In this document: positions 1 to 64,000 of the stretch, in pieces
How the letters are laid out: the number at the start of each line of letters is the position of its first letter
How positions within the stretch are numbered: position 1 is the stretch's first letter
Origin: Blautia schinkii DSM 10518
Lineage (GTDB): Bacteria > Bacillota > Clostridia > Lachnospirales > Lachnospiraceae
Direction of reading: 5' to 3'
NCBI GenBank assembly: GCA_000702025.1
Contig: JNKJ01000010.1
Coordinates: 1-64,000, forward strand
Length of the DNA: 64,000 nucleotides
Notes under the pieces: model-generated
Databases searched by the model: none
The model's input: only the letters and a program-made list of their open reading frames with translations
Told to the model about the DNA's origin: nothing
Translations under genes and position numbers: made by a program

Positions 1-62
1 TAGGTGTAAGGGTTCTGGCGCAGTATCAGCATCTGCTCATTGGTAAAGGGTTTTCTGCTCAT
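1..62 (-). CDS. Partial N-terminus, probable IS3-family OrfA / HTH protein
   Basis: Only the first 20 codons lie in the window; the gene runs off the left edge. The reverse strand reads MSRKPFTNEQMLILRQNPYT after an AGGAGG ribosome binding site at 69-74, seven bases before the ATG. This beginning resembles the short helix-turn-helix proteins that precede IS3-type transposases in Clostridia, and an IS150-like end lies about 220 bp upstream. The family call rests on resemblance of a very short peptide, so the start and reading frame are secure but the function is tentative. Confidence 0.45.
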   Translation of the reverse strand, partial: MSRKPFTNEQMLILRQNPYT

Positions 63-280
63 GATATTCCTCCTATTGTTCTTGATCTAAGAATACCATA
101 GGGACGGTGGATATGTCTAAAGAAAACAGGGCCGGGGCAGAACTCCGTGGGGCCAGTCCAAAAAAACGGGTACATCTGCAGGGGGTGTACATTATAAGGG
201 GACGGGAATGCAGGGGGATGTTTAGATTTAAGGGTCAGACGAGAAGGTCTGTCTAAAGAGAGGGGCCCCCCACTTTTCAA

Positions 281-302
281 TGTGTCCACACTTATGGGTA
301 CA
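281..302 (-). mobile_element. Putative terminal inverted repeat of an IS3-like element
   Basis: On the minus strand this reads TGTACCCATAAGTGTGGACA and continues CA. It has the TGTAC...GGACAC form of IS150/IS3-group ends and faces the truncated HTH gene at 1-62. It would be the left end of an insertion whose body lies beyond the window. The matching right end cannot be seen. Confidence 0.4.
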
Positions 303-544
303 TTATATAGAAACCGCCCCCGGCCCCCAAGTCCCTCCCCCTAGCCGTCCAACAACCCTCCGGGGTCCCCATATCCATTTTTTTTTGGAGAGTCCAATAA
401 GAAAAGACTATTTTTTTCAGCTGTAATGTGGTAAAATTTTAACCTAGTAGGATGAATTTCCAAAACAATCCTAGTACAATGATTTCATTGTGCTAGTACC
501 AGAAAAGGATTGAACTGGAAGAACAATACGGGAGGATTTGGACA
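303..544. other. Intergenic region before cobT with hairpin
   Basis: No gene is seen. There is a GC-rich patch (320-370) and then AT-rich DNA with a weak TATTTT/TAAAAT promoter-like pair 17 bases apart near 410-438. A near-perfect 12-bp inverted repeat follows, CTAGTACAATGA at 471-482 and TCATTGTGCTAG at 485-496. No B12-box-like sequence was recognised, so a cobalamin riboswitch is not supported. The hairpin could be an operator or a leader structure. Confidence 0.35.
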
Positions 545-1597
545 ATGACTTTAGAGGAAGCAATCGCGCAGATACAGCCGCTGGATGAGGATGCGATGGC
601 CGCGGCACGCAGACGTTGGGACAGTATAGCCAAGCCGCTGCATTCTCTGGGGAAGCTTGAGGACCTGCACATCCAGATTGCAGGCATTACCCGCACCCAG
701 GATGTGGATATCAGTAAGCGTGGGTTAGCCGCCATGTGCGCGGACAATGGCGTGGTGGAGGAAGGGGTGACCCAGACAGGTCAGGAGATTACGGCACTAG
801 TGGCAAATAATTTTCTCCTGGGTATCACCACAGTATGTGTGATGTGTAAGCAATGCGGGGTGGATGTTTTCCCGGTGGATGTGGGCATGGTGACGGATAC
901 CAATGTGCGCACGGATCTGAAAGTTGCCTATGGGACAAAAAATATGACCAAAGAGCCTGCAATGACAAGAGCGGAAGCGCTCAAGGGAATCGAGGCCGGT
1001 ATTGCTGTGGCGGAGGAATTAAAGGAGAAAGGCTACAAGCTTCTCGCTACAGGTGAGATGGGAATCGGAAATACCACCACCAGCAGCGCAGTGGCCTCCG
1101 TTCTTCTCAATCAGCCGGTGGAAAGCATGACAGGACGGGGGGCAGGTCTTTCAAGCGAGGGGCTGACACGTAAGATCAATGCTATTAAAAGGGCGATTGA
1201 GATTAATAAGCCTGACCCGGCAGATCCGTTGGATGTGCTTGCGAAAGTGGGCGGCTTTGATATTGCGGGCATGGCGGGTGTGTTTATCGGCGGAGCGGCT
1301 CTTGGGATGCCGGTGGTGATGGACGGCTTTATTTCTTGTGTGTCTGCGCTTATCGCCATGAGGCTTTGTCCGGCGTGCGGTGATTATATGATTGCTTCCC
1401 ATGTGTCCAAGGAGCCTGCGGCTCATCTGATTCTGGAGCATATGGGCAAGGAACCTGTGCTTCATGCCGATATGTGTCTTGGCGAGGGAACCGGAGCAGT
1501 GGCTTTATTCCCGATTTTGGATTTAGCGGCGCAGGTTTATAACTCTATGAGTACCTTTGATGATATTAACATGGAAAAGTACGAGGAGCTGAAATAA
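545..1597 (+). CDS. cobT: Nicotinate-nucleotide--dimethylbenzimidazole phosphoribosyltransferase
   Basis: This cytoplasmic enzyme activates the lower-ligand base by transferring phosphoribose from nicotinate mononucleotide to dimethylbenzimidazole, giving alpha-ribazole phosphate for cobalamin. The protein is 350 residues, the usual CobT length. It carries the family's MCADNGVVEEGVTQTG block, the GEMGIGNTTTSSA block near residue 170, and CLGEGTGAVA with Glu314, which corresponds to the catalytic Glu317 of the Salmonella enzyme. It is the first gene of a tight cob operon; the gap to cobU is a single base. In anaerobes CobT homologues may accept other bases, so the exact lower ligand is open. 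Confidence 0.95.
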   Translation: MTLEEAIAQIQPLDEDAMAAARRRWDSIAKPLHSLGKLEDLHIQIAGITRTQDVDISKRGLAAMCADNGVVEEGVTQTGQEITALVANNFLLGITTVCVMCKQCGVDVFPVDVGMVTDTNVRTDLKVAYGTKNMTKEPAMTRAEALKGIEAGIAVAEELKEKGYKLLATGEMGIGNTTTSSAVASVLLNQPVESMTGRGAGLSSEGLTRKINAIKRAIEINKPDPADPLDVLAKVGGFDIAGMAGVFIGGAALGMPVVMDGFISCVSALIAMRLCPACGDYMIASHVSKEPAAHLILEHMGKEPVLHADMCLGEGTGAVALFPILDLAAQVYNSMSTFDDINMEKYEELK

Positions 1598-1598
1598 A

Positions 1599-2126
1599 AT
1601 GATGGTGTTGGTTACAGGCGGAAGCGGCAGTGGGAAATCTGCCTTTGCCGAGACAAGAGTGCTCTCTTTCGGAGATGCAAGAAGGATTTATATTGCAACC
1701 ATGTTTCCTTTTGATCTGGAGTGCCGCAGGCGGATAGACCGTCACCGCAGGATGCGTTCGGGAAAGGGTTTTGAGACGGTGGAGCGTTATACGAATCTTA
1801 AGGACTTGGTTCTTCCGAAGGACAGTGTGGTGCTTTTGGAATGTATGTCAAATCTTGCGGCCAACGAAATGTTCCAGGATGGAGGCGCGCACGAAAAGAC
1901 AGTGGACGAGATTCTTTCCGGTGTGCGTGAGGTGCTTTCTCAGGTGAAACATCTGGTCATCGTGACCAATGAGATATTTTCTGACGGTGAGCTTTATGAG
2001 GAGGAGACGAGGACTTATCAGAAGTATCTGGGAGAAATCAACCAGGCGCTGGCTGTGATGGCAGATGAGGTAGTCGAAGTGGTGTACGGCATTCCTGTAT
2101 ATCATAAGGGAGGCGCAGACGCATGA
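1599..2126 (+). CDS. cobU: Adenosylcobinamide kinase / adenosylcobinamide-phosphate guanylyltransferase
   Basis: This bifunctional enzyme phosphorylates adenosylcobinamide and then attaches GMP, forming adenosylcobinamide-GDP. The 175-residue protein opens with a P-loop, GGSGSGKS at residues 7-14. It keeps the DRHRRMR stretch, whose His49 matches the guanylylated histidine of known CobU proteins. It lies between cobT and cobS and overlaps cobS by 4 bp (ATGA), indicating translational coupling. Length and both active-site regions are complete, so it should be fully bifunctional. Confidence 0.94.
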   Translation: MMVLVTGGSGSGKSAFAETRVLSFGDARRIYIATMFPFDLECRRRIDRHRRMRSGKGFETVERYTNLKDLVLPKDSVVLLECMSNLAANEMFQDGGAHEKTVDEILSGVREVLSQVKHLVIVTNEIFSDGELYEEETRTYQKYLGEINQALAVMADEVVEVVYGIPVYHKGGADA

Positions 2127-2899
2127 AAAGTGTGTGGAACAGCTTTAAGGTTGCGTTTGCCATGTTTTCCAAGATTCCTATGCCCCGGGCTGACTGGACG
2201 AAAGAGAATATGAAATACATGTTCTGTTTTTTTCCTTTTATTGGTGGGGTGATTGCTGCTCTGACGCTTTTGGCTGCGTACGTGGGTGAGAGGTATTCCT
2301 TTGAGCAGGGCTTTGTTCGGGTGGTGCTGGTGCTGATTCCGGTGCTGGTGACAGGCGGAATCCATGTGGACGGACTGTTGGATACTTCGGACGCCATGAG
2401 CTCCTGGCAGGAAAAAAGCCGCAGGCTGGAAATCCTTAAGGATTCCAATGCGGGGGCATTCGCGGTGATTACTGCGTGTGTGTATTTCCTTTTGTGGTAT
2501 GGCGCGTACAGCCAGATTGGGTATAACCGTACTGCGTTATTTCTGATGGGAGCAGGATTTATGGTGTCCAGATGCCTTTCCGGGATTGGTGTGATCACTT
2601 TTCCAAAAGCCAAGGCGGACGGAACCGTGGCGGAGTTTTCGCGTAAATCAGAGGATAGGACAGTGAGAAATGTGCTTGTGGCGTTTCTTGTCCTGCTATT
2701 TGCTTTGATGGTATGGCTGCAGCCTGTGGGCGGAATTTCGGCGTTTGGAGGTGCGCTTTTGATTTTTGCGTACTATCATCATATGGCGCTTAAATATTTC
2801 GGGGGGACTACCGGGGATTTGTCAGGATGCTTTCTCTGTCTGTGTGAAGTGGGGATGGCATTGATTTTGGCGGTGGTGTCGAATTTTGTGGTATTTTAG
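2123..2899 (+). CDS. cobS: Adenosylcobinamide-GDP ribazoletransferase (cobalamin synthase)
   Basis: This integral membrane enzyme joins adenosylcobinamide-GDP to alpha-ribazole (phosphate), the last assembly step of cobalamin. The protein is 258 residues with several hydrophobic segments. It has the CobS signature GGIHVDGLLDTSDAMSS near residues 77-93, whose acidic residues bind Mg2+, and the C-terminal GGTTGDLSG block. It starts inside the end of cobU (ATGA overlap). About 100 bp separate it from the next gene, so the operon may continue by readthrough. Confidence 0.94.
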   Translation: MKSVWNSFKVAFAMFSKIPMPRADWTKENMKYMFCFFPFIGGVIAALTLLAAYVGERYSFEQGFVRVVLVLIPVLVTGGIHVDGLLDTSDAMSSWQEKSRRLEILKDSNAGAFAVITACVYFLLWYGAYSQIGYNRTALFLMGAGFMVSRCLSGIGVITFPKAKADGTVAEFSRKSEDRTVRNVLVAFLVLLFALMVWLQPVGGISAFGGALLIFAYYHHMALKYFGGTTGDLSGCFLCLCEVGMALILAVVSNFVVF

Positions 2900-3002
2900 T
2901 ATAATTGCGGTGTGAGGATAGTTATGCGTCGGCGCTCTTATGTTTTTCAGAGTGTTGTGTATGAAAGATACGAATTATATTTTTATTTAGGAGAATTTTG
3001 TT

Positions 3003-3383
3003 ATGGAAATGATTATCGGCGGCGCTTTTCAGGGAAAGAGTGCTTATGCACGCAAAGAGCATCCGAGGATTACCTGGACGGATGGGGAGGCGGCGGATGA
3101 GACAGCGCTTCTTTCTGCCCGGGGCGTGCTGGGATTTGAGAAATATATCAGGAAAGAGCTGGCGGCGGGACATAATGTGGCAGACTTGGCAGAGAAGCTG
3201 ATTGCAAAAAACCCGGAGGTGGTGCTTGTATCCGAGGAGGTGGGATACGGCGTGGTTCCCGCAGATGCGTTTGTGCGTGAGTACCGCGAGGCTGTGGGCA
3301 GGATTTGTACGAAGCTTGCAGCTCATAGTACAAAGGTTACGCGGGTTGTGTGTGGTATCGGGACGGTGATTAAAAATGCTTAA
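3003..3383 (+). CDS. Short CobU-like P-loop protein
   Basis: This 126-residue protein carries a CobU-style Walker A, GGAFQGKS at residues 6-13, but lacks the RHRR segment that holds the guanylylated histidine in full-length CobU. The sequence therefore suggests a reduced kinase or nucleotide-binding paralogue. Clostridia often encode such short CobU relatives in cob operons; whether it acts on cobinamide is inference. A GGAGAA ribosome binding site precedes it, and its last 8 bases overlap cobC. It is next to a complete CobU, so it is not needed for guanylyl transfer. Confidence 0.75.
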   Translation: MEMIIGGAFQGKSAYARKEHPRITWTDGEAADETALLSARGVLGFEKYIRKELAAGHNVADLAEKLIAKNPEVVLVSEEVGYGVVPADAFVREYREAVGRICTKLAAHSTKVTRVVCGIGTVIKNA

Positions 3384-3975
3384 ATTATGGCTGATCCGCC
3401 ACGGTAAGACAGAGGGAAACAAGAAAGGGCGTTATATCGGTGTGACCGACGAGCCGCTTTGCAGGGAGGGCAGGGAGTTTCTGAGAGAACTGGATTATCC
3501 TTGGCCGGACGCGGTGTATGTGAGTCCTATGAAGCGGTGTACGGAGACTGCGCAGATACTTTTTCCTGACAGGAAACTCCATATTATAGAGGAACTGGCG
3601 GAATGTGATTTTGGCGAATTTGAGAATAAGAATTATCTGGAGCTGGCAGGAAATTCTAACTACCAGGCCTGGGTTAACAGTGATGGAACCTTGCCCTTTC
3701 CGGGAGGGGAGAGCAGGGAGGACTTTAAAAGGCGTAGTATGATCGGCTTTGAGAAAGCGGTGGCAGGGTGTATCCGGTCGGAGATTTCCTGCGGAGCGCT
3801 TGTGATCCACGGCGGAACGATTATGAATATTATGGAAGAATTTGCGGATATGGAACGTCCTTTTTATGAGTGGCATGTGAAAAACGGCGGCGGGTACGAG
3901 GTAGAGCTTGACCCCAAGCTTTGGATCAAGGGCAGGCGCGTGCTATATGTGCGCACCGGAGTCCAGGAGGGATGA
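3376..3975 (+). CDS. cobC: Histidine phosphatase family protein, probable alpha-ribazole phosphatase
   Basis: This 199-residue protein has the phosphoglycerate-mutase-like fold signature, LIRHGKTEGN, with catalytic His9, and a second VIHGGT block with His145. CobC removes phosphate from alpha-ribazole phosphate (or adenosylcobalamin phosphate) in lower-loop assembly. Its position at the end of the cobT-cobU-cobS set supports that role over a generic phosphatase. It overlaps the preceding short CobU-like gene by 8 bp and its stop codon overlaps a possible start of the following membrane-protein gene. Confidence 0.88.
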   Translation: MLKLWLIRHGKTEGNKKGRYIGVTDEPLCREGREFLRELDYPWPDAVYVSPMKRCTETAQILFPDRKLHIIEELAECDFGEFENKNYLELAGNSNYQAWVNSDGTLPFPGGESREDFKRRSMIGFEKAVAGCIRSEISCGALVIHGGTIMNIMEEFADMERPFYEWHVKNGGGYEVELDPKLWIKGRRVLYVRTGVQEG

Positions 3976-3977
3976 GT

Positions 3978-4931
3978 ATGACAACGAATTGGGTAAGAAG
4001 TGATTTGAAATGGCGGGCGAAGGATGCTGTGCGCAAGAACTATTGGGCAGCAGTGATCGTGAGTCTGATTTTGGCGATCGTTGTGGCTACAGGCAGCGGC
4101 GGGGCATCCAATGAGGCGGCCAGCCATGCGACCAGGGATTATCAGTACCAGTCTCAGACTTTTCAGTACGGGGCGTCGCTTGGAGGACGGATTTCGGATG
4201 TTTGGGGACAGGTTACGCGCTCTCCATGGGGCTTTGCTGTGGCAGTGCTGGGGACGGGAATGCTGATCATTTTTGTTTTTCTGGCGTTGTTTTTCCATTA
4301 TTTTATTGGAAATCTGCTGGAAGTGGGAGCGAGGAGATTTTATATTGAGAACCTTTATTCCAGACCGGGAGTAGGGAGCATTCTCAGCGCATTTCGTTCC
4401 GGGTATTATTGGAATGTAGTGAAGGTCATGTTTTTCAGGGATTTGTTTGTATTTTTGTGGAGTTTGTTGTTTGTTATTCCGGGGATTGTGAAATCCTATG
4501 AGTACCGGATGATTCCGTATCTTCTGGCAGAATACCCGGATATGTCGCGGCAGGAGGCATTCGACCGCAGTAAGGAAATGATGAGCGGGCAGAAATGGGA
4601 TACCTTTGTGCTTGATCTGTCGTTTATTCCGTGGCTGTTTCTTTCAGCAGTGACGTTCCGGATAGTAGGGGTATTCTATGTAAATCCTTATATCGATGCG
4701 ACACGTTCTGAGCTGTATGATGTACTGTCTAGACGTATGCAGGGCGGCGGAAACAGTGGTTACGGCTCTGATGGGTATGGTGGTTACGGCACTGGTGGAT
4801 ATGGCAGCCAGGACAGTGGTTACGGCCCCGGCGGGTACGGTGGCCCGAATAACGGCTATGGTCCGAATGGTTATGACGGCCAGAATGGTAGTTACGGCCC
4901 GAATGGCGGTAATGGTCCGGAGGGATATTGA
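3978..4931 (+). CDS. DUF975 family integral membrane protein with Gly/Tyr-rich tail
   Basis: This 317-residue protein belongs to the DUF975 membrane family, of unknown function. A hydrophobic segment follows the N-terminal WRAKDAVRKNYW stretch, and further segments span roughly residues 85-125 and 155-235. The last 60 or so residues are a low-complexity tail of repeated GYG, GGYG and GPNGY units, probably cytoplasmic or surface exposed and disordered. The ATG at 3978 is chosen because the AGGAGG at 3965-3970 stands seven bases away; the ATG at 3972 is too close to it. It is cotranscribed with cobC by position, but nothing links it to cobalamin. Confidence 0.8.
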   Translation: MTTNWVRSDLKWRAKDAVRKNYWAAVIVSLILAIVVATGSGGASNEAASHATRDYQYQSQTFQYGASLGGRISDVWGQVTRSPWGFAVAVLGTGMLIIFVFLALFFHYFIGNLLEVGARRFYIENLYSRPGVGSILSAFRSGYYWNVVKVMFFRDLFVFLWSLLFVIPGIVKSYEYRMIPYLLAEYPDMSRQEAFDRSKEMMSGQKWDTFVLDLSFIPWLFLSAVTFRIVGVFYVNPYIDATRSELYDVLSRRMQGGGNSGYGSDGYGGYGTGGYGSQDSGYGPGGYGGPNNGYGPNGYDGQNGSYGPNGGNGPEGY

Positions 4932-4951
4932 AGTAATGTAATTAATTGTGT

Positions 4952-4991
4952 TACGGCGGAGCAGCTTTGATGAAATGGCAGCTCCGCCGTA
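4952..4991 (+). terminator. Terminator-like hairpin after the cob/DUF975 operon
   Basis: A perfect 11-bp stem, TACGGCGGAGC at 4952-4962 and GCTCCGCCGTA at 4981-4991, with an 18-base loop. The T-run after it is short (TTTAC), so termination is likely but not certain. Confidence 0.6.
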
Positions 4992-5191
4992 TTTACATAA
5001 TTACAAAACGATGAAATTTCTTAACAAATATTTAAAGAATGGACTTGGATTTCACATAGATTTCACATTCTTTTTTTATAATCTAACAATCACCCTATCT
5101 GTAATACAATCTTCCAACTTCCCCATATTACGGAACGTCTGTGTAAGCAGGCGTTATGAATGATACTTTAGAACAAATGAGGTTAAAGAAC

Positions 5192-6778
5192 ATGACGGTA
5201 AACACATTACCTTTTTTTGCGTGCCTTGCTATATCCGCAATGCTCTATTATGCCGCGCCCAGGAAATACCGTTGGATGGTGCTTTTAGGTGTCAGCCTGC
5301 TTTTTTATCATTGGATGGGTGTGGATAATTTCTTATATGTATTAATTACGACCGCGACTTTAGTGGTTTCTACCCGCAGGATGCAGGCGCTTGATGAGAA
5401 GGCTGCAGCGAAGCTTCGGGAAAATCCTGAAGGGCTGACGCGGGAGGAGAAAAAGCAGATTAAATCGCAAACCAAGGCGCAAAAGCGTCTTTGGCTGGTG
5501 TGCGGAGTTTTGCTCACTAATCTGGGAATTCTTCTTGTCTTAAAATACGGCAATTTCTTTATCGGAAATGTGAACCGGATTTTTGAATATGCGGGACTTA
5601 ATACCATCAACCGTCTCGGGCTGGCGGCACCCTTGGGTATCTCGTATTATACACTGCAGAGTATCGGATATGCTCTGGAGGTCTATAAAGGTAAAACGGC
5701 TCCGGAGAAAAATCCTTTTAAGGTGCTTCTGTTTGTGACTTATTATCCGCAGATGACCCAGGGGCCGATTGGGCGGTATCCTGATCTGGCACCGCAGTTA
5801 TTTGAGGGGCAGGAGTTCCGCTACGAGAATCTCACGATGGGCTGCCAGAGAATTCTATGGGGCATGTTTAAAAAGGTGGTGATTGCTGACCATATGAAGC
5901 CGCTGGTCACCACAATCTTCGGAGCCTATGAAACAGCCAGTGGGTTTACGCTGTTTATGGGCTGTGTGTATATGGCGCTGCAGATTTACGCGGATTTTTC
6001 CGGGTATACGGATATTGTACTGGGGGCATCCAGAATCTACGGGATACGGATGTCTGAGAATTTTGAACGGCCGTATTTTGCCAAGTCTTTGTCGGATTTC
6101 TGGAGACGGTGGCACATGTCGCTAAGCTCTTGGTTTCGTGATTATGTGTTCTATCCTGTATCGATTTCCCACGGTGCGGTGAAGCTTAGTAAAACAGGCA
6201 AAAAGATTTTCAGCGCACGGCTTCGGAAGCTTTTCCCCGTCATTCTGGCTTTGGCTGTGGTGTGGTTTTGTACGGGATTCTGGCATGACGCGAGTTGGAG
6301 ATACATATTCTGGGGAATCGGAAACGGAGGCGTCATCGCCCTTGGCCTGATTTTGCAGCCGCAGTTTGACTGGATGAAAAAGAAGCTGCACATTCGGGAG
6401 GATGCCTGGTGGTGGCAGGGATTTTCCATGCTGAGGACATTTCTGGTCGTTGCGCTTCTTAAGGTTTTTCCGGGGGCGGATTCCACTATGCAGTCACTTG
6501 CAATCGTCAGACAGATGATGTTCCATTTTTCGCCTGCCCTTACAAGAGAAGCACTATTTCCGGGAATGCGGTTATATGAACTGGCGTATATCGCGTTTGG
6601 TCTGCTGCTTCTGTTGGCAGTGAGTCTTCTGGAATGTAAGACGACCATATACGAGTGGCTGGCACGAAGGCCGCTGGTATTGCGCTGGGGTATTTACCTT
6701 TGCTTGATTGCGGCAATCATTGCTTTCGGGGCATTTAATTCTAAGATGGCAGGAGGGTTTGAGTATGCGCAATTTTAG
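5192..6778 (+). CDS. MBOAT family O-acyltransferase (AlgI/DltB-like)
   Basis: This multi-pass membrane protein of 528 residues moves acyl (usually acetyl) groups from a cytoplasmic donor to an extracellular polymer. Visible family blocks are GISYYTLQSIGYALEVYKG, the QGPIGRY stretch, FWRRWHMSLSSWFRDYV near residues 303-320, and FWHDASWRYIFWG with the conserved active-site His near residue 365. The ATG at 5192 is favoured over 5156 because GAGG at 5179-5182 is well spaced and family members begin with a similar N-S/T-LPF segment. It is paired with an SGNH protein, the usual arrangement for cell-wall or exopolysaccharide O-acetylation. The substrate is unknown. Confidence 0.9.
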   Translation: MTVNTLPFFACLAISAMLYYAAPRKYRWMVLLGVSLLFYHWMGVDNFLYVLITTATLVVSTRRMQALDEKAAAKLRENPEGLTREEKKQIKSQTKAQKRLWLVCGVLLTNLGILLVLKYGNFFIGNVNRIFEYAGLNTINRLGLAAPLGISYYTLQSIGYALEVYKGKTAPEKNPFKVLLFVTYYPQMTQGPIGRYPDLAPQLFEGQEFRYENLTMGCQRILWGMFKKVVIADHMKPLVTTIFGAYETASGFTLFMGCVYMALQIYADFSGYTDIVLGASRIYGIRMSENFERPYFAKSLSDFWRRWHMSLSSWFRDYVFYPVSISHGAVKLSKTGKKIFSARLRKLFPVILALAVVWFCTGFWHDASWRYIFWGIGNGGVIALGLILQPQFDWMKKKLHIREDAWWWQGFSMLRTFLVVALLKVFPGADSTMQSLAIVRQMMFHFSPALTREALFPGMRLYELAYIAFGLLLLLAVSLLECKTTIYEWLARRPLVLRWGIYLCLIAAIIAFGAFNSKMAGGFEYAQF

Positions 6779-7757
6779 AAGAATTCTTCTGTCCGCACTG
6801 GTGATCGTGGTGTTTCTAACGGCGTTTGAAGCAGGCACGAGGTTTGTTTATCAGGACCCTGGAAATTTAATTATTTATACGAAAAATGACCTTAAGGAAC
6901 ATAAAGGCGAGATTGACACGCTGATGCTCGGGACTTCCCTTGTGCACTGGGGAATCAACGGGCAGATGCTGGGAGACGCTTTGGAGAGTACGACTTTTAA
7001 TCTGGCAACTGCAGCCCAGCCTCTGAGCGGGAGCTACTATCTGCTGAAGGACCAGAATAAATACAATGATCTGAAGAAAGTTTTTCTCGGGGTGCATGTG
7101 TCGTCCCTGACACGTGATTACTCAGAAGGAATTAAAATAAGAGAAGGAATTTTCGACCGGCTTTTGTCTCCTATGGGAAAGCTTGAGTATCTTTACAAAA
7201 CCGCGGACTGTTCGGAATACCCGCAGTATCTGTTCTTCCTTGCCAGACAGGACAATCTGTTTGAGTTTGAGAAGGTAGAGAAGTATGTGACGTATAAGCT
7301 GACGGACAATTTTAAGAGTAATATTTCTCCGAGTAAAAAGAAATATGTTTATCAGACTATGGGGAATGACAACACCCGCGCCGTATATAAGGGAAATTAT
7401 GCGGAAAAGAGTCTGCCTAGAAAGTCCGTGTGGAATCGAAGTAATATTATGGAGGGTAATGAGGAATATCTCCAGATGATCGCGGATCTTTGCAGAGATA
7501 ACGGGATAGAGCTTAATCTTGTGATCATGCCAATGGTGCCGGAGATTACGAAGCTCATGGGAGATTTCGACGATATGCATCAATACTACCAGGATTTTTG
7601 CGACAGAAACAATGCAAAGCTTTTTGATTTTAATCAATATGAAAATATCTATGGAATTCTGCCGAATAAGTATTTTCAGGATCCAAAGCATTTAAATGCC
7701 AGCGGAGCAACGATATTGACAGGACTTTTGACGGACTGGTATTTAAACGGAATCTAA
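6765..7757 (+). CDS. SGNH/DltD-like membrane-anchored protein, partner of the MBOAT enzyme
   Basis: This protein of about 330 residues has an N-terminal membrane anchor (residues 7-22). An extracytoplasmic SGNH-hydrolase-like domain follows, with GTSLVHWG (nucleophile Ser58) and a C-terminal DPKHLNASG block providing Asp306 and His309. Such proteins work with MBOAT transporters to put the acyl group on the polymer. The ATG at 6765 follows AGGAGG at 6751-6756 and overlaps the end of the MBOAT gene by 14 bp, so the two are translationally coupled. The pathway (teichoic acid, exopolysaccharide or peptidoglycan) cannot be told from sequence. Confidence 0.82.
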   Translation: MRNFRRILLSALVIVVFLTAFEAGTRFVYQDPGNLIIYTKNDLKEHKGEIDTLMLGTSLVHWGINGQMLGDALESTTFNLATAAQPLSGSYYLLKDQNKYNDLKKVFLGVHVSSLTRDYSEGIKIREGIFDRLLSPMGKLEYLYKTADCSEYPQYLFFLARQDNLFEFEKVEKYVTYKLTDNFKSNISPSKKKYVYQTMGNDNTRAVYKGNYAEKSLPRKSVWNRSNIMEGNEEYLQMIADLCRDNGIELNLVIMPMVPEITKLMGDFDDMHQYYQDFCDRNNAKLFDFNQYENIYGILPNKYFQDPKHLNASGATILTGLLTDWYLNGI

Positions 7758-7823
7758 ACGGTATTTCAAATGAAACGGAGCTTCCGGTAAGCTGACGTGT
7801 TGAATGACTTAACCATGTACAGT

Positions 7824-7871
7824 AGTGCAGTGATAACAACGGTAAAACAGTTATCACTGCACTGTTTTTTT
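7824..7871 (+). terminator. Rho-independent terminator after the MBOAT/SGNH pair
   Basis: A perfect 14-bp stem, AGTGCAGTGATAAC at 7824-7837 and GTTATCACTGCACT at 7850-7863, followed by a run of seven Ts. It separates the acylation operon from the purine genes. Confidence 0.92.
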
Positions 7872-7941
7872 GTGTCAATCGGCAAATCCGCCAAAAGGCC
7901 AGGCCCTTTTTTGTGCGTCTTTCCGAACAAAAATTACTTGA

Positions 7942-8009
7942 CTACAAAAACTTTGAGAATACCAAAAATATTTTGTATTTTCCTATTGAAATCCCGGAGG
8001 AAGTATGAT
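7942..8009 (+). promoter_or_regulatory. ssnA promoter region with shared 28-bp purine-cluster element
   Basis: Positions 7961-7988 match 25 of 28 bases of an element upstream of ygeX (50051-50078, opposite strand); the shared core is TTTTGTATTTTCCTATTG. A related A-rich half site stands about 19 bp upstream at 7942-7955. TTGAGA at 7953-7958 and TATTTT at 7976-7981 are 17 bases apart and could be -35 and -10; a TATGAT lies at 8004-8009, as it does downstream of the ygeX copy. Further down, CCCC/GGGG can form a small stem in the leader. Function as an operator is inference. Confidence 0.55.
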
Positions 8010-8095
8010 ACATTGATAGTAGAAAATCCCCAAAGACAAGGGGCAAACCTGTCCGGGATTAGGTAATTTTTTACAAAGCAAAAGGAGGATACCAT

Positions 8096-9433
8096 ATGCT
8101 TATTATTGGTAACGGAAGAATGATCACACGGGACGCATCCAACGCATTTATCGAAAACGGTGCTGTTGCAATGGATGGTAACACCATAGTTATGGTGGGG
8201 GTAACTGAAGAGGTTAAGAAGGCTTATCCTGATGCCGAATTTGTGGATGCGAAGGGTGGGGTTATCATGCCCGCGTTCATCAATGCCCATGAGCATATCT
8301 ACAGTTCTTTTGCAAGAGGATTGAGCATCAAGGGATATAACCCGCAGGGCTTCCTGGATATTCTGGACGGCATGTGGTGGACCATTGACCGCCATCTGAC
8401 TCTGGAGCAGACGAAGCTTTCTGCATATGCGACATACATTGATTCGATTAAAAACGGTGCGACAACCGTGTTTGACCACCATGCAAGCTTCGGACACATT
8501 ACCGGTTCCCTGAACGCCATCGAAGAGGCTGCCAAGGACCTGGGTGTACGTACCTGTCTCTGCTATGAGATTTCTGACCGTGACGGCATGGAGAAATCCA
8601 GAGAATCCGTGATGGAGAATGTGAACTTTATCAAACACGCACTTGCGGATGACAGTGACATGATCGCCGGAATGATGGGCATGCACGCATCCTTTACCAT
8701 TTCTGATGAGACGATGGCTCTGTGCAACGAGCTGAAGCCGGAGGGCGTAGGCTACCATATCCATGTGGCTGAGGGAATCTATGACCTGCATCAGTGCCTG
8801 AAGGAGCACAGCAAACGTATCGTAGACCGTCTCTACGACTGGAACATTTTAGGACCAAAGACCTTACTGGGCCACTGTATCTATATCAACGAGCATGAGA
8901 TGGAGCTCATCAAGGACACAGACACCATGGTCGTACATAATCCGGAATCCAACATGGGCAATGCCTGCGGATGTCCTCCAACCATGGCGCTGGTACACAA
9001 GGGTGTGCTTACCGGTCTTGGGACCGACGGCTATACTCACGATATGCTTGAGTCCTGGAAGGTTGCCAATGTGCTTCACAAGCATCATCTCTGTGATCCG
9101 AACGCGGCCTGGGGCGAAGTTCCGCAGATGCTTTTCGAGGGCAATGCAAAGATTGCCAACCGCTACTTCAAGAAAGAACTGGGCGTGCTGAAAGAGGGCG
9201 CTGCAGCAGACGTGATCGTACTTGATTACAACCCGCTTACACCGATGAACGCAGACAATGTAAACGGACATCTGATGTTCGGAACAAACGGCAACAGCGT
9301 TGTCACCACCGTAGGAAACGGCAAGGTACTGATGAAAGACCGTGAGGTTCTTGTGTGCGATGTGGATAAGGTGATGGCTGACTGCCGCCAGGCAGCGAAA
9401 GAGCTGGCTGATGATATTAACAGCGGAAGATAA
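8096..9433 (+). CDS. ssnA: Putative aminohydrolase SsnA
   Basis: This 445-residue amidohydrolase-superfamily protein is of the SsnA type found with selenium-dependent molybdenum hydroxylases. The metal-binding motif NAHEHIYS supplies His65 and His67. Later HIHVAEG, LLGHCIYINEHE and GLGTDGYTHD supply the other conserved His and Asp ligands. Published genetics in gut anaerobes links SsnA to urate/purine breakdown, probably hydrolysing a purine-ring intermediate; the exact substrate is not certain. It has a strong AGGAGG site before the ATG and is the first gene of the plus-strand purine block. Confidence 0.9.
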   Translation: MLIIGNGRMITRDASNAFIENGAVAMDGNTIVMVGVTEEVKKAYPDAEFVDAKGGVIMPAFINAHEHIYSSFARGLSIKGYNPQGFLDILDGMWWTIDRHLTLEQTKLSAYATYIDSIKNGATTVFDHHASFGHITGSLNAIEEAAKDLGVRTCLCYEISDRDGMEKSRESVMENVNFIKHALADDSDMIAGMMGMHASFTISDETMALCNELKPEGVGYHIHVAEGIYDLHQCLKEHSKRIVDRLYDWNILGPKTLLGHCIYINEHEMELIKDTDTMVVHNPESNMGNACGCPPTMALVHKGVLTGLGTDGYTHDMLESWKVANVLHKHHLCDPNAAWGEVPQMLFEGNAKIANRYFKKELGVLKEGAAADVIVLDYNPLTPMNADNVNGHLMFGTNGNSVVTTVGNGKVLMKDREVLVCDVDKVMADCRQAAKELADDINSGR

Positions 9434-9558
9434 TTGGGTAATTGTGTTAATTGAGGAAGACTTATGAACCGGCAGCAGAAGACAGATGCTGCGCAGGCTA
9501 ATGAGGCTGGCACAATGAATCCTTTCTGTGCATATTTTCAATACAATGAACGAAATGA

Positions 9559-9582
9559 TACCGCCGGGCTGTTCCGGCGGTA
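9559..9582 (+). other. Intercistronic hairpin between ssnA and ygfK
   Basis: A perfect 9-bp stem, TACCGCCGG and CCGGCGGTA, with a six-base loop. No T-run follows. It ends 29 bp before the ygfK start and shares the CCGGCGG/GGTAATA sequence with the hairpin before xdhD. An RNA processing or stability element is more likely than a terminator. Confidence 0.6.
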
Positions 9583-9611
9583 ATACCGAAATATCTTAGG
9601 AGGTTTTATTT

Positions 9612-12608
9612 ATGAGTGATGTTATGACCTGTATGCCCTTTGGACAATTAATGGACTGGGTTTTACAAGAAAAAAATACAAAAGGTACCGTATTCGGTCT
9701 TCACAGACCATACGAAGCCGACACAAGCAAGAAGCTGCATATTTTTGACCGCAATCTGGAAACACCCATCGGCCCGGCTGCCGGACCGCACACCCAGCTT
9801 GCACAGAACATTATCGCATCTTACTATGCGGGCGCACGTTTCTTCGAGCTGAAAACCGTACAGAAGATGGACGGTGCAGAGCTTGCAGCCTGTGTGAATA
9901 AGCCCTGTATTCTGGCTGAGGATGAGTGCTATAACTGCGAGTGGTCCACCGAATTATACGTTCCCCAGGCAATGGGAGAGTATATTAAAGCATGGTTCAT
10001 CCTGCATGTGATGGCGAAGGAATTCGGCCTCGGCGACGCAGACGGTTTCCAGTTCAATATCTCTGTGGGCTATGACCTGGCAGGCATCAAGGAGCCGAAG
10101 ATAGACGGCTTTATCAACAGCATGAAGGATGCAAAAGACACAGAAATTTTCAAAGAGTGCAGACAGTGGCTCCTTGACAATGTAGATAAATTCCAGAAGG
10201 TGACAAAAGAAGATATCGAGGCAATCCCGTCCGAAATCTGTAATTCCGCCACCATCTCCACCCTGCACGGATGTCCTCCCAATGAAATCGAGAGCATTGC
10301 GAACCATCTCTATAAGGAAAAACACCTGAACACCTTTATCAAATGTAATCCGACACTTCTCGGCTATGAATTTGCCAGAAAGACCATGGATGAAATGGGC
10401 TACGATTACATGATGTTCGGCGATTTCCATTTCCTGGATGACCTGCAGTATAAGGATGCAATCCCGATGTTCAAGCGTCTGATGGCTCTGGCTGACGAGC
10501 TTGGCCTTGCCTTTGGCGTGAAGATTACCAACACCTTCCCGGTAGATGTGACAAGAAACGAGCTTCCGAGCGAAGAAATGTACATGTCCGGAAAATCCCT
10601 GTTCCCGCTGTCCATCTCCCTGGCTGCCATGCTTTCCAGAGAATTTGACGGCAAGCTTCGTATCGCTTATTCCGGCGGTGCGGACTACTACAACATCGAC
10701 CGTATCGTAGGCTGCGGCGTGTGGCCGGTAACGGTTGCCACAACCCTGCTGAAACCGGGCGGATACCAGAGATTTACCCAGATGGCAGATAAGGTTATGG
10801 CTGACGGCGTGAAAGAGTGGAACGGCATTGATGTGGAGGCAATCGAGAAACTGGCTGCCGATGCCAAATGTGACGCTCACCATGTGAAGAATATCAAACC
10901 TCTTCCAAACAGAAAGAATGAGAAGGATGTACCGCTTCTGGACTGCTTCTTCGCACCATGTATCGAAGGCTGCCCGATTCATCAGGACATCACCAACTAT
11001 ATTAAGCTCTCCGGAGAAGGCAAATACGCGGACGCTCTGCGTGTGATTCTTGAGAAAAATGCGCTTCCGTTCATCACCGGAACCTTATGTGCCCATAACT
11101 GTATGAGCAAATGTACCCGTAACTTCTATGAGGAGCCAGTCAATATCCGCGGCACCAAGCTCATCGCGGCAGAAAACGGCTACGATGAGGTTATTAAAGA
11201 AGTGAAAGCTGGAACAGGCTGCGGCAAAAAGGTTGCTGTCATCGGCGGCGGCCCCGCTGGTATCGCTTCCGCATACTTCCTCGCAAGAGCGGGCGCATCT
11301 GTGACTATTTTTGAGAAAGACGCAAAGCTTGGCGGCGTCATCCGCTACGTGATCCCGGGCTTCCGTATTCCGGACGCATCCATCGACAAGGACGTTTCTT
11401 TCATCGAGAAGATGGGCGTGGAAATTAAGACAAATACAGAGATCACCTCTGTGGCTGATGTAAAAGCACAGGGCTACGATGCAGTGATCGTGGCAGTGGG
11501 CGCAAGCGAGCCTGGAACCCTGAAGCTTGAAAAGGGCGAGACTGTCAACGCACTGAAATTCCTCAGAGATTTCAAGGAAGCGGACGGCAAGCTTGACCTT
11601 GGCAAAAATGTGGTTGTCATCGGCGGCGGAAATACCGCAATGGATACTGCAAGAGCAGCGAAACGCACAGAAGGCGTTGAGCATGTGTACTTAGTATATA
11701 GAAGAACCAAACGCTACATGCCGGCAGCAGAGGATGAGCTTCTCGAGGTGCTGGAGGAAGGCGTGGAGTTTAAAGAGCTTCTTTCCCCGGTCAGCCTGGA
11801 GAACGGCCGTCTCCTTTGCAAGAAGATGGAGCTTGGCACCATGGACGCTTCCGGCCGCGCAAGTGTGACCGAGACTGCGGAAACAGAAGAAATCCCGGCT
11901 GACACCGTAATCGTGGCAGTAGGCGAGAAGGTTCCCACCGCATTCTATGAAGCAAACGGCATTGCCGTGAATGAGCGCGGAAAAGCAAAAGTCAACGACA
12001 AGACTCTGGAAACAAGCGTGGAAGGCGTATACCTTGCAGGCGATGGAGCATGCGGCGCAGCTACGATCGTGGAAGCAATCCGTGACGCCCAGCTTGCAGC
12101 AGAAGCAATCCTCGGAGCAGAGGTTGTGAAGGACCAGCCTGTTGTAGGCGAAAACGAGAAATGCTTTGGTAAGAAGGGTACTCTTGTTGAGAGCAAGGAC
12201 GTGGAGAAGGAAAGCGACAGATGTCTCACCTGTAACAAGGTTTGTGAGAATTGTGTGGACGTTTGCCCGAACCGTGCAAATATTTCCATTGTAGTTCCTG
12301 GTATGGAGATGAACCAGATTATCCATGTGGACTATATGTGTAACGAGTGCGGCAACTGCAAGAGCTTCTGCCCGTACGCCAGCGCACCGTACAAGGATAA
12401 ATTCACCCTGTTTGCTACCGAAGCCGACATGGTTGACAGCACCAACGACGGCTTCGTGGTACTCAACCGCGAGACGAAGGAGTGCAAGGTACGTTTCCTG
12501 GGCAAGGAAGCAGGCTGCAAGGCAGACGACCCGGCAGATAAGCTCTACGAGGGCCTGCGCCGCTTAATCTGCGCAGTGATCGACAGCTATTCCTATCTGC
12601 TGCCGTAA
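9612..12608 (+). CDS. ygfK: Putative selenate-reductase-like oxidoreductase subunit YgfK
   Basis: This 998-residue flavo-iron-sulfur protein is built like a fusion of a dihydropyrimidine-dehydrogenase/PreA-type barrel (about 1-430) and a glutamate-synthase small-subunit-like part. Cys-rich motifs CFFAPCIEGCP and CAHNCMSKC precede a FAD Rossmann motif, GGGPAGIASA, near residue 545. An NAD(P)H motif, VVVIGGGNTAMDTA, follows, and two ferredoxin-like clusters end the protein (CLTCNKVCENCVDVCP near 871, CNECGNCKSFCPY near 909). It is named for selenate reduction in E. coli, but in gut anaerobes it is required for urate catabolism, where it may reduce a ring intermediate. That reaction is inference. 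Confidence 0.9.
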   Translation: MSDVMTCMPFGQLMDWVLQEKNTKGTVFGLHRPYEADTSKKLHIFDRNLETPIGPAAGPHTQLAQNIIASYYAGARFFELKTVQKMDGAELAACVNKPCILAEDECYNCEWSTELYVPQAMGEYIKAWFILHVMAKEFGLGDADGFQFNISVGYDLAGIKEPKIDGFINSMKDAKDTEIFKECRQWLLDNVDKFQKVTKEDIEAIPSEICNSATISTLHGCPPNEIESIANHLYKEKHLNTFIKCNPTLLGYEFARKTMDEMGYDYMMFGDFHFLDDLQYKDAIPMFKRLMALADELGLAFGVKITNTFPVDVTRNELPSEEMYMSGKSLFPLSISLAAMLSREFDGKLRIAYSGGADYYNIDRIVGCGVWPVTVATTLLKPGGYQRFTQMADKVMADGVKEWNGIDVEAIEKLAADAKCDAHHVKNIKPLPNRKNEKDVPLLDCFFAPCIEGCPIHQDITNYIKLSGEGKYADALRVILEKNALPFITGTLCAHNCMSKCTRNFYEEPVNIRGTKLIAAENGYDEVIKEVKAGTGCGKKVAVIGGGPAGIASAYFLARAGASVTIFEKDAKLGGVIRYVIPGFRIPDASIDKDVSFIEKMGVEIKTNTEITSVADVKAQGYDAVIVAVGASEPGTLKLEKGETVNALKFLRDFKEADGKLDLGKNVVVIGGGNTAMDTARAAKRTEGVEHVYLVYRRTKRYMPAAEDELLEVLEEGVEFKELLSPVSLENGRLLCKKMELGTMDASGRASVTETAETEEIPADTVIVAVGEKVPTAFYEANGIAVNERGKAKVNDKTLETSVEGVYLAGDGACGAATIVEAIRDAQLAAEAILGAEVVKDQPVVGENEKCFGKKGTLVESKDVEKESDRCLTCNKVCENCVDVCPNRANISIVVPGMEMNQIIHVDYMCNECGNCKSFCPYASAPYKDKFTLFATEADMVDSTNDGFVVLNRETKECKVRFLGKEAGCKADDPADKLYEGLRRLICAVIDSYSYLLP

Positions 12609-12644
12609 CGGACTTTCATAGTAATTAAATATCGGATTCTTACG

Positions 12645-12677
12645 TTATTACCGGCGGTTTCAAACTGCCGGTAATAA
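12645..12677 (+). other. Long palindromic hairpin between ygfK and xdhD
   Basis: A 33-base near-perfect palindrome: TTATTACCGGCGGTTT, one base, then AAACTGCCGGTAATAA, with one G-T wobble. No T-run follows. It lies 29 bp before the xdhD ATG, the same distance as the hairpin before ygfK, and shares CCGGCGG and GGTAATA with it. Confidence 0.75.
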
Positions 12678-12705
12678 TTATAAAATCCCTGAACGGAGGG
12701 TACTT

Positions 12706-15255
12706 ATGTTCAGTTTTTTTGTCAATGGTAAAGAATATCACGAAGAGAAAGATATGAAGCTTCTTCCCTTCCTGCGCAATGTGTGCGGCCTGAAGTCCGT
12801 GAAGGACGGCTGCAGCGAGGGCGCCTGCGGTACCTGCCATGTGCTCATCGACGGCAAAGCCACGAAAGCCTGCGTACCTAAGCTCTCCAAGCTGGAAGGC
12901 AAGCACATCCTCACCATCGAGGGTTTTGAAGAGGAAGAGAAGGAGATTTTTGTCCGCGCCTTTGGGGAGGCGGGAGCCGTGCAGTGCGGCTTCTGTATTC
13001 CGGGTATGGTCATCAGTGCCAAGGGCCTGATTGACAAGAATCCCAACCCGACCCGGGCGGATGCAGCGGAGGCCATTAAAAACAATATCTGCCGCTGTAC
13101 CGGATATAAAAAGATCATCGACGGCATTCTTCTCGCCGCACAGTATAAGCGTGAGGGTCTGCCCGAGGAGAAAGAATATTCCTGGAAGCTTGGGGAGAGA
13201 GTACCGCGCGTAGATGTGCGGGAAAAGGTCTTAGGCTACGGAGAATACCCCGACGATGTCGAGGTGGAGGGCATGATTTACGGCAGCGCCGTCCGTTCTG
13301 CATATCCCCGCGCCATTGTCAAGGCTATCCACACCGAAAAGGCCAAAGCCCTCCCGGGTGTGGTGGCAGTGTATACGGCAGAGGATATCCCCGGCAGTGT
13401 GAAGGTAGGCCACCTCAAGCATGACTGGGATGCCCTCATTCCCGTGGGCAAAACCACCCACTATCTGGGCGATGCCATTGCACTGGTAGCCGCAGAGACT
13501 CTGGAAATCGTGGAGGAGGCCAAGAAGCTTGTCGAGGTAGAATATGAGGAGCTTCCCATGGTGCGCAGCCCCTATGAGGCTATGAAGGAGGATGCTCCGT
13601 TAGTTCATGAGGACGGCAATTTGATGGCACATTTCCAGGTGAGCAGAGGAAATGCAGACGAAGCAATCCGCAATTCCAAATATGTGCTCAACGATACCTT
13701 TCAAACTCCCTGGACCGAGCATGCGTTCCTGGAGCCGGAGTGCGCGGTAGCCCTTCCCGACGGCGACGGAGTGCTGGTTTACTCCACAGACCAGGGCGTG
13801 TACGATACCCAGCATGAATGCATGATGCTTCTGGGACTGCCCGCAGAGAAGGTGAAGGTCCGCAACAAGCTTGTGGGCGGCGGCTTCGGAGGCAAGGAGG
13901 ACGTGACCGTACAGCATCACGCTGCCATGATTGCCTACCTCACGAAACGTCCGGTAAAGGTGAAGCTGACCAGAGCGGAGAGCATTCTCATCCATCCAAA
14001 GCGTCATCCCATGGACATGGAATTCACTCTGGGCTGTGACGAAAATGGTATCATCCAGGGCGTAAAAGCCACGGTCATTGCAGATACAGGCGCTTACGCA
14101 TCACTTGGAGGACCCGTGCTGCAGCGTGCATGTACCCATGCCGCAGGTCCGTATAATTATCAGAACTTTGAAATCGACGGCAAGGCATACTATACCAACA
14201 ATCCGCCGGCCGGGGCATTCCGCGGCTTCGGCGTGACCCAGACCTGCTTTGCCATGGAGATGCTGCTCACGAAGATGGCGGGCGAGGTTGGCATTTCCCC
14301 ATGGGAAATCCGCTACCGCAATGCCATCCGTCCGGGCCAGGAGCTTCCCAACGGACAGCTTGTGGATGATTCCACCGCCCTTGCGGAGACGCTCGAGGCC
14401 GTGAAGGACGTCTATGAGAAATATCCCCGCACAGGAATCGCCTGCGCCATGAAAAACGCAGGAGTGGGCGTGGGACTTCCCGACTGGGGAAGAAGCCGCC
14501 TCTATGTGAAGGACGGCCGCGTGGAGATTCATGCCGGGGCCTCCTGCATCGGCCAGGGACTTGGCACCGTGCTGGTACAGATGGTGGCTGAGACGCTTGG
14601 TCTGAGCCGTGAGCAGATATACTATGATGCTTCCAACACCTACGATGCGCCGGATTCCGGCACCACCTCAGGTTCCCGCCAGACCCTGATTACAGGCGAG
14701 GCGACCTTAAGAGCGTGTGCGCTTCTCAAAGAAGACCTGAAGGAGCACACACTGGAGGAGCTTTCCGGGAAAGAGTATCTTGGCGAATATCTGGCAAAGA
14801 CGGACCCCATGGGTTCCGATATCAAGAATCCTGTGTCCCACGTAGCTTACGGCTACGCCACTCAGGTCTGCATACTCAATGAAGAAGGAATGGTGGAAAA
14901 AATCGTGGCGGCCCATGATGTGGGAAAAGCGGTCAATCCATTGTCTGTAGAGGGCCAGATTGAGGGCGGAGTAATCATGTCCTACGGCTTTGCACTCACA
15001 GAAAAATATCCGATTACGGATTGCAAACCTACCGCCAAATATGGTACACTAGGATTACCAAAAGCAAACAAAATTCCTGAGGTTGAGAGCATTATTGTAG
15101 AAAAAGAAGGGCTGAATGTAGCCTGTGGTGCCATCGGTATCGGAGAGATCACTTCGATTCCCACAGCGCCCGCCATCGCCGGGGCGTACTACAGGCTGGA
15201 CGGAGAGTTCCGAAACACCCTCCCGGTCAAAAATACTCCATACGAGAAGAAATAA
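12706..15255 (+). CDS. xdhD: Selenium-dependent xanthine dehydrogenase, fused Fe-S and molybdenum domains
   Basis: This 849-residue protein fuses an N-terminal [2Fe-2S] part (about 1-150) to a molybdopterin-binding part (about 165-849). The first part has GCSEGACGTCHV and then QCGFCIPG with CRCTGY; the second has GGGFGGKED near residue 389 and the GIGEITSIPTAPAIAGA block, whose Glu is the conserved active-site base. The layout matches E. coli XdhD, one of the genes needed for anaerobic urate use. There is no FAD domain, so electrons must leave to another protein, plausibly YgfK upstream or the XdhB type. The selenium is expected as a cofactor ligand, not as selenocysteine. Confidence 0.9.
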   Translation: MFSFFVNGKEYHEEKDMKLLPFLRNVCGLKSVKDGCSEGACGTCHVLIDGKATKACVPKLSKLEGKHILTIEGFEEEEKEIFVRAFGEAGAVQCGFCIPGMVISAKGLIDKNPNPTRADAAEAIKNNICRCTGYKKIIDGILLAAQYKREGLPEEKEYSWKLGERVPRVDVREKVLGYGEYPDDVEVEGMIYGSAVRSAYPRAIVKAIHTEKAKALPGVVAVYTAEDIPGSVKVGHLKHDWDALIPVGKTTHYLGDAIALVAAETLEIVEEAKKLVEVEYEELPMVRSPYEAMKEDAPLVHEDGNLMAHFQVSRGNADEAIRNSKYVLNDTFQTPWTEHAFLEPECAVALPDGDGVLVYSTDQGVYDTQHECMMLLGLPAEKVKVRNKLVGGGFGGKEDVTVQHHAAMIAYLTKRPVKVKLTRAESILIHPKRHPMDMEFTLGCDENGIIQGVKATVIADTGAYASLGGPVLQRACTHAAGPYNYQNFEIDGKAYYTNNPPAGAFRGFGVTQTCFAMEMLLTKMAGEVGISPWEIRYRNAIRPGQELPNGQLVDDSTALAETLEAVKDVYEKYPRTGIACAMKNAGVGVGLPDWGRSRLYVKDGRVEIHAGASCIGQGLGTVLVQMVAETLGLSREQIYYDASNTYDAPDSGTTSGSRQTLITGEATLRACALLKEDLKEHTLEELSGKEYLGEYLAKTDPMGSDIKNPVSHVAYGYATQVCILNEEGMVEKIVAAHDVGKAVNPLSVEGQIEGGVIMSYGFALTEKYPITDCKPTAKYGTLGLPKANKIPEVESIIVEKEGLNVACGAIGIGEITSIPTAPAIAGAYYRLDGEFRNTLPVKNTPYEKK

Positions 15256-15459
15256 GGTAACGGTTCGGGTCCGCCTGAGCTGTTGCGAAATAAGCTTATT
15301 GCTCACTCCGCGACCAGCATCATGCTTGGCTGGTCTTTAGGAATAAAATAAGAAAGTAGCATGGTTCGGAGCCGGACACCAGTCCTGAGGGGAACACAAG
15401 ATTCCTTGGGATTAGTCCGGCTTCTTTTTTATAAAATTATAAGTAAAGAGGTGAAACAA
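15256..15459 (+). promoter_or_regulatory. Structured leader with attenuator-like terminator before xdhA
   Basis: The 204-bp gap holds three successive structures. The first is TGAGC 15276-15280 with GCTCA 15301-15305, enclosing the palindrome AATAAGCTTATT. The second is GACCAGC 15312-15318 with GCTGGTC 15329-15335. The third is a long stem closed by AGCCGGAC 15370-15377 and GTCCGGCT 15415-15422, extended by a ten-pair inner helix, followed by T6 at 15425-15430. The last is a strong terminator 30 bp before the xdhA ATG, which suggests attenuation or a riboswitch. No known riboswitch class was recognised. Confidence 0.6.
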
Positions 15460-17733
15460 ATGATTGGAAAGAGTGTTCCAAGAGTTGACGCTTATGAGAA
15501 GGTCACCGGCCGCGCGAAATTTACGGACGATATGATTCTCGATAAGTGCCTGGTTGCAAAGGTGTATCACGCCAGAATCGGCAACGGGATTGTGAAATCC
15601 ATCGATACCAGCGAAGCAGAAGCCTTGGACGGCGTAGTAAAAGTCGTGACTTTTAAGGACGTACCGAATCATTGTTACCCCACCCCGGGGCATCCATGGT
15701 CGGTAGAGCTGGCGCATCAGGACGTTGCGGACCGGAATATCCTCACAGGAAGGATTCGTTATTACGGCGACGACATTGCCGCTGTGGTGGCGGAGGACGA
15801 GGTCACGGCTGCCCGGGCTTTGCGGCTCATCAAGGTAGAGTATGAGGAGTATCCGGTGGAAATCCATCCCCGGAAATCCATGTGGGGCAGCCGCCCGCCC
15901 ATCCATCTGGATAAGAAGGATAATGTACTGGCGCGCTCCAATTTCTTTATCGGAAATGTGGAGCAGGGGTTCGAGGACTCGGAGACGGTCATCAAGAGAA
16001 GCTACAAGACCCCCATCGTCCAGCACTGCCACATTGAAAATCCGATTTCCTACGCATATCTGGATAAGGGCAGGGTTGTGATCGTGACCTCCACCCAGAT
16101 TCCTCACATTGTCCGCCGCGTGGTGGGCCAGGCGCTGGGGATTCCCTGGGGCAAGGTGCGGGTGATCAAGCCTTATATTGGCGGAGGCTTCGGAAATAAA
16201 CAGGATGTTCTGTACGAGCCGCTGAACGCTTTCCTTACCATGCAGGTGGGCGGAAGAGTGGTGAAGCTGGATGTGAGCAGGGAGGAAACTTTCTGCAATA
16301 CCAGAACCCGTCATTCCATTGAATATGATTTAAAAGCAGGTGTGGATAAGCAGGGACGACTGGTCGCCAAGGACATGATGTCCATCTCCAACCAAGGTGC
16401 GTATGCATCCCACGGTCACGCCATCGCTGCCAACGGGCTGACAGCCTGGAGACTGCAGTATGCCTGTCCAAACATCCGCGGTGAGGCTTATACAGTGTAC
16501 ACCAACACGCCCGTGGCAGGAGCCATGCGTGCTTACGGAATCCCTCAGGCAGCGTTTGTGATTGAGTGCTTTATGGATGATATTGCCCATGAAATCGGCA
16601 TGGACCCTCTTGAATTCCGCAGAAAGAACCTGATCCAGGGTTACTATGAGGATGCTTATCTGAAGCCCATTGCTGCCAATACAAACGGCATTTTCGAGTG
16701 CCTTGAAAAGGGTGCGGAATATATCCACTGGGATGAGAAACGGAAAGCATACGCAGAGCAGACCGGAGACATCAGGCGCGGCGTTGGTATGTCCCTGTTT
16801 TCGTATAAGACAGGTGTGTGGCCCATTTCCCTGGAGATTGCAGGAGCCAGGATGAGCCTGAACCAAGACGGCAGTGTCCAGCTTCAGATTGGAGCCACGG
16901 AGATTGGTCAGGGCGCAGATACCGTATTTTCCCAGATGGCTGCGGAGACTTTACATATGGATGTTGAGGATATCCATATCCAGACAGTCCAGGATACAGA
17001 TGTGACGCCATTTGATACAGGCGCGTATGCATCCCGTCAGTCCTTTGTGACAGGCACGGCAGTGCGCGAATGCGCAGAGCTTCTTTTAGAAAAAATCCTG
17101 GCATATGCGAAGACGCTGCTTCCCGAAGAGACAAGAGCGCTTTCTTTGGACCACGGCTGGATTTTTGCAGGAGAGGACCATGCTATTTCCCTGGAGAATC
17201 TGGCGCTTGAGAGCTATTATAGTCTCACCAATTCCTCTGTGATCACCGCAGAGACTTCAAAACAAGTAAAGAAAAACACGCTCGCCACGGGCTGCTGCTT
17301 CGTGGAGGTAGAAGTAGACATAAAGCTTGGAAAGATTAAAATCCTTGATATCGTCAATGTGCATGACAGCGGTAAGCTTCTCAATCCGCAGCTTGCCGAG
17401 ATGCAGGTGCATGGCGGTATGTCCATGGGGATGGGCTATGGGCTCAGCGAGCAGCTCATCCTGGATGAAAAGACAGGACGGCCTTTAAACGGCACGCTTC
17501 TTGACTATAAGCTCATGACCACCATGGATACGCCTGACCTGAAAGCAGACTTTGTGGAGCTGGATGATCCCATGGGACCGTACGGCAATAAGGCTCTGGG
17601 CGAGCCTCCGGCCATCCCGGGCGCTCCGGCCATCCGCAATGCAGTGCTTCACGCCACAGGTGTGGCCTTCAACGAAAACCCGCTGACACCGCAGAGGCTT
17701 ATCAAAGGCTTCAAAGAAGCCGGGCTTATCTAG
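15460..17733 (+). CDS. xdhA: Xanthine dehydrogenase, molybdenum-binding subunit
   Basis: This 757-residue subunit has the molybdopterin-cytosine-dinucleotide domains of the xanthine-oxidase family: VPRVDAYEKVTGRAKFTDD at the start, GGGFGNKQDV near residue 240, GAMRAYG, IGQGADTVFSQ, and ALGEPPAIPGAP with the conserved catalytic Glu. Length agrees with E. coli XdhA (about 750). The ATG at 15460 follows an AGAGGTG ribosome binding site; a longer frame reaching 15361 would run through the terminator hairpin and is rejected. It forms a three-subunit enzyme with the two genes that follow. Substrate could be xanthine, hypoxanthine or another purine. Confidence 0.92.
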   Translation: MIGKSVPRVDAYEKVTGRAKFTDDMILDKCLVAKVYHARIGNGIVKSIDTSEAEALDGVVKVVTFKDVPNHCYPTPGHPWSVELAHQDVADRNILTGRIRYYGDDIAAVVAEDEVTAARALRLIKVEYEEYPVEIHPRKSMWGSRPPIHLDKKDNVLARSNFFIGNVEQGFEDSETVIKRSYKTPIVQHCHIENPISYAYLDKGRVVIVTSTQIPHIVRRVVGQALGIPWGKVRVIKPYIGGGFGNKQDVLYEPLNAFLTMQVGGRVVKLDVSREETFCNTRTRHSIEYDLKAGVDKQGRLVAKDMMSISNQGAYASHGHAIAANGLTAWRLQYACPNIRGEAYTVYTNTPVAGAMRAYGIPQAAFVIECFMDDIAHEIGMDPLEFRRKNLIQGYYEDAYLKPIAANTNGIFECLEKGAEYIHWDEKRKAYAEQTGDIRRGVGMSLFSYKTGVWPISLEIAGARMSLNQDGSVQLQIGATEIGQGADTVFSQMAAETLHMDVEDIHIQTVQDTDVTPFDTGAYASRQSFVTGTAVRECAELLLEKILAYAKTLLPEETRALSLDHGWIFAGEDHAISLENLALESYYSLTNSSVITAETSKQVKKNTLATGCCFVEVEVDIKLGKIKILDIVNVHDSGKLLNPQLAEMQVHGGMSMGMGYGLSEQLILDEKTGRPLNGTLLDYKLMTTMDTPDLKADFVELDDPMGPYGNKALGEPPAIPGAPAIRNAVLHATGVAFNENPLTPQRLIKGFKEAGLI

Positions 17734-17757
17734 TGCCGCCCGGCACAAATACAGCGG

Positions 17758-17781
17758 GCAGGTATGCAGGAGTATACCTGA
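17758..17781 (+). other. Intercistronic hairpin between xdhA and xdhB
   Basis: CAGGTAT and ATACCTG form a 7-bp stem around an eight-base loop, just after a smaller TGCCG/CGGCA stem. No T-run follows, and the GGGAG ribosome binding site of xdhB is immediately downstream. Confidence 0.45.
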
Positions 17782-17803
17782 TTGAAAGAAGGGAGAGTGC
17801 GGA

Positions 17804-18685
17804 ATGTACGATATTGAGAATTATTATAATGCAAAAACCATCGCCGAGGCGGTGGAGCTTCTGAACGAGCATCCGGAGGCAAGGATCATTTCCGGAGGAA
17901 GCGACGTGCTCATCAAGATCCGCGAGGGCAAGATGGCCGGGACTTCTCTTGTATGCATCCGTGACATTAAGGAAATCCAGGGAGTAACACTCATGGAATC
18001 CGGAGATATTTATATAGGAGCAGGGACGACCTTTTCCCATATCACCAATGATCCCATTATTCAGGAACACATCCCTGTGCTTGGTGAGGCTGTGGATCAG
18101 GTGGGCGGACCTCAGGTGAGAAATATCGGAACCATCGGCGGAAATATCTGCAATGGTGCGGTGAGCGCCGACAGCGCCCCCACCGTGTTTTCCTTAAACG
18201 CCATGCTGCGTATCGCAGACGGCAAGGGAGGACGCATGGTCCCGGTGAAGGATTTCTATCTGGGACCCGGCAGGGTGGACCTGCATCAGGGCGAGGTGCT
18301 CACCCATGTGGTAATCCCGGCCAAAGAATACCAGGGATATCATGGGCATTACATCAAATATTCCATGAGGAACGCCATGGATATCGCCACCTTAAGCTGC
18401 AGTGTGGTGAGCAAGGCTGACATGGAGAAAAATATCCTCGAGGATGTGCGCATAACCTTTGGCGTGGCTGCTCCTGTGCCCTGCCGCTGCGTGGAAACAG
18501 AAGAAGCGCTGAAGGGCATGCCCATCGGGGAAGAATTATATCAGAAGGCCGAGGAGCTGGTGCGCGCAGAAATCAATCCCAGGGATTCCTGGAGAGCGTC
18601 AAAGGATTTCCGCATCCAGATTGGCGGGGAAATCGCGAAACGGGCCCTGATCCGTACGATAGAGCTTGCAGGAGGTGACCAGTGA
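17804..18685 (+). CDS. xdhB: Xanthine dehydrogenase, FAD-binding subunit
   Basis: This 293-residue flavoprotein subunit has the family's two FAD-binding blocks: SGGSDVLIKIREGK near residues 29-42, and RNIGTIGGNICNGAVSADSA near residues 106-125. Length equals E. coli XdhB. It accepts electrons from the iron-sulfur subunit and passes them to NAD or another acceptor. It is flanked by xdhA and xdhC and overlaps xdhC by four bases (ATGA), so the three subunits are made together. Confidence 0.92.
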   Translation: MYDIENYYNAKTIAEAVELLNEHPEARIISGGSDVLIKIREGKMAGTSLVCIRDIKEIQGVTLMESGDIYIGAGTTFSHITNDPIIQEHIPVLGEAVDQVGGPQVRNIGTIGGNICNGAVSADSAPTVFSLNAMLRIADGKGGRMVPVKDFYLGPGRVDLHQGEVLTHVVIPAKEYQGYHGHYIKYSMRNAMDIATLSCSVVSKADMEKNILEDVRITFGVAAPVPCRCVETEEALKGMPIGEELYQKAEELVRAEINPRDSWRASKDFRIQIGGEIAKRALIRTIELAGGDQ

Positions 18686-19170
18686 TGAAGAAAGACATGC
18701 GGTTAGTGCAATGCACAGTAAATGGAAAAGAAGTGGCGGAATACGTGGATGTGCGGGAGTCTCTCCTTGACATGCTCCGTAACCGTCTGGGCCTGACCTC
18801 TGTAAAAAAAGGCTGCGAGGTAGGCGAGTGCGGTGCCTGTACAGTGATCGTGGACGGCGAGACCATTGATTCCTGTATTTACATGGCTGTCTGGGCCGAG
18901 GGCAAAAACATCCGTACCCTGGAGGGACTGGAGAAAAACGGCGAGCTCACCCGCATTCAGGAGGCTTTCATTGAGGAAGGCGCGATACAGTGCGGTTTCT
19001 GCACACCCGGATTTGTGATGTCTGCCACCGTCCTTCTGGAACGGGGAGAGAAGCTGACCCGGGACGCCATCAAAAAGCATATGGCCGGAAACCTGTGCCG
19101 CTGCACCGGATACCACAATATTGTGAATGCGGTGGAAAAGGTAAATAACGAGCAATTGGAGAAAAAGTAG
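18682..19170 (+). CDS. xdhC: Xanthine dehydrogenase, [2Fe-2S] subunit
   Basis: This 162-residue small subunit binds two [2Fe-2S] clusters. The plant-ferredoxin-type cluster uses GCEVGECGACTVIVDG plus a downstream Cys. The second uses QCGFCTPGFVMSA and NLCRCTGYHNIV. It relays electrons from the molybdenum site in XdhA to FAD in XdhB. Its start overlaps the end of xdhB and its stop lies 2 bp before yqeB. Confidence 0.93.
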   Translation: MMKKDMRLVQCTVNGKEVAEYVDVRESLLDMLRNRLGLTSVKKGCEVGECGACTVIVDGETIDSCIYMAVWAEGKNIRTLEGLEKNGELTRIQEAFIEEGAIQCGFCTPGFVMSATVLLERGEKLTRDAIKKHMAGNLCRCTGYHNIVNAVEKVNNEQLEKK

Positions 19171-19172
19171 GA

Positions 19173-20099
19173 ATGATGGATGAAAATGTGATGGCATCAG
19201 TGATCGTGGTCCGGGGTGGCGGCGACCTGGCAAGCGGTGTGATCCACCGCCTGCACCGCTGCGGCTACCGGGTGCTGATCCTTGAAAGTGAGAAGCCAAG
19301 CGCAATCCGCCGGATGGTTTCCTTCTGCGAGGCCGTGTATGACGGAGAGGCCTTTGTGGAGGGCGTACTGAGCCACAGAGTTGAGAGCCTGGAGGAGTGC
19401 GCCGCCGTGTGGCAGGCAGGAGAAATCCCCCTGCTTGTGGACCCCGAGTGTGATTGTCTGCGGAAACTGCATGCGGCTGCTAAGGGCGAGCAGTGCGAGG
19501 CTGCTGTGGGCGAGCTGCATCCGACCGTCAAAAGTGAGCTGTACCCAGTCGGCACAAGCGAATTGCACCCAGCCGCTCTTGTCGATGCAATTCTGGCAAA
19601 GAGAAATCTGGGTACAACGCGTGGCATGGCTCCCCTCACGATTGCCCTCGGCCCCGGCTTCGAGGCCGGGGAGGATGTGGACTATGTGGTGGAGACCATG
19701 CGTGGTCACAATCTCGGAAGGATTATAGAGGAAGGCTCCGCCCTTCCCAATACAGGCGTGCCGGGCATGGTGGGCGGTGTCAGCCGGGAGCGGGTGATTC
19801 ATTCCCCCGCCGCCGGAAGCATCCGCAATGAGGCAAAAATTGCCGATTTGGTTGAGAAAGGTGACATGATTGCCTATGTGGGCGAAGCTCCGGTGGCAGC
19901 TACCATCACAGGAGTGCTGCGCGGAATCATCCGCGACGGCTACCAGGTGAAAAAAGGCATGAAGATTGCCGACATTGACCCGCGTACAGAAGAAAAGCAG
20001 AACTGTTATTCCATTTCCGACAAAGCACGCTGCATTGCCGGGAGCGTGGTGGAGATACTTTTGTCACAGGGAGTTTTACCCGTACGGGCTGACAGGTGA
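19173..20099 (+). CDS. yqeB: Selenium-dependent molybdenum hydroxylase maturation protein YqeB
   Basis: This 308-residue protein matches the YqeB family that accompanies selenium-dependent molybdenum hydroxylases. The N-terminus shows a Rossmann-like GGGDLASGVIHRL stretch. A Gly-rich PLTIALGPGFEAGED block is present mid-protein. Family context implies a role in making or inserting the labile selenium ligand of the Mo cofactor; the reaction is not established. It directly follows xdhC and overlaps the GTG of a longer yqeC frame. Confidence 0.87.
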   Translation: MMDENVMASVIVVRGGGDLASGVIHRLHRCGYRVLILESEKPSAIRRMVSFCEAVYDGEAFVEGVLSHRVESLEECAAVWQAGEIPLLVDPECDCLRKLHAAAKGEQCEAAVGELHPTVKSELYPVGTSELHPAALVDAILAKRNLGTTRGMAPLTIALGPGFEAGEDVDYVVETMRGHNLGRIIEEGSALPNTGVPGMVGGVSRERVIHSPAAGSIRNEAKIADLVEKGDMIAYVGEAPVAATITGVLRGIIRDGYQVKKGMKIADIDPRTEEKQNCYSISDKARCIAGSVVEILLSQGVLPVRADR

Positions 20100-20113
20100 A
20101 GGAGGTGTACTAT

Positions 20114-20896
20114 ATGGCACAGGCAGAGAGCTTTCTGGAATTGTTGAAAATAGATACAGACAGATACAATGTAATAGCCGTTGTAGGCGGAGGCGGCAAG
20201 ACCAGTCTGATTTACCGCCTCAATGACGAGCTGCTTGCCATGGGAAAGAAAGTGATCATCACCACCACCACACATATGGCATATGAAGCCCGGCGCCCGT
20301 TTACTTCCTGCAGGGACATGGAGGAGACAGACCGTCTTATCAGACAGTACGGCTATGTGGTGGCAGCGGAGCGGGAGGAGAGCACAGGCAAAATAAAGGC
20401 CCTGTCCCCTGAGATTCTTATGACACTGAGAGATCATTGTGACGTACTGCTCATAGAAGCGGACGGCGCACGTCAGATGCCCCTTAAAGTACCGGAAAGC
20501 TGGGAGCCTGCCATACCTTCTATTGCAGAGCTTGTCATCAGCGTTGTGGGCCTGGACTGCCTGGGTAAGCCCATCAGTGAGACGACCCACCGTGTGGAGC
20601 GCACTGCGGAATTTCTCAAAAAAGGACTGGATGCGCCTGTGACCACTGAGGATGTGATTAAGATTGCGTCTTCCATCTGCGGCCTGTTTAAAAATGTTGA
20701 GGACCGTGTTTACCGGGTATACTTAAATAAGTCAGACGTTCTCTCGCAAAATGAGCCTGCGGAAGAAATCCTGCGCGGGCTGGAGGAACAGCATACGGTG
20801 GCTGCGTACGGCAGTTTGAAAGAGACATGCGCGCCAGATTCTGTATCCGCCATAGAAGAGAATGCCGCAGAAGTCAGGGAGGCGCGCAGTATATGA
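20114..20896 (+). CDS. yqeC: Selenium cofactor biosynthesis protein YqeC
   Basis: This 260-residue protein has a P-loop-like VVGGGGKTSLIYRL near the N-terminus and a conserved LLIEADGARQMPLK block. YqeC proteins co-occur with selenium-dependent molybdenum hydroxylases and are thought to act in cofactor selenation, with nucleotide binding likely from the P-loop. The ATG at 20114 has GGAGG at 20101-20105; a GTG at 20096 in the same frame has no such site. Its stop overlaps the start of mocA. Confidence 0.85.
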   Translation: MAQAESFLELLKIDTDRYNVIAVVGGGGKTSLIYRLNDELLAMGKKVIITTTTHMAYEARRPFTSCRDMEETDRLIRQYGYVVAAEREESTGKIKALSPEILMTLRDHCDVLLIEADGARQMPLKVPESWEPAIPSIAELVISVVGLDCLGKPISETTHRVERTAEFLKKGLDAPVTTEDVIKIASSICGLFKNVEDRVYRVYLNKSDVLSQNEPAEEILRGLEEQHTVAAYGSLKETCAPDSVSAIEENAAEVREARSI

Positions 20897-21468
20897 AGAT
20901 TGAAATCATCATGCTTGCAGCCGGAAATAGCAGACGCTTCGGCTCCAACAAACTGCTCCACCAGATTGGCGGATTGCCTATGTATGCCCATATCCTCGGG
21001 CAGCTTAAAGAAGCGGCGGAGCTTTTAGAAATAGAGATTGGGCTAACCGTGGTCACACAGTATGAGGAGATTGCCGAAGCCGCCCGCGCAGCCGGGGCAG
21101 AAGTGCTTTATAATCCCCATCCGGAGGAAGGTATTTCCTCCTCGCTGAAAATCGGCCTGAAAGCAAACCGTACGGCGGACGCCTGTCTGTTTGCGGTGGC
21201 GGACCAGCCCTGGCTGAGGGCCGGAACCGTGGCACGCCTTGTAACTCTGTTCCTGGAGTCCGGTAAAGGAATGGCTTGCGTGTCTGCGGGTGGTAAATCA
21301 GGCAATCCATGTATTTTTTCACAAAAATATTATCCTGAACTTATGGAGCTTTACGGGGATATCGGGGGAAAGCATGTGATAACCGCCCACAGGAATGATA
21401 CCGCAGTGCTTGAACTGGAAAATACAAAGGAACTTACAGATATAGATACACGGCACAGTATTGAATAA
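20893..21468 (+). CDS. mocA: Molybdenum cofactor cytidylyltransferase (MocA-like)
   Basis: This 191-residue nucleotidyltransferase begins with the MobA/MocA signature LAAGNSRRFGSNKLL and carries VADQPWL, a typical metal-binding block. MocA adds CMP to molybdopterin to give the cytosine-dinucleotide cofactor used by xanthine-dehydrogenase-type enzymes, which fits the neighbouring xdh genes. The ATG at 20893 overlaps the stop of yqeC, with GGAGG about ten bases upstream. It is the last gene of the block before a terminator. Confidence 0.87.
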   Translation: MKIEIIMLAAGNSRRFGSNKLLHQIGGLPMYAHILGQLKEAAELLEIEIGLTVVTQYEEIAEAARAAGAEVLYNPHPEEGISSSLKIGLKANRTADACLFAVADQPWLRAGTVARLVTLFLESGKGMACVSAGGKSGNPCIFSQKYYPELMELYGDIGGKHVITAHRNDTAVLELENTKELTDIDTRHSIE

Positions 21469-21484
21469 ATACTATGCCGTTTTT
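21451..21484 (+). terminator. Terminator after the selenium/xanthine dehydrogenase operon
   Basis: The stem CGGCACAGTATT (21451-21462) pairs with AATACTATGCCG (21468-21479), with one internal mismatch, followed by T5. It overlaps the mocA stop codon. Confidence 0.85.
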
Positions 21485-21498
21485 ACTTGCATTTTGTC

Positions 21499-21640
21499 GG
21501 TATCTTGCCGAAATTTTGTTGATTAATGGAAATGTTTCCAATATCTTGCCAGTATTTTGCCAGTTATCGGAATGGCTTCCGGTATCTTCCCGGTATTTTG
21601 TCAGTTGTTGAAATTGTTATTGGTATCTTTGCCAGTGCTT
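21499..21640. repeat. 41-bp tandem repeat, three copies plus a partial fourth
   Basis: Units at 21499-21539, 21540-21580 and 21581-21621 are each exactly 41 bp. They begin GGTATCTT or AATATCTT, carry ATTTTG at the same offset, and differ by substitutions only. A fourth, degenerate unit starts at 21622 and enters the end of the MFS gene. The array fills the gap between two convergent genes. Confidence 0.8.
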
Positions 21641-21643
21641 CTA

Positions 21644-22945
21644 TCAACATTTATGGCAACAGGCGCATATTTTCTTTTGCTGTTGTCTGCGGACATGGTA
21701 ATAGAAAAACTGCAGGAGCAGGATACCAATGGTGGAAACCAGATACAAGAGCCGGATATTGGCAAAGGGGATGGCTCTTGTCAGTACAGTATTCGTTTCC
21801 AGTCCGCTTTTGATCAGCCCGCCGAGCATAGGCCCGAGGATGAAACCGATTCCGATAGCGGCAGTATAAAAGTTATCATAGACAATACGGTTTTCCTTTG
21901 GCATGAGCTCGTACCGCCTGTTAAATACAGAGACGACAAAGCCTGCATTCGCAGCTGCAGAGATTAAAAAGGCCAGGGGAATGAATACATACCAGCTTTT
22001 GGGCGAAGAGAAGCACAAAAAGAAGGTTTCCCCGGCAAAGAGCCACAAAGAGGTTTTAAGTACAAACTCATGTCCTTTCCGGTCGCTGATTTTACCCCAT
22101 GCTCCGAGAAGGAAAACCTGTGGCAGAGACATCACCATACTCATGACAGTGACCGTGCGGTATGGAAGCGCCAGATATTTAAGCATATAAACCGTAGTAA
22201 AGCTGTCAGAGATATACAGAAGCAGGTAAAAGACCATGATGTACGCTACAAAGCCTGCATATCTCCGGTCTCTGAGTGGAAGCACTGCAATGTCCTTAAA
22301 ACGGCTGTGTACGGCTTTCGGCTGCAGCGGCTCACTGTCCGGGGTGCGGAGCAGGATAAGAATCTCAAATACGCTCATCAGTCCGGCCGCCGCAAAAAGT
22401 AAGGCGAATCCCATATACCCGCCGTTCATGTGGTCCATCCATGAGCCGCTGACCAGGGAAAGCACAACCGTGATGGTCAGAACAAGAGTCTGACGCAGTG
22501 AGATATAGCGGCCGCTTTTGTTTTTATCAGTAAAGCTTACCAGCCATTGATTGAGAACTACGGCAGCCTGAGCCTGCAGAGCAAAAGCAATCACCACGGC
22601 AGGGACAAAGAATACAAGCTGAAGCTTTTTCGGCGCAAGAACTGGTATGAACACAAGAAAAAGCGTAGCTGCTCTGGATAGTGCGGTGAGTACGATCGTG
22701 AGTCGTTTACGGCTTTGGAAACGTTCCAGAAATGCCGAAAAAGCAAGTATCAGCACACCACAGATATTGAGTATAACGCTGAGATAGCTGGTAAGCACAT
22801 CTCCCGCACCCATCAAAATTGCCAGACCGCTTAAAAATACGCCGCTTGTCAGATAAGTAAACGCAGCTGTAAATCCAGCCTGGTAAAAGAAACAAACCCG
22901 AGGCCTGGAATCTAAAACTTTTTCTTTCACATGCTCATGTGTCAT
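21644..22945 (-). CDS. MFS transporter
   Basis: This 433-residue membrane protein is rich in hydrophobic segments, about twelve by eye, arranged as two halves around a charged central loop near residues 205-220. It has an MFS-like GKISDRKGHEFVLK loop between segments of the second half and ends in a basic, Cys-containing tail. It is two bases from the ROK regulator gene on the same strand, which points to co-expression and perhaps a sugar or glycoside substrate, but no substrate-specific motif is visible. The 41-bp repeat array lies directly beyond its stop. Confidence 0.82.
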   Translation of the reverse strand: MTHEHVKEKVLDSRPRVCFFYQAGFTAAFTYLTSGVFLSGLAILMGAGDVLTSYLSVILNICGVLILAFSAFLERFQSRKRLTIVLTALSRAATLFLVFIPVLAPKKLQLVFFVPAVVIAFALQAQAAVVLNQWLVSFTDKNKSGRYISLRQTLVLTITVVLSLVSGSWMDHMNGGYMGFALLFAAAGLMSVFEILILLRTPDSEPLQPKAVHSRFKDIAVLPLRDRRYAGFVAYIMVFYLLLYISDSFTTVYMLKYLALPYRTVTVMSMVMSLPQVFLLGAWGKISDRKGHEFVLKTSLWLFAGETFFLCFSSPKSWYVFIPLAFLISAAANAGFVVSVFNRRYELMPKENRIVYDNFYTAAIGIGFILGPMLGGLIKSGLETNTVLTRAIPFANIRLLYLVSTIGILLLQFFYYHVRRQQQKKICACCHKC

Positions 22946-22947
22946 AA

Positions 22948-23997
22948 TTATCCCTTTCTAAGTTGAATTTCGTCAAACATTTTCCCTGCGGTCAAATATG
23001 CCATACCACTTAAGTAATCGCTCCACACATGAGGGGAATAGAGGATTTCCACGAACATACCGTCCGGCAGCAGTGAGTAAAGTCCGTCATTTATGGGGCC
23101 AAGGCAGTCCTCCGGAAAATCCGGGCCGCCAAGTACAATATACTGTGGATTGAGAATGCCGCAGATCCAGGTAAGTGTTTCGATGATCAGTTCTGTGTAT
23201 CGGGGCGTGCCGTAGGCCTCGCCAAGGCAGGTGTCAAGAAACTCTCCGTTTTCTCTTGGAATCAGGCCCAGCTCACCGGCGAAATTGCCGAAGCCGCGGA
23301 TGATTCTGCCGCCGGCAATAATGCCTGCACTGATACAGCCCTTGTTGAAATGGATGTATACCATATTTGTATATTCCGGATTTACATCCGGATATTGCTT
23401 TTGGTAACAGCGTCCGAAGCCGATAGCAGTGGCATTGATATCATTTTCCAAGATTACCGGGAGTGCGTATTTTTCCGCAAGATGTGAGCCGATATCATAT
23501 CGGTAAAGCTTCCCGTCACCCTCATATTTTTTCCAATATTTATCCCCTTCAACCACGCCGGGAATACCCAGACCGATGGACTTGATTTCCCATTTGGAGA
23601 GCATTTCATCCAGACAGGAATACACAGCCGGTTCGTAATTGTTCTTTTCTACTTCAATTTTTTTTGATTCCACAATTTCGCCGTATACATTGACCAGCAG
23701 AGCATGTGCTTCATCATCTGAAATACAGATTGCAGCGCTATAGTAGCAGTCCGGGCGGAATCGGTAACGCTCGGCCTTTCTGCCGCCGCTGGATTTGTCA
23801 TGGCCCACACTTTCGATTTCGCCGTTATCCAGCATTTCACAGAGCAGAGAGCGGACAGTGGTGGAACTGATTTTCGTTTCCTCTGTGATTTCAGCCCGGG
23901 TGGCGGTGCCCTTTTCGATGATCGCTCTGCGGATCAACGTGAGATTGGCCTGCTTGAGAAGCCTCGGTTTTCCGGTGAGGTTCGCTATATTATCCAT
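22948..23997 (-). CDS. ROK family transcriptional regulator
   Basis: This 349-residue protein has an N-terminal winged helix-turn-helix (residues about 10-70, with RAEITEETKISSTTVRSLL). A ROK sugar-kinase-like domain follows, with ENDINATAIG and GGRIIRGFGNFAGELG. The usual CxCGxxGC zinc motif after the last block is absent, so it is a divergent member. The ATG at 23997 is chosen over an upstream TTG because AAAGGAG stands eight bases away. It is cotranscribed with the MFS transporter and probably controls it in response to a sugar. Confidence 0.86.
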   Translation of the reverse strand: MDNIANLTGKPRLLKQANLTLIRRAIIEKGTATRAEITEETKISSTTVRSLLCEMLDNGEIESVGHDKSSGGRKAERYRFRPDCYYSAAICISDDEAHALLVNVYGEIVESKKIEVEKNNYEPAVYSCLDEMLSKWEIKSIGLGIPGVVEGDKYWKKYEGDGKLYRYDIGSHLAEKYALPVILENDINATAIGFGRCYQKQYPDVNPEYTNMVYIHFNKGCISAGIIAGGRIIRGFGNFAGELGLIPRENGEFLDTCLGEAYGTPRYTELIIETLTWICGILNPQYIVLGGPDFPEDCLGPINDGLYSLLPDGMFVEILYSPHVWSDYLSGMAYLTAGKMFDEIQLRKG

Positions 23998-24309
23998 ATG
24001 GTATGCTCCTTTCAACTTTTGTAAATAACTTTTATAAGTTTATGATAAAAGTATATACGAACCAGGTGGTAAAGTCAATGGAATTTTGTGGATTTTGCTT
24101 TACAGAATCAGTATGGAATTCGTTATTACATAATCTGGTACGAAATGTGCATTTTTAGGGATATTGTGTTCTGTAGCGATTTGTAATACTTAACTAAAAA
24201 TGTTAACATATACTTAGTAAAATATGCCAAATTATTGTTATAGAAAAAGCCGGAAGTTCCTGTTTCTTAAGGCGAAAATACAGCGGATTTTTCGTAGGAG
24301 GTACAAGAT
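23998..24309. other. Divergent intergenic region, ROK gene / giant adhesin
   Basis: AT-rich control region between divergent genes. A perfect 8-bp inverted repeat, ACTTTTAT at 24028-24035 and ATAAAAGT at 24045-24052, lies about 30 bp upstream of the ROK start and could be its own operator. The adhesin side is very A/T-rich without a clear -35/-10 pair, and its ribosome binding site is GGAGG at 24297-24301. Confidence 0.45.
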
Positions 24310-27300
24310 ATGAAGAGAAAAGAAATATTGAAAAGAGCCATAGCCCTGACGGGTTGTATGGTGATGTGCGTGACATCCATGCCCGTCAGTCTGTTTGCTG
24401 ATCAAGTAGAAGAGACAGTTGTACAAACAGCGCCAGATGGTGGCAGCAGTACAGACAGCGGGGCAGAACCAGGCGGAAATAGTGGCGAATCCGAAAGTAC
24501 CAATTCGGGTGAGAACGACGGTGAGTCTGATAATACTGTGCCGGGCGGGAACGGCGGTGGGGCTGATAATACTGTGCCGGGCGGGAACGGTGATGGGACT
24601 GACGATACCCTGCCGGACGGGTCGGGTAGTGAATCCGGCAATACTGTGCCAGATGGAAACGGCAGTGAATCCGACAATACAGATACAACAGGACCTGACG
24701 GGAATTCAGGCGAACAAGGTCAGGGAGGAAACTCAGGTGGAGAAGACCAGACAGTCACAGACGGTAATACCGATGAACAGCCGGAGGATAAAGAAGAGAA
24801 TAAGGATGAGGAACCTTCCGCAGATTCGTCTGAACCGTCTCGAACAACAGTAATTGACTGGACTAATAATATGGATGTGTTGGGTGTGAGCCTGAACCAG
24901 ATAAACTGGGAAGCAGAAGACAGCTCCGGAAGCTGTCCGCGCAATACCCAGGGACAATGGGATTTGACGTCCTTGTATGAAGCAGCAGAGACAGTGACAT
25001 TAAGCTATTCCGTTTCTATGATAAATGACAGTAAGGAACCCCTGCTGGCCGGAGATACCTTTTCTATCGCCCTGCCCTCAGGGCTGTTTGCCGTAGAGCC
25101 GGATTCCGGGAATTTAAACCCTGAGAAGGAAAAGCCAGAAGCCAGCTATAGTACAGGCTCTTCCAGTGTGCAGGTTACATTAACAGATGCAGTGGAGCAA
25201 GAAGGTTTTAGCGGCTTTCAGGCAACTCTTACGGTAAAGGCAGTACCACTCTCCTATGAACCGGGGGAGACTGAGCGTATTGAAAATATAGTGATGCAGA
25301 GCATGACTGATGACGGTGGAAATCTGATCAGAGAAAATAAAGAAGAATTTTTTCTTCCGGCAAAAGCTTCTGAGGAACCGGATAAGGATGATATCGCACA
25401 GGACAAGCCGGATGGAGAAAAAACCGAGGACGAAAAAACAGATGAGAAACCAGAGGCAGAACCCAAAGATTTGAGCGAAGCGATTTCAGTGGATTTAGCC
25501 GAAGCAGAACTGGAAGTGGCAGAGGATTATTCGGTAGAGCTTCCAATTATTTATACGATTCCGGAGGCTACGGAAATCCAGCCAGAGGATAGTTTTTCAT
25601 TAAAAGTTGATGGAATTTCACTCGTTGACGCGACAGCTACAGCAGCCACAGCAGTGGAGGAGGCATCCTCTGTGGTGCAGACATTAAGCGCAGCAGATGT
25701 TCCCCAAGGTGAACCTGTGGAGTCTGAAACAGACACAGAAATTATAGAGAAACCTGGGGTAAATACTGATATACCGGAAACGCCAGCAGATCCTGTAACA
25801 CCAGAAGACCCTGTAACACCAGAACCCCCTGTGATACCAGAAGACCCCGGAACCTCGGAAACACCAGGAGAGCCAGAAAATCCAGGAACACCGATAGAAC
25901 CAAGAACACCGGGAACAGACACGCCTGGTAGTTCCAATAACGGAAACGGAGATGTAAAAGAACCCGGGACAGGCAGCGATACACAGCCGGAACTGCCGGT
26001 GAAGACGGAGATTTCCGTTGCAGCGCCTGTTGTGGAAGAAAATCAAGTTACTACCGTATTCACAGAACAAGGCAAGGCGGCCGCAGAGCTGCAGGGAACC
26101 ATTCAGCTTCGCGGAACCGTGACAGAAGAGGATGTGAAGAACGGCGAGGCCACATTCTCTATCCAGGGAGCAGCGTACGCAGTAGCGCTGCTGGCACCTA
26201 AGGCGGATGAAAATAGTACGACAGTATCCTTTACGAAGGAATGGATTGGTGCGAGCCCCAAGGATAAATATCCTGATTTGTTAGCGAAAGGGATGATGAA
26301 AGTTTATTACGCCCTGGAGGATGGCGAACCTACAGAGTGGAAGCAAGGAGATTTGGGAATCGATAACTGGGAAAAGAATACGGCTGGAAATATTGGCAAC
26401 TATACAGTGGTTTCCCAAAATCAAGGCGTCGGTTTTGAGACTTATACATTGACAGTGCCGAGTATTTGGAAGGGAAAAGAAGTAAAGTATAGTTTTGATG
26501 AAGATAGAGGGCGCGTAATTGATAACTCTTATATTCCGGCCAATACAGATAGTGATATTGAGGCTAATACATTTTATAATATTGAAAAAACAGCTTTTAA
26601 TGCAAAATTGGAAATACGTGACGGAGATGTGACAAGAGATTTTGATGAATTCTTTAAACCACACCTTATTTTATCAGGGAAAGATATTGATGGAACGGAG
26701 AAAAATTGGCCGCTTTCAGACTTTTTTGAAGCAGATGTATCTGTAAAAGGTAATATATTGACAATTGAGAATCTTCCGTCTTTTACAAAAAATCAGGAAG
26801 AAATTATTTACAGTTTAAAAGTAAACGGAACAATTCTCGTGGATGACGGCACAGAGGATTATTATGACCCCACTTATGATAACCAGAGTGCACCAAACTT
26901 CGGAGATGTCACAGATACCTGCCATAATGGAGGTAAGCTGGTTCTTTTGCTGAAAGGAGAAACTTCCTATACGGGAACAAAGGAGTGGATTGATGACGGA
27001 TCAGATACGACAAAAGCTTCCAGACCGGATGCAACTCTCTATCTATGGAGATATTCCGGAGCAGGCTCGGATTATACGACTGCTTCTCAGGTAAAAGATC
27101 CGGAGAATGAGAAAGATAATGTAAGCTGGCCATTGCACCCAGCAGAGTACAATGAAGAAAAAATTACCAAAGATAGCTTACCTAAGTATGACCCAGAGGG
27201 TAATAAATATACATATTTTGCAAAAGAGATTTTGTCCGGCAATAATGTTGGAGGTTATGAACAGGTATTGGGAAAAATCACCGAAGGTTTTAATGGACAG

Positions 27301-30300
27301 GCAGTTATAACTGATACCTATAAAGGTCCGAAAGTTGATAGACGACGACCGGACGGTGACGATTCCTTATACGATACCGGAGTTTTAAGTAACAGGCGTG
27401 TGGGAACAATCCCTCTTGAGGTTACAAAAAAATGGGAGGCAGCATCTTTCCAGGACCAATTAGAAGGGATTACTGTTAAGATGACACTGCAAGCCAGACC
27501 TGCGGGGTCAGAGGATGAGTGGAAAGACGTTGGAGCCTATGAGTTAGGTGGCTTCTTTGCCGAGCAGATGACGAAAACTTTGACAATAAGTGCCTCTCAA
27601 TTTGACGAATTTGGAGAAGAATTGGAATACCAGTGGGCAGAGTCCGGCGTGGAACAGATTATCAATGGAGTTCCACAGGAGAGGGATTTTGATACAACTG
27701 ATAAAACATTTACTCTTTACCAGAGTGAAGAAGGAGAATTTGGTGACGTACATTATCAATCAAGCTATGATGACAAGGAACAAGTAATTACGAACCGTAT
27801 CGTGGAGACTACGGATTATACCGTAGAAAAGCATTGGAAAGGTACTGCCGGGGATAAAATTCCTCCGGAACAGAACCCTAATTCCGAAGTTACAATTATC
27901 CTCTATAGAAGTGATGATGATTCCAAACCATATGCAGAATTTACTATGGACGGAAATATAGAGAGTGTGAAAAGTAGCCTGGGAGATTCAGTAAAAGGCT
28001 ATGGACAAGAAACGGCTCCTTATCTCATGCAATTTACCGACCTTCCCAAGTACGATGAAACAGGGCACAGGTATACTTATATTGCGGAAGAGAAACCCTT
28101 TAGCGTCGAAGGTCAGCCTTGGCACACCACATATAAGTATGATGTGAAAGCGAGAAAAGCGGATATTACCAATGAACCTACCGGAAAAGGTCCTATCATC
28201 CGCGTACGAAAAAAATGGATTGATGACAGCGACGAATCACATCGTGTCCCTGTTAAAGTTCAGGTTTATAAGAAAGGCACAGATGTAGCAGTCGGCAATC
28301 CGGTAACTTTAAACAGCTCAAATAATTGGTGGGCAGAGGTTTCAGTGGACGAAGATACTACGACAAATGATTACTATATCCGTGAGCTTCAAACGAAAGA
28401 GTTATGGGGCCAAAATGGAAGCCAGGAAGATGAAATAGGGCAGCCATTCGTTAATGAGAGCTATGCAAATTCGGCCCATCATAAATATGTGGTTACATAT
28501 GATGATAAGCCGGATGAGCGCGGGATGTTATGCGTAACAAACCGGAGAATTGGGCTTGTTAATTTAACAGTAAAAAAGGAATGGGTAGATAAGGATAATA
28601 ATAATAATCGGCCAACTGATTTGCAGTTGAAGTTATATTGTCAGGAAAAAGAATGGGAGCAGGCAATTGACTATGATCATGGGACCATAAAACTTGGCAA
28701 CGATGTTATGCAGATAATGACAGTTGGTGCCGATGGTAATTTAGTATCAGGTAAAGCAATACAACCTGTAGAACATGATCAAAGTAACAATACCTATACC
28801 TATTATTTTTACAATCTTCCAAAGTATGATGATAAAGGAAAAGTTGTCCATTACTATATTGCAGAGGAAGAAAAAGATAAATCAGGTTCAATTGCTGCCA
28901 ATGAGTATGCGAATCCAGTCATTAGCTACGGTGATTATAATCCGGGAAAAAACAATGATGACCCTGATACCCAGGAGATAACTGTTACCAATAAAAAAAG
29001 CGATATAAAACCCATAAAGTTTTATAAATTATGGAAAGATGTCTATTCTTATGAACAGGGCAAGCGTCCGGATATTTATTTGGATTTATGGAAAATAGAC
29101 AGTGAAAGCAATGAGCCGCAGAAGGTTACAGCAAATTATCTGTGGACACGAGACGACAATCCATCAAACAGTGATTACAAGTGGACCTGCGATTTTAGCG
29201 AGCTGCCCAAATATGATGCAAACGGAAAAGAAATCATTTATTACGCAGAAGAAAAAACTCATGTGGAAGCGGGGGCCCTGGACTATGATACTTCTGTGAA
29301 GGCTGTTTTGGATACGGATGGGGAATATATATCAGAGTATCCCTCAAACTCCAAGTCGAAAAATGAAATAGCTACGGTAGGAGAAAAAACATTATTAAAA
29401 GAGGGCGGAACCTTCGTCAATAAAATGAAGGGATTCATTACAATTAATGGTAAAAAAGTATGGAAGAATATTCCTTCTGGAATGCCCTTTGAAGATTTTC
29501 CCGGACTGACGATTAATGCCAGTCGTTCCATTGAAAAACCAACGGCAAATAAAACCACCATTGATGTACAACAGCTCGTAAAATTGGTTAAACCGGGAAT
29601 CAGGCCATTATTGATAACACCTATGCAGACAAACTTTGCCAATTCCACTTCGGGTTCCTGGGAGGAAATCGCATGGACGGAATTAACCAATGAAGACAGG
29701 GTGCATGGAACCAATGATTTTACATTTAAAATGGATAAAAAGGGAGACAATAATAATCCTGATATAGTAGAATCCACAGATAAGCTGGAAAAATATGATA
29801 AAGACGGAAACCTCTATTACTACAAGGTGGAAGAAACAGTAACTGATGCAAGTAATTTAAATGGAACAACTTATGAAGAATTGCCAGGTAAAGTTAATAA
29901 TTTTATCATTACCAATGTCTATAATACGGAAGGAGGGAATACAGGAACTTTAACAGTAAACAAAACCTGGGAGGGAATCCAGGGGACTGACCTTAATGTA
30001 AAGTACCAATATCCTACAGTAAAGTTTACCTTATGGCGTAATTACGAATCAAATGCGTCTGACAGCGACAAAGTAAAAGTCACGTCGCAAGATGAAGAAG
30101 TAGGCAGGGAATATCTTGGAACCAGTAGTGGTGCGTCAGGGAATGTAGAGTTTACGGATTTGTTAGTTACAGCTCCTAACGGTAAGAAATATAACTATTG
30201 GGTAGTAGAAGAAGTGCTGAATGGCTACGAAACTACAAATGGAATCGACACTAGTATTATAGAAAAATCGACACCCGTAACATTGGAAAAAACAAACACC

Positions 30301-33300
30301 GATTTAACTTCTGCTGAATATGCTGCAAGTGTTACTTTTAAAAATGTCTATGAGCCCAAAAAAGAAAAGGTTTCTCTGACAGGTAAAAAGAAATGGGATG
30401 ACAATAGCAATGCCTTTGGTACACGCCCATCTCCGGAGGCGTTTAAGAAGAACTATACAATTTACCGTTACGCGGATAAGCAGAGAGGCGAGAATGGGGC
30501 ACCTGCAATAAAGGATGAGGATATTACCAATAGTCTACAGGGGACATCAGATACGGCTGATTATTATCTTAAGTGGGAGGAGAATCCAGATACAGACCCA
30601 GATACTTGGACATATACCATTTCAAATCTGGAACGCTATGCGCCCAACAGTATGCCGTGGAAGTATAAGATTGTCGAAAAGAAGGTCGAAGGATACGATA
30701 ATTCGGATAAACTGACCATAGACTCTGAAAAAGGATCATTGGATGAGAATGGCAATATCACCATGCCTACATGGACGAACAAAAATCTAAAGTCTGCAAA
30801 GATTGTCAAGCAGTGGGATAAAGATGATTATGGTTTGCGTCCGAGAACAATTGAGGTGGAGCTTTGGATACAATTAAGGGATGCTTCTGAATCTTCTAAA
30901 TCTTCTGAATGGAAAAAGGCATCAGCGGTATTTGGTGATTTTGGAGACAAAGGCAAGAAAATAACCACAACAGCGACAATTAATTCTGGGGGCTCAGACA
31001 CATGGGAGTATACATTTGAGAATCTTCCTGCATATTTAGAAGAATCAACCGGCAAAACAATAGTATCCTGTAATTATCAGATTGTGGAGACAAAAGTTGG
31101 AAATTATATGGTAAACGGGTCAGATGGGAAAAATACGGAAGTTTCAGTTTCCAACGATGGTGTAAGTTATCCAAGGGTGGGACCGTATCAACCCCAAAGC
31201 GGTAAGCCAGATTTGAAACAGGCACTTGATACGACTACTATAACAAATGAGTATGGTGCGGATACGAAATATGTGAAGATTACAAAGTCCTGGGTAAGCG
31301 ATTCAGAGAACTATTATTCTACAAGACCAATGGACGGGAATGCTTGGTATGCGGACTTTGCTCTATTGTATAAAACAAAAGACAGTCAGGATGCATGGTC
31401 GCAGTATCAGAATGAGGCGGGCAATGATATTATCCTTCGCGTGAAAGGGGGAAATAACGAAGACATAGTTTCAATGAAATTTGGACCATTTCCGAAGTAT
31501 GATACCGACGGAAATGAATATAGATATGCTGCGGTAGAGATAGACCCTAAGACGAAAAGCAATTATACAAAAAAGGAAATCATTGAGGCTGATGGCACCG
31601 ATGTAAGTTCTGATGTAACACTCACAAAAGAGCTAAATAAGAATGTACCAGTTTCAGGAACAGAAATTGACGGAAATGATATAAGTACATATCCAACAAC
31701 AGTTTCCACTACGAATACTCTGCAGACAACCAAGCTTATTATTACGAAAAAATGGTCAGATGATACAACGGAAAAATTCCGTCCGGAGAACATTGAAATC
31801 AGCCTTAAAAAGAAAATTAAAGATGACCAAGACGGGAAGCTGACAAATGTTCCTATGAAGCAGCTAAACTGGGAGAAGAAAGAGAATACCTGGACGGCAA
31901 CCATAGAAAATCTTCCAGCATACGATAAGGATGGAAAGCGTTATGAATACATTGCAGAGGAAACACCATTATCTAATTATCAGTCCCCGGTAATTTCTGA
32001 CGTAACGGTAGATACGAGCATTGAGACAGGTGAAACCCTCACCATTACTAATACAATATCTGAGTTTAATATAGCGAAGATATTAAAGGATGGAGAGAAT
32101 GAAGCGGAACTGCCTGTAGGTGCAAGGCTTGAGATTTACAAAGCATCAGGAGGCACCGCTAATGGTGAGGCAGTGGCTACATGGGAATGCATTGGTGATG
32201 GTAATAATTCTGCAAAAGTAATCACAAAAGTGTATAAAGACAATGTAACCATATGGACTGAGACAGCTTCTATCAGCGCTGCCCCTGCCAAGGGTGTTAT
32301 CAAAGGCTTGGATGCAGGAACTTATATCCTCCGGGAAACAAAAGCCCCGGCAGGCTATGAGACAGCCGCAGATATCTCGTTCAGACTAGAGGCAGACGGA
32401 AAAACAATAAGTTCTTCAACGACAAATACTGTATCTAAGGACAGCAATGGTATTTCCTGCATTAGTATGACGGATCAGAAGGCAGCAGTCAAAATAACAA
32501 AGGTAGACCTAGAAGAAGAGGAATTGAAGGATGCGGTATTCACCATTACGGGCAAATTTGCCAATAATGAGGGCGAGCAGGATTTATCACCAGATGCGGC
32601 AAATGCCGCAGGCTACTTGATTTCTTCTAATGCGTTAAATCCGGAGCATATTTACACCTTAACAGAGACAACAGCTCCAGATGGCTATATTAAGGGAACT
32701 CCTATCACTTTCTGGGTAGATAATGATGGCGAGGTGTATATTGCAGACTATAGCGACTTGTCCGACAACAAACCGATTGCTACAGTAAAGGATAGTACTT
32801 CCGATACAATCATCTATCGAAACGCTCCAATCCAGATATCTCTTGAGAAGTATGGAAAGAGTGGGGAGACAACAGGGCCTTTAGCTGGCGCAGTATTTAC
32901 GCTTATAGATAAAGGAACGAATGGAAATGGTACAGATATATTGTCGGAGGAAGTACAATCAAGTAATGAAAAAATTATTTTAAAGGACCTTATCCAGGGA
33001 CACCACTATACTCTTAAGGAGACAACAGCTCCAGATGGTTTTATCCTCCCGGATGAAGAGTCCAACCGCACCTATAGTTTTAAAGTGACCGAGGAAGGAA
33101 AGGTTGAAGAACTTCATGGACCTGAAGGTTTCTACGAACTGAACTCTGATAGTACTTTGATAAGGGTTTACAATAATCCTATTAAAATTAATTTAGTAAA
33201 AAGAGACAAACCCAGCGGAGAGGGAATTAAAGGGACAATCTTTACATTGAAAGATACCTTATCTACTGGAGATGGCAAGAAAGTAGAAACAAACGCCAAC

Positions 33301-36300
33301 GGAGAGCTTACATTTGGAGGGCCGGAAGATGGCTTAATTCAGGGACATACCTATACACTAACAGAGACACCTGCAACCGGCTATGACTTGCCAGAAAATA
33401 AATTTGTCATTACATTTAATGTAAAGGCAAATGGAACAATTGAAATAACCGAAGTAATAGATGGAAATGGAAAAAAAGAAAACGTTATTGATACCGGTGT
33501 TTCGGGGGAAGGAAATCCAATTATTTATGTAGAAAACGTGAGACAGCAAGGCACTGTAGAAATCCTTAAGGTGGATGCGGATGACATTAGTAAAGAGCTT
33601 TCTGGAGCGGTATTCCAGCTTCAGAAGAAAAATACTGATGGAGTATATGTAAATATTGGCGACGTTGTTACTACAGATAATGATGGTAAAGCACGCATCG
33701 AAAACCTTGAATGGTGCGAGTATAAAATAAAAGAAGTGACACCCCCATCTGGATATGCCCTTAGCGAGACTGAGTTTGCATTTACTATCAGTGCGACATC
33801 TCTGCATGCTTCTTATACGGATGCCGCTGGAAATAGCGCTTTCAAAAATGAAAAAACAAATGTACAAATTTGCAAAAAGGCAGAGGAGGGTGATAGTGAT
33901 TCATCCCTGGATGGTGCAAAGTTCGCAGTATACGAGTTTGATAAAGAAAAGAATGAAATTACGGGGAATCCAATTTGGCAAACCCAAGAGGATTCTGCAC
34001 CCGGAACTACGCAGTTAAGCGGTATCCTTTCCGTAGATACCTATTATGCTATCGTAGAAACAAGTGCACCAGAGGGCTATGAAAAGCTTGAAAACTATGT
34101 AGTTATAAAACTCAACAAAAAAGGTGCATGTGAATATTTTGATAATAGCGGAGAAAAACGCTGGACAGTGAATCCGCCCGTGACTAATGCAGCAATGCAG
34201 CGAGCAGTTGCTCTTGTTACAGTAACCGCCACGGATACCCTGTTCAACGTAGACCTGTACAAGGTGGCAGACGGGAAAACTCAAGAAAATAAAACCTTCC
34301 TGAAAGGTGCAGAACTGACAGTTACCGGAGTATTTAAGGACTATGAAGAACCTAAGCTTACTGCCAAATCAAAGACTTCCGCAAACCCAGATGTTACTGC
34401 AATTACTATTAATGCGGAAAACTTTGATAAAAGACCACTCAAGGATAAGCTCCTTGCCGATGAAACTTACACTATTACGGAAACTACTGCACCCACAGGC
34501 TACACCAGATTCACAGGAACAATTACCTTCAAGCTGAATGAATATGGACGGATTTCTGAATGCAAGATTACGCAAAATGGAAAAACGGAGGACTACCAAA
34601 CAGCTAATTATTCCGACAAAGCTATCTGGATTCACGATACACCGTTGGAAACAGCCAATGTTCATCCGCAGATACGCAAGATGGATGATGCAGGCAAGCC
34701 TATACAGAATATTTCTTTCACTTTGAAAGGAAAGCTTAACGGTTCACCTACAAAGCAGAAATTAACCTCTGACGAAAACGGTAATCTCCTGACGGATGAG
34801 CTTCTGGCAAAAATGCATGTAGGGGAAACCTACACTTTGGAGGAAATCTACACAGAATCCTCCCCATATGAAAAATTAACAGAAGCTATACAATTCCGGA
34901 TTGAGGATGACGGAACCATTAAGCTTGTGAAGAATACTCAAAAGGCAGCAAAGGCTGTGGAAAATGTTCTGGAAATTGAGAATATCAGAACAAGCTTCAA
35001 TATCAGCAAAGTTGACGAAAACAACCAAGCACTTACCGGAGCGGAACTGACTATTTATACCAATCATTCCAAGAACGGAGTGGAGCAGCCCAAGGATATC
35101 GCAAAGGATTTAGAAGGAATACAGCTTCAGTGGACAACCACAAAGGCGCCGAAGACAGTTATCGGACTTGCCGTAGGAACCTACTGGCTGATAGAAACAA
35201 AGACCCCAGATGGATATCTGACAGCAGACCCGGTAAAATTTGTACTCAAAGCTGACGGAACGATTTCTTCGGTAAGTACAGCAGAAAGTACAACAGTTAT
35301 TGCAGAAAATAGCCTGAGCATTACCATGAAGGATAAAGAAGTACGGGGCCATGTAACACTTACTAAAAAAGAAACCGGAACAGAGACAGGAATCAATGGC
35401 GCAGAATTTACCCTGTATAAGCTTACTAATGAGTCAAAGAGTCCCAATCCTGACGAAGACCTGAAGATTGCAGAAAAACTTACGACAGCAGACGCTACAG
35501 TATCCCCGGGAACAGAGCAAAGAGCATTGACGGATTCATCAACGTCTGGTATCTGGAGCAGTCAGAATAGTGAAACGACAAATAGCGATACAAATAAGCC
35601 GCTGAAAGAAGGCCTACGTGCAGGAACCTATTATTTTGTAGAGACAAAAGCTCCTGACCACTACCAGCTCGACAGCACACCGTCAAAGATATTCACGATC
35701 AAAGGAGACGAGACGGAGACGACATTATCTGACAGTGTACGCACAACTGTTGTTACGAATCCCACAGAAACAGTGGTGGTGGAAATTACCAACAGCCTGA
35801 TATCCGCGCAAGAGCATCAGCGTTTCCTTACCATATATAAGGAGGACGCAGAAAACCAAGAAGCACTGTCTGACGCTGTATTTACTTTGGAAAGAGTCAA
35901 GGACATGGACGGAAAGGCCTTGGAAAATCCAGAACCAGTAATGGTTAATGGCATGGTAGAAGTAAAAACAGTTATCGGAGCAGAGGGGAAAGCATCGATT
36001 ACCTTTGGTCCGCTGACAGACAAAGGAACTTATCGACTGACAGAAATAGAAGCTCCGGATGGCTATGCATTAGAACGGACAACACGGGAATATGATGTAA
36101 TAGTAACCGACCACAAGGCAGGAGACTTAGAGTCTTGGGAGGGTAACGTAAGCGGTGATAAAATCCAGTTATTCCTTCTGGAAAAAGATACTAAAAATCC
36201 GGTAAAGGATAATACACTCAAAAACCAGCGTCTAACCGGAAGTGTAAGCCTGAAAAAAGTAGATGAGGACGGAAAAACAGGACTTAATGGTGTAGCCTTT

Positions 36301-38877
36301 AAACTTCTGTATCAGGCAGAAGGTGCAGCAGACTTCCAGGAAATTAAGAATTCCTTCCTGACAGGCAAGTCCTATAGCCTCACGGATGGAACGACTTGGG
36401 ATATGGAGACTGTACAGTCAGATGTGCAAGAGGAAACTCTTGAAGAGAGCGAAGCAGGAATGCTGAAGATTTCTAATCTGGCCTGGGGAACCTACCGTCT
36501 GCAGGAGACAAAGCAGCTTCCCGGCTACATCAACAAGTCGGAAGTCTTTGAATTTAAAATCGGAGAGAAGCAACCACCAGCTAATGACGGTCAGAAGCCA
36601 GCTAACACCGGCCAAGAACCAGCCAACGGTGGCCAGGACACAGCCAACGGCCCTCACCACATTCTAAATGTGACAACAGGCTACGGCACAGACGGACAGC
36701 CCACATGGGAAGAGAGTACCAAAGGCAATACACTATGCATCACAAATGAAAAGACAAGAGTATCCTTCATCAAACGTATGAAAGATGAGACAGAAGGACT
36801 GCCAGGTATGACAGGCGCAAAATTTACCATTGAAGGTAAATTCGCAGATAAGCCTGAGGAGAAGGCTGCAAAGGAATTTACAACAGGTTTGACAACGGGC
36901 TTTAATGCAGACGGAGAGCCGGAAGAAAGTCAAGAGGCGGATCCGACGGTATTAATCACAGGCCTTCTTATCGCAGGAGAGCAATACACCCTCACGGAGA
37001 CGAAAGCCCCCGAAGGTGCAGTTCCGGCCAACAATTTCCAGGTGACCTTCACCATGAATGAGGACGGAACCCTGACAAAACTGGATGAAAAGCAGCCGGA
37101 CAATACCAAGTCTGATGCTGTGGCAAAGCTTACCACCTCTGCAGATGGTTCTGATCCGGCAATGATCACAGTGTCTGATGCTCCTGTCACCATGAAAGTA
37201 TTTAAAATGGGAACAGATACGGTGGGGAGCGGCTCAGACAACGAGCCACTCCTGAAGGAATGTACCTTTGAAGTGACCGGACGATTCGCACCTGACCGCG
37301 GACTTTATCAAAAGCCACAGAAGGCAATAAGACTGGCAGGCGTCAGAGCTGCTTCAAATGTATCTGGCAATCAGGGCGGAGAGGAAACCATCACTGTAAC
37401 CACGACCGGAAATGACGATGAGGAAGTTTACAATGCACTTTCCGGAAGGCTGATTATCGGAGAAACCTACAATATTAAAGAAATCACGCCTCCTGATGGC
37501 TATGCTGTCGGTATGGATGTAAACTTTACTATTGGTAAGAGTACGGATGACACCGGGAAAGTAACTACGAAAATCGAATTGGACAACCAGAATAATAATT
37601 ATGAAATCACCCAGGATAAAGATGGAAATCCTGTCATTACCCAGCGTGACAACCCAGTAGGGCTTAAGCTTCACAAGATAGGAAGCAACCGCCCGGATGG
37701 CCTGAACGGAGCTACATTCACCCTTACAGGTGTGAAACTGGTAGATGGTAAACAGACGGAAGAACTGGGATCTCAGGAGTTAGTATCCTCTGCAGTGGAG
37801 GATGAATCCAAGGAAAAGGATGGATGGATTGACCTGACAGGAAAGGTAAATGAGACAAACACGGTAAATGGAGTAACCACAGAATACCGCTATACTCTTA
37901 AGGAGACACAGGCACCATCCAGCTACAGCAGGGCAGAGGAGTTTACGTTCCGTCTGGTGAGCGTGCAGGGAGAGGGAGATAAAATCCCTGAAAGCCGCTT
38001 CGAATTGTTGGATAAGGATGGAAATCCTGTCAGCTACGGAAGTGATGGCAAATACCCGGCACCATATGCATATCTTACAAGAACCGCCGAGACAGTAAAC
38101 TTGAATGGCAAGGATGTGCAGATTGATGTTATCTCAATCACGAACCAATACAATCCGCCCGTCTATGTGGACAGCCACACGGTGGAAAAAGTATGGGATG
38201 ATAAGGATAACGAAGCCGGCAAGCGTCCGGGCAGCATCCAGGTGAAGCTTCTGGATGAGAAAAACCAGGATGTGTCTTATGCACCTGTAGCTACATTGGA
38301 TGAAAGTAACGGTTGGAAATACACCTGGTATGGACTGTCGAAATATAACAGCTACCAAGCAGTAGAGGTGACGGATCTTAAAGATACGGGATATACGGCA
38401 GAGATGGATACGCAGGGGAATAAGACTGTGATTATGAATACTTATAAAGCTGCAGAGCTAAGCCCCATTCCGACACCGGAAATTACGCCTACGGTCAAAC
38501 CGGAGCAGAGTGTAACGCCGACACCGACTCAAAATCCAGCAAAACCTACCGCTACACCAACGCCAACCAATAAGCCAGGGAAGCCTACGGGTACTCCGAA
38601 ACCGTCAGGCGCGCCGGGAGCAACCGCTACACCAACGCCGACAACAGCCCCAGGCTCCTCCGGCGGAAATGGAAGTGGAAACGGAAGCGGCGGCAGTGGA
38701 AACGGCAGCAGTTCAGGAAACTACTATGGAACGGACAGTGGCAGCACTACAACCCAGAAAACCCCGACAAAAACAGGGGATGAGACAAACACGATGCTTT
38801 ATCTGTTTCTGCTTCTGGTTTCAGGAGCAGCCATTACAGGCTTTCGGCATAAAACACGCCGTAATGAAGAAAAGTAA
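24310..38877 (+). CDS. Giant Cna-B repeat surface adhesin with C-terminal anchor
   Basis: The 4855-residue protein starts with a signal peptide (about 1-30). A Gly/Asn/Asp-rich repeat region (about 51-144), an N-terminal domain (about 178-350), acidic and Pro-rich linkers (about 478-541) and a short conserved block follow. From about 637 to 2580 there are about 13 Cna-B modules of the K-x-W...LPKYD...Y-x-x-E type. From about 2583 to 4615 there are about 15 SpaA-like modules with GTYxLxETxAPxGY signatures. One last Cna-B module begins near 4621. A Pro/Thr stalk (about 4719-4778) and a Gly/Ser linker lead to TPTKTGDE, a hydrophobic helix and a basic tail, a sortase-type signal with a non-canonical motif. 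The Lys/Glu pattern predicts isopeptide-locked, protease-resistant domains. No sortase is in the window. Ligand unknown. Confidence 0.93.
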   Translation: MKRKEILKRAIALTGCMVMCVTSMPVSLFADQVEETVVQTAPDGGSSTDSGAEPGGNSGESESTNSGENDGESDNTVPGGNGGGADNTVPGGNGDGTDDTLPDGSGSESGNTVPDGNGSESDNTDTTGPDGNSGEQGQGGNSGGEDQTVTDGNTDEQPEDKEENKDEEPSADSSEPSRTTVIDWTNNMDVLGVSLNQINWEAEDSSGSCPRNTQGQWDLTSLYEAAETVTLSYSVSMINDSKEPLLAGDTFSIALPSGLFAVEPDSGNLNPEKEKPEASYSTGSSSVQVTLTDAVEQEGFSGFQATLTVKAVPLSYEPGETERIENIVMQSMTDDGGNLIRENKEEFFLPAKASEEPDKDDIAQDKPDGEKTEDEKTDEKPEAEPKDLSEAISVDLAEAELEVAEDYSVELPIIYTIPEATEIQPEDSFSLKVDGISLVDATATAATAVEEASSVVQTLSAADVPQGEPVESETDTEIIEKPGVNTDIPETPADPVTPEDPVTPEPPVIPEDPGTSETPGEPENPGTPIEPRTPGTDTPGSSNNGNGDVKEPGTGSDTQPELPVKTEISVAAPVVEENQVTTVFTEQGKAAAELQGTIQLRGTVTEEDVKNGEATFSIQGAAYAVALLAPKADENSTTVSFTKEWIGASPKDKYPDLLAKGMMKVYYALEDGEPTEWKQGDLGIDNWEKNTAGNIGNYTVVSQNQGVGFETYTLTVPSIWKGKEVKYSFDEDRGRVIDNSYIPANTDSDIEANTFYNIEKTAFNAKLEIRDGDVTRDFDEFFKPHLILSGKDIDGTEKNWPLSDFFEADVSVKGNILTIENLPSFTKNQEEIIYSLKVNGTILVDDGTEDYYDPTYDNQSAPNFGDVTDTCHNGGKLVLLLKGETSYTGTKEWIDDGSDTTKASRPDATLYLWRYSGAGSDYTTASQVKDPENEKDNVSWPLHPAEYNEEKITKDSLPKYDPEGNKYTYFAKEILSGNNVGGYEQVLGKITEGFNGQAVITDTYKGPKVDRRRPDGDDSLYDTGVLSNRRVGTIPLEVTKKWEAASFQDQLEGITVKMTLQARPAGSEDEWKDVGAYELGGFFAEQMTKTLTISASQFDEFGEELEYQWAESGVEQIINGVPQERDFDTTDKTFTLYQSEEGEFGDVHYQSSYDDKEQVITNRIVETTDYTVEKHWKGTAGDKIPPEQNPNSEVTIILYRSDDDSKPYAEFTMDGNIESVKSSLGDSVKGYGQETAPYLMQFTDLPKYDETGHRYTYIAEEKPFSVEGQPWHTTYKYDVKARKADITNEPTGKGPIIRVRKKWIDDSDESHRVPVKVQVYKKGTDVAVGNPVTLNSSNNWWAEVSVDEDTTTNDYYIRELQTKELWGQNGSQEDEIGQPFVNESYANSAHHKYVVTYDDKPDERGMLCVTNRRIGLVNLTVKKEWVDKDNNNNRPTDLQLKLYCQEKEWEQAIDYDHGTIKLGNDVMQIMTVGADGNLVSGKAIQPVEHDQSNNTYTYYFYNLPKYDDKGKVVHYYIAEEEKDKSGSIAANEYANPVISYGDYNPGKNNDDPDTQEITVTNKKSDIKPIKFYKLWKDVYSYEQGKRPDIYLDLWKIDSESNEPQKVTANYLWTRDDNPSNSDYKWTCDFSELPKYDANGKEIIYYAEEKTHVEAGALDYDTSVKAVLDTDGEYISEYPSNSKSKNEIATVGEKTLLKEGGTFVNKMKGFITINGKKVWKNIPSGMPFEDFPGLTINASRSIEKPTANKTTIDVQQLVKLVKPGIRPLLITPMQTNFANSTSGSWEEIAWTELTNEDRVHGTNDFTFKMDKKGDNNNPDIVESTDKLEKYDKDGNLYYYKVEETVTDASNLNGTTYEELPGKVNNFIITNVYNTEGGNTGTLTVNKTWEGIQGTDLNVKYQYPTVKFTLWRNYESNASDSDKVKVTSQDEEVGREYLGTSSGASGNVEFTDLLVTAPNGKKYNYWVVEEVLNGYETTNGIDTSIIEKSTPVTLEKTNTDLTSAEYAASVTFKNVYEPKKEKVSLTGKKKWDDNSNAFGTRPSPEAFKKNYTIYRYADKQRGENGAPAIKDEDITNSLQGTSDTADYYLKWEENPDTDPDTWTYTISNLERYAPNSMPWKYKIVEKKVEGYDNSDKLTIDSEKGSLDENGNITMPTWTNKNLKSAKIVKQWDKDDYGLRPRTIEVELWIQLRDASESSKSSEWKKASAVFGDFGDKGKKITTTATINSGGSDTWEYTFENLPAYLEESTGKTIVSCNYQIVETKVGNYMVNGSDGKNTEVSVSNDGVSYPRVGPYQPQSGKPDLKQALDTTTITNEYGADTKYVKITKSWVSDSENYYSTRPMDGNAWYADFALLYKTKDSQDAWSQYQNEAGNDIILRVKGGNNEDIVSMKFGPFPKYDTDGNEYRYAAVEIDPKTKSNYTKKEIIEADGTDVSSDVTLTKELNKNVPVSGTEIDGNDISTYPTTVSTTNTLQTTKLIITKKWSDDTTEKFRPENIEISLKKKIKDDQDGKLTNVPMKQLNWEKKENTWTATIENLPAYDKDGKRYEYIAEETPLSNYQSPVISDVTVDTSIETGETLTITNTISEFNIAKILKDGENEAELPVGARLEIYKASGGTANGEAVATWECIGDGNNSAKVITKVYKDNVTIWTETASISAAPAKGVIKGLDAGTYILRETKAPAGYETAADISFRLEADGKTISSSTTNTVSKDSNGISCISMTDQKAAVKITKVDLEEEELKDAVFTITGKFANNEGEQDLSPDAANAAGYLISSNALNPEHIYTLTETTAPDGYIKGTPITFWVDNDGEVYIADYSDLSDNKPIATVKDSTSDTIIYRNAPIQISLEKYGKSGETTGPLAGAVFTLIDKGTNGNGTDILSEEVQSSNEKIILKDLIQGHHYTLKETTAPDGFILPDEESNRTYSFKVTEEGKVEELHGPEGFYELNSDSTLIRVYNNPIKINLVKRDKPSGEGIKGTIFTLKDTLSTGDGKKVETNANGELTFGGPEDGLIQGHTYTLTETPATGYDLPENKFVITFNVKANGTIEITEVIDGNGKKENVIDTGVSGEGNPIIYVENVRQQGTVEILKVDADDISKELSGAVFQLQKKNTDGVYVNIGDVVTTDNDGKARIENLEWCEYKIKEVTPPSGYALSETEFAFTISATSLHASYTDAAGNSAFKNEKTNVQICKKAEEGDSDSSLDGAKFAVYEFDKEKNEITGNPIWQTQEDSAPGTTQLSGILSVDTYYAIVETSAPEGYEKLENYVVIKLNKKGACEYFDNSGEKRWTVNPPVTNAAMQRAVALVTVTATDTLFNVDLYKVADGKTQENKTFLKGAELTVTGVFKDYEEPKLTAKSKTSANPDVTAITINAENFDKRPLKDKLLADETYTITETTAPTGYTRFTGTITFKLNEYGRISECKITQNGKTEDYQTANYSDKAIWIHDTPLETANVHPQIRKMDDAGKPIQNISFTLKGKLNGSPTKQKLTSDENGNLLTDELLAKMHVGETYTLEEIYTESSPYEKLTEAIQFRIEDDGTIKLVKNTQKAAKAVENVLEIENIRTSFNISKVDENNQALTGAELTIYTNHSKNGVEQPKDIAKDLEGIQLQWTTTKAPKTVIGLAVGTYWLIETKTPDGYLTADPVKFVLKADGTISSVSTAESTTVIAENSLSITMKDKEVRGHVTLTKKETGTETGINGAEFTLYKLTNESKSPNPDEDLKIAEKLTTADATVSPGTEQRALTDSSTSGIWSSQNSETTNSDTNKPLKEGLRAGTYYFVETKAPDHYQLDSTPSKIFTIKGDETETTLSDSVRTTVVTNPTETVVVEITNSLISAQEHQRFLTIYKEDAENQEALSDAVFTLERVKDMDGKALENPEPVMVNGMVEVKTVIGAEGKASITFGPLTDKGTYRLTEIEAPDGYALERTTREYDVIVTDHKAGDLESWEGNVSGDKIQLFLLEKDTKNPVKDNTLKNQRLTGSVSLKKVDEDGKTGLNGVAFKLLYQAEGAADFQEIKNSFLTGKSYSLTDGTTWDMETVQSDVQEETLEESEAGMLKISNLAWGTYRLQETKQLPGYINKSEVFEFKIGEKQPPANDGQKPANTGQEPANGGQDTANGPHHILNVTTGYGTDGQPTWEESTKGNTLCITNEKTRVSFIKRMKDETEGLPGMTGAKFTIEGKFADKPEEKAAKEFTTGLTTGFNADGEPEESQEADPTVLITGLLIAGEQYTLTETKAPEGAVPANNFQVTFTMNEDGTLTKLDEKQPDNTKSDAVAKLTTSADGSDPAMITVSDAPVTMKVFKMGTDTVGSGSDNEPLLKECTFEVTGRFAPDRGLYQKPQKAIRLAGVRAASNVSGNQGGEETITVTTTGNDDEEVYNALSGRLIIGETYNIKEITPPDGYAVGMDVNFTIGKSTDDTGKVTTKIELDNQNNNYEITQDKDGNPVITQRDNPVGLKLHKIGSNRPDGLNGATFTLTGVKLVDGKQTEELGSQELVSSAVEDESKEKDGWIDLTGKVNETNTVNGVTTEYRYTLKETQAPSSYSRAEEFTFRLVSVQGEGDKIPESRFELLDKDGNPVSYGSDGKYPAPYAYLTRTAETVNLNGKDVQIDVISITNQYNPPVYVDSHTVEKVWDDKDNEAGKRPGSIQVKLLDEKNQDVSYAPVATLDESNGWKYTWYGLSKYNSYQAVEVTDLKDTGYTAEMDTQGNKTVIMNTYKAAELSPIPTPEITPTVKPEQSVTPTPTQNPAKPTATPTPTNKPGKPTGTPKPSGAPGATATPTPTTAPGSSGGNGSGNGSGGSGNGSSSGNYYGTDSGSTTTQKTPTKTGDETNTMLYLFLLLVSGAAITGFRHKTRRNEEK
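24529..24672 (+). repeat. 36-bp tandem repeat inside the adhesin gene, four units
   Basis: Four 36-bp units start at 24529, 24565, 24601 and 24637; the first two are nearly identical. They encode 12-residue units such as DNTVPGGNGGGA. Such in-frame repeats can change copy number by slippage. Confidence 0.8.
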
Positions 38878-38922
38878 GCATAGTACAAAAGAGCGCAGCT
38901 CCTGAAGAATAGGAGAAGCAGA

Positions 38923-38981
38923 AGATACCCTGATAACAAGACACACGAAGGACATAGTGTTACGTTATCAGGGTATCTTTG
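38923..38981 (+). terminator. Terminator downstream of the adhesin
   Basis: A perfect 15-bp stem, AGATACCCTGATAAC at 38923-38937 and GTTATCAGGGTATCT at 38964-38978, followed by a short T tail. The remaining 38982-39191 is AT-rich and holds the start signals of the next gene; nothing else is seen there. Confidence 0.75.
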
Positions 38982-39191
38982 AATGGAAGTAGGAGCTTGT
39001 ATGCTGCATAATCTGTGCCGCCTGTAGGCCACATATTATACTGCTGCATGATATGTGGAGTAAATTACGCAGGTATTTATTGTATATAGATAAAGAATTT
39101 GTTATAATTGTTAAGGTTCTATTTGGAAAAATTTCCCTGATAATGTATGAAATCAAACCAGCAGGGAAAACAGTATTGACGGAGATGTTTG

Positions 39192-40838
39192 ATGAAATTA
39201 TTTGATTTAAAGAAAGTCTGTTCTACACTATTATTCTGTTTTATTGCCGTACTAATCTTTTATATTTTTTGCTTCAGCGGTCTGAAAGATGATTTGCCTG
39301 TAGAACAGCTTGTGTTGGATACAGCAGATTCCTTTCAGGAGGATTGGCAGAGGCAGGAGGAGGGGAAAAGTGTTTCCTTTTCCAATAGGCTGCCGCAGAT
39401 AACAGGTGAAGATATGAAGCTGGCGTTCCGGAATTTTAATTGCGGGATTAAGGTTTTTGTCAATGAGGAGCTTGTCTATACCTTTGCAGTGGATGAGCAA
39501 CCGTCTCTGGGTAAGGTTTATAGCTCGAGCCTTTGTATGGTATCACTTCGGGAAAATCAAAGCAATGAGGAAATACGCATTATCTATAACCCCTCGTCAG
39601 CGACAGGGCATTTAAAAGCCGTAGGCGATGTGTATCTGGGAAGCAGAAATGAAATTGTCTGTACAATTCTTTGGAAGAATCTGGATATGATCATATGCAT
39701 TATCTTCATGATCAATATAGCTGCCGCGGCATTGATATTATTTATGATGCAGCTTCTGCAAAACAGAAAAGCCGTGGACTGGATTTATTTGCATATTGCT
39801 ATATTCCTTGGACTTTCTGCAATATGGGTGTTTACAGATTCTCTTGTAGTGCAGATGCTCACAGAAAAAACACTGCTGTATGGCTGCATTGTGTCGTTCC
39901 TTTCACTGATGCTCCTGCCGCAGCCGTTGCTGAAAATTGCCGCCAATTTTTGTCCCAGTGGTAAAAAATATTTTTACTGTGTGCAGATGGCATTGGGAGT
40001 ATATATGGCTGCAGCATTGGCTTTCTATATTGGAGGCGGACCTGATCTGATGCGGACCTTACCGGTTCTTCATGTATTAATGATGCTGACAGGCGGAGGG
40101 ATTGTCTTTTTCTCTGTGAAAGAATACAGGGAGAAAAAGAACATCTATGCGAAGTATTGTCTTTATTCCGTTGGATTTTTGACTCTTATGATGGTCGTTG
40201 AGCTTATACTTTTTTACTCTGGCCACCATACGGATGTCAGCAAGCTATTCCGGTATAGTCTGTTAGTTCTGACTGTATGCTTTATGATCATGGGTTCTAA
40301 AAGGATTAAAATATCCATTGAGCAGAATTCAAAGATTGAGCTGTACAGAAAAATGGCCTATCTGGATACAATGACAGGGCTTAAGAACCGCAATGCCTAC
40401 ATCACACAATTGGAATATATGAAATCCCATGGGGACAATTACGATTTCGTGGAAGTAGTTATGATTGACATTAACAATCTCAAGAATGTAAATGATGAAG
40501 ATGGTCATGACAGCGGCGATAGTCTCATTAAGCATACGGCAGCCCTGATCAGAGAGCTTTTTCCGGGGGAGGAAATGTGCTACCGTATTGGAGGTGATGA
40601 GTTCATAGTTTTTATTTGTGACAATGAAGTCGATGAGCAAAAGCTCCGCCGCTATGTCAGCGATATCTGCAGACGATACCTCAAGTTGGAAAAAGTTCCT
40701 CTTTCTGTTGCCGTCGGCTGTGCCGGAGGAAAATTAGGCAAAATGGGAAGAACAATCGATGAGCTCATAAAAGATGCTGACAATAATATGTATGATGATA
40801 AAATAAGGTTTAAAGAATCGAGGGACATCCGGCCTTAA
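39192..40838 (+). CDS. Membrane-bound GGDEF protein, probable diguanylate cyclase
   Basis: This 548-residue protein has an N-terminal membrane segment (about 12-32) and an extracytoplasmic domain (about 35-155). Six or seven hydrophobic segments (about 158-375) and a cytoplasmic GGDEF domain follow. The active-site motif RIGGDEFIVFI is intact (GGDEF at 467-471), so c-di-GMP synthesis is likely; the RxxD inhibitory site nine residues before it is absent. The layout resembles the 7TM-type sensors with an external ligand-binding domain. The ATG at 39192 has GGAG seven bases upstream. It follows the adhesin gene, and c-di-GMP control of adhesion is a tempting but unproven link. Confidence 0.88.
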   Translation: MKLFDLKKVCSTLLFCFIAVLIFYIFCFSGLKDDLPVEQLVLDTADSFQEDWQRQEEGKSVSFSNRLPQITGEDMKLAFRNFNCGIKVFVNEELVYTFAVDEQPSLGKVYSSSLCMVSLRENQSNEEIRIIYNPSSATGHLKAVGDVYLGSRNEIVCTILWKNLDMIICIIFMINIAAAALILFMMQLLQNRKAVDWIYLHIAIFLGLSAIWVFTDSLVVQMLTEKTLLYGCIVSFLSLMLLPQPLLKIAANFCPSGKKYFYCVQMALGVYMAAALAFYIGGGPDLMRTLPVLHVLMMLTGGGIVFFSVKEYREKKNIYAKYCLYSVGFLTLMMVVELILFYSGHHTDVSKLFRYSLLVLTVCFMIMGSKRIKISIEQNSKIELYRKMAYLDTMTGLKNRNAYITQLEYMKSHGDNYDFVEVVMIDINNLKNVNDEDGHDSGDSLIKHTAALIRELFPGEEMCYRIGGDEFIVFICDNEVDEQKLRRYVSDICRRYLKLEKVPLSVAVGCAGGKLGKMGRTIDELIKDADNNMYDDKIRFKESRDIRP

Positions 40839-40859
40839 CGGCTTTGGGATGCCCCTCGA
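40818..40859. terminator. Bidirectional terminator-like hairpin
   Basis: TCGAGGG (40818-40824) and CCCTCGA (40853-40859), with further CATCC/GGATG pairing inside, lie between the convergent GGDEF and microcompartment genes. T-runs are weak on both sides. Confidence 0.6.
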
Positions 40860-40898
40860 ACATAATCCTTTCTGGATACAGAATTTAAGTAAAATAAT

Positions 40899-41189
40899 TT
40901 AAGTAAAGCTGTGCTTCGCAGCGTCCTCCTCGACCAGACGGACAGTCTCGTCTGAAGGATTCGAAATCACAGCCGCAGCTATGATTTCGCAAGGTGGGTT
41001 CTCACGAACGCTGTCCACAGCTGCAGTCACTGCTGCAACGCTGCCGCTTAAAAATACCGTGGTATGTCCGCCGCACTTGCTATGCCAGGTGCGGAAATCA
41101 ACTTCTGAGGTCTTAAGCATCTGGTCGACAACTGTGACCGCATTACTGCTCCCAAGGACCTCTACAAGTCCGAATGCTCCATATGTCAT
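40899..41189 (-). CDS. Bacterial microcompartment shell protein (BMC-H), first copy
   Basis: This 96-residue single-BMC-domain protein starts GAFGLVEVLGSSNAVTVVDQM, aligning with the EutM/PduA fold, and has the VRENPPCEIIAAAVISNP segment typical of the C-terminal half. Six copies would form a shell hexagon. The loop lining the central pore reads SKCGGHTT, where PduA has a KIGSG-type loop; a Cys there could bind metal or respond to redox. It is the second gene of a two-gene minus-strand unit with another BMC-H gene and has no neighbouring vertex (BMC-P) gene in the window. Confidence 0.9.
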   Translation of the reverse strand: MTYGAFGLVEVLGSSNAVTVVDQMLKTSEVDFRTWHSKCGGHTTVFLSGSVAAVTAAVDSVRENPPCEIIAAAVISNPSDETVRLVEEDAAKHSFT

Positions 41190-41219
41190 AATTATATCCT
41201 CGCTTCTTCTCTCGTATGA

Positions 41220-41519
41220 TTATTTATTGATGGTCATCTTAATGGCGGTTTCAGTGTCCGCTGTGGGAGATGCGATGACCGTATGGTGTACTACCTGGGC
41301 CAGGGGTTCTGCTGTACGAAGCGCTACCTCCATGGCCGCGTTTACATCGGAGACAGTTCCGCGCATTTTTACGCACGCGCCGCTTTTAAGACGGTTACGC
41401 TCCACACCCTGGATTTTCACATTTGCCGCCTTGGAAGCAGCGTCAAGAGCCACATAACAGGCAACCAGATTGTCCAATTCAAAGATGCCGATTGCCATGC
41501 CTTCATAATTCTCTGCCAT
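41220..41519 (-). CDS. Bacterial microcompartment shell protein (BMC-H), second copy
   Basis: This 99-residue BMC-domain protein begins MAENYEGMAIGIFELDNLVA, and its pore-side loop reads RLKSGACVKMRG, again with a Cys. It differs strongly from its neighbour, so the pair is not a recent duplication and probably gives two shell tiles with different pores. The ATG at 41519 has a perfect AGGAGG at 41524-41529; a longer frame up to 41828 runs into the divergent MATE gene and is rejected. It is 30 bp upstream of the other shell gene. Confidence 0.9.
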   Translation of the reverse strand: MAENYEGMAIGIFELDNLVACYVALDAASKAANVKIQGVERNRLKSGACVKMRGTVSDVNAAMEVALRTAEPLAQVVHHTVIASPTADTETAIKMTINK

Positions 41520-41574
41520 AATACCTCCTGTACAGTTTTCTGCTGTTGTATTTTGAAAAAAATTGGTTTCTTTA

Positions 41575-41603
41575 AGTATAACTTTTTTCATTAGGAAATT
41601 CAA
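41575..41603 (-). promoter_or_regulatory. Promoter for the microcompartment shell genes
   Basis: On the minus strand TTGAAT (41603-41598) and TATACT (41580-41575) are separated by exactly 17 bases, about 55 bp before the first shell gene. Confidence 0.7.
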
Positions 41604-41619
41604 GGAAATTTGCTTTAGG

Positions 41620-41648
41620 TTGATAAAGGGAAAAAAATATGGTAGTAT
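41620..41648 (+). promoter_or_regulatory. Promoter for the MATE/V4R/GGDEF operon
   Basis: TTGATA (41620-41625) and TAGTAT (41643-41648) are separated by 17 bases, with the MATE ATG 29 bp further on. It lies back to back with the shell-gene promoter. Confidence 0.65.
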
Positions 41649-41677
41649 AAATGTACGAATTTGTTGAGGTGACAAAA

Positions 41678-43054
41678 ATGAGGACACATCAGACGGATTT
41701 TTCCAGTGGAAGTGTGTACAAAAATATTTTGGAAGTAGCTGTGCCGATGACGATCGCACAGCTTTTAAATCTTTTATATAATATTGTAGACCGTATGTAT
41801 TTGGGCAGGATACAGGGCACAGGGGCATTGGCGCTCACAGGAGTGGGACTCTGCTTCCCGATTATTACCCTTATTGCCGCATTTACTCTTCTTTTCGGAA
41901 ACGGAGGCGGGCCGCTGTGCGCGATTGAGCGGGGGCGCGGTAACGAGGAGGAAGCGGAGAAGCTGATGGGAAATACGTTCACCATGCTGCTGCTCACAGG
42001 TGCCGTGCTTACGGTGCTGGGACTTTTAGTTTATAAGCCGGTGCTTTATGCTTTTGGGGCCAGTGACGTGACATTTCCCTATGCCGGAGCGTATATCCAG
42101 ATTTACCTTCTGGGTACTGTGTTTGTGATGATTTCTGTGGGTATGAACCCGTTTATCAACAGCCAGGGCTTCGGAAATATCGGGATGCTTACCGTGCTGA
42201 TTGGTGCTGTGCTTAATATTATACTGGACCCTTTATTTATCTTTGTGTTTCATATGGGTGTGCAGGGCGCGGCAATTGCGACGATTTTTTCTCAGTTCTG
42301 CTCTGCAGTGTGGGTGCTCAAATTCCTTACCGGAGAGCGTGTGTCCCTGAAGCTTCGCAGGGCAGCGATGAAAATCTCCTGGGAGCGCGTGGGCAGGATT
42401 GTGGCATTGGGTTTTTCCGGTTTTATCATGGCGTTTACAAATGGTCTGGTACAGATTGCATGTAATGCTACATTGCAGATTTACGGCGGTGATCTGTATA
42501 TCGGTGTGATGACGGTGCTGAATTCTGTAAGAGATATCTTTACCATGGTGGCCCAGGGTATCACGAACGGAGCTTCACCTGTGATGAGCTTTAATTACGG
42601 GGAAGGGCAGTATGGCAGGGTGAAGCAGGCCATTCGTTTTACCACGGGATTTACTGTGGCATATACGCTTCTTGCCTGGGGGATATTGAGGATTTTCCCG
42701 GAGTTTTTTATCCGGCTTTTCAATGCGGATGCGGAGCTCGTCAAGGCAGGTGTGCCGGCGCTTCATATCTATTTCTTTGGATTTTGTTTTATGGCGCTCC
42801 AATTTTCCGGACAGTGTGTATTTACTTCACTGGGAAAAGCGAAGAAAGCCGTGTTTTTTTCCATCTTCCGCAAGGTGGTAATTGTGGTTCCGCTTACACT
42901 TCTCCTGCCGAGGTTCGGAGGTCTTGGAGTGGATGGAGTGTTTTGGGCAGAACCAATCTCAAATCTGATTGGGGGAACTGCGTGTTTTGTGACAATGCTG
43001 GTGACAGTTCTGCCAGAGCTTAGAGCGGGGGCTTTACAAGGAGGTAACAGCTGA
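41678..43054 (+). CDS. MATE family efflux transporter
   Basis: This 458-residue membrane protein has about twelve hydrophobic segments. The MATE opening VYKNILEVAVPMTIAQLLNL and the DRMYLGRI segment are recognisable, as is the internal repeat of two six-helix halves (second half with MAFTNGLVQIACNA). It would export drugs or organic cations using a Na+ or H+ gradient. The ATG at 41678 has GAGGTG upstream; an earlier in-frame ATG at 41651 lies right behind the -10 box. Its stop overlaps the ATG of the following V4R gene. Confidence 0.9.
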   Translation: MRTHQTDFSSGSVYKNILEVAVPMTIAQLLNLLYNIVDRMYLGRIQGTGALALTGVGLCFPIITLIAAFTLLFGNGGGPLCAIERGRGNEEEAEKLMGNTFTMLLLTGAVLTVLGLLVYKPVLYAFGASDVTFPYAGAYIQIYLLGTVFVMISVGMNPFINSQGFGNIGMLTVLIGAVLNIILDPLFIFVFHMGVQGAAIATIFSQFCSAVWVLKFLTGERVSLKLRRAAMKISWERVGRIVALGFSGFIMAFTNGLVQIACNATLQIYGGDLYIGVMTVLNSVRDIFTMVAQGITNGASPVMSFNYGEGQYGRVKQAIRFTTGFTVAYTLLAWGILRIFPEFFIRLFNADAELVKAGVPALHIYFFGFCFMALQFSGQCVFTSLGKAKKAVFFSIFRKVVIVVPLTLLLPRFGGLGVDGVFWAEPISNLIGGTACFVTMLVTVLPELRAGALQGGNS

Positions 43055-43641
43055 TGGCTAATATTTTTTTTGAGGAACCTCATCATATATTTACATGGAA
43101 TAAGCTTGGAAATGTGAAGGAAGGGCGGACAGATTTAGGTGAAGAGATGCCGGTCATTGTTTACCGGCTGCTAGAATATACCATGAATCATGTGCTTGCG
43201 CAGGAGTTCGGTGTGGAAAAGGCTGATGAGCTTTTTCGAAAGGCAGGATATTTAGCGGGAACTGAGTTTGCAAAAAATGTCCTCGATTTAACTCAGGGGA
43301 TGGATGCGTTTATTGCAGAGCTTCAGAAATCCCTTAAGGATCTGCGGATTGGGATTCTACGTATTGAGGAGATGGAAGAGGACGGAGCGCATATTGTGCT
43401 TACTGTGGCTCAGGATCTGGACTGCAGCGGACTGCCGCCCACCAATGAGGTGGTTTGCAACTATGATGAGGGATTTCTTGCAGGAATTCTGGAGGCTTAT
43501 ACGAAAAAGCCATATAATGTAAGAGAAATTGACTGCTGGGCAAGCGGGGACCGTGTGTGCCGCTTCCGCTGCAGCGCGGCAGACTGTGAAGGATGCAGGA
43601 GGTGCGCGCCGGATGGAGGAGACAGCGGAAATTCTTTTTGA
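43054..43641 (+). CDS. V4R-domain protein
   Basis: This 195-residue protein has an N-terminal helical part and, from about residue 105, a V4R-type small-molecule-binding domain. It includes EVVCNYDEGFLAGILEAYT, the REIDCWASGDRVCRF block and a terminal CEGCRRC cluster. V4R domains bind ligands or metal and often regulate attached output domains. Here the output is probably the GGDEF protein of the next gene, which overlaps this one by 29 bp. The ATG overlaps the MATE stop and follows AGGAGG. Ligand unknown. Confidence 0.8.
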   Translation: MANIFFEEPHHIFTWNKLGNVKEGRTDLGEEMPVIVYRLLEYTMNHVLAQEFGVEKADELFRKAGYLAGTEFAKNVLDLTQGMDAFIAELQKSLKDLRIGILRIEEMEEDGAHIVLTVAQDLDCSGLPPTNEVVCNYDEGFLAGILEAYTKKPYNVREIDCWASGDRVCRFRCSAADCEGCRRCAPDGGDSGNSF

Positions 43642-44875
43642 GTATTTAAAGAATATTTTATATGACCCCACACATGCGGAGATTAATGTGAGCGCTCTGC
43701 CAGATGAATTTCAGCGTCTGGGCAGAGGGTTAGAGTTTTTGGCCGATTGTGTGCGGGAGAGCCGTACTTTTGCAAAAGCCCTGGCAAAGGGTGATTTGTC
43801 CGTACATCCCCCGGGGGCGGAGAATGTACTGGCAGCGCCTGTGAAAGAGCTCCAGGGTACGCTTCGCCATCTCGCGTGGCAGACCCGGCAGGTGGCTAAA
43901 GGCGATTACAATCAAAGCGTTGATTTTATGGGCGAATTTTCAGAGGATTTTAACACCATGATCCGCCAGCTTAAGGAGCGCCAGGAGGCTCTTTTGGAAG
44001 AAAAGAAAAAAGTGGAGGCGAATAACCGTGAGCTTGAGCGGAATCTGGAGTTGGTGATGGCGCTTACGAATTTTACCCATAATTTGATCCTGGTATTCAG
44101 CCTCGAGGAGCATGAGCCTATATTTTTTAATGATTCTGCTAAATGGTTCATACAGAGCAGGCCTATGGATGCACAGAGAATGCTGGAGCAGATCCGTTAT
44201 AATGAGCAGCGGATTCCCAAATCAGATGCGGTGTGGGATATGGAGCTTGAATGTGAGGAAGATGAGAGCGGGGCGCGTGTGCGCTATTTCAGCGTAGAAT
44301 CCTATCACATTTATTGGAGAGGCAGGATGGCCGCCGTGCATATTGTGATGGATGATACGGAACGCAAGAATAAAGAAAACCTGATGTATAAGCTTGCCTA
44401 TGTGGATCCGCTTACCGGGCTCAATAACCGTCTTTATGCCATGGACCTGATGAGTCAGTGGATGGCACAGAATGAAAGCTTTGTCATGTCGTTCATTGAT
44501 ATAGATTATCTTAAATACTGCAACGATACTTTCGGACATAAGGCCGGTGATGAATACCTCGTGCGGACGGCCAATGTGCTTAAATCTATGGGCTGCGAGG
44601 TGTGCCGCATCGGCGGAGATGAGTTCATCATGATGCGGAAAGGTGTGACATCCAGTTATCAGGATGAAAGGCTTAAAGAAGTGCGGGGGATACTGGAAAA
44701 GGAAAGCGGGAGCGGTTATCCGCAGAGCTTCAGTTTTGCTTCTTCTGAGGTTCCGGCCGGGACTGAGCTGAGCCTGGAGGATTACATTAAGATTACGGAT
44801 GCGAGAATGTACGAATATAAAATGAAAAATAAAAAGCCTCTGGATGATATCTTCTATAAAGACCAGAGATTTTGA
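43613..44875 (+). CDS. Cytosolic GGDEF protein with HAMP-like and PAS-like regions
   Basis: This 420-residue protein lacks membrane segments. It shows a HAMP-like stretch (about 95-145, LAKGDLSVHPPG and QVAKGDYNQSVDFMG), a coiled coil (about 125-155), a PAS-like domain (about 160-255) and a C-terminal GGDEF domain with intact CRIGGDEFIMM (GGDEF 334-338). No RxxD inhibitory site precedes it. It should make c-di-GMP. The ATG at 43613 has AGGAGG at 43597-43602 and lies inside the V4R gene, so the sensor and cyclase are translationally coupled. Confidence 0.87.
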   Translation: MEETAEILFEYLKNILYDPTHAEINVSALPDEFQRLGRGLEFLADCVRESRTFAKALAKGDLSVHPPGAENVLAAPVKELQGTLRHLAWQTRQVAKGDYNQSVDFMGEFSEDFNTMIRQLKERQEALLEEKKKVEANNRELERNLELVMALTNFTHNLILVFSLEEHEPIFFNDSAKWFIQSRPMDAQRMLEQIRYNEQRIPKSDAVWDMELECEEDESGARVRYFSVESYHIYWRGRMAAVHIVMDDTERKNKENLMYKLAYVDPLTGLNNRLYAMDLMSQWMAQNESFVMSFIDIDYLKYCNDTFGHKAGDEYLVRTANVLKSMGCEVCRIGGDEFIMMRKGVTSSYQDERLKEVRGILEKESGSGYPQSFSFASSEVPAGTELSLEDYIKITDARMYEYKMKNKKPLDDIFYKDQRF

Positions 44876-44880
44876 AAACA

Positions 44881-44925
44881 GACCACCCGGCGTTTTTGTA
44901 TAAGAGCGCCGGGTGGTCTTCTTTG
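44881..44925. terminator. Terminator after the GGDEF gene
   Basis: A perfect 12-bp stem, GACCACCCGGCG at 44881-44892 and CGCCGGGTGGTC at 44907-44918, followed by TTCTTT. It also sits downstream of the convergent arcC gene. Confidence 0.88.
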
Positions 44926-44955
44926 AAAGGAGTTTTGTCAACTATGGGTTTATTA

Positions 44956-45900
44956 TTATAAGTGAATTTTTGTACCTGTTCTGCCCTGAATGCCGTCTTT
45001 GGCTTTTTCAAGCAGAGTGATCATTGCCGTGCGTCCTGCGCCGGAGCCGGCAAAGTCTACAGCTGCCTGTACCTTAGGAAGCATGGAGCCTGCAGCAAAA
45101 TGGCCTTCGTCAATATATTTCTTAGCCTCAGCTACGGTGAGGTCATCGAGCCATTTTTCATCCTCTTTGCCGAAATTGATAGCAACCTTTTCTACAGCAG
45201 TAAGGATGATGAGCATATCTGCGTCGAGCTGTTTTGCCAGGAGGCAGCTTGCGAAGTCTTTGTCAATAACAGCAGAAGCGCCTTTTAAATGATCTCCGTT
45301 TAAGGTGACGGGGATTCCGCCGCCGCCGCAGCAGATAACAATTTTATTGGCGTCTACAAGGCTATTGATCGCATCTTGTTCCACAATCTCAACAGGCTTG
45401 GGGGAAGCAACTACGCGGCGGTATCCACGTCCTGCATCCTCTTTCATAATATGTCCGTAAGCTTTTGCCTGATAATCTGCCTCTTCTTTGGTAAGGAAGT
45501 GGCCAATCGGCTTGCTTGGATTCTCAAAAGCGGGGTCATCCGGGTCTACACGTACCTGAGTAACTACGGTTACGACCGGGGTACGCATAAATCCACGCTT
45601 TCTAAGCTCTTCTCTCAGAGCGTTCTGGAGGTCATATCCAATGTACGCCTGACTCATGGCCACACATACGGAGAGAGGGGTGTTTGGCTGGCTCTGGTCT
45701 TCGCGGGAGAGCGCTGCCATGGCGTTGTTGATCATGCCGACCTGCGGGCCGTTTCCATGTACGACCACTACCTGATGGCCTTCCTCAATCAGATCACAGA
45801 GTGCCTTTGCGGTAGTTTTCACAGCTACCATCTGCTCGGGGAGTGTGTTGCCTAAAGCATTGCCGCCGAGTGCAATGACGATTCGTTTTCTTTTATACAT
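44956..45900 (-). CDS. arcC: Carbamate kinase
   Basis: This 314-residue cytoplasmic enzyme transfers phosphate from carbamoyl phosphate to ADP, giving ATP, CO2 and ammonia. Family blocks are visible: VIALGGNALGN at the start, VVVHGNGPQVGMI, RRVVASPKPVEIVEQDAI, and VICCGGGGIPV. The gene follows ygeW on the same strand with a 12-bp gap. Together they look like a substrate-level ATP-forming pair: YgeW would release carbamoyl phosphate from a ureido compound and ArcC would cash it in. Confidence 0.95.
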   Translation of the reverse strand: MYKRKRIVIALGGNALGNTLPEQMVAVKTTAKALCDLIEEGHQVVVVHGNGPQVGMINNAMAALSREDQSQPNTPLSVCVAMSQAYIGYDLQNALREELRKRGFMRTPVVTVVTQVRVDPDDPAFENPSKPIGHFLTKEEADYQAKAYGHIMKEDAGRGYRRVVASPKPVEIVEQDAINSLVDANKIVICCGGGGIPVTLNGDHLKGASAVIDKDFASCLLAKQLDADMLIILTAVEKVAINFGKEDEKWLDDLTVAEAKKYIDEGHFAAGSMLPKVQAAVDFAGSGAGRTAMITLLEKAKDGIQGRTGTKIHL

Positions 45901-45912
45901 AAGAAATCCTCC

Positions 45913-47106
45913 TTATTTTAGGATTCTTGGGGCGGCCTTTACTTCGAGTTTTTTCAGGATGTCCTGGGGTTTCTCGAATTTGGAGAGCATGATCATGGCG
46001 GCGATTACGTATGGTTTGAAGCTTGCTTCTTTGTATAACGGGATTCTGTAGCGGTCGAATACGGTGGCGTCTACTTCGCCTGTTTCGCAGCTTACGCCGG
46101 TGATGTCGGCCGGGAGACAGTGGAGGTAGAGGGCTTTGCCGTTTTTGGTGGTTTTCATCAGTTCTTCGGTGCAGGCCCAGTCTTTGTGCTGTGCGTTTTG
46201 TGCCAGCAGTTCTTTTTCGAGTTTGTCAATTCCGTCGAAGTCGCCTTCGCCGTAGAGGTTGGTTCGTGTTTCCATGGCTGCGAACGGAGCCCAGCTCTTT
46301 GGATATACGATGTCGGCATCTTTGAATGCTTCTGCCATGTCGTTTGTTTTGGTGAAGGTTCCGCCTGTAGCAGCTGCGTTTTTCTTTGCGATTTCTTCTA
46401 CTTCGGGCATTACGTCATAGCCTTCCGGATGTGCAAGTACTACGTCCATGCCGAAACGTGTCATTAAGCCGATTACGCCCTGAGGAACGGAGAGGGGTTT
46501 GCCGTAGGAAGGAGAGTAAGCCCAGGTCATGGCGAGTTTTTTGCCTTTCAGGTTCTCTACGCCGCCGAATTCGTGGATGATGTGGAGCATATCAGCCATA
46601 CACTGGGTAGGATGATCTACGTCGCACTGTAAGTTTACAAGTGTCGGTCTCTGCTCTAAGATTCCGTCTTTATTTCCTTCGGTAACAGCATCCATAAATT
46701 CTTTCTGGTAAGCATGGCCTTTGCCAATGTACATGTCGTCACGGATACCGATTACGTCAGCCATGAAGGATACCATGTTGGCTGTCTCGCGTACGGTTTC
46801 GCCGTGAGCAATCTGGGATTTTTTCTCATCCAAATCCTGTACTTCCAGACCAAGAAGGTTACATGCAGAAGCAAAGGAGAAACGGGTACGTGTAGAGTTA
46901 TCCCGGAAAATAGAAATTCCAAGTCCGCTCTCAAATACCTTCGTAGAAATATTGTTCTCTCTCATAAAACGCAGAGCATCAGCAACAGTAAATACAGCTT
47001 CCAACTCATCATCAGTCTTATCCCATGTCCAGAAAAAGTCATTGTTGTACATTTCCTTGAAGTTTAAGCTGTTCAGTTTATCAATATAATCCTGTAATGT
47101 TTTCAT
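45913..47106 (-). CDS. ygeW: Knotted carbamoyltransferase YgeW
   Basis: This 397-residue transcarbamylase has the carbamoyl-phosphate-binding block FRDNSTRTRFSFASAC, the HPTQCMADMLHIIHEFGG block and the C-terminal LYLHCLPADITG block. YgeW proteins belong to the knotted transcarbamylases of unknown natural substrate found in purine-degradation clusters; 2,3-diaminopropionate-type ureido compounds are a reasonable guess given ygeX nearby. The ATG at 47106 has AGGAG nine bases upstream, so it is chosen over 47124. It lies upstream of arcC and downstream of ygeY. Confidence 0.9.
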   Translation of the reverse strand: MKTLQDYIDKLNSLNFKEMYNNDFFWTWDKTDDELEAVFTVADALRFMRENNISTKVFESGLGISIFRDNSTRTRFSFASACNLLGLEVQDLDEKKSQIAHGETVRETANMVSFMADVIGIRDDMYIGKGHAYQKEFMDAVTEGNKDGILEQRPTLVNLQCDVDHPTQCMADMLHIIHEFGGVENLKGKKLAMTWAYSPSYGKPLSVPQGVIGLMTRFGMDVVLAHPEGYDVMPEVEEIAKKNAAATGGTFTKTNDMAEAFKDADIVYPKSWAPFAAMETRTNLYGEGDFDGIDKLEKELLAQNAQHKDWACTEELMKTTKNGKALYLHCLPADITGVSCETGEVDATVFDRYRIPLYKEASFKPYVIAAMIMLSKFEKPQDILKKLEVKAAPRILK

Positions 47107-47176
47107 AATTTTAATCTCCTTCATAAATTTTAAATTTTCTTATATTAATCTTATATTAATTTTAAATTATCTTGCT

Positions 47177-47192
47177 ATACAAATTTTTTTGG
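47177..47192 (-). promoter_or_regulatory. Possible weak copy of the purine-cluster box before ygeW
   Basis: The minus strand reads CCAAAAAAATTTGTAT, close to the CCAAAAATATTTTGTAT core found before ssnA but one base shorter. It lies about 70 bp before ygeW in AT-rich DNA, where chance matches are common. Confidence 0.3.
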
Positions 47193-47231
47193 AAACCGTA
47201 GCGCACTACAAAGTCCCTTCACTCATGAGTC

Positions 47232-47315
47232 CCTCCCGCAAGTACGGGAGGCGTGCCCAACAGGGGGAGCTCGAGGGGGCATGCGGGCTTCGCAACTCCG
47301 AGCTTGCCCCCTCGA
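47232..47315 (-). other. GC-rich double hairpin between ygeY and ygeW
   Basis: TCGAGGGGGCA (47271-47281) pairs with TGCCCCCTCGA (47305-47315), an 11-bp perfect stem. CCTCCCG (47232-47238) pairs with CGGGAGG (47245-47251). The patch is strikingly G/C-rich against the very AT-rich DNA before ygeW. It lacks a T-run directly after it, so processing or partial termination in the ygeX-arcC operon is more likely than a full stop. Confidence 0.6.
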
Positions 47316-47318
47316 ATA

Positions 47319-48629
47319 TTATTTGCAGTACACGGTAGGCAGAGCGGCATATACTGCAGCACATCTTACAAGGTCGTCTTTCCAGGTCTTCTCATTCGGA
47401 GCGTGTGCCTGAGCTTCTGCGCCGGGGCCGAAGCCGATGCATGGGATATTGTTGCGGCCCATGATGGAAACGCCGTTTGTGGAGAAGGTCCATTTGTCGG
47501 TAAGCGGACGGGCTTTTCTCATTGCCTCTGTTTCAGCGTTGCCTAAGCGTTCTTCGCCGTAAAGTCCTTTGTATGCTTCCTCAAGAGCAGTAGTCACTGC
47601 GTGGTCTTTCGGGATTACCCAGGTCGGGAAGTAGCATTCAATCGGATAAACAAGCTCAGTCCAGGACGGACGGGAGTATTCATACATGGAAACCTTTACG
47701 TCTTCGCCGTATTTCTGAACAGCGGGAAGAGCACGAATTTCATCCAGGCAGCTTTCCCAGGTTTCGCCTGCGGTCATGCGGCGGTCAAGGGATACGGAGC
47801 AGGAGTCGGCAACTGCACAGCGGCTCGGGGAGGTGAAGAAGATTTCGGAGGTGGTTACGGTACCGCGTCCGAGGAAACGGGCTTCTTCCCACTGAGGATT
47901 GAATTTCTCATCGAGCATTTTTACAAGGCCTTTGATCTCGGTTGCTTCTTCGGCATCGTTCTCATTTAATGCGCGGACATCCTGGAGAATGTCGGCCATT
48001 TTGTAGATGGCGTTGTCACCGCGCTCCGGAGCAGAACCGTGGCAGGAAACACCTTTTACGTCAATGCGGATTTCCATACGTCCGCGCTGTCCGCGGTAGA
48101 TACCGCCGTCAGTCGGCTCGGTGGATACGACGAAGTCCGGGCGTACCTTATCTTCGTTGATGATGTACTGCCAGCAGAGGCCGTCACAGTCCTCTTCCTG
48201 TACGGTGCCGGTTACCAGAACCTGATATTTGTCATTTAAAAGTCCTAAGTCTTTCATAATCTTAGCGCCGTAAACAGCAGAAACGATACCGCCCATCTGG
48301 TCGGAGGTTCCGCGGCCGCCGATTTCTGTATCGGACTCAAAGCCTTCGTATGGGTCGAATTTCCAGTTGTTGATATTGCCGATGCCTACGGTATCAATGT
48401 GAGCGTCAAAGCCGATTAAGGTTTTGCCTGTGCCCATGAAGCCGAGTACGTTTCCCATGGGGTCGATCTCAACTTTGTCGAAGCCAACCTTTTCCATCTC
48501 TTCTTTGATGCGCATGATGTGGCCTTTTTCTCCGCAGCTTTCGCCCGGGATGCGAACCAGGTCGCGCAGGAATTTAGTCATATCAGCTTCGTAAGCTTTT
48601 GCTGATTCATTAATTTTGTTATAATCCAT
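47319..48629 (-). CDS. ygeY: YgeY family selenium-metabolism-linked hydrolase
   Basis: This 436-residue protein belongs to the M20 metallohydrolase family. It shows [12 protein letters not shown] (first metal-binding His and Asp), [10 protein letters not shown] (catalytic Glu) and VVSTEPTDG. Family members remove acyl or carbamoyl-like groups from amino acids. YgeY is always seen with ygeW and ygeX and is needed for anaerobic urate use in tested species; its substrate is not settled. The ATG at 48629 follows a GGAGGAAATC site. It lies between ygeX and ygeW on the minus strand. Confidence 0.9.
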
Positions 48630-48736
48630 GATGATTTCCTCCCAATAAATGATATAGATTTGTTTGATATGTTATATTTACTATTGCCTGGCGGCAATTT
48701 AGGTTACGTTTGTGTCTGTAAGGTATTTGCTGAGTA

Positions 48737-49966
48737 TTATTCGCTTAAGGTTTCGTCGGTGCCGTATAAGCCGTCCCATACGATCTCGCGGTAGCGTACC
48801 GGATCGGTGTCGCCTTCGGTGGAGATGACCAGAACGTTGGAGTTCTCGTCAAGTTTGAGTGCTTCCTTTAAGTCCGCGGCGTCCAGATCGTGAAGAGCGG
48901 TGTAAGCCAGGCCGAGGGGTACGGAACCGGATTCTCCGGAGATGATGTGCGGATCACCCGGAAGCGGGTTCGCGTAAATGCGTGTGGCCTTTGCGCTCAT
49001 CCAGTCAGGACAGGAGGCGAATACGGTCACATGATTCTTGAGGATATCCCAGCCGATGGTGTTTCCTTCGCCGCATGCGAGGCCTGCCATAATGGTCTGA
49101 AGATCTCCGGCTACATTTACAAGTCCGCCGGTCTTCGCTTCTGCGGAACGGTAGAGACAGTCTGCCGCGCTTGCTTCACATACGACCATTACCGGAGGAT
49201 TGTCGCGGTATTTGTTTGCGAAGTATCCAACCACAGCGCCTGCCAGGGAACCAACGCCTGCCTGCACGAAAACGTGAGTGGGGCGGTCAGTGCCGTCGGC
49301 CTTCATCTGCTCGTCGGCTTCCAGAACCAGAGTTCCGTATCCCTGCATGATCCATGCCGGAATCTCTTCGTAGCCGTCCCAGGCTGTGTCCTGAACGATG
49401 ATGCCGTGCTCTGTCTTTTCTGCTTCTGCGGCTGCCATTCTTACGCAGTCATCGTAGTTGACTTCCTCGATGGTGACGGTGGCGCCTTCTTTGACGATAT
49501 TGTCAAAGCGGGTCTTGGTGGTGCCCTTAGGCATTCTTACAACAGCCTTCTGGCCAAGACGTTTCGCTGCCCATGCAACTCCGCGGCCATGGTTGCCGTC
49601 GGTGGCAGTGAAGAAGGTTGCCTGACCGAATTCTTCTCTTAATTTATCGGAGGAGAGTACGTTATATGGCAGTTCGCTGACATCACGTCCCAGTTCCTTT
49701 GCTATGTATCGTCCCATCGCATAGGAGCCGCCCAGCACCTTAAATGCGTTGAGCCCGAAGCGGTAAGATTCGTCTTTACAATAAATATTTTTTACCCCAA
49801 GGTATTTCGCAAGTGAGGAAAGCTTCTGCAGGGGTGTCACGCTGTACTGCGGGAAACTCTTGTGGAATTCATTGGCCTTTCTCACGTTCTCTTCGGACAT
49901 CAGGTCCAGATATGCATCCTGGGATTTGGGGACTTGGTTCACTGTCCATTTCAGCCCTTCTGTCAT
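48737..49966 (-). CDS. ygeX: Diaminopropionate ammonia-lyase
   Basis: This 409-residue PLP enzyme splits 2,3-diaminopropionate into pyruvate and two ammonia. The PLP-lysine block FGLNAFKVLGGSYAM, the ATDGNHGRGVAWAAKRLG block and the Gly-rich GVGSLAGAVVGYF phosphate-binding region are present. It supplies the carbon outlet (pyruvate) of the proposed purine pathway. It is the first gene of the minus-strand ygeX-ygeY-ygeW-arcC unit and has its own promoter with the shared cluster element upstream. Confidence 0.95.
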   Translation of the reverse strand: MTEGLKWTVNQVPKSQDAYLDLMSEENVRKANEFHKSFPQYSVTPLQKLSSLAKYLGVKNIYCKDESYRFGLNAFKVLGGSYAMGRYIAKELGRDVSELPYNVLSSDKLREEFGQATFFTATDGNHGRGVAWAAKRLGQKAVVRMPKGTTKTRFDNIVKEGATVTIEEVNYDDCVRMAAAEAEKTEHGIIVQDTAWDGYEEIPAWIMQGYGTLVLEADEQMKADGTDRPTHVFVQAGVGSLAGAVVGYFANKYRDNPPVMVVCEASAADCLYRSAEAKTGGLVNVAGDLQTIMAGLACGEGNTIGWDILKNHVTVFASCPDWMSAKATRIYANPLPGDPHIISGESGSVPLGLAYTALHDLDAADLKEALKLDENSNVLVISTEGDTDPVRYREIVWDGLYGTDETLSE

Positions 49967-50025
49967 AAAACAACCTCCCTTAAAAATTTTGTTTTTTTGG
50001 ACTAATTCTTTTTGTTTCTAATAAC

Positions 50026-50097
50026 ATCATACCATAAAAAATGGAATTTGCAATAGGAAAATACAAAAATTTTTAGGTTTTTCAAAAAATATTTAGG
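50026..50097 (-). promoter_or_regulatory. ygeX promoter with shared 28-bp purine-cluster element
   Basis: On the minus strand TTGCAA (50053-50048) and TATGAT (50031-50026) are 16 bases apart, about 60 bp before ygeX. Directly upstream and partly overlapping, 50078-50051 matches 25 of 28 bases of the ssnA-side element. A second related box, CCTAAATATTTTTTG (50097-50083), lies 20 bp further up, giving two boxes two helical turns apart. Confidence 0.65.
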
Positions 50098-50101
50098 TGC
50101 G

Positions 50102-50130
50102 TTGCCAGAGGGCTTGAAATATGGTAAAAT
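50102..50130 (+). promoter_or_regulatory. Promoter for the DUF1015 gene
   Basis: TTGCCA (50102-50107) and TAAAAT (50125-50130) are 17 bases apart on the plus strand. A leader of about 120 bases follows, with a small CCACCTCTACAGGTGG hairpin. Confidence 0.65.
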
Positions 50131-50256
50131 AAGAAGACATTTTTAACGAAATAAGTGAGAATTCTCCACCTCTACAGGTGGCGGGATGAATCACCAAAAA
50201 CAAGATTAACGGCAGTGGATTGAAACAATGAATGGATGAGAGGAGAAATAGATATC

Positions 50257-51501
50257 ATGGCGGTATTTCAAACATTTCGCGCATTGAGGCCGGCGCCGGA
50301 AAAGGCTGCGCTGGTAGCGGCACTTCCCTATGATGTAGTGAGCAGGGAGGAGGCACGGATGATCGGGAGGGAGAACCCGGATTCGTTTCTGCATGTGGAC
50401 AGGGCGGAGATGGACCTGGAGCCAGAGATTGACCTGTATGACCCTAAGGTTTATGAGAAGGCCCGGGAGAATTTAGGGCGAATGGAAGCAGAGGGTACGC
50501 TTATCCAGGATGAGCAGAGCTGTTACTATATTTATGAGCTAACCAGAAATAATAAAACACAGACAGGGATTGTGGGCTGCAGTGCTATTGATGATTATCT
50601 GAGCGGCGTGGTGAAAAAGCACGAGCTTACCAGAGAGGATAAGGAGCTGGACCGTATCCGCCACGTAGATGTATGTGACGCGAACACAGGGCCTATTTAT
50701 CTTGCCTGCCGTTATACCAAGACTTTGCTTGACCTTCTGGAGGGATGGAAGAGTTCCCATGAACCGGAATATGATTTTACGGCAGAGGACGGCGTCATCC
50801 ACAGAGTATGGGTGATCGGCGGTGCTTCCGAGATTGAAACGATCCGCCGGGAATTTGACGGGATTTCTTCTATATACATAGCGGACGGACATCACCGGGC
50901 AGCTTCCGCAGTGAAGGTGGGGCTGAAGCGCAGAGAGGAGCATCCGGGTTATACGGGACGGGAGGAGTTTAATTTTTTCCTGTCGGTGGTATTTCCCTTT
51001 GACCAGCTTACGATTCTGCCGTACAACCGTCTGGTGCAGGATTTGAACGGCATGGAGGAGCGGGCGTTTATCGGCAGCATGAAGTTTAATTATGAGCTGA
51101 TGCTCATGCCGGGCTTTCCCTGCAAGCCTGTGGAGAAGCATTGTATGGGAATGTATGTGGCCGGGGACTGGTATCACCTTAAAGCGTGGCCGGATATTTA
51201 TGAGAAAAAGGATGTAGTTGGACAGCTCGACGTGTCTCTTCTGCAGGAGAAGGTTCTGGGGCCGGTGCTTGGCGTTGAGGACCCGAGGACAGATCAGCGC
51301 ATCCGGTTTGTGGGCGGCAGCACGAAGCTTACGGAACTGGCGGCGATGGCGGATGAGACAGGAGGGGTGGCTTTTGTGATGTATCCGACTTCCATGGAGG
51401 ATTTGATGGAAATCGCGGATGAAGGCAAACTGATGCCGCCGAAATCTACCTGGTTTGAGCCGAAGCTTCGCAGTGGGTTGTTTATTCATAAGCTGAGATA
51501 A
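50257..51501 (+). CDS. DUF1015 family protein
   Basis: This 414-residue protein matches the DUF1015 family: an AALPYDVVSREEAR block near the start, HELTREDKELDR, and the conserved IYIADGHHRAASAVKVG block. The family is widespread and of unknown biochemical function; the DGHHR motif suggests a nucleotide- or metal-dependent enzyme. The ATG at 50257 is preceded by AGGAG; the earlier ATG at 50236 lacks one. It stands alone between the divergent ygeX unit and a convergent unknown gene, so context gives no role. Confidence 0.8.
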   Translation: MAVFQTFRALRPAPEKAALVAALPYDVVSREEARMIGRENPDSFLHVDRAEMDLEPEIDLYDPKVYEKARENLGRMEAEGTLIQDEQSCYYIYELTRNNKTQTGIVGCSAIDDYLSGVVKKHELTREDKELDRIRHVDVCDANTGPIYLACRYTKTLLDLLEGWKSSHEPEYDFTAEDGVIHRVWVIGGASEIETIRREFDGISSIYIADGHHRAASAVKVGLKRREEHPGYTGREEFNFFLSVVFPFDQLTILPYNRLVQDLNGMEERAFIGSMKFNYELMLMPGFPCKPVEKHCMGMYVAGDWYHLKAWPDIYEKKDVVGQLDVSLLQEKVLGPVLGVEDPRTDQRIRFVGGSTKLTELAAMADETGGVAFVMYPTSMEDLMEIADEGKLMPPKSTWFEPKLRSGLFIHKLR

Positions 51502-51552
51502 GTTGCTGTGAGAAGTTATATACGATTGATATGTTAGAAAGTATGGAATAAA

Positions 51553-51599
51553 ATAAGATAGAGCATGGTCCTGCGGGAGACGCTCTATCTTATTTTTGG
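51553..51599. terminator. Bidirectional terminator
   Basis: A perfect 12-bp stem, ATAAGATAGAGC at 51553-51564 and GCTCTATCTTAT at 51582-51593, with TTTTT on the plus side. It serves the convergent DUF1015 gene and the unknown gene at 51670. Confidence 0.85.
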
Positions 51600-51669
51600 A
51601 TGTCTGTTTTTTATTTGTGTTTTTATTATTTGTCTTTTTGTACGTTTCAGCGTACTTTGCTGTCATTGA

Positions 51670-52191
51670 TCATACTTCCACAATATGTCCGGTCTCTTTG
51701 TCATAACGGCAGTATTTACCGTTTTCGGAGATGAAAGGCTGGTAGCTGCTATTCTTAACGTCCTTGATGTACACGATGCCGGTGGCAATCATCTGTACCA
51801 GAGAGAAACGCTCGCTGAGGCTGGAAATCCACTCAAATGTCTTGTTTTTGGAGGAATCGGCCATCAACAGGTTATAGCCATTCTCACAGGCTTCCAGAGT
51901 AAAATAGACCTTCTCAGCATTGCTCGGTTCAGCGAATACCTGGCTCTCAATATAAGAAGAAAAATTCTTTTTCACGAAGTCGTGGAATGTGTCAGGGGTG
52001 TATGTAATCTTTGAAACTTCGTCGGTAATCTTGTCTCCGCGGTCCAGCCGTGTCTTGATCACTTTGAGTACCTCAATTGACCAATTGATAAAAGAGATGC
52101 TGCTGTACTGCATGCTTTCCAGCAGTTGTTCGATTAGCCGCCGCGATAAAACGTCGGAGCGTACGGCTTCATTGTACAATTCTTGATTCAT
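51670..52191 (-). CDS. Protein of unknown function, 173 residues
   Basis: I do not recognise this family. The soluble, mostly helical 173-residue protein has no signal peptide or membrane segment. Its central part (KVYFTLEACENGYNLLMAD) and C-terminus look like a compact alpha/beta domain. The ATG at 52191 follows an AGGAAGAGG-like site. It is monocistronic, ends at a bidirectional terminator, and is divergent from the Rpn-type gene across a 378-bp gap. Composition is like that of its neighbours, so no sign of transfer. Confidence 0.65.
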   Translation of the reverse strand: MNQELYNEAVRSDVLSRRLIEQLLESMQYSSISFINWSIEVLKVIKTRLDRGDKITDEVSKITYTPDTFHDFVKKNFSSYIESQVFAEPSNAEKVYFTLEACENGYNLLMADSSKNKTFEWISSLSERFSLVQMIATGIVYIKDVKNSSYQPFISENGKYCRYDKETGHIVEV

Positions 52192-52303
52192 AATTTTCTA
52201 CCTCTTCCTGGAATAGTATTTCTGTTTTCATTATAAATCCATAGGGCAGAGAATGCAAGGAAAAGTAGGGGCTTTGCAGGCTTTTGCAGACATTTTTGCG
52301 GGC

Positions 52304-52332
52304 TTTACATTCAGGCAGAATTGTTGTATATT
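52304..52332 (+). promoter_or_regulatory. First of two look-alike promoters before the Rpn gene
   Basis: TTTACA (52304-52309), 17 bases, TATATT (52327-52332). The stretch GGCTTTACAT is repeated exactly at the second promoter 220 bp downstream. The rest of 52192-52569 is gene-free; it also holds short TTTGCAGG-type repeats around 52270-52300. Confidence 0.5.
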
Positions 52333-52523
52333 TATTTTACAGCAGTTCTGCTGTTTCTTTTTACAGGCCATTCGGCCGAAGTTACCCAATACGTTGCTTA
52401 TGAATGTTTAGGAAGAGAGTATTGCACTTGGATAAGGTAGTTTTAGTAAAGATAGCCGGGAATCGATGATCGGACAATGATAATTTGGGGGAATAATTCG
52501 ATAATGAATATGCCCGCGCAGGC

Positions 52524-52552
52524 TTTACATTTTGCAGGAATCTTCCTATAAT
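52524..52552 (+). promoter_or_regulatory. Near-consensus promoter of the Rpn-type nuclease gene
   Basis: TTTACA (52524-52529), 17 bases, TATAAT (52547-52552). The ribosome binding site AAAGGAG follows at once (52554-52560), so a transcript starting seven bases after the -10 would begin within the ribosome binding site. Confidence 0.8.
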
Positions 52553-52569
52553 GAAAGGAGAAAAACTGT

Positions 52570-53469
52570 ATGAAACCTAAAAAATCATTAAAGGACTTGA
52601 ACCTTCTTGACCGTTTTTTGTTTGCAGAAGAGATGGAGGATCCGGATAATCTGCGGATTTTGCTGGAGATTATACTTGGGAGGGAAATTGTGCTTAAGTA
52701 TGAGCCGCAAGTGGAGATGGAGAGACGGAATTCGCCTATGTACCGTTTTATCAGGCTGGATGTTTTTGCCCGGGATATGGAGCGGACGGTATATGATACG
52801 GAGGTACAGAAGCGAAATACCCGTAATCTGCCCAAAAGAAGCAGATTCTATCAGGGTGTGGTGGATGGCAAGCTTTTAGAGCCAGGAGAAATTGACTTTA
52901 ATAAGTTGAATGATGTGTATATAATTACCATAGCTCCATTTGATATTTTTGGAATGGATAAGTATATATATACCTTTCGGATGACTTGCGAGGAGGTGCC
53001 GGGATTGCGGCTAGAGGACGGGGCGGTTAGGATATTTTTAAATACACATGGTAAAAATCCTGATGAGGTCAGCCCCGAGTTGGTAGAACTTCTTAACTAC
53101 ATCGAAAATTCTAACGAGCAGACGGCAAACGGATGTAAAAGCCAGCGGATTCATGAACTGCAGAAACGTATTGAGGCAATCAAGTCCAGTGAGGAAGTGA
53201 GTGTGAAATATATGCAGGAATGGGAAGAAAGAGAATTGGAAAAAAATGACGCCAGGGATGAAGGACGCCGGGAAGGGCTTCAGGAAGGGCGCCAGGAAGG
53301 ACTTCAGGAAGGACATCGAGAAGGACGCGAGGAGGGTATCAGAGCGCTGATTTTCGATAATTTGGAGGAACAAAAGACAAGAGAGCAGATTATCGGGAAG
53401 TTGATGCGCAGGTTTTCTTTAACTGAGAAAGAGGCAGGGGATTATTATGAGAAGACTGTGCCGCACTGA
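52570..53469 (+). CDS. Rpn family PD-(D/E)XK nuclease / putative transposase
   Basis: This 299-residue protein belongs to the Rpn (PD-(D/E)XK transposase-related) family. The nuclease core is seen in FIRLDVFARD and YDTEVQKRN, giving the D...ExQ catalytic pattern. A linker with KRIEAIKSSEEVSVKYMQEW follows, then a charged repeat tract of EGxxEG units (about 230-258) and a short C-terminal helical domain. E. coli Rpn proteins nick DNA and promote RecA-independent recombination; some act in phage defence. Whether this copy is active is not known. It is monocistronic with a strong promoter. Confidence 0.85.
   Translation: MKPKKSLKDLNLLDRFLFAEEMEDPDNLRILLEIILGREIVLKYEPQVEMERRNSPMYRFIRLDVFARDMERTVYDTEVQKRNTRNLPKRSRFYQGVVDGKLLEPGEIDFNKLNDVYIITIAPFDIFGMDKYIYTFRMTCEEVPGLRLEDGAVRIFLNTHGKNPDEVSPELVELLNYIENSNEQTANGCKSQRIHELQKRIEAIKSSEEVSVKYMQEWEERELEKNDARDEGRREGLQEGRQEGLQEGHREGREEGIRALIFDNLEEQKTREQIIGKLMRRFSLTEKEAGDYYEKTVPH
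53258..53340 (+). repeat. Short in-frame repeat tract in the Rpn gene
   Basis: Units of about 12 bp of the form GAAGGRCNYCRG repeat about six times, encoding EGRREGLQEG-type residues. Such tracts are common in this family and can vary in number between strains. Confidence 0.65.
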
Positions 53470-53680
53470 AGGAGCGGACGGTTCTAGTGCCTCCCAGCGT
53501 AAATACACCATGCATTGTCTGGCTGATTTTCCCATGGCTGTCGTTGCTTTCAATCGACGATGCCACCGCCAGTTTATGGAAATTTTAGGATTAAAACAGG
53601 AAAACCTTAGATTTTCTATACAGATTGCTCACAATTTTGTGGTAGACTATTAGGGCAGCAATCAGGAAAGAGGGGTTTTG

Positions 53681-54292
53681 ATGACAAACGAACAGTATTA
53701 TGACTTTATCCAGCCCTATCAGAATGCCGGGCAGATGATGTATACCAGGCTGGAGGTGCTGAATAAGAGCCTTTATTGTAAATCAGCTACATCACCGATA
53801 CATAACATTCAGGAACGGATCAAGTCGAAGAAAAGTGTGGAAAAGAAACTGCGGAAGATGGGATACTCCGACAGTGTACAGAATGCGAAAGACTTTTTGC
53901 AGGATATTGCAGGCATCCGTGTAATCTGCTATTTTATAGATGATATCTATAATCTGGTAAACGCGCTGAAAAGACAGAATGAGCTGATATTTATCAAGGA
54001 GAAGGATTATATCAGGAATCCTAAGCCAAACGGTTACCGGAGTTATCATGTGATTATCGCAGTTCCGGTGTATTACCTGGATACGATGGAATATTTCCCC
54101 GTGGAGATACAGTTCCGTACGATGACCATGGACCTCTGGGCGAGTATGGAGCATCGTGTATGTTATAAAAAGCAGCCGGAGCACCGTTCGGAGCTGGCGG
54201 AGGCTTTCTGCCAGTATGCGGATATCCTGGGGAAGATTGAGGAGCAGTTCGAGGCCTATAATGAGACGGGAATGTTGGAGGAGATTGAATAG
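53681..54292 (+). CDS. Small alarmone synthetase, RelA/SpoT synthetase domain only
   Basis: This 203-residue protein is a (p)ppGpp synthetase of the YjbM/RelQ-like class. It shows RIKSKKSVEKKLRKMG, DIAGIRVICYFIDDIYNL, DYIRNPKPNGYRSYHV and the catalytic VEIQFRTMTMDLWASMEH block. There is no hydrolase (HD) or regulatory domain, so it would be controlled by expression and ligand binding. The ATG at 53681 is preceded by AAGAGGGG. TTGCTC and TATTAG, 17 bases apart near 53622-53650, may be the promoter. A tiny Cys-rich gene follows after 2 bp. Confidence 0.88.
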   Translation: MTNEQYYDFIQPYQNAGQMMYTRLEVLNKSLYCKSATSPIHNIQERIKSKKSVEKKLRKMGYSDSVQNAKDFLQDIAGIRVICYFIDDIYNLVNALKRQNELIFIKEKDYIRNPKPNGYRSYHVIIAVPVYYLDTMEYFPVEIQFRTMTMDLWASMEHRVCYKKQPEHRSELAEAFCQYADILGKIEEQFEAYNETGMLEEIE

Positions 54293-54294
54293 CG

Positions 54295-54483
54295 ATGGAG
54301 ATTGAGGAGGAATTTATCTCTGGCTTTTGCCGGACCTTAAACGGGACGAACACCGTATGCTGTGAATACACAGAGAAGGACGGGGAGAGGGTCCTCACAT
54401 TTATGGATTGTGCCCATGATGGCTGTATGCATCACGGTGCGTGTGAGATTTACAAGGAAGCACAGAGACTGGCTGCTAAGTAA
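54295..54483 (+). CDS. Small Cys/His-rich protein, 62 residues
   Basis: I do not recognise a named family. The protein has five Cys and two adjacent His, including CEYTEKDG and DCAHDGCMHHGACEIY, a plausible metal-binding pattern. It starts 2 bp after the alarmone synthetase stop, with GGAGGAGATTG inside the end of that gene as a ribosome binding site, so it is a real, coupled gene. A role in alarmone signalling is possible only by position. Confidence 0.7.
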   Translation: MEIEEEFISGFCRTLNGTNTVCCEYTEKDGERVLTFMDCAHDGCMHHGACEIYKEAQRLAAK

Positions 54484-54513
54484 ATTGTGGTGAGGAAACA
54501 TAAATACAACAAA

Positions 54514-54583
54514 TATAAATAAAGAAAATATAAGAACAGCCCGAAAACAGCAGCACAGCAGATGCGGCAGTTTTCGGGCTGTT
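54514..54583 (-). terminator. Terminator of the YheO-type regulator gene
   Basis: A perfect 14-bp stem, AACAGCCCGAAAAC at 54535-54548 and GTTTTCGGGCTGTT at 54570-54583. The T-rich tail is on the minus strand, below 54535. Confidence 0.8.
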
Positions 54584-54598
54584 ATGGATGGTATGCCT

Positions 54599-55234
54599 TT
54601 ATTTGTTGACATCAATGTAGCTGTAGAGTGTGTATTTGGAAATTCCAAAATAGTTGGCTACCTTGTCACCGGATTTGGTAATGAGGAAAGCACCGGAATC
54701 ATTGAGAAACTGAATGGCCGTGACCTTGTCCTCTTTGTTCATTAATGCTACCGGTTTCCCTACCAAGGCAACGGATTCTTCAATGAGGTGGTCCAGGAGA
54801 TCATTAACATTATGTGTGATTTCTTTCGGCTTCTCTTCTTTATCCTCTGGAGTTACCAGGGAGTGGAGTGCGCTTTCTACCATGGTCAGCTTGGTGATAT
54901 CGTAATTGATACCGAATACATAGTGCAGGGTTCCGTCATCGTCACGGATGTAGGAAGTGCTGCATTTGAGAATTTTGCCGTCAGAAGTTTTCATAAGGTA
55001 GCCTGTGTGGTCCTCAAGGTCATCTTCCTTTTTATTCTGTTTGCGGATTACGTCAAATACCGCATTGGATGGACCGTCCCCAATATCACGGTTGGTGACA
55101 TGCCCATTTACGATGTAGACAATGGAATGCTCCGGGTCGTTGGTCTTGAGGTCATGAATCACAACCTCACAGTCTGAACCGAATTGAGAAGCGATATCCC
55201 GGGCAATCTGTTTTAAAACGGTAAGCCGTCCCAT
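54599..55234 (-). CDS. YheO-type PAS/HTH transcriptional regulator (DauR-like)
   Basis: This 211-residue protein has an N-terminal YheO-like PAS domain (about 1-115, with IASQFGSDCEVVIHDLK and DGTLHYVFGINYDITK). A C-terminal helix-turn-helix (about 165-211) ends in YFGISKYTLYSYID. Relatives such as DauR repress amino-acid catabolic genes. It is divergent from the dihydropyrimidinase gene and stands near the cysteine-desulfidase-like gene, so local control of catabolism of purine or amino acid products is a reasonable inference. The ATG at 55234 is chosen over a TTG at 55237. Confidence 0.85.
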   Translation of the reverse strand: MGRLTVLKQIARDIASQFGSDCEVVIHDLKTNDPEHSIVYIVNGHVTNRDIGDGPSNAVFDVIRKQNKKEDDLEDHTGYLMKTSDGKILKCSTSYIRDDDGTLHYVFGINYDITKLTMVESALHSLVTPEDKEEKPKEITHNVNDLLDHLIEESVALVGKPVALMNKEDKVTAIQFLNDSGAFLITKSGDKVANYFGISKYTLYSYIDVNK

Positions 55235-55321
55235 CAAAAACTCCTCCTCACTTAGTTGGATTAGCCATCTAGGCTGCTAAATATACTATAGCACAGTTGA
55301 AACGAAATAAAAAGGATTTTA

Positions 55322-55356
55322 ACAAAAAAATTGTGAAAAGCTAAAAGAAATTGTAT
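55322..55356 (+). promoter_or_regulatory. Possible paired A-rich boxes before dihydropyrimidinase
   Basis: ACAAAAAAATTGTG (55322-55335) and CTAAAAGAAATTGTAT (55341-55356) lie about 19-20 bp apart, like the paired boxes before ssnA and ygeX. The match is weaker and the area is AT-rich. Confidence 0.35.
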
Positions 55357-55507
55357 AAAGTTACGGGGAATGGTTGATGGAGTAGTTTAAAAGTGGTATA
55401 TTTGAAGCAGAAAGAAGATGAAAATTAGGCGGCTGGCAGGGATTAAGCGGATGACAGTTGGCGAAAACATTGCTGCAGGGCAGCGGATAAGATTGGAGGA
55501 GAAGGAT

Positions 55508-56881
55508 ATGAAGTATTTGTTGAAGAACGGCACGCTTGTATCTGGTGAGAGGTCTGAAAAATTAGATGTACTCATTGAGGATGAAAAGATTGCCGCTGTG
55601 GGCGAGGCGCTTGAGGCAGACGGGGCAGAGGTGATTGATGTTTCGGGGAAGCTGCTTTTCCCCGGATTTATTGACGGGCATACGCATTTTGACCTGGAGG
55701 TTGCGGGTACGGTGACCGCGGATGATTTTGAGAGTGGGACGAGAGCCGCGCTGGCAGGAGGCACCACGCTGGTGATTGATTTCGCTTCCCAGGATAAGGG
55801 AGGACACACCCTGAAGGAGGGGCTGGAAAAATGGCATAAAAAGGCCGACGGAAAGTGCTCCTGTGATTATTCCTTCCATATGTCCATTGTAGAGTGGAAT
55901 GAGGAGACAGAGCGGGAAATCCAGGATATGATCGATGAAGGGATTACGAGCTTCAAGCTGTATATGACTTATCCGGCAATGATCGTGGATGATTGCGATC
56001 TGTATAAGATTATTAAGAAGCTCAATGAGCATGGCTGCTTCGCGGGAGTGCATTGTGAGAATGCGGGAGTAATCGATGCCTTGATTGCGGAGGCAAAGGC
56101 AGCCGGGAGATTTGGTCCGGAGAATCATCCTTTGGTGCGGCCGGATACTATGGAGGCCGAGGCAGTGCACCGTCTGCTGGTGATTGCAAAGGAGGCAGGT
56201 GCACCTGTGATGGTTGTTCATCTCACAAACGAAAAGGCTTACCGGGAGATTATGATCGCGAGGGAGAACGGACAGAAGGTATTTGCGGAAACCTGTCCGC
56301 AGTATTTGCTTTTGGACGATAGTGTGTATTCCCGCCCTGATTTCGATGGTGCGAAGTTTGTGTGTGCGCCGCCCATCCGCAAAAAGGAGGACCAGGACTG
56401 TCTTTGGAAGGCATTGGCCGCGGAGGAAATCCAGACTGTGGCAACGGATCAGTGCAGCTTTACGCTGGAGCAGAAGGCTATGGGAAGAGAGGACTTTACG
56501 AAAATTCCGGGAGGACTGCCGGGCGTGCAGACGAGAGGGACCCTGCTTTATACCTATGGAGTGCGGGAGGGGCGCATCACCCAGGAGCAGATGTGCCGGC
56601 TTCTGAGCGAAAACGCGGCGAAGCTCTATGGGGTTTACCCAAGAAAGGGTGCAATCCGTGAGGGCAGCGATGCGGATATCGTGGTGTTTGACCCGGAGAA
56701 GCAGAGCGTAATTTCTGCGGAGACTCATGTTTATAATACAGATAATAATCCGTTTGAAGGGTTTGCGCTTCATGGCGGGATTGACAAGGTATTTCTGCGC
56801 GGAAACCTGGCCGTCGAGGACGGAGAGGTTGTTAAGGAGAAATTAGGCAGGTATGTGAAGAGAGGAAAGAAACAAATCTGA
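55508..56881 (+). CDS. hydA: Dihydropyrimidinase
   Basis: This 457-residue zinc amidohydrolase opens cyclic amides such as dihydropyrimidines and hydantoins. It has DGHTHFDLEVAGTVTADDF (metal His residues), SFKLYMTYPAM with the Lys that becomes carbamylated, AETCPQYLLLD, and VATDQCSF with the metal Asp. In gut purine clusters the equivalent gene is called hyuA. Here it would open a reduced purine-derived ring. The ATG at 55508 follows GGAGGA; a longer frame from 55418 lacks a site. The symbol is unrelated to hydrogenase HydA. Confidence 0.92.
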   Translation: MKYLLKNGTLVSGERSEKLDVLIEDEKIAAVGEALEADGAEVIDVSGKLLFPGFIDGHTHFDLEVAGTVTADDFESGTRAALAGGTTLVIDFASQDKGGHTLKEGLEKWHKKADGKCSCDYSFHMSIVEWNEETEREIQDMIDEGITSFKLYMTYPAMIVDDCDLYKIIKKLNEHGCFAGVHCENAGVIDALIAEAKAAGRFGPENHPLVRPDTMEAEAVHRLLVIAKEAGAPVMVVHLTNEKAYREIMIARENGQKVFAETCPQYLLLDDSVYSRPDFDGAKFVCAPPIRKKEDQDCLWKALAAEEIQTVATDQCSFTLEQKAMGREDFTKIPGGLPGVQTRGTLLYTYGVREGRITQEQMCRLLSENAAKLYGVYPRKGAIREGSDADIVVFDPEKQSVISAETHVYNTDNNPFEGFALHGGIDKVFLRGNLAVEDGEVVKEKLGRYVKRGKKQI

Positions 56882-56938
56882 GACGGAGGCTAATACCCTC
56901 AAAACTGTTGAAATTGAGAGCATGAGAGCACAAAATAA

Positions 56939-56973
56939 CGGCCGCCCCGGTGATTTACTCACCTGGGCGGCCG
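56939..56973. terminator. Bidirectional terminator hairpin
   Basis: A 9-bp stem CGGCCGCCC/GGGCGGCCG continues inward as GGTGA/TCACC. It lies between the convergent dihydropyrimidinase and symporter genes; T-runs are short. Confidence 0.75.
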
Positions 56974-56994
56974 AAAGTTTATTACTCTGTAGAA

Positions 56995-58215
56995 TTAAAG
57001 GTCAATGCTGATATGCTGTTCTGCGATATTGTGCTTCTTGGCATATCCGGTAAGCATCAGGGTCAGAGCACCGTCACCGGTTACGTTGCAGGCTGTACCG
57101 AAGCTGTCCTGCAGAGCGAAGATGGTGAGCATCAGTGCTGTTCCGGCATCGTCAAATTTCAGAACGCCGGTGATGATTCCTAAGGATGCCATAACGGTAC
57201 CGCCGGGAACACCAGGTGCTCCGATAGCGAAGATACCAAGGAGTACACAGAAGAGAACCATGGTTCCAAGAGACGGCACGGAGCCGTAGAGAATCTTGGA
57301 AATTGTCATACAGAAGAATACTTCTGTTAAAACTGAACCGCACAGATGGATGTTGGCAAACAGCGGGATACCGAACTGTACCATATCTTTACGTAACGGT
57401 GTTGCTTTATCCGCACACTGAAGTGCAACTGCTAAGGTTGCTGCGGAGGACATGGTTCCTACTGCTGTGATGTAAGCAGGTCCGTAGTGCTTTACAACTT
57501 CCATCGGATTTTCCTTGGAGTATGTACCTGCGAGTACATAGAGCAGGGTCATCCAGATAAAATGTCCGATCAATACGATGACGATAACCTGTAAGAATAC
57601 AGGAAGCTGTTTGGTGATAGATCCTTCATAAGCAAGGGCACAGAATGTGAAGCCGATGAAAATAGGAAGGATTGGGATGATAACTTTGGATACCAGAGAG
57701 AGTACGATCTTCTGGAATTCATCCAGCACTCCGGTAATGAGCTTCGCCTTGTTCCAAGTAGCGGCAAGACCGATCATTACAGAGAATACCAGGGCGCTCA
57801 TAACAGACATGATCTGCGGGATTGCCAGCTCAAATACAACGTCCGGAAGAGTCTTAAGACCTTCTACATCTGTTACGATGGAAAGATGCGGGATCAGCGC
57901 ATATCCGGAAGCCATGGAGAACAATGCTGCTCCTAAAGAGGATGCGTAAGCGATGCAGATTGCAACACCCAGCATACGGGAAGCATTATTGCCAAGCTTC
58001 GTGATAGACGGAGCGATGAAACCGATGATGATCAACGGTACGCAGAAGTTGATCAACTGACCGAGTATGTACTTTAAGGTAACCACAATGTTAAGAATTG
58101 CTGTTGTCAGCCCGGAGCCGTCTGTGGAATTTAAGATAAGACCAATCACAATACCGAGCACTACGCCTACCAGAAGTTTAAATGGAAGGCTGGTGAAAAA
58201 ACTGTTTTTCTTCAT
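56995..58215 (-). CDS. Dicarboxylate/amino acid:cation symporter
   Basis: This 406-residue membrane protein is of the DAACS (GltP-like) family. It has about eight hydrophobic segments plus the two re-entrant blocks, seen as GTMSSAATLAVALQCAD near residue 255 and PGVPGGTVMASLGIITGVL. The NVTGDGALTLML stretch in the last segment is the substrate/cation site. Relatives import glutamate, aspartate, serine or C4-dicarboxylates with Na+ or H+. It follows the cysteine-desulfidase-like gene on the same strand with a 112-bp gap, suggesting it feeds that enzyme with an amino acid. Confidence 0.9.
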   Translation of the reverse strand: MKKNSFFTSLPFKLLVGVVLGIVIGLILNSTDGSGLTTAILNIVVTLKYILGQLINFCVPLIIIGFIAPSITKLGNNASRMLGVAICIAYASSLGAALFSMASGYALIPHLSIVTDVEGLKTLPDVVFELAIPQIMSVMSALVFSVMIGLAATWNKAKLITGVLDEFQKIVLSLVSKVIIPILPIFIGFTFCALAYEGSITKQLPVFLQVIVIVLIGHFIWMTLLYVLAGTYSKENPMEVVKHYGPAYITAVGTMSSAATLAVALQCADKATPLRKDMVQFGIPLFANIHLCGSVLTEVFFCMTISKILYGSVPSLGTMVLFCVLLGIFAIGAPGVPGGTVMASLGIITGVLKFDDAGTALMLTIFALQDSFGTACNVTGDGALTLMLTGYAKKHNIAEQHISIDL

Positions 58216-58280
58216 AGAAATAATCCCCCTTCTAAGGTTTCTACCTTAATTAAATTTATGCTGACATTCGTTTGTTTATC

Positions 58281-58309
58281 ATAACAGTTCAGATACTCTG
58301 AATTGTTAT
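58281..58309 (-). other. Intercistronic hairpin between desulfidase-like and symporter genes
   Basis: ATAACAGTTCAGA pairs with TCTGAATTGTTAT around a three-base loop, with one G-T pair. Only short T stretches follow on the minus strand, so it may reduce, not stop, transcription into the symporter gene. Confidence 0.5.
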
Positions 58310-58327
58310 GCTTTATCAGCAATATGC

Positions 58328-59620
58328 TCAACAGTCCTGATTGACATTTACGCGGTCGATCATGACGTTAAGTATCTCTGTATCGGTGGCACGCATGCCA
58401 ACCCTGCCGATGTAGCCCATGCTCTTGATGGTTTCCTCCACATCGCCCTTGATGATTCCTTCGCCGGGAAGGAAACTCTTATTCTGGATGCTCAGATGGA
58501 AAGCGATCAGAGCAGCATCAACAGAAGAAGCAATCTTGGCTGCACAGGACGGTTTCGCTCCGTCGCATACAATGCCGCCTACATTGCCTAAGGTATTAAT
58601 GATAGTGAGAGATACCTGCTGGTAATTCCCTCCGTACATGTAGGTGATTCCTGCGCCTGCACCGCAGGCTGCACTTACCGCACCGCAGTAAGCAGAAAGA
58701 CTGCCAATATAATATTTCTGGTGAATGGCAATGAGATTGCTCACTACCAGTGAACGGAACAGTTTTTCTCTGGATACTTCCCATTCCTCCGCATAGGCGA
58801 TTACCGGAAGAGACACGGTCATACCCTGGTTGCCGCTGCCTGAATTGATGACAACCGGCATGGAACAGCCACCCATACGTGCATCACTGCCTGCTGCCGC
58901 GCGTGCACACGCTCTGGTTGTCACGGCCTTGCCCCATACGTGCATCAATGTCTTACCGATTTGGGCGCCGTAGTTATTGTCAAGGCCTTCCTGGGAGATT
59001 GCGGTGTTCATCTTTACCTGGCGGTCGATGATCTCCTCAATATCCTCCATTTTTACCTCGTTGGCAAAATCCAGGATGTCTCTGACAGTAAGCGTGGATT
59101 TGTCAATTCCGGCGTCCTCTGCCTCTGCCTCAACAGGCTGGTCAAGAAGGACTTCACCGTTTTTCACAATCTTCGTGATGTTGGTGTGCTGGTTGACGAT
59201 GGTAACTTCAGCGTAATGTTCGCCTTTGCTTACTTTTGCCGTAATGTAAAGATTGGCTACTCCCTCCACAAGGGTACATGAGCAGATGCGCTTTTCCACT
59301 AACTCCTTAGTGCGTTCAATGTGCTCCGGGGTGATACTCTCCAGAACCTCCAGGGCCTTGTCGGCATTGCCGCCTACTGCACCGAGAATGGCTGCCACAT
59401 CGATTCCTTTTAATCCGCCGGAATTGGGGACTGTGACACCTTTTACATTCTTGATGATGTTGCCGCTGCAGCTCATCTCAATAGTGTCGGGGAACTCTCC
59501 CAGCACTTGAACGGCTTTGGCAGAGGCATAGGCGATGGCAATCGGTTCGGTACAGCCAAGGGCCGGAACCAGCTCATGCTTCAAGATGTTCAGATAGTTT
59601 GCATAAAGTGCAGAATCCAT
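58328..59620 (-). CDS. cyuA: L-cysteine desulfidase / serine dehydratase alpha-like protein (CyuA/YhaM family)
   Basis: This 430-residue protein belongs to the family of oxygen-sensitive [4Fe-4S] enzymes that convert L-cysteine to pyruvate, sulfide and ammonia. Likely cluster Cys residues lie in LVPALGCTEPIAIAYASA, RICSCTLVEG and VCDGAKPSCAAKIAS. The ATG at 59620 has a GGAGAGGAG site upstream. With the next gene, a symporter, it looks like an amino-acid uptake and breakdown pair. Cysteine is the better guess; serine or another beta-substituted amino acid cannot be excluded. Confidence 0.85.
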   Translation of the reverse strand: MDSALYANYLNILKHELVPALGCTEPIAIAYASAKAVQVLGEFPDTIEMSCSGNIIKNVKGVTVPNSGGLKGIDVAAILGAVGGNADKALEVLESITPEHIERTKELVEKRICSCTLVEGVANLYITAKVSKGEHYAEVTIVNQHTNITKIVKNGEVLLDQPVEAEAEDAGIDKSTLTVRDILDFANEVKMEDIEEIIDRQVKMNTAISQEGLDNNYGAQIGKTLMHVWGKAVTTRACARAAAGSDARMGGCSMPVVINSGSGNQGMTVSLPVIAYAEEWEVSREKLFRSLVVSNLIAIHQKYYIGSLSAYCGAVSAACGAGAGITYMYGGNYQQVSLTIINTLGNVGGIVCDGAKPSCAAKIASSVDAALIAFHLSIQNKSFLPGEGIIKGDVEETIKSMGYIGRVGMRATDTEILNVMIDRVNVNQDC

Positions 59621-59694
59621 CTTTTCTCTCCTCTCCTTTGTTGTTACGCGGCGCATGAAAAGTGCCAAATTCCAAACGCGCGCGCTATGCAATT

Positions 59695-59723
59695 ATTATA
59701 ATATATCTTTCAGAAAATCTCAA
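59695..59723 (-). promoter_or_regulatory. Promoter of the cyuA-like gene
   Basis: On the minus strand TTGAGA (59723-59718) and TATAAT (59700-59695) are exactly 17 bases apart, 75 bp before the start codon. The rest of the gap to 60022 is very AT-rich; no gene or strong hairpin is seen in it. Confidence 0.8.
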
Positions 59724-60022
59724 TCTTTATTTATTATTTACAAAAAATAGTTTATTTGGTATCCTTATACAAAGTAAGAAAACTGAATTATAGTGCGCTG
59801 ATGGAACAATTTAAAGTGCTAATATGTTACCATAAGAGTTCTGCCAAGTGATTATGTGGAATTAAATATTACAACTAATCACTAGAAAGATATTTTAGGG
59901 AATTAGACAGAGAGGTAACTGCTGGAAAATTTCGAATAGTTTAATATGAAAGCATTTAATATAAATGTGAATATTAGAAAATAGATATATATACTTCGCA
60001 AAGAATATGAGGAGGTTGAGAA

Positions 60023-61048
60023 ATGTATCAGAAAATATATCAATTACTGGACGTCCGTGGCAGGGTGAAAACTGCTGTAATTATGGATGGTCCGTTTGCG
60101 GGGAGCAAATGCATTGTTGCTGACGGAAAATGTATTCCTTGTAATTTAAAGCAAAACGCTTCGATAGATGCCGCAGATCCGGATTGGGAGCGCTATGAGC
60201 CGCAGCTTGCTGCCTGCGAGGAAACCGGAATGCACAGAATCCAGGATACGGATATTTTTGTGGAAATTTATTTTAAGAATCCGCACCTCATTCTTTTGGG
60301 CGGCGGACATGTATCCTGCCCGGTGGCGCATATCGCCAAGATGCTTGGCTTTCAGGTGACAGTCATGGACGACAGGGAGGAGTTTGTCACAAAAGAGCGG
60401 TTCCCTGACGCGGATGAGCTGGTTTTAGGCACTTTTGAGGAGCTTTCGGAGAAAATTCCGGGATATGAAAATGCATATTATGTGATCGTTACCAGAGGTC
60501 ACGCGGGGGATTCGCTCTGCGCAAGGCAGATTCTCAGACGTCCCTATGCTTATCTCGGGATGATCGGCAGCAGGACGAAAGTGAAGCTTACCAGGGAAAA
60601 GCTTCTGGAAGAGGGATTTCTTGCGGAACAGCTGGATACCATACATGCGCCCATCGGCCTGCCCATCGGCGGACAGATGCCCGAAGAGATTGCTGTCAGC
60701 ATCATGGCAGAAATCATCCAGGTAAAAAATCAGCATTATACAGCGTACAGTGACGAGAAGGTAGAGCAGGCTCTCAGAACCGGCAGACAGGGAGTGATGA
60801 TGACCATTGTGAAAAAATCCGGCTCCTCGCCCCGGGGCGTGGGCAGCAAAATGTTCGTGGATGATGAGGGAAACACTTATGGAAGCATCGGCGGCGGCAG
60901 CGTGGAATATGAGGCAGTGCGGCACGCGTCAGAGGTGAAGGATAACGAGGTACAGTGCTATAATCTCTCTGTGAGCGACAATCGGAATTTAGGTATGATC
61001 TGCGGCGGAAAGGTAAGCGTGTTTTTCGAGCGTGTCTTGGCACAATGA
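60023..61048 (+). CDS. XdhC/CoxI family molybdenum hydroxylase accessory protein
   Basis: This 341-residue protein has a central Rossmann domain, LILLGGGHVSCPVAHIAK with VTVMDDREEF, then TRGHAGDSLCARQIL, LGMIGSRTK and PIGLPIGGQMPEEIAVSI. A CoxI-type domain follows with TIVKKSGSSPRGVGSKM and GSIGGGSVEYEAVR. Proteins of this family bind molybdenum cofactor and help sulfurate or insert it into xanthine dehydrogenases. Usually the CoxI part comes first; here the order looks reversed. It is monocistronic with AGGAGG before the ATG, 40 kb from the xdh genes it probably serves. Confidence 0.87.
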   Translation: MYQKIYQLLDVRGRVKTAVIMDGPFAGSKCIVADGKCIPCNLKQNASIDAADPDWERYEPQLAACEETGMHRIQDTDIFVEIYFKNPHLILLGGGHVSCPVAHIAKMLGFQVTVMDDREEFVTKERFPDADELVLGTFEELSEKIPGYENAYYVIVTRGHAGDSLCARQILRRPYAYLGMIGSRTKVKLTREKLLEEGFLAEQLDTIHAPIGLPIGGQMPEEIAVSIMAEIIQVKNQHYTAYSDEKVEQALRTGRQGVMMTIVKKSGSSPRGVGSKMFVDDEGNTYGSIGGGSVEYEAVRHASEVKDNEVQCYNLSVSDNRNLGMICGGKVSVFFERVLAQ

Positions 61049-61134
61049 ATACTAAGTACTAGGAATAGTTTACCAAAAATGTCACATAATTATTGGATAA
61101 AACCCACAAAAATTCGATATTTTTCAAACCATGG

Positions 61135-61163
61135 TTGTCCTTCTCTGAAAAGAGTGCTATGAT
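61135..61163 (+). promoter_or_regulatory. Promoter of the hydE operon
   Basis: TTGTCC (61135-61140) and TATGAT (61158-61163) are exactly 17 bases apart. Transcription would start near 61170, right before the structured leader. Confidence 0.75.
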
Positions 61164-61170
61164 TGGTATA

Positions 61171-61341
61171 TCTTGTAAGTGTGCCGGAGCGCACTTGCAA
61201 TCAAACGAACCGGACTTTAAAGGGTAATACCTGAGGAGAATGGACAGTCAGAATCATTTCATATCAGATGAAGGAGCAGGCTTAGGCCTGTATTTTCTCT
61301 ATGCATGAATCGGCGTCCGTTCAGGGGCGCCGTTTTTTTTT
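61171..61341 (+). promoter_or_regulatory. Structured leader with terminator before the hydE operon
   Basis: The first hairpin is a 12-bp stem, TTGTAAGTGTGC (61173-61184) and GCGCACTTGCAA (61189-61200), with a CGGA loop. CAGGC/GCCTG (61277-61290) forms a small stem. The last is CGGCGTCC (61311-61318) with GGGCGCCG (61325-61332), followed by nine Ts. The terminator lies 30 bp before the first start codon, so an attenuator or riboswitch is likely. I could not match it to a known class. Confidence 0.65.
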
Positions 61342-61371
61342 CGGTCTTATTCGACTAAAGGAGGACAATAT

Positions 61372-61632
61372 ATGCAGACCAGAATAGCCGTGATCGCAAT
61401 TATTGTGGATGACCGCTCCAAAAGCGAGGAGCTGAACCAGATTCTCCACCAGTACGGAGAATATATTGTAGGAAGGATGGGCGTGCCATACCGCCCAAAG
61501 GATGTCTCTGTCATCAGTGTGATCCTTGACGCGCCGCAGGAGAAGATCAGCGCGCTTTCGGGAAAGCTTGGCATGCTGGAAGGGGTAACGAGTAAAACTG
61601 TATATTCAAAGCTTTCGGAGAAAAGTGTATGA
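61372..61632 (+). CDS. TM1266-type iron-only hydrogenase system putative regulator
   Basis: This 86-residue protein matches the small ferredoxin-fold (ACT/NikR-C-like) proteins found with [FeFe]-hydrogenase maturation genes: TRIAVIAIIVDDRSKSEELN and GEYIVGRMGVPYRPKDVSVI. It lacks a DNA-binding domain, so any regulatory role is indirect or unproven. AGGAGG stands just before the ATG, and its stop overlaps the hydE start by four bases. Confidence 0.88.
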   Translation: MQTRIAVIAIIVDDRSKSEELNQILHQYGEYIVGRMGVPYRPKDVSVISVILDAPQEKISALSGKLGMLEGVTSKTVYSKLSEKSV

Positions 61633-62684
61633 AGTCGATGATTTACGAGCTGATCGATAAGCTATATGAGACAAACACTTTAAGCAGCGCGGAATTTTAT
61701 GAGCTTTTTACCGACCGAAGCGAGGAGACAGATACCTACGCCAAGCAACTTGCGTGTAAGGTGCGGGAGGAAAACTTCGGTAATTCTATTTATATCCGGG
61801 GGCTGATCGAATTTACGAATTATTGCAGAAATGACTGTTACTACTGTGGAATCCGAAGGAGTAACAAGAAAGCCCAGCGTTACCGTCTGGATAAGGAGGA
61901 CATCCTTACGTGCTGTGAGATGGGGTACGGATTGGGCTTCCGCACCTTTGTGCTGCAGGGCGGCGAAGACGCTTATTTTACGGAGGAGAGGATGACAGGC
62001 ATCATCCGTGCAGTCAAGGAGAAATATCCTGACTGTGCGCTGACTCTTTCCATAGGAGAGAAACCGCTGCATACATACGAAGCTTACAGACTGGCGGGTG
62101 CGGACCGTTATCTGCTACGCCACGAGACAGCAGATGACGAGCATTACGGAAGGCTTCATCCGCCGGAGTTGTCAGCCGCTTACCGGAGAGAGTGCCTGCA
62201 AAATCTGAAAAACTTAGGCTTTCAGACCGGCGCGGGCTTTATGGTCGGGTCGCCGTACCAGACAACGGAGACACTGGTGAAGGATTTTCTTTTCTTAAAG
62301 GAACTGAATCCGGAAATGGTGGGCATCGGCCCCTTTATTTCCCACCACGATACGCCTTTTAAGGATGAAAAAAGCGGAACACTTGCAGATACTCTATTTT
62401 ACCTGGGGATTTTACGGTTGATGCTTCCCTGTGCGCTGCTTCCTGCAACAACGGCGCTTGGCACCATCCATCCCACGGGAAGAGAACTAGGCATATTAGC
62501 AGGCGCAAACGTAGTGATGCCCAACCTTTCACCGCTTGCGGTCCGCAGAAAGTACTTGCTTTATGATGATAAAATCTGCACCGGCGAGGAGGCAGCGGAA
62601 GGGCTTGCTAACCTGCAAAAGAGAATGGAAGGCATTGGATGCTGCATTGTTGTTGACCGGGGCGATTATCCTGCAGACAGATAA
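61629..62684 (+). CDS. hydE: [FeFe] hydrogenase H-cluster radical SAM maturase HydE
   Basis: This 351-residue radical SAM enzyme takes part in building the diiron subcluster of [FeFe] hydrogenase. The CxxxCxxC motif is Cys66, Cys70 and Cys73 in FTNYCRNDCYYCGIRRSN. GYGLGFRTFVLQGGEDAYF and the SIGEKPLHTYEAYRLAGADR block follow, as in known HydE. It is translationally coupled to the TM1266-type gene (ATGA overlap) and followed after 137 bp by hydG. The hydrogenase itself and hydF are not in the window. Confidence 0.94.
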   Translation: MKSMIYELIDKLYETNTLSSAEFYELFTDRSEETDTYAKQLACKVREENFGNSIYIRGLIEFTNYCRNDCYYCGIRRSNKKAQRYRLDKEDILTCCEMGYGLGFRTFVLQGGEDAYFTEERMTGIIRAVKEKYPDCALTLSIGEKPLHTYEAYRLAGADRYLLRHETADDEHYGRLHPPELSAAYRRECLQNLKNLGFQTGAGFMVGSPYQTTETLVKDFLFLKELNPEMVGIGPFISHHDTPFKDEKSGTLADTLFYLGILRLMLPCALLPATTALGTIHPTGRELGILAGANVVMPNLSPLAVRRKYLLYDDKICTGEEAAEGLANLQKRMEGIGCCIVVDRGDYPADR

Positions 62685-62821
62685 GACGCGGTATAACGTG
62701 CGGCCCGCAGCAAGCAGACGGGACGGCTTCGCCGGTAGATAGTAGATAAGAGATGGCATGATGTCTGCCCGCAGCTAATGTGCCGGGCATACGGAAAGAA
62801 TAAGAAAGCGAGGAATAGAAA

Positions 62822-64000
62822 ATGTATAATGTTAATTCAACAAAGGCAACAGAATTTATAGACCATCAGGAGATTCTTGACTCATTAGAGTATGCGAAGG
62901 CCAACAAAAATAATAAGGAGCTTATTGAAAGCCTTATCGAAAGAGCAAGAGACTGCAAGGGCTTGAGTCACAGAGAGGCAGCTCTTCTTTTGGAATGCGA
63001 TGACCCGGAGCTGGTGGAAAAGATGTATAAGGTGGCAAAGGAGATCAAACAGAAATTTTACGGAAACCGTATCGTAATGTTCGCGCCTTTGTATCTGTCT
63101 AATTATTGCATCAACGGATGTGTATACTGTCCTTACCATGCGAAAAACAAGCATATCCGCCGCAAAAAGCTTACCCAGGAGGAAATCCGCCAGGAGGTCA
63201 TCGCACTTCAGGATATGGGCCATAAGCGTCTTGCTCTGGAGACAGGTGAAGACCCGAAAAACAACCCCATTGAATACGTGCTGGAGAGCATCAAAACTAT
63301 TTACAGCATCAAGCATAAAAATGGTGCCATCCGCCGTGTGAATGTAAACATTGCAGCCACCACAGTGGAGAATTACCGCAAGCTCAAGGAAGCCGGAATC
63401 GGAACCTACATTCTTTTCCAGGAAACGTACAATAAGGAGAGCTATGAAGCGCTTCATCCCACAGGCCCCAAGAGTGATTATGCTTACCACACCGAGGCCA
63501 TGGACAGGGCGATGGAGGGCGGAATCGACGATGTAGGCTGCGGTGTGCTCTTTGGTCTGGAAACCTACCGTTATGATTTCGTGGGCATTCTTATGCACGC
63601 AGAGCATTTGGAAGCACGCTTTGGCGTAGGACCGCACACCATCAGTGTTCCGCGGATCTGTCCGGCAGACGATATTGATACCGCAGACTTTTCCAATGCA
63701 GTACCGGATGATATTTTCCAGAAGATCATCGCGGTCATTCGTATCGCAGTACCTTACACAGGTATGATCATCTCTACCCGTGAGTCTGTCAAATGCAGGG
63801 AAAAGGTGCTTGATCTCGGTATTTCTCAGATTAGCGGCGGTTCCCGAACTTCTGTAGGAGGTTACGTGGAGGAGGAGACTGAGGATGAGAATTCGGCACA
63901 GTTCGACGTGAGCGACAGAAGAACGCTGGACCAGGTGGTGAACTGGCTTCTGGAGCTTGGCTATATCCCGAGCTTCTGTACCGCCTGTTACCGGGAGGGC
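62822..64000 (+). CDS. hydG: [FeFe] hydrogenase H-cluster radical SAM maturase HydG (3' end missing)
   Basis: The first 393 residues of HydG are present and the gene runs off the right edge; full-length proteins are about 470. HydG splits tyrosine to give the CO and CN ligands of the H-cluster. The radical SAM cluster is Cys96, Cys100 and Cys103 in SNYCINGCVYCPYH. The last visible residues, FCTACYREG, begin the second, C-terminal Fe-S cluster motif. The ATG follows GCGAGGA. The 137-bp gap after hydE holds a weak TGCCCG/CGGGCA stem. Confidence 0.95.
   Translation, partial: MYNVNSTKATEFIDHQEILDSLEYAKANKNNKELIESLIERARDCKGLSHREAALLLECDDPELVEKMYKVAKEIKQKFYGNRIVMFAPLYLSNYCINGCVYCPYHAKNKHIRRKKLTQEEIRQEVIALQDMGHKRLALETGEDPKNNPIEYVLESIKTIYSIKHKNGAIRRVNVNIAATTVENYRKLKEAGIGTYILFQETYNKESYEALHPTGPKSDYAYHTEAMDRAMEGGIDDVGCGVLFGLETYRYDFVGILMHAEHLEARFGVGPHTISVPRICPADDIDTADFSNAVPDDIFQKIIAVIRIAVPYTGMIISTRESVKCREKVLDLGISQISGGSRTSVGGYVEEETEDENSAQFDVSDRRTLDQVVNWLLELGYIPSFCTACYREG

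Follow-up and report, generated by a model that had tools for sequence, protein, structure and literature searches.

Tandem palindromic boxes before ssnA and ygeX of Blautia schinkii, a candidate operator of a YheO-type regulator of purine genes

The window, i.e., the whole stretch of 64,000 nucleotides of Blautia schinkii DSM 10518 that was analyzed, carries a purine cluster in two halves. One half starts with ssnA, which is followed by ygfK, the Se-dependent xanthine dehydrogenase (XDH) and xdhA/B/C. The other starts with ygeX and continues leftwards from 49966 with ygeY, ygeW and arcC. Beyond ygeX, a gene for a YheO-type regulator is arranged divergently from a hyuA gene. Between the two halves, an open reading frame of 4855 aa (24310-38877, plus strand) with 12 SpaA-type and 3 Cna_B-type stretches encodes a giant surface protein, and a V4R-domain reading frame overlaps a GGDEF reading frame (43054-44875, plus strand). 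The features considered in this study are listed in Table 1.

Table 1. Genes, promoter elements and putative operator boxes in the window
Feature	Position	Strand	Evidence
ssnA putative operator box 1	7943-7958	+	TACAAAAACTTTGAGA; paired-box scan of the window, rank 2
ssnA putative operator box 2	7962-7977	+	CCAAAAATATTTTGTA; paired-box scan; kept in genus relatives
ssnA -35 TTGAAA	7986-7991	+	consensus scan; kept in genus relatives
ssnA -10 TACATT with TG extension	8009-8014	+	consensus scan; conserved
ssnA, first gene of one uric-acid cluster half	8096-9433	+	NCBIfam
Single box before ygeW (doubtful)	47178-47193	-	paired-box scan of the window
ygeX (diaminopropionate ammonia-lyase), which starts the second cluster half	48737-49966	-	NCBIfam
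ygeX -10 TATGAT with TG extension	50026-50031	-	consensus scan; relatives
ygeX -35 TTGCAA	50048-50053	-	consensus scan; relatives
ygeX putative operator box 2	50062-50077	-	paired-box scan; relatives
ygeX putative operator box 1 (upstream box)	50082-50097	-	paired-box scan of the window, rank 1; relatives
yheO-type regulator (PAS_6 + HTH_22), proposed binder	54599-55237	-	Pfam; co-occurrence; predicted fold
Weaker two-box site, yheO/hyuA divergent gap	55321-55355	.	gap p value 0.003; third in the window scan, inside the shuffle range
hyuA (dihydropyrimidinase type), divergent from yheO	55418-56881	+	Pfam amidohydrolase; name from context and from the label in an earlier note

The sequences at 7961-7988 (plus strand) and 50078-50051 (minus strand) agree at 25 of 28 positions and share an identical 18-base core. 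An earlier note on this DNA had reported this likeness between two sites 42 kb apart, and it was confirmed. In the whole genome (6,679,327 bases, about 6.68 Mb, in 65 contigs), exact copies of the core are found at these two places only, both in the purine cluster, while one place (contig C15) has one mismatch and three places have two. When up to three mismatches were allowed, the core occurred at 32 places, versus 13 for the pattern read backwards. Within the window it occurred three times (twice exactly, and once with three mismatches at 9666) against 0.08 expected, and this number was equaled in none of 100 shuffles.

A symmetric matrix of the 16-base box (12.2 bits) was trained on 50 rows of ssnA and ygeX sequences from the genus, and pairs were searched for with a box spacing of 19 or 20 bp permitted. 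The putative operator unit consists of two palindromic boxes, each about YWAAAAATTTTTWGR, with starts 19-20 bp apart. The related A-rich box, which had been noticed about 19-20 bp upstream of each site, is real: in the paired-box scan of the window, ygeX (31.5) and ssnA (25.4) took the first two ranks, followed by the hyuA/yheO gap (13.5). Because the maximum from 30 shuffles of the window was 15.7, the last of these is by itself not significant at the window scale. The 28-bp element that had been proposed as the unit is replaced by the two palindromes; it corresponds to the downstream box (box 2) and the start of the -35 hexamer, so that its last three bases at ssnA are the first three of TTGAAA. 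Outside the genus, some boxes come close to a perfect palindrome, CTAAAAA(W)TTTTTAG, as in G148 and G113, and once two palindromes had been recognized there, both the 28-mer and a single palindrome at 7955-7982 were given up as the unit. Across the genus, the tandem pair of boxes at the ygeX promoter is followed by TTGCAA, a spacer of about 16 bases and TATGRTATGAT, and an automatic pattern matched 25 of the 30 loci. A TATGAT is present downstream at both sites, as had been pointed out, but it is not the same element in the two: it forms the predicted -10 of ygeX (TTGCAA-16-TATGAT), whereas at ssnA it overlaps the conserved -10, TACATT (TTGAAA-17-TACATT). With the Rfam gathering scores as cut-offs, the window gave no matches, and a known RNA element in the leaders was rejected on this ground.

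The earlier note had made its proposal depend on conservation of the element upstream of ssnA and ygeX in relatives, and this conservation was found. In the genus, 34 of 60 genomes, including our own, were over the family cut-off for ssnA; 30 ssnA loci were fetched (the other four were not), as were 30 ygeX loci from 29 of the 34 genomes. With the matrix, which had been trained on these same sites, a -35 TTG starting 7-9 nt past box 2 was detected in 27 of 28 ssnA upstreams (best pair sought anywhere; two more of the 30 ended at a contig end) and in 28 of 30 ygeX upstreams. The single miss at ssnA was a second-type copy in G262. The two at ygeX were in G303, where the gene is a second copy, and in G298, the only genus genome whose single ygeX is without the site, and one that is also without a detected yheO. 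For other genera, 42 ssnA upstreams were used (43 of 250 family genomes were over the cut-off, the 43rd being our own), and 28 of them contained the paired site at p<=0.01. Among these 28, TTG[AC] lay 7-9 nt past box 2 in 22 and 6-9 nt past it in 25, and any other 3-nt offset window held at most 2. As nulls, every upstream region was resampled 200-300 times with a first-order Markov model. The genomes in all of these counts are relatives of one another, which makes the counts non-independent. Real intergenic gaps were also used as controls. In the genus, the median of the targets was 23.8 (training sites included) versus -7.0 for 68 control gaps (maximum 13.0), and in the family it was 25.2 versus -7.0 for 95 control gaps. 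The site was missing from 3 of the 21 family targets, all of which were hyuA gaps lacking yheO. The highest family control (22.4) stands before a pbuX-type permease, and the control set therefore contained a likely true site.

At both ssnA and ygeX, the boxes are kept across the genus while the surrounding sequence varies, and the pairing at 19-20 bp and the flanking C/G letters recur across relatives. The two promoters could still be alike because one was copied to the other when the cluster split, with no present function. In 9 of 10 genomes of other genera, the yheO-ygeX arm faces ssnA across one gap, so that a single ancestral site may have given rise to both of those seen here. However, a copy without function is already disfavored by the conservation of the boxes within varying surroundings, and the unlinked permease and purE promoters described below carry boxes too; we find this explanation scarcely credible.

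A profile of the two boxes and the -35 (R1) was built from 41 genus ssnA and ygeX sequences, with our own two sites among them. In our own genome it scored 51.4 bits at ygeX and 45.8 at ssnA, and then 19.2 (E 0.01) at C21:80830. Only ygeX and ssnA stand out, and the next place is before a purine permease; the motif is thus not scattered genome-wide, which was the other point on which the earlier note had let its proposal hang. The yheO/hyuA gap scored 15.1 bits (E 0.19) and is not separated from several other places at 15.0. With a second profile (R2), from which own-genome sequences were deliberately left out for the permease and yheO/hyuA, the permease (30.5), ygeX (25.6) and ssnA (23.5) were at the top, followed by C9:255638 (18.4), and the yheO/hyuA gap scored 14.3 (E 0.47). 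The best R2 scores in three yheO-less genomes were 15.0-16.4, and that in G278, which has yheO, was only 16.7, about level with them.

Weaker versions of the element had been described before the dihydropyrimidinase gene and before ygeW. The former is present as a two-box site between yheO and hyuA, but it is weak in this genome; in the genus, a pair was detected in 12 of 29 yheO/hyuA gaps at p<=0.01 and in 22 of 29 at p<=0.05. The latter did not hold up. It is a single box, and a comparable one was found in just 3 of the 9 genomes checked, our own included, so it was rejected as an operator for lack of conservation.

The site at C21:80830 precedes the gene of an NCS2 permease, which is over the cut-off of the NCS2 superfamily and scores 382 bits for the pbuX family, below the cut-off of 414. 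An orthologue of this permease (E<=1e-150) is present in 17 of 24 genomes with ssnA versus 0 of 8 without it. The held-out permease upstreams contained the paired site in 12 of 17 cases at p<=0.01 and in 14 of 17 at p<=0.013. The three without the site are L275, L277 and L278. The best pair of L265 is shifted upstream by about one box relative to the aligned pair. At L215 (1577-2956, minus strand; G000:C21), the permease gene adjoins a CspBA/CspC germination protease-like gene, which is below the cut-offs of those families.

The purE gene is present in all of the 30 genus genomes searched. In a sample of 18 genomes with yheO and 12 without it, which was hand-chosen and uncorrected for relatedness, the purE upstream pair was detected at p<=0.01 in 9 of 18 versus 0 of 12 (Mann-Whitney p 0.0005) and at p<=0.05 in 14 of 18 versus 1 of 12; four yheO-containing genomes thus showed no purE site at p<=0.05. 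In at least five yheO-less genomes (G253, G301, G265, G254 and G263), the TTGACAGAAA promoter element of purE is kept and the boxes are absent.

Other sites were observed at various genes. The pair at C9:255638 (L322; also L363 and L364) lies at the start of a gene for a 633-aa NAD(P)-binding Fe-S-like protein, which adjoins genes that appear by eye to be hydrogenase-related. The protein (E<=1e-150) is found in 3 of 30 genomes, with a pair near the start in all three (p 0.003-0.010), and it stays a lead because the gene occurs in so few; electron supply for reductive uric-acid breakdown is a possible role. A RidA-like gene (by eye) is preceded by a pair in G250 (L325, 2141-2174), and in G148 another (by eye) is flanked by arcC and ygeW (L151, 13254-13634). 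RidA would dispose of the aminoacrylate that YgeX produces. In G278, a site (L326, 2179-2211) stands before an ABC transporter gene that looks nucleoside-related by eye. A box-like pair between rex-like and ABC-F-like genes (by eye) in G302 and G260 (L327 and L328) may be a Rex site instead.

The YheO of the window has an N-terminal YheO-like PAS domain (PF08348; 122.2 bits, cut-off 27) and a C-terminal HTH_22 domain (PF13309; 72.6 bits, cut-off 29.6), and toward the C terminus it hardly varies from genus to genus. In the predicted model (mean pLDDT 82), a PAS core is accompanied by helices of the C-terminal region, which lie between 144 and 209. A fold search gave, among the 50 matches listed, PAS/LOV domains and, lower down, PAS-HTH regulators of the VqmA kind, with TM-scores by query length of 0.28-0.39, so the likeness is no more than that of a general fold. 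A sequence search against solved structures gave one weak, unrelated-looking match (E 0.032).

In 9 of 10 neighborhoods of other genera, yheO lies between ygeX and ssnA in the same direction as ygeX, facing ssnA. It was found with at least 51% identity in 36 of the 42 ssnA-containing genomes of other genera, and the presence of the boxes was associated with it. The pair before ssnA (p<=0.01) was detected in 21 of the 23 genomes in which yheO is adjacent, in 7 of 13 with yheO elsewhere and in 0 of 6 with none, i.e., in 28 of 36 with yheO versus 0 of 6 without it (Fisher p 0.0006). The best pair scores in the ssnA region of two yheO-less genomes were 3.6 and 9.8. Where yheO is not adjacent to ssnA, 11 of the 12 genomes fetched (from 13 such genomes) showed a pair scoring at least 15 in the gap that precedes yheO. 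G084 has yheO and no clear site before it. Of the 60 genomes of our own genus, 31 have both ssnA and yheO, 3 have ssnA only (G264, G298 and G306, which are 82, 88 and 66% complete), 2 have yheO only and 24 have neither.

These counts also bear on the explanation that the A/T tracts are mere UP elements of strong promoters, without any dedicated regulator. The location of box 2 (about -60 to -45) and its composition are similar to those of the UP-element consensus. However, the strongest sites of our own genome are at purine genes, the upstreams of yheO-less genomes (6 of ssnA and 12 of purE) are without the site at p<=0.01, and the pairing and the flanking letters recur, all of which makes this explanation very improbable.

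In a scan of named genomes, the closest yheO relatives among the best 80 of 585 were in Blautia (e.g., B. wexlerae), and the same yheO was also found among them in Hungatella, Enterocloster, Anaerocolumna and Flavonifractor. From these best 80 of 585 loci, 77 upstreams were scored (3 were too short), and the pair was detected in 62 at p<=0.01 and in 73 at p<=0.05. At p<=0.01, it was present in 5 of 14 Blautia-type, 19 of 21 Oscillospiraceae-like and 38 of 42 other loci; the first and last groups overlap the genomes used above, and the Oscillospiraceae-like group is new. As a paralogue control, we took the upstreams of 14 further genes of YheO-like proteins (27-45% identity) and of two second copies (58-60% identity, in G202 and G148). 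None of these 16, the second copies included, had a site at p<=0.01, and 5 had one at p<=0.05, which makes the shuffle null somewhat lenient. Our best reading is that the putative YheO operator extends over the Lachnospiraceae and, via the yheO-side sites, the Oscillospiraceae.

The boxes may instead be bound by some other regulator that was co-inherited with the cluster. Co-occurrence and neighborhood do not amount to binding, the purE sites would also suit a general purine regulator, and yheO lies about 0.8-0.9 Mb from ssnA in G287 and G250, where both genes are present. In addition, both promoters of G264 (82% complete) carry boxes although no yheO was detected in it, and this genome is the exception to the absence of boxes at p<=0.01 where yheO is absent. 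On the other hand, a site precedes yheO even where this gene lies elsewhere. The genes shared by the neighborhoods were scanned for DNA-binding domains, the smaller shared groups being covered in part, and the most shared gene without a match in the window (8 of 10 neighborhoods) was a permease in the two members scanned. CodY fits poorly: a CodY box was rejected with 4-5 mismatches of 15 at the three sites against the consensus AATTTTCWGAAAATT. Another regulator therefore seems unlikely to us, and YheO, which had been guessed as the binder, is the best candidate by neighborhood and co-occurrence.

Conservation and specificity, together with the occurrence of the boxes at purine genes outside the cluster and alongside yheO, support the earlier view of a purine-regulon operator. 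The boxes are probably the operator of a YheO-type (PAS_6-HTH_22) factor for purine uptake and anaerobic degradation of uric acid and purines, which most likely acts as an activator. Each palindromic box would be occupied by one YheO dimer, so that two dimers would be neighbors immediately before the -35, with the PAS domain sensing a purine-linked signal. The center of box 2 is about 52 bp before the expected transcription start, and the fixed distance between box 2 and the -35 suggests that YheO most likely activates by contact with RNA polymerase, by which ssnA and ygeX would be switched on.

The same operator and the same protein may also serve for repression that is released by a purine, with YheO autorepressing yheO. 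CfiR, a PAS6-HTH relative, is reported to repress its neighbor gene (PMC4519771, in part). Box 2 of the permease promoter seems, by eye, to overlap the -35, which suits repression too, and in other genera the layout with yheO is divergent. However, the boxes of ssnA and ygeX lie wholly upstream of the -35 with a fixed spacing, which is the usual place of an activator, and geometry alone modestly favors activation over repression at these two genes. Repression is a possibility to be taken seriously, although we lean against it.

The proposal may tentatively be widened, in the sense that a single YheO-type PAS regulator could run the whole purine economy of gut Clostridia: uptake by pbuX-type permeases, reductive uric-acid breakdown (the ssnA and ygeX arms and hyuA), de novo synthesis through the purE operon and electron supply by the NAD(P)-binding Fe-S protein of three genomes, all by tandem palindromes at a fixed promoter distance, with a purine or one of its breakdown products as the signal for the PAS domain. 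Gut bacteria with the cluster have been reported to help lower host uric acid (PMC12507026, in part). With a candidate regulator and operator, the control of gut uric-acid breakdown becomes directly testable; this would tell when gut bacteria switch on the breakdown, which bears on gout, and it offers a candidate DNA target and ligand class for the little-studied YheO family.

PucR of Bacillus subtilis is a dedicated regulator of purine catabolism, as is proposed here for YheO, but it belongs to a different protein family and serves an oxidative pathway. The papers of Liu et al. and Kasahara et al. are said to be the founding ones on the gut uric-acid cluster. In the open-licence literature, with passages of PMC12507026, PMC2276186, PMC10717218 and PMC4519771 included in the scope, no YheO-type purine regulator was described in titles or abstracts, and one may be reported elsewhere; for DauR, the matches listed from the same literature held nothing of use. 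The nearest known protein is CfiR (Cj1387c) of Campylobacter jejuni, which has the same two kinds of domain, PAS_6 (PF08348) and HTH_22 (PF13309), as the YheO of the window. In the parts of PMC4519771 considered, CfiR is a repressor tied to flagella, whereas the neighborhood of the window YheO is that of purine degradation, and cj1387c orthologues are commonly linked to a RidA/L-PSP gene, a link that has a counterpart in the RidA-like gene (by eye) of the G148 cluster. The main text of that paper gave no matches for 'binding', 'palindrom' or 'inverted repeat', and in this respect CfiR offers no operator for comparison. The reductive uric-acid clusters of E. coli and C. difficile have the same enzymes, SsnA, YgfK, YgeW, YgeX, YgeY and HyuA, as the part of PMC12507026 considered indicates; its main text gave no matches for the word 'regulator'. 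The pathway is thus already known (PMC12507026), and what would be new is the regulon and operator of a known kind of regulator: a Crp site is mentioned for the E. coli cluster in that paper, whereas a YheO-type regulator with its own operator is proposed here.
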